Shown here: piece by piece, positions 1 to 64,000 of the stretch
Layout of the letters: the number at the start of each line of letters is the position of its first letter
Position numbering within the stretch: the stretch's first letter is position 1
NCBI GenBank assembly: GCA_023055425.1
Contig: JALGPY010000001.1
Coordinates: 32,787,001-32,851,000, forward strand
Direction of reading: 5' to 3'
Source: Linanthus parryae
Lineage: Eukaryota > Streptophyta > Magnoliopsida > Ericales > Polemoniaceae
DNA: 64,000 nucleotides
Position numbers and translations under genes: made by a program
The notes under the pieces: generated by a model
What the model was told of the DNA's origin: nothing
What the model saw: the letters and a program-made list of their open reading frames with translations, nothing else
Databases searched by the model: none

Positions 1-2
1 TG

Positions 3-2855
3 AGCAGAAACATTATTTCTATTTCTTGTTTGGACAAGGAAGGTTTTATTATTTCAATAAAGAACAATTGTTGTTCCTTTTATTTGAATAATATTCACTA
101 TTTTAGTGCGCAATTATTTAATGGACTTTATGTCCTTGATCTAAGTAATCCTGTCTACAACATTAATACCAAGCGGATTAAAATAAATGATTTAAATCCT
201 GCTTATTTATGGCATTGTCGTTTAGGCCACATAAATGAGAAACGTGTATCTAGACTCCATAAGGATGGATTACTAGACTCATTTGATTTTGAATCATATG
301 AGACATGTGAGGCTTGTTTATTGGGAAAAATGACAAAGTCCCCTTTCAATAAGAAAGGTGAGAGGACTAGTGAGCAATTGGCGCTCATACATACCGATGT
401 GTGTGGGCCATTTGCCACGCCTGCCAGGGGTGGTTACGTCTACTTCATTACATTTACTGATGATTACAGTAGATATGGATTTGTGTACCTTATGAGGGCA
501 AAATCCGAATCCTTTGAAGTGTTCAAAGAATTCAAGAATGAAGTAGAGAAGCAACTTGGCAAAAGTATCAAAGCTCTACGATCGGATCGTGGAGGAGAAT
601 ACTTAAGCCAAGAGTTTGACGACTATCTTAGAGAGTGTGGGATCGTGTCCCAACTCACTCCACCCGGAACGCCACAATGGAATGGCGTGTCCGAGAGGAG
701 GAATCGAACCCTATTGGATATGGTTCGGTCTATGATGTGTCAAACCGATCTTCCATTATCATTTTGGGGCTACGCTCTATTAAGTGCAGCTTTTACCATT
801 AACCGTGTTCCATCTAAATCAGTCATGAAGACACCATATGAGATGTGGAGTGGGAGGCGTCCCACACTGTCGTTCATGAGGATTTGGGGCTGCGATGTCT
901 ATGTAAAACGTTTACAATCAGACAAGCTAGGGCCTAAATCGGATAAGTGTAAATTTGTGGGGTACCCTAAGGAAACTAAGGGATACTACTTCTACAATCC
1001 AACCGAGAACAAAGTGTTTGTTGCTCGGACCGGCGTGTTTCTAGAAAGAGAGTTTGTCTCTAAAGAAGCAAGTGGGAGGAATGTAGAACTTGAAGAAGTT
1101 CAAGAACCACAAATCACTGAACTGATTATGGAACATGAACAGGAATCACAAGCAGTTGTGGATCCACCTGTTCAGGTAACACAAGAGCTTCGTAGATCTA
1201 GTAGAGTGCGCCAGGAACCCGAGAGGTACGGACTTCTCGTAACTGATTCCGGTGACACGATGCTCATAGAAGATGAGCCTACTACCTATGAGGAGGCCAT
1301 GAATGGCCCAGACTCGCAGAAGTGGCTTGAAGCCATGAGATCCGAGATGGAATCCATGTATACCAACAAAGTATGGACTTTGGTGGAACCACCTGATGGG
1401 GCGCGACCCATAGGGTGCAAATGGGTCTTCAAGAAGAAGATCGACATGGATGGTAATGTGATTACCTATAACGGCCGATTGGTGGCTAAAGGATTCAGAC
1501 AGATTCATGGTATTGACTATGATGAAACCTTTTCACCAGTCGCAATGACCAAATCCATCCGAATCCTACTTGCAATTGCAGCATACTACGACTATGAGAT
1601 TTGGCAGATGGATGTCAAAACAGCATTCCTTTATGGGAATCTCCTCGAGGACGTGTATATGATACAGCCGGAGGGTTTTGAGGATCCAAAGCAAGCCAAC
1701 AAAGTCTGTAAGCTGCAACGATCCATTTATGGATTGAAGCAAGCTTCTAGGAGTTGGAATCGACGTTTTGATGAAGTGGTCAAAGAGTTTGGCTTCATCA
1801 GAAACGAAGATGAGTCTTGTGTCTACAAGAAGGTTAGTGGGAGCTCTGTAGCTTTTCTGGTCTTGTATGTGGATGACATACTACTCATTGGAAACGACAT
1901 TCCCATGCTGCAATCTGTGAAAGATTGGCTAGGAAAGTGTTTCTCAATGAAGGACTTAGGGGAAGCAGCCTATATACTCGGTATAAAGATCTATAGAGAT
2001 AGATCTAAGAGGTTGCTAGGCCTAAGTCAAAGTACATATATTGACAAGGTGTTGAAACGGTTCAACATGCAAGATTCCAAGAAGGGATTCTTGCCCATGT
2101 CACATGGAATCACTCTTTCGAAGAGTGGTTGTCCTTCCAATGAGATTGAGAAGGAACGCATGAGTAGGATTCCCTATGCCTCGGCCATAGGGTCCATCAT
2201 GTACGCCATGTTATGTACTAGACCAGATGTGTCATATGCCTTGAGTATGACAAGCAGATACCAATCCAATCCAGGTGAGAGTCACTGGATTGCTGTCAAG
2301 AACATCCTAAAGTACTTGAGAAGAACTAAGGATGCCTTCTTGATGTTTGGCGGTGAGGAAGAGTTGCGTGTAAGGGGTTACACTGATGCAAGCTTCCAAA
2401 CCGATAGAGATGACTTTAGATCACAGTCGGGATATGTGTTTTGCCTGAATGGAGCAGCGGTGAGCTGGAAGAGTTCCAAGCAAGAGACGGTAGCTGATTC
2501 TACAACAGAGGCTGAGTACATTGCTGCAAATGGCGCAGCAAAGGAGGCTGTTTGGATCAGAAAGTTTGTTTCTGAACTTGGTGTGGTCCCTAGCATTGCG
2601 GATCCAGTGGAGTTGTTCTGTGACAACACTGGGGCGATCGCGCAATCAAAGGAACCCAGATCGCACCAGAAGTCCAAGCATGTGCTCAGGAAGTTTCATC
2701 TGATTCGAGATATTATCGATAGAGGAGACGTTCGGATATGCAAGATTCCTACAGATGATAATCTGTCAGACCCGCTTACAAAGCCTCTCACGCAGTGGAA
2801 GCATGAAGGGCACACTAGGAGCATGGGCATACGAGATGCGCCAGATTGGCTCTAG
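3..2855 (+). CDS. Copia gag-pol polyprotein, 3' part (integrase, RT, RNase H)
   Basis: The frame is open from the window edge, so the true start is upstream. Order seen: a gag-pre-integrase region with the integrase zinc site (CRLGH, then CEACLLGK), an integrase core with Asp in HTDVCGPF, Asp in LRSDRGGEY and Glu in NGVSERRN, the copia reverse transcriptase with DVKTAFLYGN, YGLKQASRSW and the catalytic LYVDDILL, then RNase H with YTDASF, the STTEAEY motif and LFCDN. The frame ends at TAG 2853-2855, just before the polypurine tract and LTR. The Pol order integrase before RT defines Ty1/copia. About 950 codons are uninterrupted, so this part could be functional; gag and protease are not visible here. 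Confidence 0.95.
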   Translation, partial: SRNIISISCLDKEGFIISIKNNCCSFYLNNIHYFSAQLFNGLYVLDLSNPVYNINTKRIKINDLNPAYLWHCRLGHINEKRVSRLHKDGLLDSFDFESYETCEACLLGKMTKSPFNKKGERTSEQLALIHTDVCGPFATPARGGYVYFITFTDDYSRYGFVYLMRAKSESFEVFKEFKNEVEKQLGKSIKALRSDRGGEYLSQEFDDYLRECGIVSQLTPPGTPQWNGVSERRNRTLLDMVRSMMCQTDLPLSFWGYALLSAAFTINRVPSKSVMKTPYEMWSGRRPTLSFMRIWGCDVYVKRLQSDKLGPKSDKCKFVGYPKETKGYYFYNPTENKVFVARTGVFLEREFVSKEASGRNVELEEVQEPQITELIMEHEQESQAVVDPPVQVTQELRRSSRVRQEPERYGLLVTDSGDTMLIEDEPTTYEEAMNGPDSQKWLEAMRSEMESMYTNKVWTLVEPPDGARPIGCKWVFKKKIDMDGNVITYNGRLVAKGFRQIHGIDYDETFSPVAMTKSIRILLAIAAYYDYEIWQMDVKTAFLYGNLLEDVYMIQPEGFEDPKQANKVCKLQRSIYGLKQASRSWNRRFDEVVKEFGFIRNEDESCVYKKVSGSSVAFLVLYVDDILLIGNDIPMLQSVKDWLGKCFSMKDLGEAAYILGIKIYRDRSKRLLGLSQSTYIDKVLKRFNMQDSKKGFLPMSHGITLSKSGCPSNEIEKERMSRIPYASAIGSIMYAMLCTRPDVSYALSMTSRYQSNPGESHWIAVKNILKYLRRTKDAFLMFGGEEELRVRGYTDASFQTDRDDFRSQSGYVFCLNGAAVSWKSSKQETVADSTTEAEYIAANGAAKEAVWIRKFVSELGVVPSIADPVELFCDNTGAIAQSKEPRSHQKSKHVLRKFHLIRDIIDRGDVRICKIPTDDNLSDPLTKPLTQWKHEGHTRSMGIRDAPDWL

Positions 2856-2869
2856 TGCAAGTGGGAGAC
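2856..2869 (+). promoter_or_regulatory. Polypurine tract of C1
   Basis: Purine-rich tgcaagtgggagac lies between the pol stop codon and the first base of the 3' LTR. This is the position of the plus-strand primer in copia elements. Confidence 0.8.
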
Positions 2870-4299
2870 TGTTGGAATAGATGCCCTAGAGGCAATCTAG
2901 TTTAGTATGAATTTGTAATTGGCTAGAAATTCATTTATTATTTATTGGATATTTAATATAATGAAGTCCTTAGATTTACAATTGTGTTGTTTATCTTAAA
3001 TATCCCTAGTCAAGTATAATGATTAAATGGGACAATCATCTATAGACTAGTATGGGGTTGGATTGATATGGAGATATCACGATCCAACACATAGGTGTGC
3101 ATTACGGAATGTTGCACTGGATTGACCCATTACCGAGAAGGCTACATATACGTTATGTTGAGTCACAAGTGCTTCTCGGGTACAATGGTATTGTCATCCT
3201 TAGACTTGAAGTCACTAGATATTCTAGTTGTGGATCATTGTGATCTTGGTAGCGTTAAACGCTACACCGTAACTGGGTAGTTATAAAGGCGTGTACTGGA
3301 TACAATGAGAAGCAAGCTTAGAGATCGTAGTGGACGTAGAGAGGATTTGCCCCTCCCACATAACGGGAGCAAGTATCCAAGGCCACTCGAGGATAGTGCT
3401 TATAGAATGTCTGGCCAGACTCAAATAAATCAATATATGGGATATTGATGTTATTTGCACGAATAAGGCTATTCCATGGATCGAGAAACTAGGGATTGGA
3501 TATACGAGTGTGACTTGTATGTCTCGTGTCCAATCCGGATATGGAGGCAAAGGGATGAGACAATTACTTGTACAAGGTTGTCTAGATGACTATTCTATTA
3601 GTTGGCTAGAATGGATGTTTTGCTAGAAACCGCTCCATATTAGCAAAGAGTTGCTACCAACTAGATAGAACCTATGGGGTCACACGCTATATAGAGTTGT
3701 ACTAGATTGTGGAATTAATTAATTGGATTAATTAATTAGAAGGATCACTTTGCAAACCCTTGCAAACTTAGTAGGGACTAATTTGCAAGGAAGGGACTAA
3801 ATTGAACTCTAGTAGGACTAGAATAAGTCCTTTAGGTAGTTGACAAGGAGTTGTTGGACTATATAAAGGACCCTCCTCCTTCCTTCCCTACACACTTTTA
3901 TGCTCTAGAGAGAACATAACAAGAGTAGGAGAGAACAAAGGAGAGAGAGAGAGCAAGCAAAGAGGGACGCCGCCCCCCTTGCCGCCGCCCCTTGTCCCCG
4001 ACGCCACAAAGGGCCGAACCCCCTTTTGTGCTTCGTTTTGCGTGATTCCTTCACCCTCCTTTCAATCCGGGCTAGCACCAAGGAGATTGGAGATCTAGGA
4101 ACAACTCTAGGCGTGGATCAACTATAGAGAACGTGACACTATTCGCGTTTGAAGTCATCAAGGAGAACCCAAAGGTGTGTTTATGATTTCTTACCTTTAC
4201 TATCGTTATGCATCTAGACTTGTGATCCTTGGAGGGTTTTGCATGGTTGTTTGTTTGATTATGCTTCCGTTTGCGCGATCCATGAATCAAAACCCTACA
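2870..4299 (+). repeat. 3' LTR of copia C1
   Basis: A 1430-bp LTR with TG...CA ends. It is recognisably the same family as the LTR at 20090-21499, which shares the start TTGGAATAGAT and the end AAAACCCTACA and in that copy is followed by a methionine-tRNA primer site. It contains a TATA box and, downstream, a GC-rich purine/cytosine leader with gagagagagagagc, typical of an R-U5 region. Short frames inside it are not genes. Confidence 0.92.
3860..3867 (+). promoter_or_regulatory. TATA box in the C1 LTR
   Basis: TATATAAA in the context ggactatataaaggacc, about 430 bases before the LTR end. The C2 LTR has the matching ggactatataacgg near 21076. It is the likely core promoter of the element; the start site is not determined. 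Confidence 0.7.
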
Positions 4300-5014
4300 G
4301 ATTCGACCCTGCATCACGAGCTCCATCACAAGAGACCAAGACTGCATTTGTCCCTATGTTCTCCGAAACCTCTGGGTTTTTATTTGTGACTAGTTGCGCA
4401 GTGGGATTGTTCTCCCATAGAACCTTCAATTCCTCAAGTCTCTGTTGAATGTCAGAGATGATGTGATCATCCCTAACTGCCACCCCTTTAAAAATTTGCA
4501 TGTTTCGGGCATTCCTTAATTCCCATAGAAGGAAGCAAATGACTTCTCTGTGTTCTACGGAAGCTTTACAGAGAAGATTCGCAATCCAAAATTTGAAACT
4601 AATCTGAATTTTCAGTTTTTCCGGATCAAAATTCATACCTGCCCAAATTTTCTTCATACGATAACATTGTGAGAATAAATGACTCTCAGATTCCCCATAG
4701 CTTCGACAGAACACACATACATTCTCAACTTGAATTCCACGGCGGGTTAGATTACTAGCTGTTGGAAGCGATTCGTGAAAGCACCTCCATATGAAATGGA
4801 GAATCTTCTTTGGGATCTTGATTTTCCAAAGTATGTTGAAAAAATTATCCCATCTTTCGTCAACAGGTCTACTTGAATCATTGTCAATAGTTCTCACCGC
4901 TAAGTCATAGCCAGATTTGACCGTATATACTCCTTTGTCCTCATAATGCCAAATAATTCTATCCGGCCTTGGGTTGGTCGGGATAGGAATATTTGCTATA
5001 GCATGAACATCCAC
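4300..5014 (-). pseudogene. LINE ORF2, zf-RVT domain and start of RNase H
   Basis: It encodes the zinc-binding RT region: FIWRCFHESLPTASNL, then CVFCRSYGESESHLFSQC (C-x2-C ... H-x4-C), followed by the linker MKKIWAG and FLLWELRNARN. The final residues include SCDGA, which matches the first catalytic Asp of the plant LINE RNase H domain. The coding similarity stops where the copia LTR begins, so the rest of RNase H should lie beyond C1, outside the window. Confidence 0.85.
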
Positions 5015-5109
5015 ATCTCAAAGGAAAATTTTCAAGTAACCAGAGTTCCATGTCCGATCTGGATTCATAAAACAGCCCACTAACGGGGTGAAATTGACAT
5101 TAGGGGTGA

Positions 5110-5455
5110 TTATTTTGAAATTTCGTGAGTTGGAATCCACGGATCTCCCAAAGAAATTGAGCTCCCATTCCCAATGCTCCATCTAACCCCTTTCTTCAAC
5201 AGTTTCAATCCGAACATAATACTCCTCCAAGCGAAGGATGGTGCTCCGCCTATCTCAGCCAACAATAAAGAAGAGTTTGCGAAATATTTCGCTTTCAGTA
5301 CTCTACTCAGTAAAGAGTTTGAATTTTGAAGAATCCTCCACCCTTGTTTGGCCAAAAGAGCTTGGTTGAACTCTTTTATCTTCTTGAATCCCAGACCTCC
5401 ATTACTCCTTGAGGCTTGCATCTTGTCCCATGCCCGCCAGCTAATTCCTCTTTCC
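5110..5455 (-). pseudogene. LINE ORF2, RT C-terminal segment
   Basis: Continuation of ORF2 beyond the inserted MULE-type element. It has the motifs ISWRAWDKM, GGLGFKKIKEFNQALL, KQGWRI, LLSRVLKAKYF, SFAWRSIM and WSIGNGSSISLGDPW, which normally sit between the RT core and zf-RVT. It shares the RT frame once the 736-bp insert and its 9-bp duplication are discounted. A TAA ends the frame near 5110, and the next domain is in another frame, so at least one frameshift lies around 5015-5110. Confidence 0.85.
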
Positions 5456-5553
5456 AAGGTTTTCAGGATCGTGATCCTAGGTAGGATCGAACAGTGCCCC
5501 ACATGATCGAGGATCTTAGGATCGGATCGGATCGTAAGATCCTACCAAAACTG

Positions 5554-5586
<33 letters not shown>

Positions 5587-6191
5587 TATTAATTTTGTGA
5601 CTACTTATACTACTTATTCTCAAGTTTTTAATGTTACGAAAATGTCAATATACAACCTCAAGACATAATATATCATAGACACATCATCACCATAATTAAT
5701 CTCATCATAAATTCATAACATAAAGCATAAGGTGGCTGCCTTGCTGGAGTCCGGCGACCTTGCTGGAGGCCGGCGATGGTGGCTGCGCAGTCGTCGTAGT
5801 CGCCTAACGCCTCTGCTTATTCGTTGTGCCCTTTTCTTCTCAATTTCTAAGTCGTAAGTAACAAAAAATCTTATCCAGATTTGAGAAATATTTGACCTAA
5901 GGTACGTTTTTTTTTTTTTTTGCCTTTTAGGTCAATTATTATTAGTATAACAACTAGCCTAAGCCCAAAAATTTATTTTTTTTTCAATTAGCTGATCCAA
6001 CAAAAAGGCCCAAAAGGAAAGAAGGGTGGGATCGGTGGGATCGTAAGATTCTATCCGATCCTACGATTTTGCTCGTGATCCCACATGATCCCACCAGAAA
6101 ACGATTTTTCACATGATCCGAATCGCAGGTCCCCTCCTGGATCGTAGGATCGTAAGATCCCACGATCCGGATCGCGATCCTGACAACATTG
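5456..6191. mobile_element. Non-autonomous MULE-type element in the LINE
   Basis: A 736-bp insert flanked by a perfect 9-bp duplication, cctctttcc, at 5447-5455 and 6192-6200. Its ends form an imperfect inverted repeat of about 16 bp (AAGGTTTTCAGGATCG against AATGTTGTCAGGATCG). Both ends carry many GGATCG/CGATCC subterminal repeats, and there is a TA-rich stretch near 5550-5585. Removing the insert with one duplication brings the two halves of the LINE RT back into one frame, which confirms the borders. There is no transposase. The 9-bp duplication points to Mutator-like elements; an 8-bp hAT reading is less likely. Confidence 0.85.
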
Positions 6192-7669
6192 CCTCTTTCC
6201 TTGTCTTGTTTTGACCACCAAAATTGTCTAATAAGTGATTCAATCCTGTCACAAACACCATCTGGTAATGTAAAGCAAGACATAGTATATGTAGGGATAG
6301 CTTGCGCGACTGCTTTGACTAGAACTTCCTTCCCTGCGATAGACAAGGTTTTCTCTTTCCATCCTTTTAGCTTGCTAATTAATCTGGTGACCAGGAATTT
6401 GGAAGTTAGCGACTTATTCCTCCCCATTGTGGTGGGAAGTCCTAAGTATTTGTCATACTTGTCAACTTCCTGAACTCCAATCACTTCCAAAAGAGCACTT
6501 CTGGTTTGGTTAGGAACTCCACTAGAAAAGACCATAGCCGATTTATCTAGGTTGATTTCCTGGCCCGTAGCTTTTCCATACTCCGCAATTAGTTCCAACA
6601 GATGATTAATGTTATCCAGCGTTGCACCTGTAAAAAACAACGAATCGTCAGCAAAAAATAGGTGGGAGACCACTGGTCCTCCCCTAGACGCCGATACACC
6701 CTCCAACCGACCCTCCAAAACAGCCTTAGTAACTGATCTTGATAGGAACTCACTGCAGATTAGAAACAGGTACGGGGAAATAGGGCAACCTTGACGTAAA
6801 CCTCGTTCCGGGATCACTTTACCAACTACTGCCCCATTACGGACAAAGGAGTAATTAACCGTTGAAATGCATCTGTAAATCAGTGAAATAAAGCTAGGGC
6901 CGAACCCTATATGTTCAAGTGCCGTCTTGACAAAATTCCATTCCACTCTGTCGTATGCTTTACTCATGTCCACCTTTAGAGCTACGAATCCCCGTTTTCC
7001 TTTCTTTCTGGTTTTGAGGGAGTGAATGACCCCAAAAGAAGTAAGAATGTTGTCGGTGATCAATCTACCAGGGACGAAAGCACTTTGGTTCTCCGCTATC
7101 AAACCCGGAAGCAGTTTCTTAAGCCTGTTTGCAGCTGCTTTCGAAACAATCTTATAAATAACCGTGCATAAGCTTATCGGACGGTAATCACTAGATTTCC
7201 TTGGTTGCTTTATCTTGGGGATAAGGGCTATCAGAGTAGTATTAAATCTTGTCAAGTCCGCACCTTCATTCAATATACCAAGCACTGTAGTTGTTACCTG
7301 GTCTCCAACTATATGCCAGTATTTCTGAAAAAACCCCGCATTGAAACCATCTTCACCCGGCGCTTTGTCAGGTGCCATCTGAAAAAGCGCAGTCTTTACT
7401 TCTAGCGCAGTATAAGGGTTGTCCATCATGTCACGGTCTGCATCTGAAATTCTATCTTCCATACAATCTAGTACAGTTCTAATATCATGCTCACTAGGAT
7501 TAGAAGATGTAAAGAGATTCGAAAAATAATCTTCCAATACCTTGACAGTCTGCGTAGGATCCGAGACCCATTCACCTGCAACGTTCTCTATCCCTTGAAA
7601 GCTGTTTCTTGCCCTCCTAATTGTTGCTCTCTGATGGAAAAATCTGGTATTTTGGTCCCCATGCTTCAA
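6192..7669 (-). pseudogene. LINE ORF2, reverse transcriptase domain
   Basis: In the same frame as the endonuclease after the TAG. Recognisable motifs are KHGDQNTRFFH, APGEDGFNAGFF, IALIPK, YRPISLC, DMSKAYDRVEW, GLRQGCPISPYLF and the catalytic HLFFADDSLFF, followed by QEINLDKS and YLGLPTTMGR. This is the RVT_1 domain of plant L1-type elements. The frame reads into unrelated sequence after the Asp-Lys-Glu-Arg-Gly codons because a DNA element is inserted at 6191/6192; the RT continues on the far side at 5446. Confidence 0.9.
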
Positions 7670-8707
7670 CTATTCAGTACGTGACCGTTGAGACCACATA
7701 ATTTCTTCTCTTTTAAGCAACTCATTAAACTCTTTCTTCAAGTAGTTCTTCTCATTAATCACCTCATTGGTTTGAGCCCTTTGTTGAATCAACTCCAACC
7801 TCTGTCTGACTTGTGTTATCCTCCTTCTGACGCTGCCGAAGACATTCTTGTCCCACCCTTTACAGTTCTCCGCCGTGTGGTGTAACTGTAGCTTCATATC
7901 CAAACCGGCTGAGTCTACCCAGCTGTTCCGAATCAGGTCGTCGAAACCTTCATGAGTAGCCCACATCTTCTCAAATTGGAATCGTCTTGTCGGTTTGAAA
8001 GTTTTCTGAGTCCAGTCCAGCAAGATAGGTGAATGTTCCGAATTGGGATCGTATAAATGTTGCACCCGAGCCCCTCTAAATTTATCCATCCAAGTAGGGT
8101 TTGCCACAACCCTGTCAAGTCTCTCCCTTATATTGTCTTCTTCAACCTGATTGTTAGTCCAAGTAAAAGGGTTTCCCAAAAAACCCAGAACAAGCAAATC
8201 CAAATCATTTAAAACAGAACGAAACTGAGTTAACTGACCGTAACTTACGCCCAAACCTCCTTCTTTTTCCGCAAAAGTTGCTACCGCATTAAAGTCTCCG
8301 GCAACACACCACGGAAAATCAGGTCGCGGCGAAATTCGTCTGAGCAGTTCCCAGGAATGGTGTCTGTCCTCTCTATTCGGATCGCCATAAAAACCAGTTA
8401 ATCTCCATGAAAAGTCATCCTCCCTCTCAGTAATCGTAACATCAATGTATCGATCATCAGCTCTGTTAAAATGAACATGATAGCTGTCCTTCCATAACAA
8501 AGCCAGGCCCCCACTTCTTCCTCTACTTGCTACCGCAAAACATCTTGCATACCCCAACTTACACCGTACCCTCTCCATGTCACACTTACTTGATTTTGTC
8601 TCGATGAGAAAAACCAAGCCGGGATTATGTCGCTTCACCAAATCGCGAAGCGATAGGAACGTGCTCGGGTTCCCGAGTCCCCACACGTTCCAACAAAGTA
8701 GACTCAT
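7670..8707 (-). pseudogene. LINE ORF2, apurinic-type endonuclease domain
   Basis: The frame starts MSLLCWNVWGLGNPST, the usual N-terminus of plant LINE ORF2 endonucleases (exonuclease/endonuclease/phosphatase fold). Expected motifs follow: Glu in FLIETKS, GLALLWK, LTGFYGDP, AGDFNAV (catalytic Asp and Asn), FTWTN and the terminal SEHSPILL with its His. The enzyme nicks target DNA to prime reverse transcription. The frame ends at TAG 7670-7672, exactly where the family normally has Trp in a conserved W-L-x-x-GD-x-N motif; the RT frame continues directly after it in the same phase. I read this as a nonsense mutation in one ORF2. Confidence 0.88.
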
Positions 8708-9699
8708 TGTGCTTGGCGGGAGTGCACCGCACTCGCCGCCATTAATGTAGTAGGGGTCTTTACGGCACCCAATTCCGACGAAGTTTCACCTTCATTACTC
8801 AAACCACCCTCTCCCCTTCCCCTTCCACGCCCCCTCCCTCTTCCTCTCCCACGGCTAGCACTGTGATGAGCAGCTAAGTTGTTAGCAAGTATCGATTTAG
8901 CCTTTGGGTTGGGACTTAGTGAGGTATCACTGCTCTTCCTTTTTGAGTTAATTATCGCCGAAGCATGGGAAGCAGCCTGTTTACCACGGTCTGCTCTTGG
9001 GTTGGGTAGGGTATATTCATCATCCAAATTTAGCGGGTTGTTAAAAACAGCCATGGACTCATCCCCTTTTTCATGTTCTAGCTCCATATCTTCCGATCCC
9101 CAATCACTATCTTCACCTTCATTATCTTTCCCTTCGCTATCATGCAATCCTTGCAGCCCTTCCATGTCCCCTGTCTGGCCTTCTTCCTTGTTTTCGGAGC
9201 TATGTTGTTTATTGATCTCACTCTCTACTTCTTGGTTTCCCAGATTGTCTTTGGGGAAGTCCTGCTGGCGGCTAACCCCCTCCGTGGCCTTCTTCCTTCT
9301 CGGAGGTGGTCTGAATGTAAGCCAAAAGCCATAACCAGGTTCAAACTTCAATTTATCATCTTTACTAACAGTTCAGCAAGCCTCACTGTTATGGGTAATG
9401 CAACCACACCACTCGCATAGAGACGGGATTTTTTCATAGCGATAATCAACCCAGAGTAGTTCATCGAGTATTCTGAAATTGCCTCCTTGCAATAAAGAAG
9501 ATTCTTTATGAAAATAAACCCTAGCACGAACGTACTCACCTCCATCGCTAATACGGACTGTAGTGTCGACCTCTGAGACTCTTCCCACTCTTCTCGCGAC
9601 TCTGCGAATATCTAGTGCACATATTAACTTGGCACTATTCTCATAGTGCTCATTCCAAGACAAAATTTTTGAGTAGATTTTTGTCCATTCAGCCTCCAT
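8704..9699 (-). pseudogene. LINE ORF1 (nucleic-acid-binding, zinc knuckle), broken
   Basis: The N-terminal 108 residues end in a CX2CX4HX4C zinc knuckle (LCEWCGCITHNSEAC), as in plant LINE ORF1 proteins (zf-CCHC_4 type). An in-frame TGA at 9373-9375 follows directly. The same frame then continues to 8704 through an acidic, low-complexity tail with an RGRGRGRGRG run near the C-terminus. ORF1 proteins of this type bind the element RNA. The start at 9699 is the first available Met and probably not the ancestral one. The ORF1 stop TGA overlaps the ORF2 start in an ATGA at 8704-8707. Confidence 0.8.
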
Positions 9700-9989
9700 A
9701 TCTCCATTCTTTATTTTTTTAGGAGAAATGGAGATTTAGCCTCAAACCAATTCTACGTTAAATTTTAAACTAATATATATATATATATCAATTTCTCCAT
9801 TTATAGAGAATGTAGATTTTTTTCTCAATTGATTAACTACAAACTTAATTCAAAAACTATAAATTCTAATTTGGACATATTTTCGACAACTTGATTTTAA
9901 TATGTCAACCTAGTTACAGTATGATAAAATCATGCATCAAAGACAGTTTGTTCGATGACTACAATTTCATAAAAAAAAAACAAAATCTC
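9700..9989. other. AT-rich spacer, no gene seen
   Basis: AT-rich DNA beyond the LINE 5' edge. It holds a small inverted motif (tctccattc...gaaatggaga at about 9701-9735) and a TA dinucleotide run near 9772-9788. No coding signal was found. Confidence 0.5.
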
Positions 9990-9996
9990 ATTCATC

Positions 9997-10262
9997 TAGG
10001 GCCGGCCCCATCCACTAACCGGATTAGGTGTTCGCCTAGGGCCCCATTTTTAAGGAGTCCCGTAGTATTTTTTCAGGAGTAGTGGGTAAGGTTTATGTCC
10101 ACCACATTTTTTACGGGTTAAAAACCCGAACTATTAATAAAACACGAGGTATAAGTCGCCCTACAACTAAGTAGGTTTTTTTATTTACAGTTATGTTTAC
10201 GGTAAAAGGAGCCTCACTTTCAACTATTGCCTAGTGCCTATAAAAGTCTAGGACCGGCCCTG
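9997..10262. mobile_element. hAT-type MITE
   Basis: A small element of about 265 bp with inverted ends AGGGCCGGCCC on the left and, read inward from the right, CAGGGCCGGTCC. It is flanked by attcatct / attcatca (9990-9997 and 10263-10270), an 8-bp duplication with one difference. Ends of CAGGGCCGG type and an 8-bp duplication fit plant hAT MITEs. There is no coding capacity. Confidence 0.75.
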
Positions 10263-10618
10263 ATTCATCATCACTGTTTCGACAAAGGAGAGGAGAACAA
10301 ATGATTTAAAAGATCAGAGAAAAAAAAAACAATGAAAATAATTATATTGTGAGAGAAATTATGAATAATTATTCAAAGAGCAAAAACGTTATGAAAGTAT
10401 CACAAGACAATGATGGTGGTTAGAACTAAAGCTATTGATGCTTGCAAAAAAAAAAAAAAAGCTAGCGATGAAGAAAAATTAAAATCAACTTGAGTCTCAA
10501 AAACAAAATTTTGAAATTTGAATGAAAATTTAACTAACCTCTCACTATTTTCATGTAATAGCGTTACCTTTTTTTGGTCTGTGTATAATATTATTAAAAA
10601 TAAAATTATGAATGAAAA
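10263..10618. other. AT-rich spacer, no gene seen
   Basis: AT-rich sequence with A runs near 10319 and 10446. No coding or repeat structure that I can support. Confidence 0.45.
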
Positions 10619-12158
10619 TAGGGTAAAAGACATTTTTCACCCTCCGACTGTGGATAAAATACATTTTCACCCTGCTTTATGGAAAAATACATTGTGCACC
10701 CTTGTTAACGGATGGAGGGTGGACAGATACCACCCTTCTGTTACAATCCGTTAGTGGAGGGGTGCAAACTGAATTTTTGTGACCATTTTACCCTTGGACG
10801 AGTGGATTACAAAAATGCCCATACCACCTATTTTGCCCTTGTTTCTTTGTGTTCATGGTGTTCTTGGTCAGTGTTCTTCTTCTTCTTCACCACCACCAGC
10901 GCACCACCACCACTGCATCCCCTGCCACCACCGCCACAACAACAACAACGACAACAACAACCATAAAAGAACGAAATTCACATAAGTTGTTACAATTTAA
11001 ACTCGAAGGTCAGATGAATCTTCACAAACCCAATTCAATTTCAAAAAAATCATTCTCCAGTGTCAAGAACATTAGATACAAATCGGGAACAAATTAGGTT
11101 TTGAAATTTACTGAATCAACATAAAATTTTAGAAATAAAAGATAAACAAATACCTAACACAAAAATTCTCCAGACCATGTAAATTGAAACCAATTCAACG
11201 CAAGGTTCAAAACCATGTCATGAAAAACTCTGTGAACTCAAATTCTACGAGGAAGCACTGAATGGGGGTACAATCGAAAGAGGAATCGATGAATAAAGAG
11301 TGTACAACAGCAAACCTTTGGTTTGGGAGGATGAGTTTCGATGTTGAAATCTTCATCGTTTTCATTTTGTGCAGCAACGGTGGATCATTTTACCCTTTTC
11401 TTCTCGGCTCCCGATTTTGCCATTCCAAAAAAAATAAGGAATTAGTTCAAGTCCCACGTCTCCGTTGACCCATCAGGGTTCCTCGAACTTCGCCACAACC
11501 TCATCTTCCGGCGGCGACCCAATCCGTCCCAATTTCTGGTCGGATTCCAACACATAAGAGAGAGAGGAGAGAGAATTACGAGGGGCACAGAAGCTTTAGT
11601 TTCCACCTTCTCCCCTCATAGCTTCCCGATCTACAATTTCTCTCTAACTCGAATTGTTTATCTCGCTAATGTCCGCCATCACAACCGCTACTCGCCACCA
11701 TCACAAGCCTAATTCGTGGAAGTTCTTCACAATCTCCAACACTGAATCCCTGATCCATCTGTCGAGGCTGAGGGTTCCCCGATTCGACAAAGAAACAGAG
11801 AAAGCAGCGACGGAGATCACTATCAGAGGAGCGATGGAGAGCGGCTGTGTGTCGTGCGGCGGCCGATTCCAGTAGTGGGGGCGGTTCTTGGGTTTCCTCG
11901 GCCGAGAGAGAGGAAGGGCGAGAGCGAGTGAGAGATGAGAGAGATGATGCTAGGGTTAGAAATGTGAGTGGAGGGACAAGAAGGCATTTTATTGTGGGGG
12001 TAACTTCTCAATTTTCAGGGGTATCTTTGTCTTTTCACCCCTGCGTTAGTCATCCGTTAGTTTTTAACTCTGACAGAGGTGCAAAATGTATTTTTTCATA
12101 AATCAGGGGACGAATGTCTTTTGTCCATAGTCGGTGGGTGGACAATGTCTTTTACCTA
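10619..12158. mobile_element. MULE-like element with long TIRs, possible Pack-MULE
   Basis: The outer 85-90 bp at each end form an imperfect inverted repeat: both begin (A)GGTAAAAGACATT and share blocks such as CGACT-TGGA, TTTATG-AAAAATACATT and TGCACC. Flanks share only AAAATA, so the target duplication is imperfect or eroded. The interior, about 10.85-12.0 kb, is less AT-rich and gene-like: polypyrimidine and CCACCACCA stretches, a gagagagagag leader, and a short frame from 11654 rich in His/Thr/Glu that I cannot identify. Long TIRs around gene-like, transposase-free DNA fit a Pack-MULE, but no parent gene is recognised. Confidence 0.65.
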
Positions 12159-12460
12159 TAAAATATGGAAATGTGATTTTTGATTTTTTATAATTTAAGT
12201 AAATTAATAATTATATCTCTTCTTTTTTCTATTAGGGTGGACCTCGTGTCTTTGGCACTAAAATTTTTATGCGGTTTTATCTACTTTTCATCATCAACCC
12301 TTGGATCTAAAGTTAATCTAACGGTCATTAAGAGACCAACACTATTAATATGAAGTATGAACAGTAAGTGTCACTCCTTTCTTAATAACAGTTAACACAT
12401 GTCAGATAACAATAACAGTGTATACATGTAAATTCTTGATACAAGTTTTACTAGATCATA
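12159..12460. other. Spacer, no gene seen
   Basis: AT-rich DNA. It includes a stretch near 12240-12330 with no repeat or coding signal I can support. Confidence 0.4.
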
Positions 12461-12718
12461 CTACTCTGTCCCAGCTCTTGCCCATCATTAGAAATATTTG
12501 ACTCGTATATGGGTCACTTTGACCGGGTGATTTCGATAGCAAAATAATACGATTTTTCGACAATTTTTTCACGGTGTTATAGAGCAACATATACTCTACA
12601 ACACCATGAAAAAATTATCAAAAAATTAAATTACTTTGCTATCCAAATCACCGAGTCAAAGTAACCTAGTAAATAGTGGTAAAATTCAAAATGATGGGGA
12701 AGAGTTGGGACAGAGGTG
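12461..12718. mobile_element. Stowaway-like foldback MITE
   Basis: About 258 bp that folds back on itself almost completely, with arms of about 125 bp: ctctgtcccagctcttgccc on the left pairs with the inverted ctctgtcccaactcttcccc on the right, and further in ggtcactttgaccgggtga pairs with ggttactttgactcggtga. It is flanked by TA on both sides (12459-12460 and 12719-12720). The TA duplication and CTCTGTCCC ends fit Tc1/mariner-type Stowaway MITEs. Confidence 0.7.
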
Positions 12719-13858
12719 TATGTATCCTTGGACCACAAACATGCATGACCTGACCATTGCACCCAGACAAGACATAAATACAAAGTTTTTAGTATTTTGG
12801 TCTCCTTCCAAGTTGCATTTGAGTGACAACCAAACTACCAATTGTATCAACACTGTCCTTTTCACAGAGATTTCTGTTCATGTAGTATTATAATTGTTTA
12901 ATTTGGTGCTTTAAGACTAACACATTATCTTAACTTTATTAATTTAATAAATCTTTATTTTTAATTCTACTCATGAAGTGTCTAGTTCCATTATTGGCAT
13001 CATACTCCTACTTTCTCTTTAATCACTTCTCTTATGAGAATATCATGATGATTTGGTTAAGCTGTGGACTTTGTGGTCCCTACTTTGCCCCCCATTGATG
13101 CTTTGCTTAGTGATAATTATAGTAGTTAACACTTAACAGACCACAAATTCTTTTTAGATGCTTCTGCTACACTCTTTTGTTAATTCTTTCCCTTCCTTTT
13201 TTGCATAATCTGCGTAGTGCCATTGTTTAATTAGTTATTACTCCACACTGTTTATGTGGCATAGAGTGTATAAGCTAGAACTAAGCCAAATACCAGCAAA
13301 AGTAATGTGCCTGGTGAGTTTGCTATTACTTATAAGTTGTTTCTTCTCCGTCGCACAAAGTAATGGATCGTTTCGGATGTAAAGTTGTGTGCGGTATAGA
13401 TTAACAAGCTGATAACTTGGATTTGGATTTTAAGATTTCATAGTGTAAAAATGAGTTGGAGTAAAAGTTGATAACTTGGATTTAATATACTTTACGCAAT
13501 ATACATTCCATCGGTAATAGGTGTATGCATACACCTCCTTCTCTGTAACTTTTGGTAGCACGTTTAATCAAATTTATTCATTTCCTTTCTCCTTCTTCGC
13601 CTACTTGTTTTCTCCATAACATACCTATCAACACCTACTAGAGATTAACTAAACAAGTTTAGAGAACAATTAATCCCAGTACTGAGAGTTTGCTCTCATA
13701 TAAAGCAACTGATATGTCCTAATTAGAATGAGTGCGTTACGCTTAATTCAAATATTGAATCAATCAAAATGAATCACAATTAGGTAGAAGGATATAATCG
13801 GTTTATAGTAGGTAATGAAAACAACTAATATGTTCCAACAAAAAACTGATGTGATTAT
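12719..13858. other. AT-rich intergenic DNA, no gene seen
   Basis: About 1.1 kb without a supportable gene or element. Only short unconserved frames are present, such as 12636-12893, which overlaps the neighbouring MITE. A phrase gataacttggattt repeats at about 13411 and 13469. Confidence 0.45.
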
Positions 13859-14322
13859 GGGTGGATTTGGTATGACTTATTTTCAGCTTTTAATCAACTT
13901 TGGACTTTTAATCTGTTTTGAACTTTTCTGAAAGGTTTGGTATGACTTTTTCTGTGCCAGCTTTTGGATTTTGGCTTTTGTCTTGTAGTGTAAAACTGAA
14001 TTGAGAAAAAAGTTGGGTTTCATGAACTTTTTTGGACTTTTTTCTTCCTAAACAATAAAAATGACCAGTTTACCTCTACTTTTTTTTGTACCAACATACT
14101 ATGACATCTAATTAGACCTACTATAATTTTATTAGTAAATATAAAAAATATAAAATGATAATTTTCACTAACAAACAAAAGTGTTGCATCCTAACTTTTT
14201 TACAGCACAACTTTTTTCACCAAACCCATACACCTTTTTCATCAACTTCCTTGTCACGAACTCTTTTCACAGCAACTTAAAAGTCCACTTAAAAGTCAAA
14301 AAAGTCATACCAAACCCACCCT
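13859..14322. mobile_element. Unclassified MITE with GGGTGG ends
   Basis: About 460 bp with inverted ends: left gggtggatttggtatgact, right (inverted) gggtgggtttggtatgact. The interior is rich in repeated ctttt/aactttt motifs. Similar plant MITEs belong to hAT or PIF/Harbinger, but no clear target duplication is visible, so the superfamily is left open. Confidence 0.55.
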
Positions 14323-14593
14323 ATGTATTGACCCAATTGTCCAATCACTCCATTAACATTGCCTTGTTCTCGAAAAGAACTCTTATAATATTTTTATACA
14401 TTATGCAACTTATTGATTAAATGTTCCACTTATGGTGTACGCATTTCTTGTCTAGGCCAAGGAAGGGCTGAATTCAATTTTCCATAATTTTTGCAAACTC
14501 ATAAAGGCTTCAAATATCAAGATACACATTTTTTTAATTAAATTCATGATAATAGGGTAGCTATTCTTATGAAGTCGAAGTCAATTTTACCAT

Positions 14594-14690
14594 ATATTTT
14601 TTTGAGATTTTTTTTCGTCAACCGGGTTTAAACATGGGACCTTATGCAATGGCTTCCAACGCTCTACCACTTGAGCTACCACCTTAGCTG
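14594..14690 (-). mobile_element. tRNA-derived SINE
   Basis: Read on the minus strand from 14690, the sequence contains a box A-like TAGCTCAAGTGGTAGAGCG and, about 40 bases on, a degenerate box B-like GTTTAAACCCGG, then an A-rich tail. It is flanked by a perfect 13-bp duplication, tcaattttaccat, at 14581-14593 and 14691-14703. Box A/B at SINE spacing, a short A-rich end and a long target duplication fit a pol III-type SINE mobilised by LINE enzymes. It is too short and too diverged to be a functional tRNA gene. Confidence 0.82.
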
Positions 14691-14703
14691 TCAATTTTAC
14701 CAT

Positions 14704-15039
14704 TCTAACTAGGGTTGTAAACGAACTAAGACGTTTGCGAACAACTCGAGTTCGATTTGGTAAAAGCTTGTTTGTGTTAGATCCGACTTATTAATTAAAC
14801 AAATTCAAACATGAAAATATATTCTTTTGCTAAACAATCCCAACATGAGCTGAACTATAGGCTCGTTCGTTAGTTCGTGAACAAATAATATTATTATATA
14901 TGCTTATATAATTAGAAAACTGTTAAATTAATTTTGTCTTCTTTATGACTAATTTCTTAAATTCATGAGTAACTAATGTACAATCTCTTTTTAATAATAG
15001 TTTGACCTCTTAATTAGGATTGTAAGTGTAATTCTACAA
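14704..15039. other. Degenerate repeat, AT-rich
   Basis: Contains ctagggttgtaaacgaac and, inverted further on, gctcgttcgttagttcgtg, which resembles a common dispersed plant repeat. Borders cannot be set. No gene. Confidence 0.35.
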
Positions 15040-15048
15040 TTTATAATA

Positions 15049-15880
15049 TGGTAGTGATTCTTACACCAGTAAATAAGCTTCTTACACCAGATTTATGTTG
15101 TCAAGACCATTCTATCCTTCAGGAAATAGTTATTTTTGTAAGCAGCTTATTTATTTATAGTATTAATAGTTATTCCAAAAAAAATATATTAATTGTTTGG
15201 ATCCCTTCTCTCTCCCGTAGTCTCTCTCTCTCATCAAATCCTTTCTTATTCCCCAACTATCTCCTTTCCTTGTTCATTCTCATTTTCCATCAATACTTTT
15301 CCACACTAGTATTTCTTTTGTTCAGAAAGATTGTTAACAGCAAAAGATCCCAACATTTTGAGTTAATCTCGTCTCCAGCAAATGGTCTATGAAAACTACC
15401 GCTTTCCAGATGAATCAACCATCTTTAAATCACCGATTATATACAATAATTCTTCAAAAAAAAAGCAAAAGAATTATTTTTCAAAAGAATCTCCACAACC
15501 TACATTACATAAACCATTATATAATGAATTGGGTGAGCAATACTGGGTTGGTATCTCAAGCAGCTGATGAGTGAGAAGTTAATGGGATGGTACGATACTG
15601 TTTAGCCCATGGAGGAGGATATGGAGAACGGAAAGAGATTAGAGGTGGATTGCCAATGTGATGCCATTCTCAACAGTGCATAGAAGATATGAATCAATGA
15701 TTTGATCCATAAAAAGAGAAAAAAATAAATGGAATGAGAGAAGAGACCCCAAACAATTAATACCATAAATGATTTATTGACAAAAAAACAATGACGTAAT
15801 TGATTATGAAGGGGCAAAATGGTCTTGACAATATAAATTTGGTGTAAGAAGCTTTTTTACTGGTGTAAGAATCACTACCC
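15049..15880. mobile_element. Non-autonomous MULE with 60-bp TIRs
   Basis: An 832-bp element with inverted repeats of about 60 bp (GGTAGTGATTCTTACACCAG on the left; GGGTAGTGATTCTTACACCAG-type on the right, including AAGCTTCTTACACCA and TTGTCAAGACCATT). A perfect 9-bp duplication, tttataata, flanks it at 15040-15048 and 15881-15889. The interior has a TCTC-rich stretch and no transposase. The 9-bp duplication with long TIRs is diagnostic of Mutator-like elements. Confidence 0.88.
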
Positions 15881-15889
15881 TTTATAATA

Positions 15890-17330
15890 CCATAAGAAAC
15901 GAGAAATAAAGAGAGTTTAGAGTGATCAAATGAGGAATCCACGCTTCCTTTCTTGCTCCAGGCTTCCAACATTGCCCCTCACGTTGTGTTTAAGCTCTCC
16001 CCCCTAGAAACCGGTCTTAGGTCGTGATATCTACTTAGGAATACGTTTAGAACCTTAACTATGCATAATTACATGTTTTTTTCCAGAACTTGGCGAGTTA
16101 GTTGCTATCTCTGTTCGTGCAAACATGTAGCTTGTCCGTGCGAACAAATTATGCCCGTACAAACGTAACTTGCAGCACAATCTGTTTGCGTGAATACCTG
16201 ATGCACTGCAGCTCTTGTAAACTCTTCTCTTCGTGCGAATCGGGCAGGAATTCGTGACAAACTTCATTATCGGTTGCAACTCAGTTTTTCACCTATGTTC
16301 TTGCAGTAATACATGCGAAATTCCTTTTCCTCTAAGCTTATTGCCTCTTCACTCCTGCTCCTTCCTTCATATTGCACGAATTCCTGTTACAAACTTCCTT
16401 CTCGGTTGCAACCCAATTTTTACGTATTTTCTTGGAGTAATACGTGTGAAATTCCTTGTGCTCTAAGCTTCCAGTTCCTTCCTTCATATTCCTTGGTCAT
16501 TTTTCTGAGCTCTTTGCGTTTCTGAAGTTCGTTTTCCTCCCTATTATCGTCTCTGAGCCCCCGGTAACTGAAACACGCAAAACTAAACATACGGGGTATC
16601 AACTGTGACAGCAAATAGCTCAAATAACATGCGAAAACACCTAGATTAATCAGTTATGCACATGAAGCTCACTTTTATGAATAGTTCCCTAACTTGGCCA
16701 AATAGTCATCAAAATGCACCGAAAATCACGTAAACGGTAAACATATAATATAGATAACTCCGCATACGGGTTTATCAAATACCCCCACACTTACCATTTT
16801 CCCGTCCCGAGCAAACTTCTATGTACCGCATTCACCTGTTTACCAGCCGACTCAAGACGCAAACGACTTAACACGACTCACGACACGACAATGCATCAAT
16901 ATGATGCAAATACAATTATCTACGACTCGATCTTAACTCAAAACATACTTAACACAAAACAAAACATACTTTTTTTTTTCTTTTTGCGAGATTGTTCAAC
17001 CTCAATTACTTGAGCGGGCATGTTCTCGAGCTCTCGGTCTCTCAATCGCAAAGCGTGCAATGTAGGGATGTTAAAACTAGTGAAGACTTTCTCTTAATCT
17101 ACGTGAAGTCCCCTTCGAAATAATATATAGTTTAGCGTCTCTCTCGGAAAGTTCCTAACCCTTCGCGTGTCCAGAAAACAGTAGAAGCATCCGAGCCTAA
17201 CCTAGTTCACCATATGAGCTTTTATTCCCAAGTTTTTTATCCACTGAAGGCTCAAGAATGATATGACAGGTGTTTTATAAGCGCAGTCCTACTTGTCATG
17301 ACATATTTCACTAAATCCCGCAGCTCACAC
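15890..17330. other. Repeat-derived DNA with a ~129-bp-offset direct duplication
   Basis: No gene seen. Segments at about 16250-16341 and 16379-16470 are direct copies of each other (shared blocks include acaaacttc, tcggttgcaac, gcgaaattcc and ctctaagctt). The stretch ending near 16800 (tatcaaatacccccacac) resembles the non-coding interior of plant LTR retrotransposons, and gcagctcacac precedes a TGTAACACCCCG sequence at 17331. It is probably the remnant of a non-autonomous element, but I cannot define its ends. Confidence 0.4.
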
Positions 17331-17480
17331 TGTAACACCCCGCTTACTAACTGCGGGTAATTTGAGTCTTTACGCTAAGTGTGGGGGTAATTTGATAATT
17401 AATTTCTTTAAGTTGGGAATTAAAAATCGAGTTTAATGAAAACTAGGGGCTAACATGAAGTTAACAAAGAGTTGTTAGAA
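17331..17480. repeat. Possible LTR fragment (TGTAACACCCCG start)
   Basis: Starts TGTAACACCCCGCTTACTAA, the type of terminus found on many plant gypsy LTRs, and is cut off after about 150 bp by the decayed copia body. It differs from the LTR starting at 22104 beyond the first ten bases. Low confidence. Confidence 0.3.
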
Positions 17481-20089
17481 CTTGATAATTATTCTCAAAC
17501 AGGCAAAGAAACTGTACACTCAAGAGGAGACAGTTCCCCAGGGTACATAAAACAATTATGCTGCAGCCATAAATGCACATCAAAGATCGTTGACGATGCT
17601 AATGAAGCGGCCTGCCTTATGCTTTGCACCATGAGCCCTGAGCTTCAGAAGCAACATGAGAACATGGCTGCGTTTGATATGATCATTCACTTGAAGCAGC
17701 TCTTCCAAGAGCAGGCGAGGGTTGAGCGGTATGAAGTTTCTAAGGCATTGTTCAAATGTCATATGTTAGAGGGAAACCATGTGGGGACCTTATGTGCTCC
17801 GTATAATCAGATACTTGGAGAGCCTCATGCGCCTAGGGTTTCCAGTAGGCCAATAGTTGCCTGATAATTATGGACAGTTCATTATGAACTATAACATGAA
17901 TGAGATCGTCAAGCCTCTGCCAGATTTACTCAATATGTTGAGGACAGCTGAACAAAGCATCAACAAGGGAAAGGGCAAAGTCATAATGATGGTGAACAAA
18001 GAAAAGAGCAAAATGTTTGCTTCTACCTCCAAGGAGAAAGGCAAGTCAGTTGCTAAACCTAAGGAAGTTGCCCTTAAACATGCTGGTGGTGTTGCCAAGG
18101 GCGTGACTAAGGGTGATTGTCACTACTACAGTCAGCTTGGACACTGGAAGAGGAACTGCCCAAAGTATCTGGAGGATAAGAGACTTGGAATAGTGATTCC
18201 ACCACCACCAGGTATTTTTGTTATAGATGTCAATGTAACTATCTCTTCATCTTGGGTATTGGATACTGGATGTGGATCTCACATTTGTCGAAATGTCTAG
18301 GATCTAAAGAGAAGTAGAAGATTGGCTAAAGGGGAGATAGATATGCGCGTTGAGAATGGAGTAAAGGTTGCTGCATTGGCCATGGGCGTGTATGAGTTGT
18401 CTTTGCCTTCAGGATTAGTTTTAAAATTAAATAATTGCTATTTGGTGCCTGCTATGAGCAGAAACATTATTTCTATTTCTTGTTGGGACAAGCAAGGTTT
18501 TACTATCTCAATAAAGGACAATTGTTGCTCCATTTATTTTGATAGTATTCACTATTGTAGTGCGCAACTATTTAACGGATTGTATATCCTTGATCCAAGT
18601 AATCATGTCTATAACATAAATACCAAGAGTATCAAAATGAATGATTTAAATATTGCTTATCTATGGCACTGTCGTCTAGGCCGTATAAACGAGAAACGTG
18701 TATCTAGACTCCTTAAATATGAATTTCTAGACTCATTTGATTTTGAATCATATGAGACAGTGAAGCTTGTTTATTAGGAAAGATGACAAAATCCCCTTTC
18801 AATAAGAAAGGTGATAGGACTAGTGAGAAATTGGCGCTCGTACATATTGATATATATGGGCCATTTGCCACGCCTTCCAGGGGTGGTTACGTCTATTTCA
18901 TTGCATTTACTGATGATTTCAGTAGATGTGGATTTTTATACGTTATGAAGGCCAAATCCAAATCCTTTGAAAAGTTCAAATAATTCAAGAATGAAGTAGA
19001 GAAGCAACTTGTCAAAAGTATCAAGGCTCTACGATTAGATTGCGGAGGAGAATACTTAAGCCAAGAGTTTGACAAATATCTTAGATAGTGTGGAATCTTG
19101 TCCCAACTCACTCTACCCGGAACGCCAAAACGGAATGGCGTGTCCGAGAGGAGGAATCAAACATTGTTAGACATGGTTCGATTTATGTTGTGTCAAATTG
19201 ATCTTCCGTTATCATTTTGGGGACACGCTCTATTGTGTGCAGCTTTCACCATTAAACGTGTTCCATCTAAATCGGTAATGAAGACTCCATATGAGATGTG
19301 GAGTGGGAGGCGTCCCACAGTGTCCTTCATGAGAATTTGGGGCTGCGATGTCTATGTAAAACGTTTAAAACAGATAAGCTGGGGCCCAATTCGAATAAGT
19401 GTAAGTTTGTGGGATACCCCTGAGGAAACTAAGGGATATTTTTCTACAATCCAACCGAGAACAAAGTGTTTGTGTCCCGGTCCGGCGTGTTTCTAGAAAG
19501 AGAGTTTCTCTGTAAAGAAGCAAGTGGGAGGACTGTAGAACTTGAAGAAGTTCAAGAAGCACAAACTAATCCTACTATGGAACGTGAACAAGAACCACAA
19601 GATGTTGTGGATGAACCTGTTTAAGTAGCATAAGAGCTTCGTAGGTCGAGTAGAGTGCGCCAGGAGACAGAGAGGTATGGACTTCTTGTGACTGAGCTTG
19701 GTGACGAGTTGCTCATGGATGATGAGCCTACTACCTATGGAGAGGCCATGAAAGGGCCGGACTCTCAGAAGTGGCTTAAATCCATGGAATTCGAGATAGA
19801 ATCCATGTATACCAACAAAGTTTGACCCTTGGTGGAACCACCCCAAGGGGCGCGACACATAGGGTGCAAATGGGTCTTCAAGAAGAAGACCTACATGGAT
19901 GGTAATGTGCTTACCTATAAGGGTCGATTGGTGACAAAAGGATTTAGACAGATTCATGGTATAAACTATGATGAAACCTTTTCACCAGTCGCGATGACCA
20001 AATCCATTCAAATCCCACTTGCTATTGCAGCTTATTGCGGCTATGAGATTAGGCATATGGATGTCAAACCAGCGTTTCTATATGGAAAC
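17481..20089 (+). pseudogene. Decayed copia gag-pol (C2), truncated in RT
   Basis: A copia body related to C1. Pieces in several frames encode gag (UBN2-type, SPELQKQHENM and QARVERYEV), a CCHC knuckle at about 18116-18160 in which the second Cys is Tyr (CHYYSQLGHWKRNC), protease (WVLDTGCGSHIC), gag-pre-integrase and integrase core (NGVSERRNQTLLDM), and the first part of RT up to DVKPAFLYGN. Stops and frameshifts lie near 17864, 18300, 18777, 18983, 19090 and 19496. The RT stops there: the YVDD motif and all of RNase H are missing, and the next bases are the LTR. The 5' end (start of gag, any 5' LTR) is also missing. Confidence 0.88.
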
Positions 20090-21499
20090 TATTGGAATAG
20101 ATTCCCTAGAGGCAATCTAGTTTAGTATAAACAATAATTAGCTATAATATTCATTGTATTATTTATGATGATATTCAATATAATGAAGTCCTTAGATTTA
20201 CAGTTGTGTTGTTTATTTTAAATATTCATAGTCCATTATACTAATTAACAGGACAATCCTCTATAGACTAGTATGGGGTTGGATTGATATCGAGATATCA
20301 TGATCCAACACATGGGTATGCATTAGGGGTAATGGCATACCGGATTAACCCATCTCCGAGAAGGCTACATACAGGTTATGTAAAGTCACAAGTTCTTCTC
20401 GCGGTGACAACGGTATTGTCATCCTTAGACTTGAAGTCACTAGCTAATCTAGTTGTGGTGTATTGTGTTTCGGTAGCGTCAAACGCTACACCGTAACTGG
20501 GTAGCCATAAAGGCACGTATAGGACCCAATATGAAGTAATCTTAGAGATCGTAGTGTTGTATATAGAATTGTCCCTCCCACATAACGGGAGCAAATATCC
20601 AAGGCCACTCGAGGGATAGTGCTTATAAAATGTTTGGCCAGACTCAGATAAATCAATATGGGATATTGATGTTATTTGCACAAATAAGGCTATTCCCAGG
20701 ATCGAGAAACTATGGATTGGATATACGAGTGTGACATGTATGTCTCGTGTCGAATCCGGATATAGAGACAAAGGGATGAGACAATACTTGCACAAGGTTT
20801 GTCAGATAACTATTTCTATCAGTTGGGTGGAATGGATGTGTTGCTAGACACCGCTCCATGTTAGTAAATAGTTACTACCAACTAAGTAGAAACCTATGTG
20901 GTCACACGCCATATGGATTGAACTAGACTTGGAAATTAATTAATATGATTAATTAATAAGAAGGATCAAAACGCAATAACTTGCTAACTTAGTAGGACTA
21001 ATACGCAAGTGGGACTAATCCAGACTTGAGTAGGATTGGGAGAGGGCCTTTATGTAGTAAAAAAAGAGTTGTTGGGACTATATAACGGATGCTCCAAACT
21101 TCCTTCCTACATACTTTTGCTCGTAACATAACTTGAGTAGGAGAGAAAGGAAGGAGAGAGAGCAAGACCAAGAGGTCGACCGCCCCCTTGTTCCGCCCCT
21201 ACCCGTCGGCCACATAGAGGAGGCCGAACCTCCTCTTGGTTATCCTTTATGTGATTTCTTCTTCCTCTTCCACCGTGACAAGCTAGCACAAAGGACTTGA
21301 GGATCTAGATCTCAATCCTAGGCGTGGATCAACCGTAGAGACACAACATTATTTGTGTTTGAAGTCATCACAGGAGACCCACAAGGTACTTTTTATGAAT
21401 CCCTTACTATCGTTATGAATTCTCTTCCTATGATCCTTGAAGGGTCTTGGTCGGATTAAATTTTTTATTCCGGTGAGTATCCATGATCAAAACCCTACA
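20090..21499 (+). repeat. Copia LTR of the C2 family
   Basis: About 1410 bp, similar over its length to the C1 LTR, including tatggggttggattgatat, the central cacataacgggagcaa and the TATA-like ctatataacgg near 21076. The first two bases are TA instead of TG. On the left it is fused to truncated RT; on the right it is followed by a primer-binding site, so it has the position of a 5' LTR relative to what follows. Confidence 0.88.
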
Positions 21500-21500
21500 G

Positions 21501-21513
21501 TGGTATCAGAGCC
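21501..21513 (+). promoter_or_regulatory. Primer-binding site (initiator Met tRNA)
   Basis: tggtatcagagcc lies one base after the LTR end. This is complementary to the 3' end of plant initiator methionine tRNA, the usual copia minus-strand primer. Confidence 0.85.
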
Positions 21514-22103
21514 ACATGTCGTAGAGCATAACGTAGTTTATGTGTTACGATTTTTGTTGTTTTTCACCTATAATTGTTAATTATTGCGTTACAACGACAA
21601 TTTAAGCATATTAGATGCAACTTGAATATTGATTCAACTCAAAATAAGATCCTATCTTACGTGTGGATGTAGAGAATTTTTGAATTTTGGGCACATATTG
21701 ATGTGAGAACTTTTAGGATCTAAGATCTAGAGTTTGGGTACAAATTGGAAAGGAGCTTTCAATTTGGAAACGTTTTAGACTTGGAGAACAAGGAAGAAGT
21801 TTTTTGTAAACAACTACTATGAGGTTCGGCCCCCTAGGGGGACCTCCCCTCCTTCCTTGCCGCCCAAGCCACCGAGGCCGAAGGCCTAGGAGGTTCGACC
21901 GACCCCACGAGTTGGGTCGACCGGCCTAGGCTCGGCCCAGGCGGCTCCAAGGGGTTCGGCCACTTAGTTGGTCGGGCCTGTTGGACCGTTTTTGACCCTA
22001 GTAATCCTAAAATCAATTAACATTAACTAAGCGGTTAAATTGGATTTTAACTGTTTATGTGCAATTCATATGGTGATTGGAAATGGACTTAGATGTGGTT
22101 TGT
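21514..22103 (+). other. Copia leader after the PBS, interrupted
   Basis: Non-coding leader of the element whose 5' LTR is 20090-21499. It holds a GC-rich block (about 21820-21985) with repeated ggttcgg/ggcctagg motifs. It is interrupted at 22103 by the LARD array. About 57 bp after the array (35901-35957) appear to be its continuation before the G2 gypsy element. No gag coding region is visible on either side. Confidence 0.65.
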
Positions 22104-25100
22104 TGTAACACCCCCATCCTAGAGTGCCGGAGAATTACAATTGGATCCCCAGACTCTCCGGAGATGCCCTCCGCTAAGCACGGAAATGCTTGGCAAGGAG
22201 TCTAAATCTAGCGGTTCTGCTACAAGACAGAATTAAAGAAACTGAAATTTAAAAGAACTTACTTTTGTAGCGTGTAATACTGGTGTGACGATCCTCTAAG
22301 CAATGAACTATTTCCCCCGCAATTCCCACGTACTCACCTGCCAAGTACGGAAGGCAGTGATGTCACGACATCAGTTATAACGACCAAGATAGACCTCATA
22401 ATGAAACATGCATGGACATATTTGAAACGTGTAACTAATACTTGTAATTCTTACGTCTTAGTAACCTGACTCACGTCAGATAGTGAAGGAAACGTTATAC
22501 CCATAACTCAATTTACTCGATTCTTAGCTAGACAAATCCGCATTATTTTCCCCATTCCTGTACCACTCATTAATCCACCAAGACAAACTAGACCTTAAGT
22601 GTGCACACCCCCTACTGGAACGTCAGTCCAGAGGGTAGTACTAGTTGCCTACAAGTCGGGAGCTAGCAATGTACCGACTTGGCCCGTAGGCCATGAATGT
22701 AAAGCCCGAAGAACGGGTCCCATAATTGTATTAAGCATCTAGACCGGGTCCCATAAATGTTTAAAGCCCGGAGTCCGGGTCCCATTAATATTTGACCATA
22801 TCGAGGTCAGGGTACAGGAATCAGTTATCAAAGAGGTATACAAGTCCATCGTGAACAATACTTATACTTACCTGTTTATGTGGTATTCAAGCTCATCATC
22901 TTGTTATCCCCCGGTTTCTGTATTTTATACTCACAGACACGTACGTACAAAGTATATCATGATTCTTCAATAGAAAATAAGCATTCATATGCTTACCCAA
23001 TAGCCTGCCTAGTGCTCCTGAATAGCGACACTGATTCTCTATCCCAATAACCTCTACACTGACAAGTGTATAAATACTTATTAGTATACATCCTCAGTAG
23101 TGAAATACATTGCATATACAGTATCTTGCTACTATCTAGCCTGGAGTTACTATTTTTTTTCCCATGAAGTCTCCGTCTTATTAGTACAATCCCTGACTGT
23201 TCCAGAACCCCTTAGTTACGCTTAATTTTCTAGTTTCATGAGTTACTAAGTCTCCAAGTTGTATACTTATGATTGTATCTCAAGTTATGATTATTTATAC
23301 TCAAGTCCCTGAAAGTTTGATTGGATTGCACCCTAGCCCTGATTGGATCTGAACTTCTCAAACAAGTTAAATTATGATTAGCAATATGAAATCATCCTTT
23401 TTAGCACCCTCATGTAGTTTTAGGATTGAAAAATATAACTTTTAGTTATTCACACTTAAACCCCTCAAGTTTAGAAAAATTACATAAAAGCCCCTAGTAG
23501 TTGACTAGGTCAACCATAATCCAAAAGAGTCTCATAGGAATCCAATTGTCCACTTAGGATATGTTGGTAGCTCTAAAACATCATTACAGTTTCAATACAA
23601 CTTTAAAGTGAAATTAACAGTTTTTGCACGTCCTTTACTGTTTTGATCAGGACATAGCTCTTTAGAAGAACAACTTAGTCAAATTTGACATGAGGGCTCA
23701 GAATAATAAAGTGAGAAGCTTTGCTCAAGAATTTGAAGGGTAGAACTGTCGTTTTGACTGACAACTGGAATTATGAGAGTGAATGGAATTGACAAATACA
23801 GCCAGTTTCAGAGTCAATTTATGAACAACTGAGAAATAGATTGAGAAAAATGGAGATAGGGTTCTGAAGATGGCTGCACAAGGATTCCAGAACATATTCA
23901 AGATCTTAGAGACTCAAAATAATGAAAGAGATATTACAGTTCAAAGTTGGACAGTTACAAGCTAAGTTCTATACTTAGCCAAAATCACATGTTAACAGTT
24001 TCTAACTCATTTTTGCAGCAACTTTAACAAAGATTTTAAGAACACTTGCAAAACTACAAGAGAAGATCTTGACATGGCTTTGAAGAGGTAGGCTGAGTGA
24101 ACACATCGGTCCAAGAATCATGCTAATACATCAAACTTGGAAGGAATTATAAGAGCACAAAGTTGGAGAGAAAATGCACCTTGGAATTCAAGTTATGAGC
24201 AGACTTCTTTTATACACAAATGAGGCAATTTTGAGGACAAAATTCAGATAGTTACAGCATGTTTCTGGCTACCTAACCACCACACACTAGTAGTATAATC
24301 AATAAGGAACAACATCATTCAAATTTCAGATCAAATGGTTAAGATTTGAGAGATACACAGCTTGTGAAAATTGACAGAAAACACCCTGCTATGAAGAACT
24401 ATCAGAAGCATGTATCTACATGGCCATTCAATCTCAAGGTAACTTAGAGAGGATTCATGGAGTTATACTGGTAGGGTGTGAAAGCTGGTCACACCAGCTA
24501 TCTAAATCAGTTTACAACTTGTAAAAAGCTCAAGTAGTGACTGAGTTCCAGGCTCACGAACAGTCACAGTTTTCTCGCAAGAAAAACAAAAGCTTAGCCA
24601 ACAAATTGCGATCAAAGGGGAGAGGTGCAGGGCCTAGATGCATTCTAGGAGTCTAGGGACCATCTTGGTTCAAACCGAATTGAAAATAAAGGAAAAACCA
24701 AGAAGGTACCTGCAACTCCGGCGAGCTGCGCAGTCCCGGCGACTGTAAATGCCGGCGAGGCAGCGAGTTTCTGGCGAGTTAGAGGCTGGGGAGAGGTGCT
24801 CCAGTCTCGTTTTCACCTCGCAAACACGTTGGTAATTATTAATTGCGACCAATTACAACTTATGAGGAGAAATCAAAAGGGAACCGAACTAGGGCTCATC
24901 GAAAGCTTACCAAATTTCTCACAGAATACACAGGGGTTTGCCAACTTGATAAGGGGTTTCATATCCTCACATCACCAGGACTCTTTTACTACGGCAGGTC
25001 GAGGAAAGGCCCAGTGGTGGTGACGGTGCAGTGGTATGCTGTTGGTGTTGCCGGCAATGAGGAAGAAGAGGGTGGAAATTTATGTTTCTTTGTTTATTTG

Positions 25101-25203
25101 TTTGTTTTTTTTCCTCTGAAGGAAGTCTCTGGACAATTTCTGAGTTGCTGAAGTTGTGACACCTAGCTCTGGTGAGAAAATGCCATTTGGGGGGGGGGGG
25201 TGT

Positions 25204-25246
<43 letters not shown>

Positions 25247-25442
25247 TAGAATATGAAATTTATATTTTACAAAATTTACAATTAAACTCCCCTTAATTTT
25301 GAAAAATTACATTTTCATGCTCACTTCTCAGGATATCTCAATTCTACCAGAGATCAACTGGTTCTGAGTTTGTGAACATAACACAATGGCCAAAAAATTT
25401 AGAAATTACTAATTAACCCCCTAGAAATTTCAGGGTGTTACA
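22104..25442 (-). repeat. LARD LTR 1 (left)
   Basis: 3339 bp, TG...CA. Distinguishing bases in its left part (such as gagtgccgg, aactaatac, gcaatgtacc, ttaagcatct) differ from LTRs 2 and 3; its right part matches LTR 2. Contains a G12 then T40 homopolymer tract at about 25189-25245. Short frames near 24670-25151 recur in all three LTRs and resemble no known protein. Confidence 0.93.
22693..22790. repeat. Short tandem repeat within LARD LTR
   Basis: Three or four units of about 28 bp, each with an inverted pair of the form agcccg...cgggtcccat, lie within the LTR. The same block recurs at about 27902-28003 and 33132-33235 in LTRs 2 and 3. In LTR 1 one unit is altered (aagcatctagac instead of aagcccgtagac). 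Confidence 0.7.
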
Positions 25443-25460
25443 TTCTATCCCCCTTAAAAG
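25443..25460 (-). promoter_or_regulatory. Polypurine tract, LARD internal 1
   Basis: On the minus strand the sequence reads CTTTTAAGGGGGATAGAA directly before the LTR, as expected for plus-strand priming. The second copy is at 30662-30679. Confidence 0.75.
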
Positions 25461-27306
25461 AATCTTCGTCCTCGAAGATCCCATATAAATCCACACTTCT
25501 CAGACTCCTTCATTTACTCGTTATTCTAACTACTCACGTCTTTTGTGTTCTCTGATTTTCCATTCTAACTAATCTTTCTCATTTGTCTAGTTCTTTTCTA
25601 CTGCTGCTAAGTACCTTTCTCAAACCTTCCTATGTTCCTATTCCACATCTCAGGATAACCTATCACCTCCAGTCAACACCTTTATCATGTGTATTTAGCT
25701 CTTTCCAGATGTGTTGCTCAGTCACCGGTTCCGTCTAAACTCCCTCTTGACGATCTCTTAGCCCTGTGGCCAACCTAAATCCTATTACATTCTTTCCGAC
25801 CCTTTTTACACTATCCCGATATACACCCACATCAACCTTTTATGCCCTATCCAAGGTCAACCCACCATGATGCATTCTATGATGTCTCCACATTTTATGT
25901 TTAACTTCCACCTGTTTGTGTCCCTTTTAGACAGCCCTAAGCTCACAATATCACAAGCCTGACACTCTTACGATTTCCTAGCAACCATTCACAGTTCTCA
26001 TATCACGAGTATTACTTCACGTAAACATGTTACGATATGACATCCCTAACTTCCAACATACCTTCCTCTCTTACCTCTATATCAATCCTTAACGCTATGG
26101 ATCATCATGTCTCCCTTCTTATTCCGAAGTCTCCTAGTCGTCACATCAGCACAATAGATGCCCATATCACCCTCAATGTCCCCAGTCATGTTTAAGTCAT
26201 ACTAACGCTTTCTTTCTTAAGATCCCCTAAAGCTTATACCCAGCCCATCATCATACTAGCTCTCGTGTCTTGCCAAGAATATTGTGACCTTCTTGCCATA
26301 TAACACTTAAAAGTTAATTGTTACCTTCTTTCTACCACTGCTACCACGATCCATTCGTTTCTTTTATCCTAATACAATCAATATATACAGATTTTCAACA
26401 CTCGCCCATAATTTGATAAGTAAAGTCCTACGACGGTCTAGCCCCTAACATTTAGAACTGATCCCTCACATCAGCTTCTCTACATATATCTCCTCATAGT
26501 TTTTGTCGGTACCCTTCCAACCTAACTTTCTCAAAGTAAAAGCGACCCTTGCTTCTGTATTCCTGTTATCTCCTCTTAACACGAGCTTCTTTTTCTTATC
26601 AAGATCTTCCCCTAGTCTACAAGTCATCCCAAGAATATACCTAAGAAAGTGTCCCCAACCTCCCAATTACTTCATAAGGTCTTCCATACCTGATTCAAGT
26701 TCTGAAGTATTCGTATCTTACCCATTATCCTTCATACGTTTCACTACTACGTCTTACCGTTCTACCAATAGTTCTAGTTCATCTACCAGCGCATCATGAA
26801 CCATTACTTATTCGATTCCTATATAGGTATATCCTTATGTCTGGGATACTTGACAAGGTCGTCCAACTACAAGAGTAATTTTAACTCATCTGCCTCCATT
26901 CTTGCCTAGTTAAGAAGTCTATTAATAATTTTGTCCAAAAAAACATCCTCTTATAATAACATGCTAGACTCTTAGTCGATCGACCAAACATCCTCGAGTG
27001 GTATCAAGCTAGTCCAGATAGATTTGTCCCATACAGGGTCCATACAGACACCTTCGTCAGATTTCCGAATCATTCCAGTAACTGACCATCCATATACTAT
27101 TTCCTCATTCGTTATTGTTTCTCAGCCAAAGATTCCAATTACTGAGACCTATTTGGCCCACTTATGCACATATATATATCTCTCGTCATTGCTCTCCCCA
27201 ACCATCCTATTCCAGTTTTAGTCTTTATTCCTATCCAATTTTAATTTTAAAAATACTATCCACCTATTATCTTGAGTTTCCAATTCTGTCTCTTCACAGA
27301 ACCAAT

Positions 27307-27318
27307 GCTCTGATACCA
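27307..27318 (-). promoter_or_regulatory. Primer-binding site, LARD internal 1
   Basis: Minus-strand TGGTATCAGAGC lies two bases from the LTR edge at 27321. It is complementary to plant methionine tRNA. Confidence 0.85.
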
Positions 27319-27320
27319 TT

Positions 27321-30300
27321 TGTAACACCCCCATCCTAGAGTGCTGGAGAATTACCATTGGATCCCCAGACTCTCCGGAGATGCCCTCCGCTAAGCACGG
27401 AAATGCTTGGCAAGGAGTCTAAATCTAGCGGTTCTGCTACAAGACAGAATTAAAGAAACTGAAATTTAAAAGAACTTACTTTTGTAGCGTGTAATACTGG
27501 TGTGACGATCCTCTAAGCAATGAACTATTTCCCCCGCAATTCCCACGTACTCACCTGCCAAGTACGGAAGGCAGTGATGTCACGACATCAGTTATAACGA
27601 CCAAGATAGACCTCATAATGAAACATGCATGGACATATTTGAAACGTGTAACTAGTACTTGTAATTCTTACGTCTTAGTAACCTGACTCACGTCAGATAG
27701 TGAAGGAAACGTTATACCCATAACTCAATTTACTCGATTCTTAGCTAGACAAATCCGCATTATTTTCCCCATTCCTGTACCACTCATTAATCCACCAAGA
27801 CAAACTAGACCTTAAGTGTGCACACCCCCTACTGGAACGTCAGTCCAGAGGGTAGTACTAGTTGCCTACAAGTCGGGAGCTAGCAATGCACCGACTTGGC
27901 CCGTAGGCCATGAATGTAAAGCCCGAAGAACGGGTCCCATAATTGTATTAAGCCCGTAGACCGGGTCCCATAAATGTTTAAAGCCCGGAGTCCGGGTCCC
28001 ATTAATATTTGACCATATCGAGGTCAGGGTACAGGAATCAGTTATCAAAGAGGTATACAAGTCCATCGTGAAAAATACTTATACTTACCTGTTTATGTGG
28101 TATCCAAGCTCATCATCTTGTTATCCCCCGGTTTCTGTATTTTATACTCACAGACACGTACGTACAAAGTATATCATGATTCTTCAATAGAAAATAAGCA
28201 TTCATATGCTTACCCAATAGCCTGCCTAGTGCTCCTGAATAGCGACACTGATTCTCTATCCCAATAACCTCTACACTGACAAGTGTATAAATACTTATTA
28301 GTATACATCCTCAGTAGTGAAATACATTGCATATACAGTATCTTGCTACTATCTAGCCTGGAGTTACTATTTTTTTCCCATGAAGTCTCCGTCTTATTAG
28401 TACAATCCCTGACTGTTCCAGAACCCCTTAGTTATGCTTAATTTTCTAGTTTCATGAGTTACTAAGTCTCCAAGTTGTATACTTATGATTGTATCTCAAG
28501 TTATGATTATTTATACTCAAGTCCCTGAAAGTTTGATTGAATTGCACCCTAGCCCTGATTGGATCTGAACTTCTCAAACAAGTTAAATTATGATTAGCAA
28601 TATGAAATCATCCTTTTTAGCACCCTCATGTAGTTTTAGGATTGAAAAATATAACTTTTAGTTATTCACACTTAAACCCCTCAAGTTTAGAAAAATTACA
28701 GAAAAGCCCCTAGTAGTTGACTAGGTCAACCATAATCCAAAAGAGTCTCATAGGAATCCAATTGTCCACTTAGGATATGTTGGTAGCTCTAAAACATCAT
28801 TACAGTTTCAATACAACTTTAAAGTGAAATTAACAGTTTTTGCACGTCCTTTACTGTTTTGATCAGGACATAGCTCTTTAGAAGAACAACTTAGTCAAAT
28901 TTGACATGAGGGCTCAGAATAATAAAGTGAGAAGCTTTGCTCAAGAATTTGAAGGGTAGAACTGTCGTTTTGACTGACAACTGGAATTATGAGAGTGAAT
29001 GGAATTGACAAATACAGCCAGTTTCAGAGTCAATTTATGAACAACTGAGAAATAGATTGAGAAAAATGGAGATAGGGTTCTGAAGATGGCTGCACAAGGA
29101 TTCCAGAACATATTCAAGATCTTAGAGACTCAAAATAATGAAAGAGATATTACAGTTCAAAGTTGGACAGTTACAAGCTAAGTTCTATACTTAGCCAAAA
29201 TCACATGTTAACAGTTTCTAACTCATTTTTGCAGCAACTTTAACAAAGATTTTAAGAACACTTGCAAAACTACAAGAGAAGATCTTGACATGGCTTTGAA
29301 GAGGTAGGCTGAGTGAACACATCGGTCCAAGAATCATGCTAATACATCAAACTTGGAAGGAATTATAAGAGCACAAAGTTGGAGAGAAAATGCACCTTGG
29401 AATTCAAGTTATGAGCAGACTTCTTTTATACACAAATGAGGCAATTTTGAGGACAAAATTCAGATAGTTACAGCATGTTTCTGGCTACCTAACCACCACA
29501 CACTAGTAGTATAATCAATAAGGAACAACATCATTCAAATTTCAGATCAAATGGTTAAGATTTGAGAGATACACAGCTTGTGAAAATTGACAGAAAACAC
29601 CCTGCTATGAAGAACTATCAGAAGCATGTATCTACATGGCCATTCAATCTCAAGGTAACTTAGAGAGGATTCATGGAGTTATACTGGTAGGGTGTGAAAG
29701 CTGGTCACACCAGCTATCTAAATCAGTTTACAACTTGTAAAAAGCTCAAGTAGTGACTGAGTTCCAGGCTCACGAACAGTCACAGTTTTCTCGCAAGAAA
29801 AACAAAAGCTTAGCCAACAAATTGCGATCAAAGGGGAGAGGTGCAGGGCCTAGATGCATTCTAGGAGTCTAGGGACCATCTTGGTTCAAACCGAATTGAA
29901 AATAAAGGAAAAACCAAGAAGGTACCTGCAACTCCGGCGAGCTGCGCAGTCCCGGCGACTGTAAATGCCGGCGAGGCAGCGAGTTTCTGGCGAGTTAGAG
30001 GCTGGGGAGAGGTGCTCCAGTCTCGTTTTCACCTCGCAAACACGTTGGTAATTATTAATTGCGACCAATTACAACTTATGAGGAGAAATCAAAAGGGAAC
30101 CGAACTAGGGCTCATCGAAAGCTTACCAAATTTCTCACAGAATACACAGGGGTTTGCCAACTTGATAAGGGGTTTCATATCCTCACATCACCAGGACTCT
30201 TTTACTACGGCAGGTCGAGGAAAGGCCCAGTGGTGGTGACGGTGCAGTGGTATGCTGTTGGTGTTGCCGGCAATGAGGAAGAAGAGGGTGGAAATTTATG

Positions 30301-30428
30301 TTTCTTTGTTTATTTGTTTGTTTTTTTTTCCTCTGAAGGAAGTCTCTGGACAATTTCTGAGTTGCTGAAGTTGTGACACCTAGCTCTGGTGAGAAAATGC
30401 CATTTGGGGGGGGGGGGGGGGGGGGTGT

Positions 30429-30465
<37 letters not shown>

Positions 30466-30661
30466 TAGAATATGAAATTTATATTTTACAAAATTTACAA
30501 TTAAACTCCCCTTAATTTTGAAAAATTACATTTTCATGCTCACTTCTCAGGATATCTCAATTCTACCAGAGATCAACTGGTTCTGAGTTTGTGAACATAA
30601 CACAATGGCCAAAAAATTTAGAAATTACTAATTAACCCCCTAGAAATTTCAGGGTGTTACA
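27321..30661 (-). repeat. LARD LTR 2 (middle, chimeric)
   Basis: 3341 bp. Up to about 28701 it shares the variants of LTR 3 (gagtgctgg, aactagtac, gcaatgcacc, aagcccgtagac, gttatgctta, gattgaattgc, acagaaaag). From about 28884 it shares those of LTR 1 against LTR 3 (gaagaac, gggctcag, ctacatgg, ggtttcat, tatgctgt, aactggttc). It carries a G20 then T33 homopolymer tract near 30406-30464. Confidence 0.93.
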
Positions 30662-32552
30662 TTCTATCCCCCTTAAAAGAATCTTCGTCCTCGAAGATCC
30701 CATATAAATCCACACTTCTCAGACTCCTTCATTTACTCGTTATTCTAACTACTCACGTCTTTTGTGTTCTCTGATTTTCCATTCTAACTAATCTTTCTCA
30801 TTTGTCTAGTTCTTTTCTACTGCTGCTAAGTACCTTTCTCAAACCTTCCTATGTTCCTATTTTCAGATTCCACATCTCAGGATAACCTATCACCTCCAGT
30901 CAACACCTTTATCATGTGTATTTAGCTCTTTCCAGATGTGTTGCTCAGTCACCGGTTCCGTCTAAACTCCCTCTTGACGATCTCTTAGCCCTGTGGCCAA
31001 CCTAAATCCTATTACATTCTTTCCGAACCTTTTTACACTATCCCGATATACACCCACATCAACCTTTTATGCCCTATCCAAGGTCAACCCACCATGATGC
31101 ATTCTATGATGTCTCCACATTTTATGTTTAACTTCCACCTGTTTGTGTCCCTTTTAGACAGCCCTAAGCTCACAATATCACAAGCCTGACACTCTTACGA
31201 TTTCCTAGCAACCATTCACAGTTCTCGTATCACGAGTATTACTTCACATAAACATGTTACGATATGACATCCCTAACTTCCAACATACCTTCCTCTCTTA
31301 CCTCTATATCAATCCTTAACGCTATGGATCATCATGTCTCCCTTCTTATTCCGAAGTCTCCTAGTCGTCACATCAGCACAATAGATGCCCATATACCCCT
31401 CAATGTCCCCAGTCATGTTTAAGTCATACTAACGCTTTCTTTCTTAAGATCCCCTAAAGCTTATACCCAGCCCATCATCATACTAGCTCTCGTGTCTTGC
31501 CAAGAATATTGTGACCTTCTTGCCATATAACACTTAAAAGTTAATTGTTACCTTCTTTCTACCACTGCTACCACGATCCATTCGTTTCTTTTATCCTAAT
31601 ACAATCAATATATACAGATTTTCAACACTCGCCCATAATTTGATAAGTAAAGTCCTACGACGGTCTGGCCCCTAACATTTAGAACTGATCCCTCACATCA
31701 GCTTCTCTACATATATCTCCTCATAGTTTTTGTCGGTACCCTTCCAACCTAACTTTCTCAAAGTAAAAGCGACCCTTGCTTCTGTATTCCTGTTATCTCC
31801 TCTTAACACGAGCTTCTTTTTCTTATCAAGATCTTCCCCTAGTCTACAAGTCATCCCAAGAATATACCTAAGAAAGTGTCCCCAACCTCCCAATTACTTC
31901 ATAAGGTCTTCCATACCTGATTCTATGTTCTGAAGTATTCGTATCTTACCCATTATCCTTCATACGTTTCACTACTACGTCTTACCGTTCTACCAATAGT
32001 TCTAGTTCATCTACCAGCGCATCATGAACCATTACTTATTCGATTCCTATATAGGTATATCCTTATGTCTGGGATACTTGACAAGGTCGTCCAACTACAA
32101 GAGTAATTTTAACTCATCTGCCTCCATTCTTGCCTAGTTAAGAAGTCTATTAATAATTTTGTCCAAAAAAACATCCTCTTATAATAACATGCTAGCCTCT
32201 TAGTCGATCGACCAAACATCCTCGAGTGGTATCAAGCTAGTCCAGATAGATTTGTCCCATACAGGGTCCATACAGACACCTTCGTCAGATTTCCGAATCA
32301 TTCCAGTAACTGACCATCCATATACTATTTCCTCATTCGTTATTGTTTCTCAGCCAAAGATTCCAATTACTGAGACCTATTTGGCCCACTTATGCACATA
32401 TATATATATATCTCTCGTCATTGCTCTCCCCAACCATCCTATTCCAGTTTTAGTCTTTATTCCTATCCAGTTTTAATTTTAAAAATACTATCCACCTATT
32501 ATCTTGAGTTTCCAATTCTGTCTCTTCACAGAACCAATGCTCTGATACCATT
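30662..32552 (-). other. LARD internal region 2, non-coding
   Basis: 1891 bp, nearly identical to internal region 1. Differences I noticed include a small insertion (ttcagatt near 30861), a longer TA run near 32397 and about ten substitutions. Polypurine tract 30662-30679; primer site 32539-32550. No gag/pol. Confidence 0.85.
32539..32550 (-). promoter_or_regulatory. Primer-binding site, LARD internal 2
   Basis: Minus-strand TGGTATCAGAGC, two bases from LTR 3, the same as in internal region 1. Confidence 0.85.
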
Positions 32553-35500
32553 TGTAACACCCCCATCCTAGAGTGCTGGAGAATTACAATTGGATCCCCA
32601 GACTCTCCGGAGATGCCCTCCGCTAAGCACGGAAATGCTTGGCAAGGAGTCTAAATCTAGCGGTTCTGCTACAAGACAGAATTAAAGAAACTGAAATTTA
32701 AAAGAACTTACTTTTGTAGCGTGTAATACTGGTGTGACGATCCTCTAAGCAATGAACTATTTCCCCCGCAATTCCCACGTACTCACCTGCCAAGTACGAA
32801 AGGCAGTGATGTCACGACATCAGTTATAACGACCAAGATAGACCTCATAATGAAACATGCATGGACATATTTGAAACGTGTAACTAGTACTTGTAATTCT
32901 TACGTCTTAATAACCTGACTCACGTCAGATAGTGAAGGAAACGTTATACCCATAACTCAATTTACTCGATTCTTAGCTAGACAAATCCGCATTATTTTCC
33001 CCATTCCTGTACCACTCATTAATCCACCAAGACAAACTAGACCTTAAGTGTGCACACCCCCTACTGGAACGTCAGTCCAGAGGGTAGTACTAGTTGCCTA
33101 CAAGTCGGGAGCTAGCAATGCACCGACTTGGCCCGTAGGCCATGAATGTAAAGCCCGAAGAACGGGTCCCATAATTGTATTAAGCCCGTAGACCGGGTCC
33201 CATAAATGTTTAAAGCCCGGAGTCCGGGTCCCATTAATATTTGACCATATCGAGGTCAGGGTACAGGAATCAGTTATCAAAGAGGTATACAAGTCCATCG
33301 TGAACAATAATTATACTTACCTGTTTATGTGGTATCCAAGCTCATCATCTTGTTATACCCCGGTTTCTGTATTTTATACTCACAGACACGTACGTACAAA
33401 TTATATCATGATTCTTCAATAGAAAATAAGCATTCATATGCTTACCCAATAGCCTGCCTAGTGCTCCTGAATAGCGACACTGATTCTCTATCCCAATAAC
33501 CTTTACACTGACAAGTGTATAAATACTTATTAGTATACATCCTCAGTAGTGAAATACATTGCATATACAGTATCTTGCTACTATCTAGCCTGGAGTTACT
33601 ATTTTTTTCCCATGAAGTCTCCGTCTTATTAGTACAATCCCTGACTGTTCCAGAACCCCTTAGTTATGCTTAATTTTCTAGTTTCATGAGTTACTAAGTC
33701 TCCAAGTTGTATACTTATGATTGTATCTCAAGTTATGATTATTTATACTCAAGTCCCTGAAAGTTTGATTGAATTGCACCCTAGCCCTGATTGGATCTGA
33801 ACTTCTCAAACAAGTTAAATTATGATTAGCAATATGAAATCATCTTTTTTAGCACCCTCATGTAGTTTTAGGATTGAAAAATATAACTTTTAGTTATTCA
33901 CACTTAAACCCCTCAAGTTTAGAAAAATTACAGAAAAGCCCCTAGTAGTTGACTAGGTCAACCATAATCCAAAAGAGTCTCATAGGAATCCAATTGTCCA
34001 CTTAGGATATGTTGGTAGCTCTAAAACATCATTACAGTTTCAATACAACTTTAAAGTGAAATTAACAGTTTTTGCACGTCCTTTACTGTTTTGATCAGGA
34101 CATAGCTCTTTAGAAAAACAACTTAGTCAAATTTGACATGAGGGTTCAGAATAATAAAGTGAGAAGCTTTGCTCAAGAATTTGAAGGGTAGAACTGTCGT
34201 TTTGACTGACAACTGGAATTATGAGAGTGAATGGAATTGACAAATACAGCCAGTTTCAGAGTCAATTTATGAACAACTGAGAAATAGATTGAGAAAAATG
34301 GAGATAGGGTTCTGAAGATGGCTGCACAAGGATTCCAGAACATATTCAAGATCTTAGAGACTCAAAATAATGAAAGAGATATTACAGTTCAAAGTTGGAC
34401 AGTTACAAGCTAAGTTCTATACTTAGCCAAAATCACATGTTAACAGTTTCTAACTCATTTTTGCAGCAACTTTAACAAAGATTTTAAGAACACTTGCAAA
34501 ACTACAAGAGAAGATCTTGACATGGCTTTGAAGAGGTAGGCTGAGTGAACACATCGGTCCAAGAATCATGCTAATACATCAAACTTGGAAGGAATTATAA
34601 GAGCACAAAGTTGGAGAGAAAATGCACCTTGGAATTCAAGTTATGAGCAGACTTCTTTTATACACAAATGAGGCAATTTTGAGGACAAAATTCAGATAGT
34701 TACAGCATGTTTCTGGCTACCTAACCACCACACACTAGTAGTATAATCAATAAGGAACAACATCATTCAAATTTCAGATCAAATGGTTAAGATTTGAGAG
34801 ATACACAGCTTGTGAAAATTGACAGAAAACACCCTGCTATGAAGAACTATCAGAAGCATGTATCTATATGGCCATTCAATCTCAAGGTAACTTAGAGAGG
34901 ATTCATGGAGTTATACTGGTAGGGTGTGAAAGCTGGTCACACCAGCTATCTAAATCAGTTTACAACTTGTAAAAAGCTCAAGTAGTGACTGAGTTCCAGG
35001 CTCACGAACAGTCACAGTTTTCTCGCAAGAAAAACAAAAGCTTAGCCAACAAATTGCGATCAAAGGGGAGAGGTGCAGGGCCTAGATGCATTCTAGGAGT
35101 CTAGGGACCATCTTGGTTCAAACCGAATTGAAAATAAAGGAAAAACCAAGAAGGTACCTGCAACTCCGGCGAGCTGCGCAGTCCCGGCGACTGTAAATGC
35201 CGGCGAGGCAGCGAGTTTCTGGCGAGTTAGAGGCTGGGGAGAGGTGCTCCAGTCTCGTTTTCACCTCGCAAACACGTTGGTAATTATTAATTGCGACCAA
35301 TTACAACTTATGAGGAGAAATCAAAAGGGAACCGAACTAGGGCTCATCGAAAGCTTACCAAATTTCTCACAGAATACACAGGGGTTTGCCAACTTGATAA
35401 GGGGTTTTATATCCTCACATCACCAGGACTCTTTTACTACGGCAGGTCGAGGAAAGGCCCAGTGGTGGTGACGGTGCAGTGGTATGTTGTTGGTGTTGCC

Positions 35501-35657
35501 GGCAATGAGGAAGAAGAGGGTGGAAATTTATGTTTCTTTGTTTATTTGTTTGTTTTTTTTTTTCCTCTGAAGGAAGTCTCTGGACAATTTCTGAGTTGCT
35601 GAAGTTGTGACACCTAGCTCTGGTGAGAAAATTCCATTTGGGGGGGGGGGGTGTAGT

Positions 35658-35699
<42 letters not shown>

Positions 35700-35895
35700 G
35701 AGAATATGAAATTTATATTTTACAAAATTTACAATTAAACTCCCCTTAATTTTGAAAAATTACATTTTCATGCTCACTTCTCAGGATATCTCAATTCTAC
35801 CAGAGATCAACTCGTTCTGAGTTTGTGAACATTACACAATGGCCAAAAATTTTAGAAATTGCTAATTAACCCCCTAGAAATTTCAGGGTGTTACA
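32553..35895 (-). repeat. LARD LTR 3 (right)
   Basis: 3343 bp, TG...CA, followed by the right copy of the tttgt duplication. It carries private changes (gtacgaaagg, cttaataacc, ttataccccgg, gaaaaacaac, gggttcag, ctatatgg, aactcgttc) beside those it shares with the left part of LTR 2. G12-T40 tract at about 35640-35698. Confidence 0.93.
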
Positions 35896-35900
35896 TTTGT

Positions 35901-35957
35901 TGTGAATGTTTAATTTTTGTTGTTTGTTTACGGCCTGCGAGCTGATCAATTTGATGT
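35901..35957 (+). other. Remnant between LARD and G2
   Basis: 57 bp between the LARD duplication and the first base of the G2 LTR, probably continuing the copia leader of 21514-22103. The last five bases, gatgt (35953-35957), should be one copy of the G2 target duplication; the other copy is outside the window. Confidence 0.5.
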
Positions 35958-36229
35958 TGTAGATAGTGCTTTCCAGACAGATAGATGTTGGCCACGTGGC
36001 GATCATCCAGCACACCTAGCTGTGCTCCACACGCACTGGATCACCACCCGCGCTGATCCACATGGGGGCTGCGAGACAGGGCCCTCGCATACCACCACAC
36101 GGGAGTTGTAGGGACTTAGTGGTTTGGAGGCTAGAGTAAGTCCTGTCGCGCGCGAGCGACAACCAAGCCCGCGCGCGACCTTTAGTAACTACTTTGAGAT
36201 ATTTATGGCACGAGCCCCATAAACCCGGT
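35958..36229 (+). repeat. G2 gypsy 5' LTR, left part
   Basis: Starts TGTAGATAGTGCTTTCC and runs to CCGGT, where G1 is inserted. The LTR resumes at 51325-51652, giving a total of about 600 bp. It is the reverse complement of the start of the G1 LTR (36584-36856) at roughly 85-90 percent identity by eye, so the same family lies here in opposite orientation. Confidence 0.9.
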
Positions 36230-36856
36230 TGTGCACAAGAGATTCCGGCGGGGAGACCTCCGCGTACACCGTATGTAGAGGATCAGAGATAGCACAGGAA
36301 GATTTGGGTTGTGTGTAGGGAGAGAGTAAGGCAGTAGTAATGTCTGAGAGGGAGACAGAGGTTTGGCAGAGCTTCCGCGTATGGCCAGTGTGTTCTCCTT
36401 TGTATGGAAAGGTTAACGTCCTATATATAGCAGGGAACGTGACCGTTGTAGTGTGGTTAATGTGCCCATTAATGGCGGCTTAATTAGCTTAACCACAACG
36501 GCACGTTCGTCCTCATATATAGGGACCGTTACAGCACGTTTTGCGCGAATACCGGAACCGTTACGAGGTTGACCGGGTTTGACCGGATTGACCGGGTTTA
36601 TGGAGCTCGTGCCATAAATCTCTCAAAGCAGTTACTAAAGGTCGCGCGCGGGCTTGGCTCGCACGCGACAGGGCTTACTCTAGCCTCCAAACCACTAAGT
36701 CCCTACAAGTCCCGTGCAGTGGTATGCGAGGGCTCTGTCTCGCAGCCCCCACATGGATCAGCTCGGCTGGTGATCCAGTGTGTGTGGAGCACAATATGGT
36801 GTGCTGGATGGTTGCCACGTGGCCAAGATCTGTCAGCTCAGAAAGCACTATCTACA
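36230..36856 (-). repeat. G1 3' LTR
   Basis: 627 bp, TGTGCACAAG...CTATCTACA on the plus strand. It contains TATA-like ctatatatag (36421-36430, the same on both strands in its core) and three W-box-like ttgacc motifs at 36569, 36579 and 36588. Compared with 50693-51319 I count about ten substitutions and no indel. Confidence 0.93.
36569..36593. promoter_or_regulatory. Triple W-box-like motif in the G1 LTR
   Basis: Three copies of ttgacc spaced 9-10 bases apart (36569-36574, 36579-36584, 36588-36593). TTGACC/T is the core WRKY-factor site, which makes stress- or defence-responsive LTR activity possible. In the other LTR (51030-51057) the first copy is mutated to ttaacc. Confidence 0.5.
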
Positions 36857-36870
36857 TTAGCCCCCTTTCT
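36857..36870 (-). promoter_or_regulatory. Polypurine tract of G1
   Basis: Minus strand AGAAAGGGGGCTAA directly before the 3' LTR. Confidence 0.8.
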
Positions 36871-37031
36871 GCGCGTGAAGACTCATAGCTGTATAGACTT
36901 CCATGCGCGGAAACCAACATACGCGTCGCCGCCACGCACCAATTCAAATACGGGTAAGTTCAGCCCCCGTGCGTGCCATTATGACCTAAAACCCCTAGAG
37001 TCGTGCCGTCTGGCCTTTAGGGTTTTAGGCG

Positions 37032-37039
37032 TGACGTCA
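37032..37039. promoter_or_regulatory. TGACGTCA palindrome upstream of the accessory gene
   Basis: A perfect TGACGTCA, the core site of plant bZIP/TGA factors, 560 bases upstream of the accessory ATG on its strand. A TATA-like gataaata follows at 37119-37126. Together they are candidate promoter elements for the antisense gene; no transcript evidence is available. Confidence 0.45.
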
Positions 37040-37591
37040 GCTTGTCCTGTGATTGCGCGATTCGACGGTGACGGTTGCGATTCGACTACTGAAAGGACGC
37101 AACCCTTCATTGTTTTTGGATAAATACTTTGTATCCTCCATTGTTGCAAGACATCACTTCTTTCTCTCAAAGTGAATGATACCCGGAAGTCTTCGAGAGC
37201 AGATTCAGATAATTAATCATCAGTTCAGAACTGCAAATCGTCTTCTTCAACTGTGTGTATCCAAGCAGGCTTCGCATAAACAAGGTTGGCCTTGTTCAAT
37301 TTCGATTTAAAATACCAGTGTATGCTTTGAACTATGCTGGATCTGCAAACCCATGACATATTCTCTATTGAAACTTGTGAAGAAGCTTTGATCTTTGAAA
37401 CCCACTTTTGCTTTAATCCTTCGATGATAAGGATCTTGGATAGGGTTTTGAAATCACTGATAATGCAACCCTCTAATTTCTGAAATTGATACCAGAAATT
37501 GTTCATCTTTCTTTCCATAGATCTTGAATCTCGAAATTCAAACTGAAGTGTGGCATATTTCTCCCCCTTTTTTTCTTGCTCTTCCGCAGGA

Positions 37592-40500
37592 ATGGCTAAG
37601 ACAAAAGGAACCAAACCCACCAAGGAGGACGAAGAGATACCTGATCTTCCGCAAGCTTTGTGGCGAAAAGCCCCCTATCTGGGTGGCAAAGATTTCTACC
37701 ACGCAAGGGTTAAGGCGAAGAAATTGCCTGCTTCTGTCCCCAATGAGGGATTGCTAACACTGACTCCCCCAGTTAACTCAGCTTTGCTCCAGTTGATTGG
37801 CTCCGAGGACGTGGTTCGATTGGGAATCGAAAATGGGTACTTCCCCTATGCTGCGATTTCCACCCAAGCTTTTGTCCAGAAATTGGACTACATGGATGAG
37901 TGGATTGACCACGTGTTGACCGATCATGCTGCGACTCTCAATGAAGCCGGCGTATACTTCGCTGTTCGTGCTATGAAGGGTGCTGCCGTGAAGCTGGACC
38001 AGTCCATGCTTCTAAACCTTCTTTCCCGCTACTCGCCTGCGACTCACACTTTTCACTTTGCTGAGTTCGAGGCCGCCCCCACACTCGAGGACGTGCACAT
38101 GCTGTACGATTTGTCTCCCATGGGTGAAGCGGACCCTTTGAGTCCTTTGAGGACGGCTGCAGAGATCGCTTTGTACACGCAGATGGAGGAATGCCTATCA
38201 GAGGTGAAAAAAATCTCCACCCGGTGGACTACTACCAAAGCCCTTCCGAACTGGCAGTTGGTTGATACGTCTGCGAAGAATACATGGAACAAATGGTTGC
38301 AGTACTTCTTTCGTGACTACGCGAACAGCAGCATCACCAAGAAGCTTCTGAGTGAGAACCCAGAGGCCAAGAATTATGTGGAGGGTAAAGGCTATCATTT
38401 GACCCTTTGTGCTTTCCTCTGTGCATGGTTGTCGAGGTACTTAATCGATGGTCACCCACATGATGGGGTCTTCTATCACGTTCTGCCGCTTGCTGTGAAG
38501 CTCGCCCTTGGCCAGAGAGTCGCACTCGGACCCTTGGTCTTGGGCACGCTGTACTATAGACTGGATCAGCTGGTTGCGGCCATGAAGGAGTCGCGTGGCC
38601 GCCTCGATATACTGACTTTCGTCAACATTTCCTTCTTGACGATGTGGGTCTTCGAGCGGTGGCCGTCCTATGCCCCAACTGCTCTTAAGCCCAACAAGTG
38701 GTGTCCCCCAGGCGAGACGGAGGAGCGTAACAGTGGCAGAGCTGCGAGGCGGTTTGGAGCGAACAATACCAAGTGCATTTGGAGCCTGATATGCGACAAG
38801 CGGCAAGAGTTCACTGCCAGGCCCTATGCCACGCGCATTGAGAACGTGCGGTGGTTTCCAAAGCTGTACCCTTATAAGGGCGTCGTCTTCTCAGAAGAGC
38901 TCCTCTTCGAAGAGGGATCGTATTTCCATGAGCGCTATCGCGAGTTCTTTTGCTGGTGTCTGCGAGGTTCCCTTCCTGCCCTCGCAGAGCATATTCGTGA
39001 GCTCGCGCCAAGGTACGAGAGGATTACCGTGGATGTTGACCCCACTCGAGTTTCTCCCCAGTTCGGCTTTGATGCAGTGGCACCATCAATCTGGCCCCAG
39101 TCCATTATCAGAGGTTGCTATAAGCGCTTGCTAATAAAGGAGTGCAAGACAGTTTTCATGAACAATCTTCCCTTTGAGCAGCCTGCGGGTAACCGCGAGG
39201 GCGGTTGTTCCCAGAATTGGCTCGCATACTGGATCGCCCAACAAACGAGGATTGAGACACAGTCGGCCGCCCAGCCGAGTAGAGCTCCCTTGATCAAAAG
39301 AAACTCTTTTCCGTTTCGCCCCAATTGCAGTCTGAGCGAGTCTGAATATGGTTGCTACTCATTGTTGGATCATGAGAACCATTTGTGCCCTGACGTCATT
39401 CTGAAGGAAAAGATCGCCGCAGTTAAGAAAGGCGACTCGCATGTCAGCAGATATAGCGAGACATTTGCTAAGGTAAGCAACTTTTTTTTTCCGCGTGCGT
39501 TAAGCCTCTTGATTTCCACATGTTGATGCCTTTATTCTATACTGTTTGCTGTAGTGCCATGTGCGGAGGTTCGCATCTGGTGATCGTTCCAAATCGCTGG
39601 TTAACACCATTGTTGCCACAAGAAGACAAGGACATTCGTTCCTGCTAGCATCGAGGATGGACCCCGAGGTCGAAACTAGGATTCGCGCAGTCATGAATGC
39701 TTTTGCTGACTCGCTGATAGATAATGTTCCGGTCTCGTCTCCACCCAGAGATAATCCGTCTCCCCCAGTGACAGCCGCGCCGAGAGCGAAGAGACCCAGG
39801 CAAAAGGGAATTACAATTTCTTCCCCTAGGAGTGCTCCAACTTCTCCTCCAGCGAGGTCCCTTTCTGTCAAGGACAAAGGCAAAGGTCGCATGCCCAGTA
39901 GAGCGCGGAAGGAGCTCGCAGTTGAGACCTTTGTTCCATTCAACCAGGAGGAAGAAGAGGAGAGGCAGGAGCCCAGAGAAGGTGATGAAGAAGAAGAAAG
40001 AACAAATGTGATACATGAGGAAGAATCAGGAGGTACCTCCATCGCGTTTCCCTTCTCATTATCGTAATTCTTTTGCAACTCTTTCTTAAACCAATCGTTT
40101 CTTCGCAGATGATGATGATGATGAGACCATCGGTGGCCTTTTGGCCAAGAGACAAAAGAGGAATGCTCATTCTGGCATTCCAGACGAACCCATAAGCGAG
40201 GACGTTCTTGCCGAGTCCAGGAAGACAGCCGCGGAAGCTGCTGAGAGAAGAAGGCAGCGCGAGCTTGTGAGACAGCGGAGCCTCGAAGAGCAACATGTTG
40301 ACGACTTAGTGCGTCCCAATGGCGAGGAAGATATGCTTCCCGAAGAGGTAGCTCCTCAGGCTGAGGAGGAGGATGTGGCTCCAGAAGAGGATGCAGCAGC
40401 TTTGGAGCAAGCCCAAACAGATTTTGAAGAAATCGCAGGCGGCAATAAAGGTGAGATTTTCAATCTCGCAGTAACTTATAGAGATGTTGTAGTGGGTGCA

Positions 40501-41877
40501 TTAAAGCATGGTGTGTCAAAAGCTGACATTCGCCGTTGGCTAGTAGGCAAGTGCGGAGAACCTTCAGGTAATCATTTGAACGATATGCATGGACTAGACC
40601 TTAGCAACTTGGAACAGAATCATGACTGGTTTCTTCGCGTCCCAGGTCACGCTCATTTTAAGGACCTGCTTAATGAGGACACACTAATAGGGCATGGTTC
40701 CAAGTATTTAGTGTATGACGAAGATACTTCAATCCCACCTTCGCGTGGAGGTGCTTGCTCTTGGCTTTAGCAGAGATAGTAAAATAACGTACAATACGAG
40801 TTACCTCATACTATCGCATTTTGTATCGCAGGCAATGCTGAGGAACCTGTGATGGAGCAAAGAAGTCAGCCTTCTGCGTCCTATGTTCCGATTCCGAGTT
40901 CCCATACCGAGAAGTCCGTCGCAGCTGCTGAACATGCAGGAGACCCTCTTGAGGACATCATCGAACTTTCTAATGACGCCGAGGCTGATGCTGTGCTAAT
41001 GGAGGAAGACGCCCATGCTGGCGCTGAGGAAGTAAGGACAGGTACTGTTGATGCATCCGCATCTGAGAGTGTCCCTCGCCAAGCAACTTCGGCTGTTCCT
41101 ACGCCTCCAGCGATGTCTGAATCGGCGGCAGCTCTTCCTGCGTGGAGCTTTTGGGGCTCGCAGGTCGGGAATGCGGTCGCAGCTGGTGCAGCTTATACTC
41201 TTCCTCCCAACTACGAGGGGTTAGAGCTCGCGGCTGACAGGAGAGCTATGGAGCGAGGACGGTCTTCGACCACTCCGGCTATGGGCATTCCTTCTCTTCG
41301 TGAGATCCTTGAAGGAACTGGTAAGTAGAGATTTGCTGTTTGCATCTCGCATTGTTCATTTGCGAGTTTGGTAGCATAACTTATCTTTGACATTGCTTTA
41401 GGTTTGAAGCAAACTGATGTGGACTGGCTAGTTCGGATGCGCCTCACCTACCCCTAATCATTTGAAAGATCTCTGAAGATAGGGCCCTTCGACAGGAGGC
41501 TGTTTCTCACCGAAGCCATTTGGATTTTGGAGTAGTTGTCTGCGGCCACGCCTGCGACCATTTCTGTCCAGAGTGTCGAATTGCTTTTTGGCATGTGCCA
41601 AAATCTTCTTGCCAAAGTCCAAGGCAGATTGGGTTTCAGATTTCTTATGAAAAGAGTTACCCTGATTCGCGCAGCCGTAACTTTGAAACTCGGCCACCAA
41701 AACCTCGCAGCTGAGAAGCAGAAGGTGGAGCAGCAGAAGCAAAATGCTGAAGAGGCTACGAAGCTCTATCATGAGATGAATGCCAAGTGCGAGCAATTAA
41801 AGCAATAAGTGGAGCAGGTAGAGAAACTGAGCCATCAGTTCGCCCCTAGTGACTCCATGATCAAGAATTTGCTCTGA
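37592..41877 (+). CDS. Antisense accessory gene of G1: plant mobile domain-like protein, six exons
   Basis: Opposite strand to gag-pol, between the repeats and the 3' LTR. Predicted exons: 37592-39472, 39555-40032, 40109-40567, 40646-40750, 40832-41320 and 41402 onward. All introns are GT-AG, 76-82 nt. Exon 1 (627 codons) resembles the aminotransferase-like plant mobile domain: HTFHFAEFEAAPTLEDV, LCAFLCAWLSRYLIDG, FVNISFLTMWVFERWPSY and VRWFPKLYP. Exons 2-5 are acidic and basic low-complexity regions (KRPRQKG, EEEEERQ). The last exon has W-L-V-R-M-R followed by a coiled coil (KQKVEQQKQNAEEATKLYHEM). In-frame stops at 41455, 41533 and 41806 truncate the product at about 1155 residues, but G2 is open at the first and third of these. 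The start follows a polypyrimidine-CAG, so a 5' UTR intron is possible. Function unknown; host PMD proteins (MAIN/MAIL1) act in the nucleus in gene expression and TE silencing. Confidence 0.8.
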
Positions 41878-42290
41878 CTTTTTGAATTTGAAAAGTAGCA
41901 AGGAAATAGCAGGAACATTAATGTAATGCTGAAACATTAATGTAATGTTGCTAGGGTTTCTCCCCCCCTTTTTTTAACAAAAGAATCGACATGCCCGTTT
42001 TGCCCCTTTCCGGGATTTGATAGGATATCTCTGTGCATATCCAATTATGACATCAGCAATTGATACTCTGCTTGATTTTCGCGCTAATTTCTCGCAAGGT
42101 AAGCACGCTTTCCTTGGGAAGTCCATCCGAATCATGACCATCCGTCATTAATTAGGATACGCAACTGAATCGTCGTAGCCTTTAGTAGGGTAATTGATCG
42201 TTACCGCTTTTCAAGGCGTAAGTGATTGACCTTACCCTCTTTTCAAATTCTGCTGACTCATCTTGGCAACTGAAGAGTCCCCACAAGGTC
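41878..42290. other. Spacer between the two antisense units of G1
   Basis: No coding signal. It contains aattaatgtaatg-type A/T motifs (41920-41950) that could serve as a plant polyadenylation region for the accessory gene, and conserved stretches shared with G2 (59450-59700 inverted). Confidence 0.45.
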
Positions 42291-42298
42291 TATATAAA
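42291..42298 (+). promoter_or_regulatory. Conserved TATA box of the second antisense unit
   Basis: TATATAAA in ggtctatataaaccctg. The same box occurs on the corresponding strand of G2 (59338-59348, minus), followed in both copies by ttgggttcttcatcccaaaa about 20 bases on, which is the expected region of a transcription start. Confidence 0.6.
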
Positions 42299-42375
42299 CC
42301 CTGTCTTTGTCATTTGGGTTCTTCATCCCAAAAATGTGCTTTGCCGTGAGTCCTTACGACTGCTAGCTTCAACGC

Positions 42376-42681
42376 TTGTTTTTCGTTGATTCATGGCAAC
42401 TCCAAGTTGTGAATCCTGAGTTTGCGCTTTGTGCTATAGAAATAGTTTCCAAGATCCGCTTTATGAGGCTTTTTTCTCTTTATAACCATCGTAAAGAAGA
42501 TGGATATGATATCTCATGTATGTTCGAAGAATTTTCTTCGTGTATTATGTTTGCAGGTCATGTTTCCGGCCGCCTCCCGGTGAGGTGCAGCGCGGTAGTG
42601 ACCGTGCTACCGATTCGTAATGAACGGCGGAATTCTCCTCCAGCATCCCTGGAGGAGATTTTACTGCCCCCACGTTCGTGA
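42376..42681 (+). CDS. Second conserved antisense frame of G1, unknown
   Basis: A short frame of about 100 codons on the accessory-gene strand, downstream of the conserved TATA box. It aligns without gaps over about 88 residues with the G2 frame 58957-59337. Shared residues include PEF, CAIE, EDG/EDF, ISC, IMFAG, SG-LP-R, LP-RNE and LEE. A stop sits just upstream at the point where G2 has Trp. A TTTGCAG acceptor-like site within the frame (about 42546-42556) is also conserved. No known family. It may be a small protein, or exons of a longer or non-coding transcript. Confidence 0.35.
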   Translation: MFFVDSWQLQVVNPEFALCAIEIVSKIRFMRLFSLYNHRKEDGYDISCMFEEFSSCIMFAGHVSGRLPVRCSAVVTVLPIRNERRNSPPASLEEILLPPRS

Positions 42682-43322
42682 GCTCAGGGTGGCGAACCGT
42701 TGCGTTCATCCCCGTCTACAAGGAACCCTTGCCCTTCGGAGCTTCTGCTTGCCTGTTGAACGCCGGAACCGGTGGTTCCTCAAGCACATCTCATGGGATG
42801 TTGGTCAGACAAGGGTCTTGTCAAATACTGGGATCTTGAACGTATGGCTTCATGTGGCTCTTTAGAGCAAGACCCCACTTGCGATAGATGTTCGGCCGCA
42901 GATTTGTGCATCGCATAGCCGGTGTTAGGACCGTTGGGTTCATCCCTTTTCAGTCAGGATTCCCGTGGTGTGTCACTGCTGGCTTGTCAGTTACTTTTCG
43001 AATGTATTATAAGCCATGTTGGCTGCGTAGTTAGATTTGAGCTTTCTCGCTTGTAAGCTGCTATCTAGACAGATAAATTGTAAGTCTTTTTTACTCATAA
43101 TGATAAATAGCTTTTGTATTAGCTGCTGTGTCATTACAACAAAATACAATTTCGCATGCGTGTTGGTATATTTCGCCTTGTGTAATGCTATATACATACT
43201 TCGCATTTGCTATCTGCCGCAAAAATTCGCAGATATCTTATTAGATCGTTCGAGATCGTATTTGCGCAGTTGTGCCATCTTGGCAGATGGGCTTGTGGTT
43301 TGCTTTCAGATTCAAATGTAAG
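42682..43322. other. G1 3' region, no gene seen
   Basis: Non-coding stretch between the second antisense unit and the tandem repeats. Frames are short and not shared with G2 as far as I can see. Confidence 0.4.
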
Positions 43323-44100
43323 TGCTATCACATCAGATAGACCCTTGCAGATCACTTAAGATCATTTTGCATAATGTTGCTATCACAATAGATAGGCTGA
43401 AGGACGAATTTTAGATCCCATTCGTATGACGCTGCTATGATGGCAGATAGACTTAGAAGATCGTTTTACGATCATGTTACGCATATATTGCTAGCGTGGC
43501 AGATAGGTTTTGGAAGATCAATTAAGCTCGCTTTTCGCATGAGTTGCTATCGTAGCAGATAGGCTTTAGAAGATCAATTAAGATCGTTTTTTCGCATGAG
43601 TTGCTATCATGGCAGATAGGCTTTAGAAGATCAATCAAGGTCATTTTGCGTAGGCTGCTATCGCGGCAGATAGGCTTTAGAAGATCAATAAGATGGCATC
43701 TGCATATGCTGCTATCGTGGCAGATAGGTTTAGAAGATCAATTAAGATCGTGGCTGCTATCGTGGCAGATAGGCTTAGAAGATCAATTAAGATCGCAGTT
43801 GGCATAGGCTGCTATCGTGGCAGATAGGCTTTAAAAGACCGCATTTTGCATAGATTGCTATCGTAGTAGATAGACTTAGAAGATCAATCAAGATCGTATT
43901 TCGCATAGATTGCTATCGTAACAGATAGGCTTAGAAGATCAGTTAAGATCGCATTTCGCAATGGGTGCTATCGTAGCAGATAGGCTTCGAAGATCAATCA
44001 AGATCGTATTTCGCGTAGATTGCTATCGTAACAGATAGGCTTAGAAGATCAGTTAAGATCGCATTTCGCACAGATTGCTGTTGTGGCGGATAGCCCATTG
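43323..44100. repeat. Tandem repeat block of G1 with hairpin core
   Basis: About 15 units, mean spacing about 54 bp (range roughly 42-62). Each has a core of the form gctatcgtggcagatagg, in which ctatc and gatag form a small hairpin, and a variable arm such as ttagaagatcaattaagatcg plus a cgcat... segment. G2 has the same core in about six units at 58236-58520. Hypervariable tandem repeats in the 3' untranslated region are known in Tat-lineage elements. Confidence 0.85.
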
Positions 44101-44154
44101 TTAACAGTAATAACAAACTAAATGAAGCAAAATTAACAGCCAGAAATATGAAGT

Positions 44155-44240
44155 TCTCATTTGGGAAAATTCTCTTATTATAATGCTCTCATATGGGAGA
44201 GATGAGATTACAATTCTCTCATATGGGAGAGGAGATTGTG
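44155..44240. repeat. Palindromic ctctcatatgggagag motifs after pol
   Basis: Near-palindromes ctctcatatgggagag occur twice, plus a weaker third copy (ctcatttgggaaaa), 60-150 bases downstream of the pol stop. G2 keeps cccatatgagg / ctctcatatgaggg / ctcccatctgag at 58105-58180 in the same place. They may mark the 3' end of the pol transcript or of the opposing transcript. Confidence 0.55.
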
Positions 44241-44301
44241 TAAATCATAGCCATACAAGACATTAAGCGACGTTATAATAAAACGCATGAAATGAGAGAA
44301 G

Positions 44302-45201
44302 TCAAGGATAGTACTTCTTAATCCAGCGCATGTTGACTGAACTCGGGGTAGAGGTTGTTCCGTGCAACCTTCGTATGCTGCAGTAGCCACTGTCAAATAC
44401 TTCTGTGACTTCGAAGGGTCCTTCCCAATTGGCTGCGAACTTTGGGTGAGCTGCTTCTCGCATGCAATGGTCAGATGCGCGCAGGACCAAGTCTCCAACT
44501 GCGAAATCTCTTCGCTGGACCGTCTTATTGTAAGCACGAGCGATCCTTTCTTGATATCGCTTGTTGGTCCTTTTGGCTTGTTCTCGCTTCTCCTCCAGCA
44601 AGACTAAGTCATGATCGCGTTGATTGTCGTATAGTGCGTGGAAGGCCAATCTCGCCGAATTGACTCTCACCTCCGCAGGTACCACGGCCTCGGCCCCATA
44701 GCATAGTAGGAATGGTGAGGCCCCCGTGGGTGTCCTTGGAGAAGTTCGGTAAGCCCACAGAGCTATGCTTAGAGAATCAGCCCACTTCTTGTGGTCATCT
44801 GCGACCATCTTGCTCAAAATCCTCAACAACGTTTTGTTGGTCGCTTCGGCTTGCCCATTCCCTTTCGGGTAGTAAGGGGTAGAACATATCTGCCTGATAT
44901 TGTACTCTGCTAACTTCGCAGCTACCTGGCGATTAACAAAAGGAGTACCATTATCTGAAAGAATGGTGTTTGGAATTCCGAACCTGCATATGATGTTTTC
45001 TTGGATGAAATTGACCACAGCTAGCGCATTTGCCGTCTTCAGTGGTATTGCCTCCACCCATTTGGTAAATAGCTCAGTTGCGGTGAGAATAAAATGATTC
45101 CCGTGCGATGTTGGTCGGATGGGACCAATGAAGTCTAGAGCCCATGTGTGAAATGGCCATGGCGTTCCAAATGCATGTAGATCCACAGCGGGAGCGTGCA
45201 C
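44302..45201 (-). pseudogene. G1 integrase core and C-terminus
   Basis: A 299-residue frame with the retroviral integrase core: Asp in WALDFIGP, Asp in LSDNGTPF and Glu in GNGQAEATNKT, then LPLW-like SIALWAYRTSPRTPTG and the C-terminal region (GDLVLRASD, NWEGPFEV, RWIKKYYP). It is in the same frame as upstream pol but separated by stops: TGA where G2 has a Gly codon (about 45209) and TAG at 45271. It follows RNase H, the gypsy order. Confidence 0.9.
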
Positions 45202-45270
45202 TAGGTTTCATTTGAATTGGCACTCCTGGCAGCGTCGTACCTTGGTGCGACAATCAGCCTCCATCGTGGG

Positions 45271-45711
45271 CTAGAAATATCCAATTGAGAGGAGCTGCCT
45301 GCATAATTTCGCACCTCCTTGATGCTCCACCTGATGAGAAAGGTCCATGACTTCTTGTGCTTCCCTGTCGTCTAGACATCGCAGCAAGTTGCCCTCATGG
45401 CCTCTTCGCCAGAGCAGGTTTTCTTGTACTACGTATCGAGATGCTTTCCTCTTCAATTTCTCAGCTTCTTTTCTCGATTCGGGCACGGTGCCCTGGGTGA
45501 GAAAGTCAAAGAGTGGCTTCCTCCAATCCATGTCATCATCAGTTAGAGCGATGAGTAGAGAATCTTTGATCAGTGCGCAACTTTCGCACTTCCCCTGTAT
45601 CAGGGCCGCGGCTGTTGACATGTCTGGCCAATGAATGCCATATCTCTGAGCCTTCCGATAGATTGACACCTCGCTTTCTCCGCAAGCATGTTGGTGAATC
45701 TTTTCTAACAA
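45271..45711 (-). pseudogene. G1 pol, integrase zinc-binding region
   Basis: A 146-residue frame continuous in phase with RT upstream and integrase downstream. It carries KWRRGHEGNLL-like LLWRRGHEGNLLRC and the His pair of the integrase HHCC zinc site (LSHQVEHQGG); the Cys pair (CRTKVRRCQEC) follows beyond the TAG at 45271-45273, a codon that is Trp in G2. The upstream stop at 45736 (TGA) is Cys in G2, so each break is a lesion of this copy. Confidence 0.82.
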
Positions 45712-45735
45712 CAGTTGTCCCTCCTGCTCGGAGAC

Positions 45736-48027
45736 TCATCGCATGAGTATTCCACCAGGACCTTTGTAGTAAAGGGTGTTGTCATGTATGCAATACCCCT
45801 TTGTGAGTGCCCAGCTTTCACTGCTTGTGCCTTCTGCGATAGCTTGTAAGACTGTTTTTCTCCAGTCTGTTTCATCCATGTGTTCATCGTCGCACGCGTC
45901 TTCTGTCAATGCCGACGATGTTCGCACTTCGATCGAGATCCTCGCGGGACATTTGTCTGTGCTGACCTTAGATCCCAAGGTAGCCAAAGCATCTGCATGC
46001 CTGTTGTCTGCTCGGGGCTTGTGCTCGTACCTCACATCGCAGAACTGTTGCACAAGCTTCTGTACCAGAGTCCGGTAGGACAGAAGGTGTATCTCCTTCA
46101 AACCGTATTCGCCCGAGGCTTGCTTGACGATCAACTTGGAGTCTCCCATGACCGTCAGATTGCTTACTTCCAAAGCCTTCGCTGCGCGCAGTCCTGCTAT
46201 GAGGGCTTCATATTCTGCCTCGTTGTTGGTGACTGCGAAGTCGAGCTTTGCGGACATCTGTATGACCTCTCCATCCGGCTTGGTCAAGACTATCCCAATG
46301 CCTCTGCCTTTCCTTGTTGACGAACCGTCGAAGTGGAGCGTCCAATAGGGCACATCGATTGCATAGATTTCAGGTCCTTCGAGCTCTTCTTCGATCACGG
46401 GCTCGTGGCTGTTGTCGGGGAACTGTGCCAACAGATCCGCTACCGCCTGCGACTTGATCGCTCTCGGTCGCACGCATGTGATATCGTATTGAGAGATGGT
46501 CATGTACCATTTCGCCAATCTCCCTCCAGGAGTAGTGTGAGTTAGCAGATATCGTATGGGATCGCTCTTGGTGACCACTACCACTTTGTGCGAGGCAAAG
46601 TAGTGTTTCAACTTCTCTATCACGAAGAACAAAGCAAGGCAATGACGTTCGATGTCTGTGTCCCTTGATTCAGCAGGCTGCACAATGTGAGAGATATAGT
46701 AGATAGGCCTCTCTTGGCCTTCGTACGCCTGAGCCAAGAGTGCTCCTATGGACCTCCTAGTTGACGTCAGATATAGCAGAAGCGGTGATCCCAGTTGAGG
46801 TGCGATCATTATTTTTGAAGACTTCAGCAGATCCTTCAGCTTTTCGAACGCAGCTTCGTGCTCCGGAGTCCAGCTGTATACGACATCTTTCTTGAGAAGG
46901 GCACTAAAACAGCAGGTGATTTCGGCAATTGCTGGGATGAATCTCCGCAGATATGATAGCTTTCCCAAAAATGTTTTCAAGGCACTTTGGTTATGGGGCG
47001 GCGTCATGCCAGTGATGGCTGATACTTTCGCAGGGTCAGGCTCGATTCCTTGGCGATGAACCACGCATCCCAAGAACTTCCCTGATGTTACCCCGAATGC
47101 GCATTTCATAGGATTCATCTTCAGTTGAAAGCGTCTACATCTATTGAACACTTTTCGCAAATCCGCGAGGTGATCTGCTTCCTGCTTGGATTTAACCACC
47201 AGGTCGTCCACATAAAATTCCACTTCTTTGTGCACAATGTCATGGAATAGGGCCATCATGGCCCGCTGATATGTCGCACCCGCGTTTTTGAGACCGAACG
47301 GCATCACTGTGTAGTTGAACACCCCCACCGGAGTGATGAATGCAGTCTTCCGCGCATCCCCGTGGTCCATCTTGATCTGGTTGTACCCACTGAAGCCGTC
47401 CATGAAACTGAACATGCGATGGCCCGCCGTTGAATCGATAAGCAAATCGATGTTGGACAGTAGAAAATCGTCCTTTGGGCAGAAACGATTGAGATCCCGG
47501 AAGTCCACACAGATGCGAAGCTGTCCGTTCTTCTTTACCACTGGCACGATGTTGGCCAGCCATGTGGGATGATGATTCGGCTCTTTGAACTTGGCATCCA
47601 AGAGTTTGACAATCTCCTGTTTGATCTTCACGTTAAGCTTCGGCCTGAAGCTTCTTGTGCTCTGCTTTACCGGTTTAGACCCTGGGATGATGTCTAAACG
47701 GTGCATAGTGATGCTTGTATCCAGACCTGGCATCTCATCATACTCCCATGCGAACACATCCTTGTATTCAGTTAGGAGCTGTAGCAGTCCTTGCTCCTCC
47801 TCGCTTGTGAGGTCCGCACTTAGAAAGACTGGCCTTTTCTTTTCCTCGTTCGGGCTGAGGAACACTTCCTTTAGCTCTTGCTTTTGTGGTCTGGGCCTAT
47901 CCTCCATGCATTCAAGTGCTTCTTTGAGCTTCTCGTCTGGAGTGCTCTGCATTGGCTCTTCCGTTACCGCGATCTGTTCGATTTGGTTGATTTTCCCAGG
48001 GATGTCCCCATGCCCGTGTGAGGACAT
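45736..48027 (-). CDS. G1 pol: reverse transcriptase, RNase H, second RNase H
   Basis: A 763-codon frame. RT: LDVIPGS-like LDIIPGSKPVKQ, VKKNGQLRICVDFRDLN, FSFMDGFSGYNQI and the catalytic EFYVDDLVV near residue 271. The first RNase H (gypsy type, LLLYLTSTRRSIGALL, IERHCLAL) is weakly conserved. The second is an archaeal-type RNase H from about residue 563 (LHFDGSSTRKGRGIGIV, TNNEAEYEALIAGL, GDSKLIVKQ, ADNRHADALA), a hallmark of Tat-lineage elements. The frame opens after the in-frame TGA ending gag-protease, so expression needs readthrough, reinitiation or splicing. It ends at TGA 45736-45738. Confidence 0.93.
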   Translation of the reverse strand: MSSHGHGDIPGKINQIEQIAVTEEPMQSTPDEKLKEALECMEDRPRPQKQELKEVFLSPNEEKKRPVFLSADLTSEEEQGLLQLLTEYKDVFAWEYDEMPGLDTSITMHRLDIIPGSKPVKQSTRSFRPKLNVKIKQEIVKLLDAKFKEPNHHPTWLANIVPVVKKNGQLRICVDFRDLNRFCPKDDFLLSNIDLLIDSTAGHRMFSFMDGFSGYNQIKMDHGDARKTAFITPVGVFNYTVMPFGLKNAGATYQRAMMALFHDIVHKEVEFYVDDLVVKSKQEADHLADLRKVFNRCRRFQLKMNPMKCAFGVTSGKFLGCVVHRQGIEPDPAKVSAITGMTPPHNQSALKTFLGKLSYLRRFIPAIAEITCCFSALLKKDVVYSWTPEHEAAFEKLKDLLKSSKIMIAPQLGSPLLLYLTSTRRSIGALLAQAYEGQERPIYYISHIVQPAESRDTDIERHCLALFFVIEKLKHYFASHKVVVVTKSDPIRYLLTHTTPGGRLAKWYMTISQYDITCVRPRAIKSQAVADLLAQFPDNSHEPVIEEELEGPEIYAIDVPYWTLHFDGSSTRKGRGIGIVLTKPDGEVIQMSAKLDFAVTNNEAEYEALIAGLRAAKALEVSNLTVMGDSKLIVKQASGEYGLKEIHLLSYRTLVQKLVQQFCDVRYEHKPRADNRHADALATLGSKVSTDKCPARISIEVRTSSALTEDACDDEHMDETDWRKTVLQAIAEGTSSESWALTKGYCIHDNTLYYKGPGGILMR

Positions 48028-48039
48028 CCCCGCGTACCT

Positions 48040-50652
48040 TCATATGCGATAGCACTTCTTCCCATTGGCGTAGAAGCTCTCTATCTCCTTGCCTTCGGGG
48101 TCATGCTTTGCAATTCGCTTCAGCGTGTACACACTCTTTCGCTGATACACGATTCGTGGCGCCTCTTCGCGTGTGGGCGGCTTTTCCTTGGCATCTTCCC
48201 TTGTCACCATTACTCCCGCCGGTGACTGATCCTTGATATCCTCCCACAGAGGTAAAAGAGTAGGGTTGAATAGTCCCGGTGTTTGCTCGTCCGCCATCTC
48301 GGTGAACCACACCGCCTCGCTGAGATGTGCTTCGTCCAGATTGAATGGATTTGTTGAAGCGGGTATCTCGACTATTCTATCGTTCCAGATAGCTTTCATG
48401 ACCTGGTGAGCTGTTGAAGGGACCGCGTCAAAGCGATGAATCCAGGCTCGACCTATGATCATGTGATACGTAGTGTTCGCATCTATGACATAGAACTTCG
48501 CTGAGCACTTGATTTTGCCAATCTGAACGCCCAGGCGGATCCATCCGATCGTCATTTTAGAGTCGCTTCCAAATCCCATCAGCGGAGATGGACGCCTGAC
48601 AATCTTGTGCTCGGGGATCCCTGCTAGCTTCAGTGTGTGGAGCGAAACGACGTTGACCGCTGCTCCTCCGTCTACAAATGCTCGTTTGAACTCAACACCA
48701 TTGATGATGGCTGTCACATACAGAGGCCTCTGGTGGCTCTCATCCTTCTTTTTATCGCTGGCAGAAAAGGTCATAATCTTTTCTGTATAACGAGATGCCC
48801 TGATGACTTTCCCGTTGGAGACTACAAGATCCTCTTCGTAGTCCTCTGCTATCCTTAAGATCGCTTTCGTCATTTCTGTCCGGCATTTCTCCGAGAAGTT
48901 CATCTCGTCGAAGAATCTGCTGAAGCCGTGCGACCCCTTCATCCGGTCAGCACGTTCATCCTCTGTGTCCATGCTGTAGTCCTCGTCTTCATGGACTTCG
49001 GCAATGATGGGTAGACCATCCTCTGCTACTTCTTCCAAGTCCACAATCGAGATCATGGCGACCTCTTTTCCTTTCGAGTCTTGCTCCGCATGGGCAGGAA
49101 GTGGATTGTTGCGCACATCCTTCCTGTGATCGCTGACGATCAGCTCACCGTTCTTCATCTTCTGTTTGAACACAATCCTGAGCTTCTTACATTCCGCTGT
49201 AGGATGCATGACCTTGCCGTGGTATTCGCACCACTTCGGGTCCCTCACCATCTCCTTGGAAGGTACCTTTTCGAGCGGTGGCAGGACACCGTCCTTGCGC
49301 CATTGTCTGCAGAGATCGCTTGCCTCCTCCACCGAACATGGCAGAGGTGGTACGTCGAAGTTCACAACCTTCGCCTGCTTCTGGGGTGAAACTGTATTGA
49401 CCTCAGCTTCGCGTCCCCTCTTGTAACTGAATCTCCCGATTTTGTAGGTGGTACCGCTCGCAGATCGCTCCGGAGCGTTCTTCTTTTTCTGCCTCTCAAC
49501 TATAGGCTCGATGTTTTTCGTGCACTCGATGAGCTTTGAAAACGTAGGTGTTTGCAGATTAATGAGCATACCTTTGTATTCGTCTCGCATGCACTGCAGG
49601 CATATTTCTACAAGTCGGCTTTCGAGCATTGGATCCTTGCATTCCAAGGACTTCGCCCTGAATTTCTTCATGAAAGTGATCCCGTCCTCCTCGCGCTTTT
49701 GATACATCCGCGAGAGATGGATCATTGTCACCTTTTCTTCCATCTGGAAGAACTTGGTACAGAACTTCTGGACCATGTCGTCCCAAGTCTTCACAGATCC
49801 GGCTTCCAACGTTTGGTACCACTTGTACGCTACGTTCCCCAAAGATTTTGGGATTTCTCGCATCAGCAATTTGGGATCAGCTCCGTATGGCCCCATGACA
49901 TCGATGAAACGCATGACATGCTCATGAGCGTTCCCGTTGACATCCTCGAACTTGTCCCATTTAGGAGCCTTATACCCCACCGGGTTAGGCATGAGATAGA
50001 TCTCTCGCGGGATGGGTGGATCGTTGTCTAGCTTCGGGATGATGGTATCCGCGAATGATTGGTGAGCCAGAATAGTATCCATGCGCTTCTGCAGAGACGT
50101 CATGCATTCTGGAATGCTTCCCTCGGTAGCAGAAGGAGGGTTTGCCGCAGGCGGAGGCGACACATAGGCCGCCGAAGGATTGGGGACATATTGGCTGCTC
50201 GCATTGCCCCAGATCGCCGTTGGAGGAGGCAAGGGGTACTGTGAAGCCGGGTTAGATGCCAAAGCCGGAGGCTAAGGATTGTGAGCAGTGAGAGGCAACA
50301 TTTGAGCTGTTGACCCCTGAATTGAAGGTAGCTGCGTAGTCACCGGTGGAGTCTGCAGGTTAGGGTTGGGAGGTGTTGTTGACACTCCCAATCCCGGAGC
50401 GGTAGGGGCTCCTCCTCCTTGAGAGACGGCGGCGGCTGATGAAGGGTTTGGCGCAAGGGTGCCCAGAACGGCCAGGATCCGTTCTAGCTGCGCAGACTGA
50501 GCCTTGAGAGCTTTCGCCTGACTTTGGACAGTGGCGTCCAAGGATTCTAGCGTCGGTGCCTCGCCGGGAGTCGTAGGAGTACGGCGTGTCTCCTCTCCCG
50601 AGGCAGTTTCGGTGGAGGGCGATCTGTTGCTGATATCATCCTCCTGAGACAT
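48040..50652 (-). pseudogene. G1 gag-protease
   Basis: ATG at 50650-50652 (MSQEDDISNRS), chosen because the matching ATG exists in G2 (51692). Order: Ser/Thr/Pro-rich N-terminus, capsid-type Retrotrans_gag (DVNGNAHEHVMRFIDVMG, WYQTLEAGSVKTWDDM), a Tat-type knuckle (CEYHGKVMHPTAEC), an acidic linker, and an aspartic protease with FVDGGAAVNVV in place of the usual DTG/DSG. One in-frame TAG at 50272-50274 interrupts the N-terminal Pro/Gln-rich region; the G2 codon there is Gln. The frame ends at TGA 48040-48042, in phase with pol. Confidence 0.88.
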
Positions 50653-50670
50653 GGTTGCTTTTGTTGGTAA

Positions 50671-50689
50671 GTTCACGTCGGGTTCACCA
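50671..50689 (-). promoter_or_regulatory. Primer-binding site of G1
   Basis: Minus-strand TGGTGAACCCGACGTGAAC, three bases from the 5' LTR end. The same sequence follows the G2 LTR. The TGG start fits a tRNA CCA end; I do not assign the tRNA. Confidence 0.75.
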
Positions 50690-50692
50690 AAA

Positions 50693-51319
50693 TGTGCACA
50701 AGAGATTCCGGCGGGGAGACCTCCGCGTACACCGTATGTAGAGGATCAGAGATAGCACAGGAAGAGTTGGGTTGTGTGTAGGGAGAGAGTAAGGCAGTAG
50801 TAATGTCTGAGAGAGAGACAGAGGTTTGGCAGAGCTTCCGCGTATGGCCAGTGTGTTCTCCTTTGTATGGAAAGGTTAACGTCCTATATATAGCGTGGAA
50901 CGTGACCGTTGTAGTGTGGTTAATGCGCCCATTAATGGCGGCTTAATTATCTTAACCACAACGGCACGTTCGTCCTCATATATAGGGACCGTTACAGCAC
51001 GTTGTGCGCGAATAACGGAACCGTTACGAGGTTAACCGGGTTTGACCGGATTGACCGGGTTTATGGAGCTCGTGCCATAAATCTCTCAAAGAAGTTACTA
51101 AAGGTCGCGCGCGGGCTTGGCTCGCACGCGACAGGGCTTACTCTAGCCTCCAAACCACTAAGTCCCTACAAGTCCCGTGCAGTGGTATGCGAGGGCTCTG
51201 TCTCGCAGCCCCCACATGGATCAGCTCGGCTGGTGATCCAGTGTGTGTGGAGCACAATATGGTGTGCTGGATGGTTGCCACGTGGCCAAGATCTGTCAGC
51301 TCAGAAAGCACTATCTACA
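50693..51319 (-). repeat. G1 5' LTR
   Basis: 627 bp, nearly identical to 36230-36856. It carries the element promoter; TATA-like ctatatatag lies at about 50884-50893. Its right end abuts the ccggt duplication and the rest of the G2 LTR. Confidence 0.93.
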
Positions 51320-51324
51320 CCGGT

Positions 51325-51652
51325 CAACCTCATAACGGTTCCGGTAAACACGGACGAAGTGCGTAACGGTCCCTATATATGCGGACGAACGTGCCGTTGT
51401 GGTTAAGGTGATTAAGCCGCGCATTAACCCACCACAACGGTCATATTCTCCACTATATATAGGATCGTTAACCCTTCCTTACATAACACAAATCACCTGA
51501 ACTACGCGGAAGCTCTGCCAAAATTCCGTCTCTCTCTCATACAGTGCCATTGCCTTACTCTCTCCCTACACAGACTCTACTCTTTCCGTGTTCTTTCTAT
51601 CCCCTGCTCTTGGTGTATATTGAATCTTCCTCAAAGGATTCTCTCGTACACA
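51325..51652 (+). repeat. G2 5' LTR, right part
   Basis: Continues the LTR from 36229 after G1. Contains TATA-like ccctatatatgcgg (51361-51374) and ctatatatagg (about 51452-51462), a TCTC-rich leader, and ends CTCGTACACA before the primer site. Confidence 0.88.
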
Positions 51653-51654
51653 TT

Positions 51655-51673
51655 TGGTGAACCCGACGTGAAC
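51655..51673 (+). promoter_or_regulatory. Primer-binding site of G2
   Basis: TGGTGAACCCGACGTGAAC, two bases after the LTR end, identical to that of G1. Confidence 0.75.
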
Positions 51674-51691
51674 TTACCACTGCAAGAAACC

Positions 51692-54294
51692 ATGTCTCAC
51701 GAGGACGACGTTAGCAACAGATCTCCCTCCAATGAGACAACCTCTGGAGAGGAAACCCGTCACAATTCCGCGGCCGTCGGCGGAACTCCGACTTTGGAGA
51801 CTTTGAACGCCACTATCTTGAATCAGGCGAAGGCTCTCTAGGCTCAATCCGCACAGATGGATCGAATAATGGCCATCTTGGGAACCCTTTCCCCGAATCC
51901 GGCATCGGGTGTTGCTGTCTCTCAGGGAGGAGAACCTCTACCACCCAGGGGACAAAGGTGATACCTACACTACCCAATCCTAATTCGCAAACCCCACCAG
52001 CAATGGTGCAACCACCCTCTTTCCAGGGACAAACGGTCCAAATACCATCCCTTACTTCACATATTCCTCAACCACCAACTGTTACCTCCAATGTCCCTTC
52101 GCAGTATCCCATGCCTCCTCCGCCGGCACCCCTAGCCAGCGTGGTTTACACCCCTAGTCCAACTGCGACGTATGTGTCTCCGCCAGCCGCAACCCTTCCT
52201 CCTGCTGTGGGAGGAAGTGCACCAGAATGTATGACGTCGTTGCGGCGGCGCATAGAGACCTTCCTGGCCAATCAACCTTTTGCAGACACTATCATTCTGA
52301 AGGTCGACAACGCCCCACCTATCCCGCGCGAGATCTATCTGATGCCCAATCCTGCAGGGTATAAGGCCCCTAAGCGGGACAAATTTGAAGATGTCAACGG
52401 AAATGCTCACGAGCACGTCATGCGTTTTATCGATGTAATGGGACCATATGGGGCCGACCCCAAGTTGCTGATGCGTGAGTTCCCAAAATATTTGGGAAAT
52501 GTGGCCTACAAATGGTATAGAACGCTGGAGGCTGGATCTGTCAAAACTTGGGATGACATGGTCCAGAGGTTCTACACAAAATTCTTCCAGATAGAGGAGA
52601 AGGTTACGACGATACATCTCTCCTGTATGTATCAGAAGCGCGATGAGGATGGTGTCACTTTTATCAAGAAGTTCAGGGCCAAATCATTGGAGTGCAAAGA
52701 TGAAGTGCTCGAGGGAAGGCTCGTGGAGATATGCCTGCAAGGCATGCGAGATGAGTACAAAGGTATGTTAATAAACTTGAAAACTCCTACCTTTTCAAAG
52801 TTGATTGAATGAACAAAGAACATAGAGCCTATAGTGGAAAGGAAAAAGAAGAAGCACGCCCCTGAACGACCCTCAGGGGGAACCACTTTCAAGATTGGGA
52901 GGTTTAGTTATAAGAGGGGACGTGAAGCTGAAGTCAACACAGTTTCGCCACACAAGCAGCCCAGGGTTGCGACTTCGTATGCGCCGCCTCTGCCATGTTC
53001 ATTAGAGGAAGTGATTGATTTATGCAAGCAATGGCGTAAAGACGGGGTTTTTCCTCCACTCGAAAGAATACCCTCCAAGGAGATGATGAGGGACCCGAAG
53101 TTGTGCGAGTGCCACGGAAAGATCATGCACCCCACAACTGACTGTAAGAGGCTCAGGCACCTGGTGAGTCGGAAAGTGAAATAAGGGGAATTAATTGTCA
53201 GTGATCAGAGGCAGGATGTGCGTAACAATCCGCTGCCAGCCCATGTGGAGCAAGAGCCGAAAGGCAAAGAGGTAGCCATGATTGCGATTATGGATCTCGA
53301 AGAGATTGCAGAGGATGGTCTACCCATCATTGCTGAAGTCCATGAGGAGGAAGACTACAGCATGGACACTGAGGATGAGCGCGCTGATAGGATGAACGGG
53401 TCGCATGGGTTCAGCAGATTCTTTGATGAGATGAACTTTTCGGAGAAATGCCGGAAAGAGATGACAAAAGCGATTCTAAGGGTAGCAGAAGACTTCGAGG
53501 AAGACATCGTAGTCTCCAATGGAAAAGTTGTTAGGGCGTCTCGCTCTATGGAAAAGATTATGACTTTCTCCGCAAGTGACAAGAGGACGGATTCGAGTCA
53601 TCAGAAGCCCTTGTATGTAACAGCGGTGATCAATGACGTCGAATTCAAGAGGGCATTTGTCGATGGAGGAGCAGCCGTCAACGTGGTTTCACTCAACACT
53701 GTAAAATTGGCAGAAATCCCAGAGAAGAAGATTGTCAGGCGCCCATCCCCGCTGATGGTATTCGGGAGTGATTCCAGGATGACAGTGGGATGGATTCGCC
53801 TGGGCATCTAGATAGGAAAAATCAAGTGTTCAGCCAAATTCTACGTCATTGATGCAAATTCTACATATCACATGATCATAGGGCGAGCTTGGATTCATCG
53901 TTTTGACGCGGTTCCCTCAACAGCCCATCAAGTGATGAAGGCTATTTGGAATGGCAGAGTGGTAGAAATACCGGCTTCAATAAATCCTTTTAATTTGAGT
54001 GAAGCACATCTCACTGAAGCAGTATGGTTTACCGAAATGGCAGATGAGCAAATGTCGGGGCCATTTCATCCGAATCCTTTGCCTCGATGGGAGGACATCA
54101 AGGATCAGTCACCAGCAGGAGTGATGGTGACGAGAGAGGATACTAAGGAAAAGGTGTCCTCACGCGAAGAGTCATCGCAAGTCGCCTATCAGAGGAAGAA
54201 TGTGTACACTATGAAAAGGGTGGTAAAGCATGACCATAAGGGCAAGGAGATAGAGAGCTTCTACTCCAACGGAAAGAAATGCTACCGCATATGA
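51692..54294 (+). pseudogene. G2 gag-protease, broken
   Basis: Homologous throughout to the G1 gag-protease: ATG at 51692 (MSHEDDVSNRS), capsid region with FIDVMGPYGADPKLLM, knuckle CECHGKIMHPTTDC, acidic linker and protease FVDGGAAVNVV. Breaks: TAG after codon 49 (about 51839), a frameshift before 51958, TGA near 52810, TAA near 53182 and TAG near 53809. The final TGA (54292-54294) after KCYRI is shared with G1 and is probably ancestral. Confidence 0.88.
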
Positions 54295-57200
54295 AGGTGC
54301 GCGGGGGTACTCCCATCCGAGCATGGGTATATCCCTGGGCAAATCAGTCAAATTGAACATGCCCCGGAGGCGGACATGCCAAAATCAGAGGTTTTGGAGG
54401 ATAAGCTGAAGGAAGCACCTGAGTGCATGGAAGACAAGCCGAGGCCCCAGAAGCAGGAACTAAAAGAAGTGTTCCTGAGCCCAAGCAAAGAAAAGAAGAG
54501 GCCTGTCTTTCTGAGCGCAGACCTCACAAGCGATGAGGAAGCAAGGTTGCTGCAACTGCTGATCGAGTATAAGGACGTGTTTTCCTGGGAGTATGATGAG
54601 ATGCCCGGTTTGGACACGAGCGTGACTATGCACAGGTTGGATGTCATCCCGGGATCTATATCGGTGAAGCAAAGTGCGAGAAGTTTCATGCCAAAAATAA
54701 ATATGAAGATCAAACAAGAAATCGTCAAGTTATTGACTGCCCGGTTCATTGAGCCAAATCATCATCCCACCTGGTTGGCCAACATCGTGCCTGTGGTAAA
54801 GAAGAATGGGCAACTACGCATCTGCGTGGACTTCAGAGACCTCAACCGCTCTTGCCCTAAGGACGATTTCCCGTTGCCCAATATCGATCTGCTCATCGAT
54901 TCTACTGCAGGGCACCGGATGTTCAGCTTCATGGATGGCTTCAGTGGATATAACCAGATCAAAATGGACCCTGAAGATGCACGGAAAACTGCGTTGATTA
55001 CGCCGGTGGGGGTCTTTAGCTATACAGTTATGCCCTTTGGACTTAAAAATGCGGGTGCGACTTATCAGCGATCAATGATGGCTCTATTTCAGGACATGAT
55101 GCACGAGGAAGTGGAGTTCTATGTTGACGATCTGGTTTTCAAGTCCAAAGAGGAAGCGGACCATTTGGAGGACCTGCGGAAAGTATTCGAAAGATGCAAG
55201 AGTTTCCAGCTGAAGATGAACCCCCTGAAATATGCATTCGGAGTGACTTCGGGGAAGTTTTTGGGATGTGTAATACATAGCCAAGGCATCGAGCCTGACC
55301 CCGCGAAAGTATCGGCTATCACTAGCATGACGGCGCCACATAATCAGAGCACTCTAAAGACGTTCCTAGGGAAACTATCTTACCTGCGGAGATTCATCCC
55401 GGCAATTGCAGAAATAACTTTTTGCTTTGGCGATCTCCTCAAAAAGAATGTTGTATACAATTGGACAGAGGAGCATGATGCTGCATTTGGGAAGTTGAAA
55501 GACCTATTGACATCACCAAGGGTAATGATTGCCCCACAGCTTGGATCGCCGCTTCTGTTGTACCTAACATCGACGAAGAAATCTATAGGGGCGCTTTTAG
55601 CTCAAGAATATGAAGGACAAGAAAGTCCGATTTATTACATCTCTCGCATAGTACAACCGGCCGAGTCAAGGTACACAGATATCGAACGCCATTGTCTTGC
55701 TTTGTTCTTTGTGATAGAAAAGTTAAGGCATTACTTCGCCTCGCATAAAGTTGTCGTGATTACGAAGAGCGACCCCATACGGTATATCTTGAGTCACACT
55801 TCTCCCTGCGGAAGATTGGCAAAGTGGTACATGACCATTTCACAATAAGACATTACGTGTGTTCGACCACGAGCAATCAAATCGCAAGCAGTGGCAGATC
55901 TTCTGGCACAGTTCCCGGATAGCAGCTATGAACCCATGATCGAGGAGGAGCTGGAAGGGCCTGAAATCTATGCAGTCGAGTCGCCATATTGGAAGCTTCA
56001 TTTTGATGGATCATCAACAAAGAAAGGTGGCAGAATTGGAATTGTTTAGACTAAACCAGATGGGGAAGTCATCCAAATGTCCACCAAATTAGATTTCCCA
56101 GTAACCAACAATGAAGCGGAGTATGAGGCTCTCATCGCAGGACTTCGTGCGGCCAGGGAACTGGAAGTGAGCAATCTAACGGTTGTGGGAGATTCTAAGC
56201 TAATTGTCAAACAAGTCTCAGGCGAGTATGGGTTGAAGGAGGTAAATCTGTTACCTTATCGGACTTTGGTGCAAAAGATGGTACAACAATTCTGCGATGT
56301 CAAGTGCGAGCACACGCCTAGAGCTGATAATCGGCATGCTGATGCTTTAGCCACTTTGGGATCCGAAATTAGTGCGAACAAATGCCCTGCGAGAATCTCA
56401 ATCGAAGTCCGAACGAAACCGGCATTGACAGAGAAGGCATGCGAGGATGAATCCATGGACGAGGAAGATTGTAGAAAATCGATACTGCGTGCAATTGCCG
56501 AGGGAACGAGCAAATAAAATTGGGATCCACTAAAGGGTACTGCATACACGACAATTCCCTTTATTACAAAGGTCCGGGAGGAATACTCATGCAGTGCGTC
56601 TCGCAGCAGGAGGGACAAGCGTTATTGGAAACGATTCACCAGCATACCTGCGGGAAAGTGAGGTGTCGATTTATCGAAAGGCCCAAAGATACGGGATTCA
56701 TTGGTCGGATATGTCCACAGCTGCTGCAATCATTCAAGGAAATTGCGAAAGCTGCACGTTAATCAAGGACTCTTTGGAAATTAATCTGGTTGATAATGAT
56801 ACAGATTGGAGGAAGCCACTCTTTGACTTTCTGACAGAAGGAATTGAGCCCGATCAAAGAAGGGAAGCAGAAAAACTTAAAAGAAAAGCGACACGATATG
56901 TGGTGCAGGAAAACGTACTCTGGCGAAGGGGCCACGAAGGTAACTTACTCAGATGCCTAGATACCCAAGAAGCGCAAGAGGTGATGGATTTATCTCACCA
57001 AGTGGAGCATTAAGGGGGCGCGAAATTATGCAGACAACTCCTCATGGTTGGTTATTTTTGGCCCACAATGGAAGCGGATTGCCGCACCAAGGTAAGAAGA
57101 TGCCAGGAATGCCAATTTAAGGGCAACCTTGTGCATGCTCCTGCTGTAGATTTACATGCGTTAGGAACACCATGGCCATTTCATACTTGGGCTCTGGATT

Positions 57201-58026
57201 TTATCGGCCCCATTCGACCTGCCTCGCATGGGAACCAGTTCATCTTGACCGCGACTGAGTTGTTTACCAAGTGGGTAGAGGCGGTACCGCTCAAGACAGC
57301 AAATGCGCTTGCAGTGGTCAAATTTTTTCAGTAGAACATCATATAGCGGTTCGGAATCCCCAATACAATCCTCTCAGATAATGGCACCCCCTTTGTAAAT
57401 CGCCAGGTGGCCGTGAAACTGGCGGAATACAACGTAGGGCAAGTCTGTTCCACTCCTTACTATCCAAAAGGGAATGGTCGGAAGCAACCAACAAAACGCT
57501 GCTAAGGATTTTAAGTAAGACGGTCGCAGATGATCACAAAAAGTGGGCCAATTCTTTAAATTTGGCTTAATGGGCATATCGCACTTCGCCAAGGACACCA
57601 ACGGGAGTCTCTCCGTTCCTTCTATGCTATGGAGCTGAAGCCGTTGTACCGGAAGAAGTAAAAGTCAATTCTGCAAGGTTAGCCTTTCATGCCTTGTATG
57701 AAAATCAACGTGATCATGACTTGATTCTATTGGAAGAGAAGCGTGAACAAGCTAAGCGGACTAACAAGAGGTACAAGGAGAGGATTGCTCGTGAGTATAA
57801 TAAAACAGTTCAACACCGAGACTTTGCGGTGGGGGACTTGGTTTTACGAGCTTCAGATCATTGCATGCGGGAAGCAGCTCATCCAAAGTTTGCAGCTAAC
57901 TGGGAAGGGCCGTTCGGAGTTAAAGAAGTTTTTGATAGCGGTTACTGCACCATACAGAGGCTTCATGGGACTGCAACAACCTCAAGTCTGATCAATATGC
58001 GATGGATCAAAAAGTATTATCCTTAG
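54295..58026 (+). pseudogene. G2 pol: RT, two RNase H domains, integrase, broken
   Basis: Same domain order as G1. 54376-55848 encodes RT with EFYVDDLVF near 55114-55137 and the first RNase H. 56077-56517 encodes the second RNase H (TNNEAEYEALIAGL); its DGS motif lies just upstream, before a TAG near 56047. 56594-57334 (another frame) holds the integrase zinc region and the first core Asp (LDFIGPI); 57340-57600 holds degraded core; 57694-58026 holds the C-terminus ending RWIKKYYP. I see at least two frameshifts (about 56520-56590 and 57480) and stops near 55848, 56047, 56517, 57013, 57334 and 57570. Confidence 0.88.
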
Positions 58027-58104
58027 CCTCTCTCTTTGTATTTGATTCAAATGTCTGTTGGATTTTATGTCTAGTCCTCCAATGAACTCATGCGTTGTTT
58101 CCTC

Positions 58105-58180
58105 CCATATGAGGAACTTGTAGTCATGTCCCTCTCATATGAGGGTGCTTTTAATAAAAGAATTCTCCCATCTGAGAAGA
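58105..58180. repeat. Palindromic catatg motifs after G2 pol
   Basis: cctcccatatgagg, cctctcatatgaggg and ctcccatctgag lie within 80 bases downstream of the pol stop, matching the motifs after G1 pol. Confidence 0.5.
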
Positions 58181-58235
58181 TTTTTATTATCTTGATTGTC
58201 TCTATCATTTTATTTGCTTGTTTGCTTACTTACGA

Positions 58236-58520
58236 CAAAAGCCTATCTGCCTAGATAGCAGCAATAATATACGATCCCATGCGATCCAAGGCCTATCTGC
58301 CAAGATAGCAGCGATGTTGAAATATGATCTTAAGTGATCTAAAAGCCTATCTGCCTAGATAGCAGCGATAGTGACAACGCCTTTGTGCGAGCAAAGCCTA
58401 TCTGCCTAGATAGCGACAAAATTGAATCATGATCTTAATTGATCTACAAGCCTATCTGCCTAGATAGCAAGCCATAGAAACAACGCCTTTGCGATGCAAA
58501 AACTTCTCTGCTTCAGATAG
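58236..58520. repeat. Tandem repeat block of G2
   Basis: About six units, spacing about 52 bp, core gcctatctgcctagatagc, the reverse complement of the G1 core and itself a hairpin (ctatctgcc...gatag). Fewer copies than in G1. Confidence 0.8.
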
Positions 58521-58956
58521 CGAATTATTCAGGCAATATCTGAATGCAAAACGTGAAGGAAACATAACTTGTTTCGTCATATAGCAAACACGCATGCGAA
58601 ATTTCAATTTGTTGTATCAAACAAGAACGGCAAATGACAAAGCGTATTTCATTAATAGTCAAAATGACTTACAATTTATCTGTTTAGATATCAGCTTATA
58701 AGCAAAAGCTTATACTAAGAAAAATTCCTACTCTAAAATGAGCGGCCTACGGGTCTAAACAAGAGCTATGTGACGGGACGCTTTTGCCGAGGTCCTATAT
58801 CAGAAAAAATCTTTTGATTGATCTTCTGCCCAAGATACATGCCAGATGAACCTCATGTCCCGACGGATGCAGACGTGAAGAACAAGTGGAGAACAACTCC
58901 TGGGGCAGGAAGCTTATTGTGCAGAAAGACGAGCACCATGGCTCGTCGCACCTTGT
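58521..58956. other. G2 3' region, no gene seen
   Basis: Non-coding stretch between the repeat block and the conserved antisense segment. Confidence 0.4.
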
Positions 58957-59337
58957 TCAAAACAATGGTGGAAAATAGTTCTCCTCCAGGAAAGCTAGAG
59001 GAGAAAAACACCATTCATTACGATTCGGTAAAAAGGTCAGTACGGGATCGCGCCTTGCCGGAAGGCCACCAGAGATACGACCTGCAAACATAATAGACAA
59101 AGAAGCATCTTTGCAGAAGCATGAAATATTATGGAAATCTTCTTCAAAAAGATCACGAGGATCGGAAAGCTTTTCAAAGAAGATCTTGGGAGCTGTTTCT
59201 ATGGCACAAGGCACAAACTCAGGTTTCACAGCCTGAAATTGACACGAACTAACAAAGGACAAGCATTGATGCCAGCAGTCGTAAGGACTCATGGTAAGCC
59301 ACATTTTGGGATGAAGAACCCAAGTAGCAAGAGGCAA
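58957..59337 (-). CDS. Second conserved antisense frame of G2, unknown
   Basis: A 126-codon frame matching the G1 frame 42376-42681 without gaps over about 88 residues, near 45 percent identity by eye. A TATA box (CTATATAAACC, minus strand, 59338-59348) lies immediately upstream. The first ATG is in the region that matches the start-site area of G1. No recognised domain. The contained TTATGTTTGCAG acceptor-like site matches G1. Confidence 0.35.
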   Translation of the reverse strand: MPLATWVLHPKMWLTMSPYDCWHQCLSFVSSCQFQAVKPEFVPCAIETAPKIFFEKLSDPRDLFEEDFHNISCFCKDASLSIMFAGRISGGLPARRDPVLTFLPNRNEWCFSPLAFLEENYFPPLF

Positions 59338-59348
59338 GGTTTATATAG

Positions 59349-59708
59349 ATTCCATAAGAAACTCTTCAGTTCCCTGGCTGAGGCAGCAAAGCTTGGGAAA
59401 CGGGTAAGAATCAATTACTTACGTCTCAAAAAGAGGTAAAAATCAATTACCCTACTAAAGGCTATGACGGTTCGGTGGCACGCCCTAATTAATGACGGAA
59501 AGTCATAATGAGGATGTGGATACCAAGGAAATCATGCTTATCAAATAGATTATTAACGCGAATCAAGGTAATTACGTCAGCATATGATGTCAAAACAGAT
59601 ATGCATCAAGATACGCATGCAAAATCCTCCGAAGGGCAAAATGGGACATAAAGTTTCAAATGTTAAAAAAAGGAAAGAAACACTAGAATTACAATAATAT
59701 TTTTGTTT
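59349..59708. other. Spacer between the two antisense units of G2
   Basis: Matches the G1 spacer 41878-42290 in inverted orientation. No coding signal. Confidence 0.4.
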
Positions 59709-62700
59709 CTAAAATAAATCCTTGGTTAAAGGATCTTCCGGAGAAAATGGGAGCAATGCCTCTTTCGTCTGGTTCACTTCCTGTCTCAACTTATCATACT
59801 TGGCCTTCATCGCATGAAAGAGGTTGGCAGCTTCTTCAGCCTTCTGCCTTTGTTCCTCTAACTTCCGTCTCTCAGATGCGAGTTTGTGGTAGCCATGTTT
59901 CAGAATCACAGATGCGAGGATCTGGGTGACCCTGTTGAGAAGGTACCCGGAGCCTAGTTTGCCTTGAACTTTAGCTTGAAGTCCCCTGCATGTGCTATAC
60001 TGCAACCGTGCATTATCAGGAGAAATGGTTACAGGGGTAGCTACAGATGGTTGTTCTAGAATTCAGATGGCTTCAGTCAAGAAAAGCCTTCTATCATAAG
60101 GTTCCAGCTCCAGAGATCTCGCAAATGGCCATGGATATGAGAGGCACATCCTTATTAGCCAATCCACATCGGGATGCCTCATTCCTGGAAAAAAAGTAAA
60201 AATAAATAATAAGTTCAGGAGCGCGAAGTGATTAAACGAAAAAATATAGAATGCAAAAAATGGCAACATACATGTTCCTTCATGGATGTCAAGCAAAGAG
60301 GGAATGCGCATCACTGGAAAAGCATAAGCATGACCTTGCTGCATTGCTTGCATGTCAGCTGCAACCTCTCGCTCATCATAGTTGGCAGGGATGGTATAAG
60401 TTGCAATAGGTGTGACGACAGCTCCAACTTGCGAACTCCAAAAACTCCATACCGGGGGGACTTGTAAAGGTTCCACCTCGGTGGAAGGAACAGAGGGACC
60501 TTGTGGAGGCTCAAAGACATTCACAGGAATGGCAGCACCTGAAGAAGTATGTGAAATAGTTTCAACAGCGACTGTGTCTTCCACTTGCTCAGGAAATTCT
60601 TCATCCGCGAGAGGTCTTTGTGGCTCAGGAGCATCCATTTGAACATCGACATTTTCATGCGATGCTATGTATTCCATGATCTGTTCATTCCCATGAACTT
60701 CAGCTCCAGCCTACTCCGCTTCCATTTCCTCGACTTCATCATCAGCATCTTCCTCCCTTAACACAGTATCAACATCAACATTATCAGATACCTCGATAAT
60801 GTCCTCCAGAGGTTCTCCTTCATACTTAGTAGCTGCGAAAGGCTTCTCAATATGTGAACTTCGCTCTGGGGCATAAGATGTAGGAAGCTGATTCCTCTAC
60901 TCCAGCATGTCCTCATCAGGGTTGTCAACACCTGCCTCGCTGATCACCTCTCTAGCAGTTGATACATTATCAACAGAACCCTGTGCGATTACAGCATCAC
61001 CTGCGATACAAGACAAGAAACTGTTGAGGTAAACTTGCGTTATACATGGTATTTTTTTTATTCTTATAGATCAAAAGTGAGCACCTCCACACTTAGGTGG
61101 GATCGCAGCTCCGTCATCATATGTTAAAGATGCGACACCATATCCTACTAGAGTATCTTCATTTAGCACATCTTTAAGGTGAGCGTGACCTGGTGGTGCG
61201 AAGAAACTCTTTATAATAGGGAGTAGGTTACCAAGCCTGGTTTACAAACATTGTTTGAATGATTACCTGAAGGTTCGCCACACTTTCCTACCAGCCATCG
61301 GCGAATATCAGCTTTTGATAAGCCATGCTTTAATGCACCAATAATTACTTCTTGATAAGTCACGTCAAGGTTAAAAATCTTACCTTCCTTGCCGCCTGCG
61401 ATCTCTTCAATGTCCTCCTGGGCATGTTCCAAGGCAGCCACGTCTGCATTATCAGCGGGTTGTTCTTCCAAACTTCTCCTTTTCATGAGCTCGATGTCAT
61501 CTTCCTCGAGCTTTCTCCTTCTCTCTTCTGATTCAGCATCCATCCTCTTAGACTCAGCAATGATGTCTTCGTCTATAGTCTCGCTAGAAATGTCAGAGCG
61601 AGAGCCTTTGACCTTTTTCTTCTAAGGTTGCTGATGGTCTCTGTGTCATCATCTGCGAAAGAAAGATGATCAACAATCATTTCAAAAGCCAAAGTGCGAA
61701 GAAGACCAGTTTATTTATACATACCTTCTGAGTTTTCTTCTCTTATCTCATCTCTTTCTTCTCCTATTTCGCTTTCTCCTCTTTCTTCTTCATCATCTTC
61801 TTCTCTCACCTCTCTTTCTTCGTCCTCCTCTTCCTCTTATTCCGGACCAAAAGGAATGAAGGTCTCAACCGCGAGCTCTTTCTGCGTCTTGCCTGGCATG
61901 CGGCCTTTGCCTTTGTCCTTGGATGCAAGAGACTTCACAGGAGACGGAGTTGGAGCATTTCTAGGAGGGGAGGAGATCACAATCTCCTTCTGCTTTTGCC
62001 TTTTGGCCTTTGGGGCAACCTCTGCATCCGCTTCGGCAGCATTGTCTATTAGCGAGCAAGCAAACACGTCCATTTCCTCACGTATCCGAGCTTCTACTTG
62101 GGGAGCCAGTTCCATTGTCACGGAAATTTTCTCGTCTTGCCTTTTTGCGGCAACAATAGAGTTGACCAGCGATTTGGAGCGTGCTCCAGATGCGAACCTC
62201 CTCAGATAACACTAAAACAGAAAATGGGGTGTAAGTTTCAACACGCCAAAAGAAAGAAGTTTATCACGCATAAAGGAAAATTGTTTGCCTTGGAAAAATC
62301 TTCGCTATACTTGATCACGTGCGAAATTCCCTCCCTAACAGCAGTCATCTTCTCCCCAAGAATAGTGGCTGGGCACAGGTGATTGTCAGAATCAAGCAAG
62401 GAATAAAAATCATATTTGGAATCATCCAAGCTGCAATTGGGGCGGAATGGAAAGGCATTCCTCTTAATCACAGGAGCTTTACTGGGGGTAGGAGTCGAAT
62501 GCGTCTGGTCTGCTGAGCAGTCCAGTAAGCGATCCAATTCTTGGAAGGGCGACCTACACGACTACCTGAAGGTTGGATGAAGGGCAAGTTGCTCAGAAAG
62601 ATCGTTTTGCACTTACCCATCGTTTTGCACTTACCCATCAGCAGTCGCTTGTAGCAATTCCTTGCAATTGACTTAGGCCAAATGGAAGGCGCCACTGCAT

Positions 62701-64000
62701 CAAAACCAAACTGGGGAGAGACGCAAGTTGGGTCAACGTCGACTTTGATCTTTTCATATCTGGGAGTTAGCTCAGAAACATTTTCGGCAAGAGCAGGAAG
62801 GGAACCTCTCGAGCAACAGCAGAAGAATTCGCGATAGCGATCATGCCCTTTGAGAAGGAGCTCTTCTAAGTAGGAGCCAGATCTAGTGGGGTACAGCTTC
62901 GGAAACCATCGCACATTTTCAATGTGTGAAGCATAAGGCCTAGCTTTAAACTTGCTCCGGTCATCGCATATCAGACTCCATGTGCACTTGGGAAGATTGG
63001 GTCTTAACCATCGAGCAACTCTCCCATTGGGAAGTTCATTCTCCGCACCTGGAACGCACCACTTACTGGGCCTAGAAGGAACAGGAGCATAAGAGGGCCA
63101 TCGTTCGAAAACCCACATGGTAAGAAATGCAATGTTGACAAAAGTCAACACATCAAGACGCCAACGAGAGTCCTTGATCGCCACCACGAGCTGGTCCAAT
63201 CGATGATATAAGGTGCCTAGTACTAGAGGCCCAAGTGCGACTTTCTGGCCAAGGGACAACTTAACAGCTAGGGGGGAGAACATGGTAGAAGACCCCATCA
63301 TGAGGATGACCGTCGATCAAATACCCCGACAACCAGGCACATAGAAAGCCGCACAAGGTCAGATGATACCCCTTCCCCTCTATGTAATTCTTCGCTTCTG
63401 GATCCTTATCCCGAATTTCCTTGGTGATACTACCATTCGCATAGTCGCGAAAGAAGTATTGCACCCAATTTCCCAAAGTGTTCTTCGCGGAGGTCTCAAC
63501 TAGCTGCCACTCAGGAAGTACTTTCGCAGATGTCCATCGGGTAGAAATTTTCTTTACCTCGGTCAAGCACTCCTCCATCTGCGCATATAAAGTAAGCTCT
63601 GGACCAGGTTTCAAAGCACTTAGGGGATCTACTTCGCCCATAGGAGAAAGATCGTATAGAATTTTAACATCTTCCAAATTGGGGGCAGCTTCAAATTCAG
63701 CGAAGTGGAAGGTGTGGGTCGCAGGTGAATAGCGAGAAAAAAGGTTTAGAAGCATGGATGGATCCAGCTTCACGGAAGCACCCTTCATAGCACGAACTGC
63801 GAAATAAATCCCAGCATTGTCTAATGTGATAGCGTGGTGGGTCAAATACATGGTCAATCCACTCATCCATCAAATCCATCTTTTGTACAAAGGCCTGGGT
63901 AGAAATTGCAGTATGAGGGAAGAACCCATTTTCAACTCCTAACCTTACCACATCCTTGGAATCGATTAACTCTAACATGGCTGCAGTGGTAGGCGGGGTC
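59709..64000 (-). pseudogene. Antisense accessory gene of G2: PMD-like protein, partial, broken
   Basis: Counterpart of 37592-41877; the N-terminal 60-70 codons are outside the window. PMD-like exon: 62289 to beyond 64000 (HTFHFAEFEAAPNLEDV, LCGFLCAWLSGYLIDG, FVNIAFLTMWVFERWPSY), with frameshifts near 63850 and 63270 and another near 62490. Introns at 62212-62288, 61653-61724, 61190-61266, 61001-61084 and 60185-60271 coincide with the five of G1; the first has a GC instead of a GT donor. The coiled-coil tail (59709-60005) follows a TGA near 60063 that is Trp in G1. A stop inside intron 3 and different lesions from G1 imply that the spliced frame was the ancestral one. Confidence 0.8.

Follow-up and report, generated by a model that had tools for sequence, protein, structure and literature searches.

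A retrotransposon of the Tat clade in Linanthus parryae very probably carries, antisense to its gag-pol genes, a spliced gene of six exons that encodes a plant mobile domain (PMD). The gene is predicted at positions 37592-41877 (plus strand) of the window, the 64,000-nucleotide stretch of contig JALGPY010000001.1 analysed here, and lies between pol and the 3' LTR of the element, G1. A distant element, G2, has an antisense gene in the same place, with the same frames and introns. The two copies, both now broken, argue strongly for past purifying selection across a saturated divergence. Both ingredients, element-borne PMDs and antisense ORFs in Tat elements, were known before; what is new is the evidence of selection. 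An earlier note on this DNA had proposed the location, orientation, six exons, PMD and G2 homologue, all of which are borne out by the sequence, and had suspected that the combination was undescribed. In this last point it went too far, as the ingredients are in print, but we found no description of the conserved intron structure of such a gene in the literature searched, where Steinbauerova 2011 and Gomez-Orte 2013 may cover orientation or introns.

G1 occupies positions 36230-51319 on the minus strand and is bounded by 627-bp LTRs and a 5-bp target site duplication (TSD; CCGGT at 36225-36229 and 51320-51324). The 3' LTR (36230-36856, minus strand) differs from the 5' LTR (50693-51319, minus strand) at 10 of 627 positions, corresponding to 98.4% identity. 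The gag-protease frame (48040-50271, minus strand) matches Retrotrans_gag above its cut-off and Asp_protease below its cut-off, has no match in NCBIfam, and closes in a TGA at 48042-48040 that is common to G2. It is followed by the RT-RH-aRH-INT frame (44302-48039, minus strand), where the Pfam domains RVT_1, RT_RNaseH, RVT_3 and rve sit in two ORFs (45736-48027 and 44302-45201). Here, RT_RNaseH (414-514) precedes RVT_3 (566-683), and rve is found in the next ORF. An additional RNase H (aRH), placed ahead of integrase and after RH as in the angiosperm types, assigns G1 to the Tat clade of Ty3/gypsy, as the earlier note had it. Three premature stops interrupt pol, at 45738, 45273 and 45210. The primer binding site (PBS) is TGGTGAACCCGACGTGAA, which may fit plant tRNA-Trp; the PBS expected of Ogre is complementary to tRNA-Arg. 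The stretch from pol to the 3' LTR, calculated from the coordinates, measures 7,445 bp and contains a tandem array with a unit of ~55 bp (43708-44093) between pol and the antisense gene. By eye, more copies of this unit extend to about 43300. Across the whole window, Rfam at gathering thresholds and a tRNA scan returned nothing.

These boundaries bear on whether we are looking at an ordinary host gene with elements nested into it. Proximity is all that speaks for this reading, whose probability is close to nil. The gene lies inside the LTR- and TSD-bounded element, its counterpart in G2 is positioned likewise with respect to pol, and we rejected the reading as already refuted by the LTR and TSD boundaries.

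The six frames of the antisense gene, all on the plus strand, are joined by five introns of 82, 76, 78, 81 and 81 nt, each GT...AG in G1. Exon 1 (37592-39472) has 627 codons, with the PMD at residues 127-499. Over 1000 dinucleotide shuffles, the longest open stretch in any of the six frames had a median of 135 codons and a maximum of 251; chance ORFs were rejected on this control and on the frame and codon signal against G2. Exon 2 (39555-40032) encodes a basic, NLS-like KRPR and the motif DKGKGRMP, which is common to G2. Exon 3 (40109-40567) is acidic at first and then enters a stretch well conserved with G2 that ends in KADIRRWLVGKCGEPSG. A short exon 4 (40646-40750) and exon 5 (40832-41320) lead to exon 6 (41402-41877), which encodes a putative coiled-coil end and closes with the final stop (41875-41877). 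This stop is in the same place in G1 and G2, and its last base is the gene end given in the earlier note.

Within exon 6 of G1, three in-frame stops occur (41455, 41533 and 41806). The predicted product has 1155 amino acids to the first of them, and 1295 codon positions precede the final stop, so that an earlier estimate of 1150-1300 codons was fair. The G1 copy itself could thus make only a C-terminally cut protein. Upstream of the start codon there is a weak hint of an additional intron in the 5' UTR, coming from G1 alone, as G2 is off the window there. An acceptor-like site (37574-37591, plus strand; TTGCTCTTCCGCAG/GA ATG) follows a T-rich tract two bases before the start codon, and CGG/GTAAGT, with its GT at 36954, is the sole GTAAGT among 10 donor-like sites listed upstream.

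We infer the splicing of the G1 gene from comparison with G2. The homologue of exon 1 in G2 (62289-64000, minus strand), identified by alignment to G1, is frameshifted and its start is off the window. Exons 2-6 (59709-62211, minus strand) were delimited by eye from the same alignment, at about 62211-61725, 61652-61267, 61189-61085, 61000-60272 and 60184-59709. The introns of G2 match those of G1 in place and are GT/AG, except that one donor is GC and the acceptor of intron 2 is shifted by a few alignment columns. In addition to the frameshifts in exon 1, G2 has stops in exons 2, 5 and 6. This damage, like the three stops each in exon 6 and pol of G1, goes beyond what the earlier note had described.

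In 6/6 exons, the predicted frame gives the best amino acid identity with G2 of the three forward frames (0.73 vs 0.40 and 0.37 in exon 1, 0.43 vs 0.36 and 0.27 in exon 5). An excess of third-position differences is significant in exons 1, 2, 3 and 6; the codon signal is weaker, and not significant alone, in exon 4 (p 0.21) and exon 5 (p 0.078). The introns show no codon periodicity (63/50/63, p 0.38). When pooled they are T-rich, at 0.37 against 0.22 for exons 2-6 (reached by 0 of 20000 random draws), with introns 3 and 4 only mildly so (0.28 and 0.32). Raw identity sets exons 5-6 (0.64) poorly apart from introns 1 and 3 (0.61 and 0.60). Junctions and frames common to G2, and codon-biased substitutions limited to exons, are the pattern of a spliced coding gene, to which exons 4 and 5 contribute weakly on their own.

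Between G1 and G2, exon 1 has a pS of 0.726 and a pN of 0.156 (562 codons). For all exons these values are 0.674 and 0.204, giving an omega of 0.14 (bootstrap 0.10-0.17), which is soft because synonymous sites are saturated. A low ratio (0.20) also comes from one of the reverse frames of exon 1, but this frame contains 22 stops in G1 and 19 in G2. In gag-pol, pN is 0.098 for gag-pro, 0.091 for RT-RH-aRH and 0.052 for INT; omega was not computable for RT and INT. The earlier note had advised measuring dN/dS between copies, with a value near 1 across many of them counting against the gene. Replacement differences are indeed far below synonymous ones, in a comparison of two copies.

Since the gag-pol genes of G1 and G2 differ at 69-80% of synonymous sites, the antisense gene would be old in these elements. 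A recently captured host PMD gene, or a functionless passenger, could account for introns that resemble those of a normal plant gene and for the stops now present in both copies. Both are very improbable, because two elements agree in the gene, its place, its orientation and its introns, and because codons were constrained over much of their divergence.

The PMD assignment rests on a match of PF10536 to the exon-1 ORF (37592-39523) with 92.6 bits (E 3.7e-26), well above the gathering score of 34.9, so that the profile check set by the earlier note came out in favour of a PMD. In G2, the same profile matches 63261-63869 with 36.3 bits and 62468-63316 with 32.6 bits, the latter below the cut-off. 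DUF7745 scores 19.1 bits on exon 1, under its 26-bit cut-off. The acidic segments that had been noticed earlier are evident as 22, 18 and 15 D/E per 50 residues (751-800, 851-900 and 1001-1050), and NLS-like basic clusters occur at residues 706, 800 and 833. The putative coiled-coil stretch corresponds to exon 6, past the first stop of G1; its G2 counterpart has sub-threshold matches to families that we take to be helical or coiled-coil. Pfam scans of the antisense gene revealed no DNA-binding domain or TRP28 (PF04195). For TRP28, neither exon 1 nor three ORFs that span the bulk of exons 2-5 gave a match at a limit of E 10, and at E 1 there was none in exons 2, 3 and 5 or in a single piece of exon 6. 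Exon 1 had no match in NCBIfam and no pattern match in viral contigs, a PDB sequence search gave nothing credible (best E 0.37), and a plasmid search gave no match. AlphaFold produced no usable model for exon 1 and two G2 pieces (pLDDT 30.5). No protein relatives were found at E 1e-3 among ~8000 candidates picked by shared 5-letter words, which, given this number of candidates scored, is weak evidence of absence.

How could a gene with introns persist in an element that replicates through RNA? A sense-oriented intron gene in a retrotransposon would tend to lose its introns. Antisense introns would be kept through reverse transcription, because their splice sites are unread in the sense genomic RNA. 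The antisense placement would therefore explain the survival of the gene through its layout and ordinary splicing rules. We propose that the antisense transcript begins near the 3' LTR and is then spliced in the nucleus. The intact product would have the PMD at its head, an acidic disordered middle and a coiled-coil tail, and we consider it, with moderate confidence, a nuclear accessory protein.

In host plants, the PMD proteins MAIN and MAIL1 act with PP7L to silence transposable elements (PMC7156037, PMC5418596). Our first-choice role, put forward tentatively, is that the antisense protein supports element persistence in that it competes with the host PMD proteins acting in the MAIN/MAIL1-PP7L silencing module, or redirects them. 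The earlier note had raised an anti-silencing or decoy role, and an anti-silencing idea is already in print for MULE-borne PMDs (PMC5418596). In a bolder version, which we regard as rather unlikely, the intron-bearing antisense PMD gene of Tat elements would be an ancient counter-defence against heterochromatin silencing, and host MAIN/MAIL proteins its domesticated forms. Ikeda et al. leave the ancestry of Gypsy PMDs relative to genic PMDs fully open (PMC5418596).

Alternatively, the same spliced gene may serve the element's own cycle, through tethering to chromatin, nuclear import of the pre-integration complex or control of its own transcription. Such a role, likewise possible rather than probable, fits the protein-level selection equally well; it has been proposed for antisense proteins of the TRP28 and Grande gene23 type (PMC11963269, PMC7264820), and the NLS-like clusters point the same way. 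The Pfam scans, with neither a DNA-binding domain nor TRP28, speak against it.

The antisense RNA itself could also be active, forming dsRNA with the genomic RNA and limiting copy number, as proposed for antisense ORFs generally (PMC7264820). Past the gene, a conserved block (42118-42657) is 62-87% identical to G2 in bins of 60 nt and contains a TATA-like TCTATATAAACC (42289-42300, plus strand) that points in the antisense direction. A second coding gene in this block was rejected, as 42100-42230 and 42330-42712 lack codon periodicity. The TATA-like site would suit an RNA role, but codon-level constraint with frame changes at introns is needless for RNA, and we deem this role unlikely as the main explanation, even if both may coexist.

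G1 can be set beside several known systems. Among Ogre elements, 57% carry a PMD (Neumann et al. 2019, PMC6317226), and the PMD-A1/A2 clades are Gypsy-only (Ikeda et al. 2017, PMC5418596). As in G1, PF10536 is here encoded by an angiosperm-type Ty3/gypsy element. The passages of PMC5418596, a paper in which the words intron and exon do not occur, tie Gypsy PMD ORFs to no orientation, whereas the G1 gene is antisense and has six predicted exons. G1 shares with Ogre the extra ORF with a PMD; however, Ogre has a gag-pro/pol gap of ~274 bp on average (an intron in pea and Medicago), and G1 a single in-frame TGA. The host PMD-C genes MAIN, MAIL1, MAIL2 and MAIL3 have the PMD in common with G1 but are genic, not element-borne. 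In tea, 175 phasiRNA loci map to PMD genes (PMC10673657).

In layout, G1 resembles Retand, Grande (gene23) and RIRE2, in which the interval from pol to the 3' LTR holds an antisense ORF that often neighbours tandem arrays and is proposed to encode a nuclear regulator (PMC11963269, PMC7264820). The Grande antisense protein is nuclear (PMC7264820). Antisense coding regions were present in every Retand cluster studied, with TRP28 in 97% of clusters (all but two of 63 tabled), and the proteins have been argued to be DNA-binding regulators (PMC11963269). In G1, a PMD takes the place of TRP28, the stretch from pol to the 3' LTR is longer than the 2,933-6,566 bp of Retand, and five introns are predicted, while the word intron does not occur in the Retand study (PMC11963269). 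HTLV HBZ and APH-2 offer a working likeness only, as antisense accessory proteins of a retroelement with no homology implied; the HTLV antisense promoter sits in the 3' LTR (PMC7264820, PMC11963269).

The function of antisense ORFs has been termed unknown (PMC11963269), and a review on accessory ORFs in plant retrotransposons calls for a search for antisense and spliced transcripts (PMC7264820). The G1 locus provides a concrete six-exon model backed by comparative evidence, and its layout offers a simple reason for an intron gene riding in a retrotransposon. The extra ORFs of Neumann et al. were defined as ORFs of at least 250 codons (PMC6317226). With this cut-off a G1-type gene would appear as exon 1 only, and a single-ORF survey would miss about half of the antisense protein. 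Should the protein weaken silencing by host PMD proteins, element-borne PMDs would be linked to the MAIN/MAIL1 pathway.

With pol, the tool that had found no relatives of the antisense gene did recover plant relatives: it scored 7957 proteins, 4644 of them at E 1e-3, and Camellia sinensis provided the best (56%) among the 120 matches listed. In viral contigs, the pol alignment gave 37 pattern matches, none confirmed as a relative. Against contigs from prokaryote records it matched seven loci, one at 45% and six at 30-38%, on contigs of 3-9 kb.

Two large Ty3/gypsy elements, G1 and G2, lie in the window in opposite orientation. G1 lies on the minus strand (51319 to 36230), has TG...CA termini, is bordered by a CCGGT target duplication and carries LTRs of 627 bp that differ from each other at 10 of 627 sites. 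Its insertion point lies within the 5' LTR of G2, a distant relative, and the oppositely oriented pieces of that LTR on either side (35958-36229 and 51320 to about 51650) have 88.7% and 80.5% identity to the G1 LTR; G2 leaves the window at 64000. Directly adjoining the G2 5' LTR, a unit of roughly 5.2 kb occurs in three tandem copies (about 21950-35940), mostly with 97-99% identity, lower in some stretches. In the sense direction, G1 comprises gag-protease, RT, RNase H, a second RNase H, integrase, a tandem array, a conserved block, an antisense gene and the 3' LTR. This order confirms that the antisense gene sits between the tandem repeats and the 3' LTR, as the earlier note had proposed. A second RNase H between RNase H and integrase is reported to mark angiosperm Tat elements (PMC6317226). 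By eye, the tandem arrays of G1 (43708-44093) and G2 (58237-58523) consist of different units with a common short palindromic core, CTATCTGC...GATAG.

The predicted antisense gene spans 37592-41877 (plus strand). Its first exon (37592-39472, plus) had been said to resemble the plant mobile domain (PMD), and a profile search on the ORF to 39523 bears this out with a match of 92.6 bits. In the alignment of G1 with G2, the conserved frame is interrupted five times, each time by a GT...AG pair in G1 with splice-site counterparts at matching places in G2 (one donor reads GC, and one acceptor is shifted by several alignment columns), which supports the six exons and the G2 homologue suggested previously. 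The joined exons comprise 1295 codon positions, with the first G1 stop after 1155. The predicted product contains acidic, low-hydrophobic stretches as well as clusters of basic, NLS-like character (residues 706, 800 and 833); that of a complete copy would end in a C-terminal helical part.

The open run of exon 1 is 627 codons long, against a maximum of 251 among 1000 dinucleotide shuffles, and in all six exons G1/G2 amino-acid identity is higher in the predicted frame than in either alternative forward frame. Between G1 and G2, the excess of third-position changes is significant in exons 1, 2, 3 and 6 but falls short of significance in exon 4 (p 0.21; 34 codons) and exon 5 (p 0.078); codon periodicity is absent from the introns (p 0.38), which are T-rich taken together, introns 3 and 4 mildly so. 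By raw identity alone, exons 5 and 6 (0.64) are poorly distinguished from introns 1 and 3 (0.61 and 0.60). Synonymous and replacement differences per site are 0.726 and 0.156 in exon 1, and 0.674 and 0.204 over all exons (1184 codons, after removal of 55 gapped codons, of junction-spanning codons and of the first 53 codons, where the window end cuts G2). The proposed dN/dS check between these two copies thus gives a value well below 1 (bootstrap omega 0.10-0.17), a rough guide because synonymous sites are saturated. As controls, the two remaining forward frames in exon 1 gave ratios of 1.15 and 2.24 (21-37 stops per copy) and the reverse frames 1.08, 2.72 and 0.20 (8-27 stops), the last in the codon register that mirrors the coding frame. 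Gag-pol is under stronger constraint than the antisense gene (pN 0.052-0.098), with an omega of 0.057 for gag-protease; for RT and integrase omega was not computable. Taken together, the sequence comparison argues that this Tat element carries a genuine antisense PMD gene with introns, which was under selection in the past.

Both copies are broken, so that selection is read as history. G1 has stops in pol (45738, 45273 and 45210) and in exon 6 (41455, 41533 and 41806); in G2, exon 1 carries frameshifts and exons 2, 5 and 6 stops. All three stops of the G1 gene lie in exon 6 (158 codons), and the 1137 codons before it are free of stops; this clustering suggests that the G1 line may have lost the C-terminal end earlier.

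The earlier note held that this domain architecture in a six-exon antisense gene may be undescribed. Parts of it are in print: PMDs are reported in 57% of Ogre elements (PMC6317226), Gypsy-only PMD-A clades have been described (PMC5418596), and antisense ORFs with the TRP28 domain are published for Retand (PMC11963269), as is the anti-silencing idea for MULE-borne PMDs (PMC5418596). A literature search, with a coverage that lacks two key papers, returned no description of a PMD gene that is antisense, multi-exon and conserved. Against the literature covered, what is new is the conserved intron structure and the selection on the gene. G1 has the layout of Retand without TRP28, and the PMD of Ogre without its gag-pol gap, and is therefore assigned to neither; its stretch from pol to the 3' LTR (7,445 bp, 44301 to 36857) is above the 2,933-6,566 bp given for Retand (PMC11963269).

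The antisense layout itself would explain the presence of introns. By established splicing rules, antisense splice signals would go unused in the sense genomic RNA, so that the introns would be retained in the element. The host PMD proteins MAIN and MAIL1 are reported to silence transposable elements with PP7L (PMC7156037, PMC5418596), and in tea 175 phasiRNA loci are reported at PMD genes (PMC10673657). Our first choice of role, a tentative prediction, is that the element-borne PMD would interfere with this host silencing module. A role of the protein in the nuclear cycle of the element itself is, on present evidence, an equally likely and equally tentative alternative.

Beyond the gene, a block at 42118-42657 (about 58980-59520 in G2) is conserved above the level of the introns and contains a TATA-like TCTATATAAACC that reads antisense in both elements. 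This block may serve as a promoter from which antisense RNA is transcribed through the tandem array and pol. In both elements the protease and RT frames are separated by an in-frame TGA (G1 48042-48040, minus; G2 54292-54294, plus) in the context CGCATATGAAGGT. The start codon of the second ORF of G1 was not found in G2 at the equivalent position; readthrough or splicing may therefore carry expression past this TGA. Elsewhere in the window, translations inspected by eye point to a Ty1/copia-type element in two copies and a LINE-type reverse transcriptase region (1-2855, 17454-19500 and 4295-9735).
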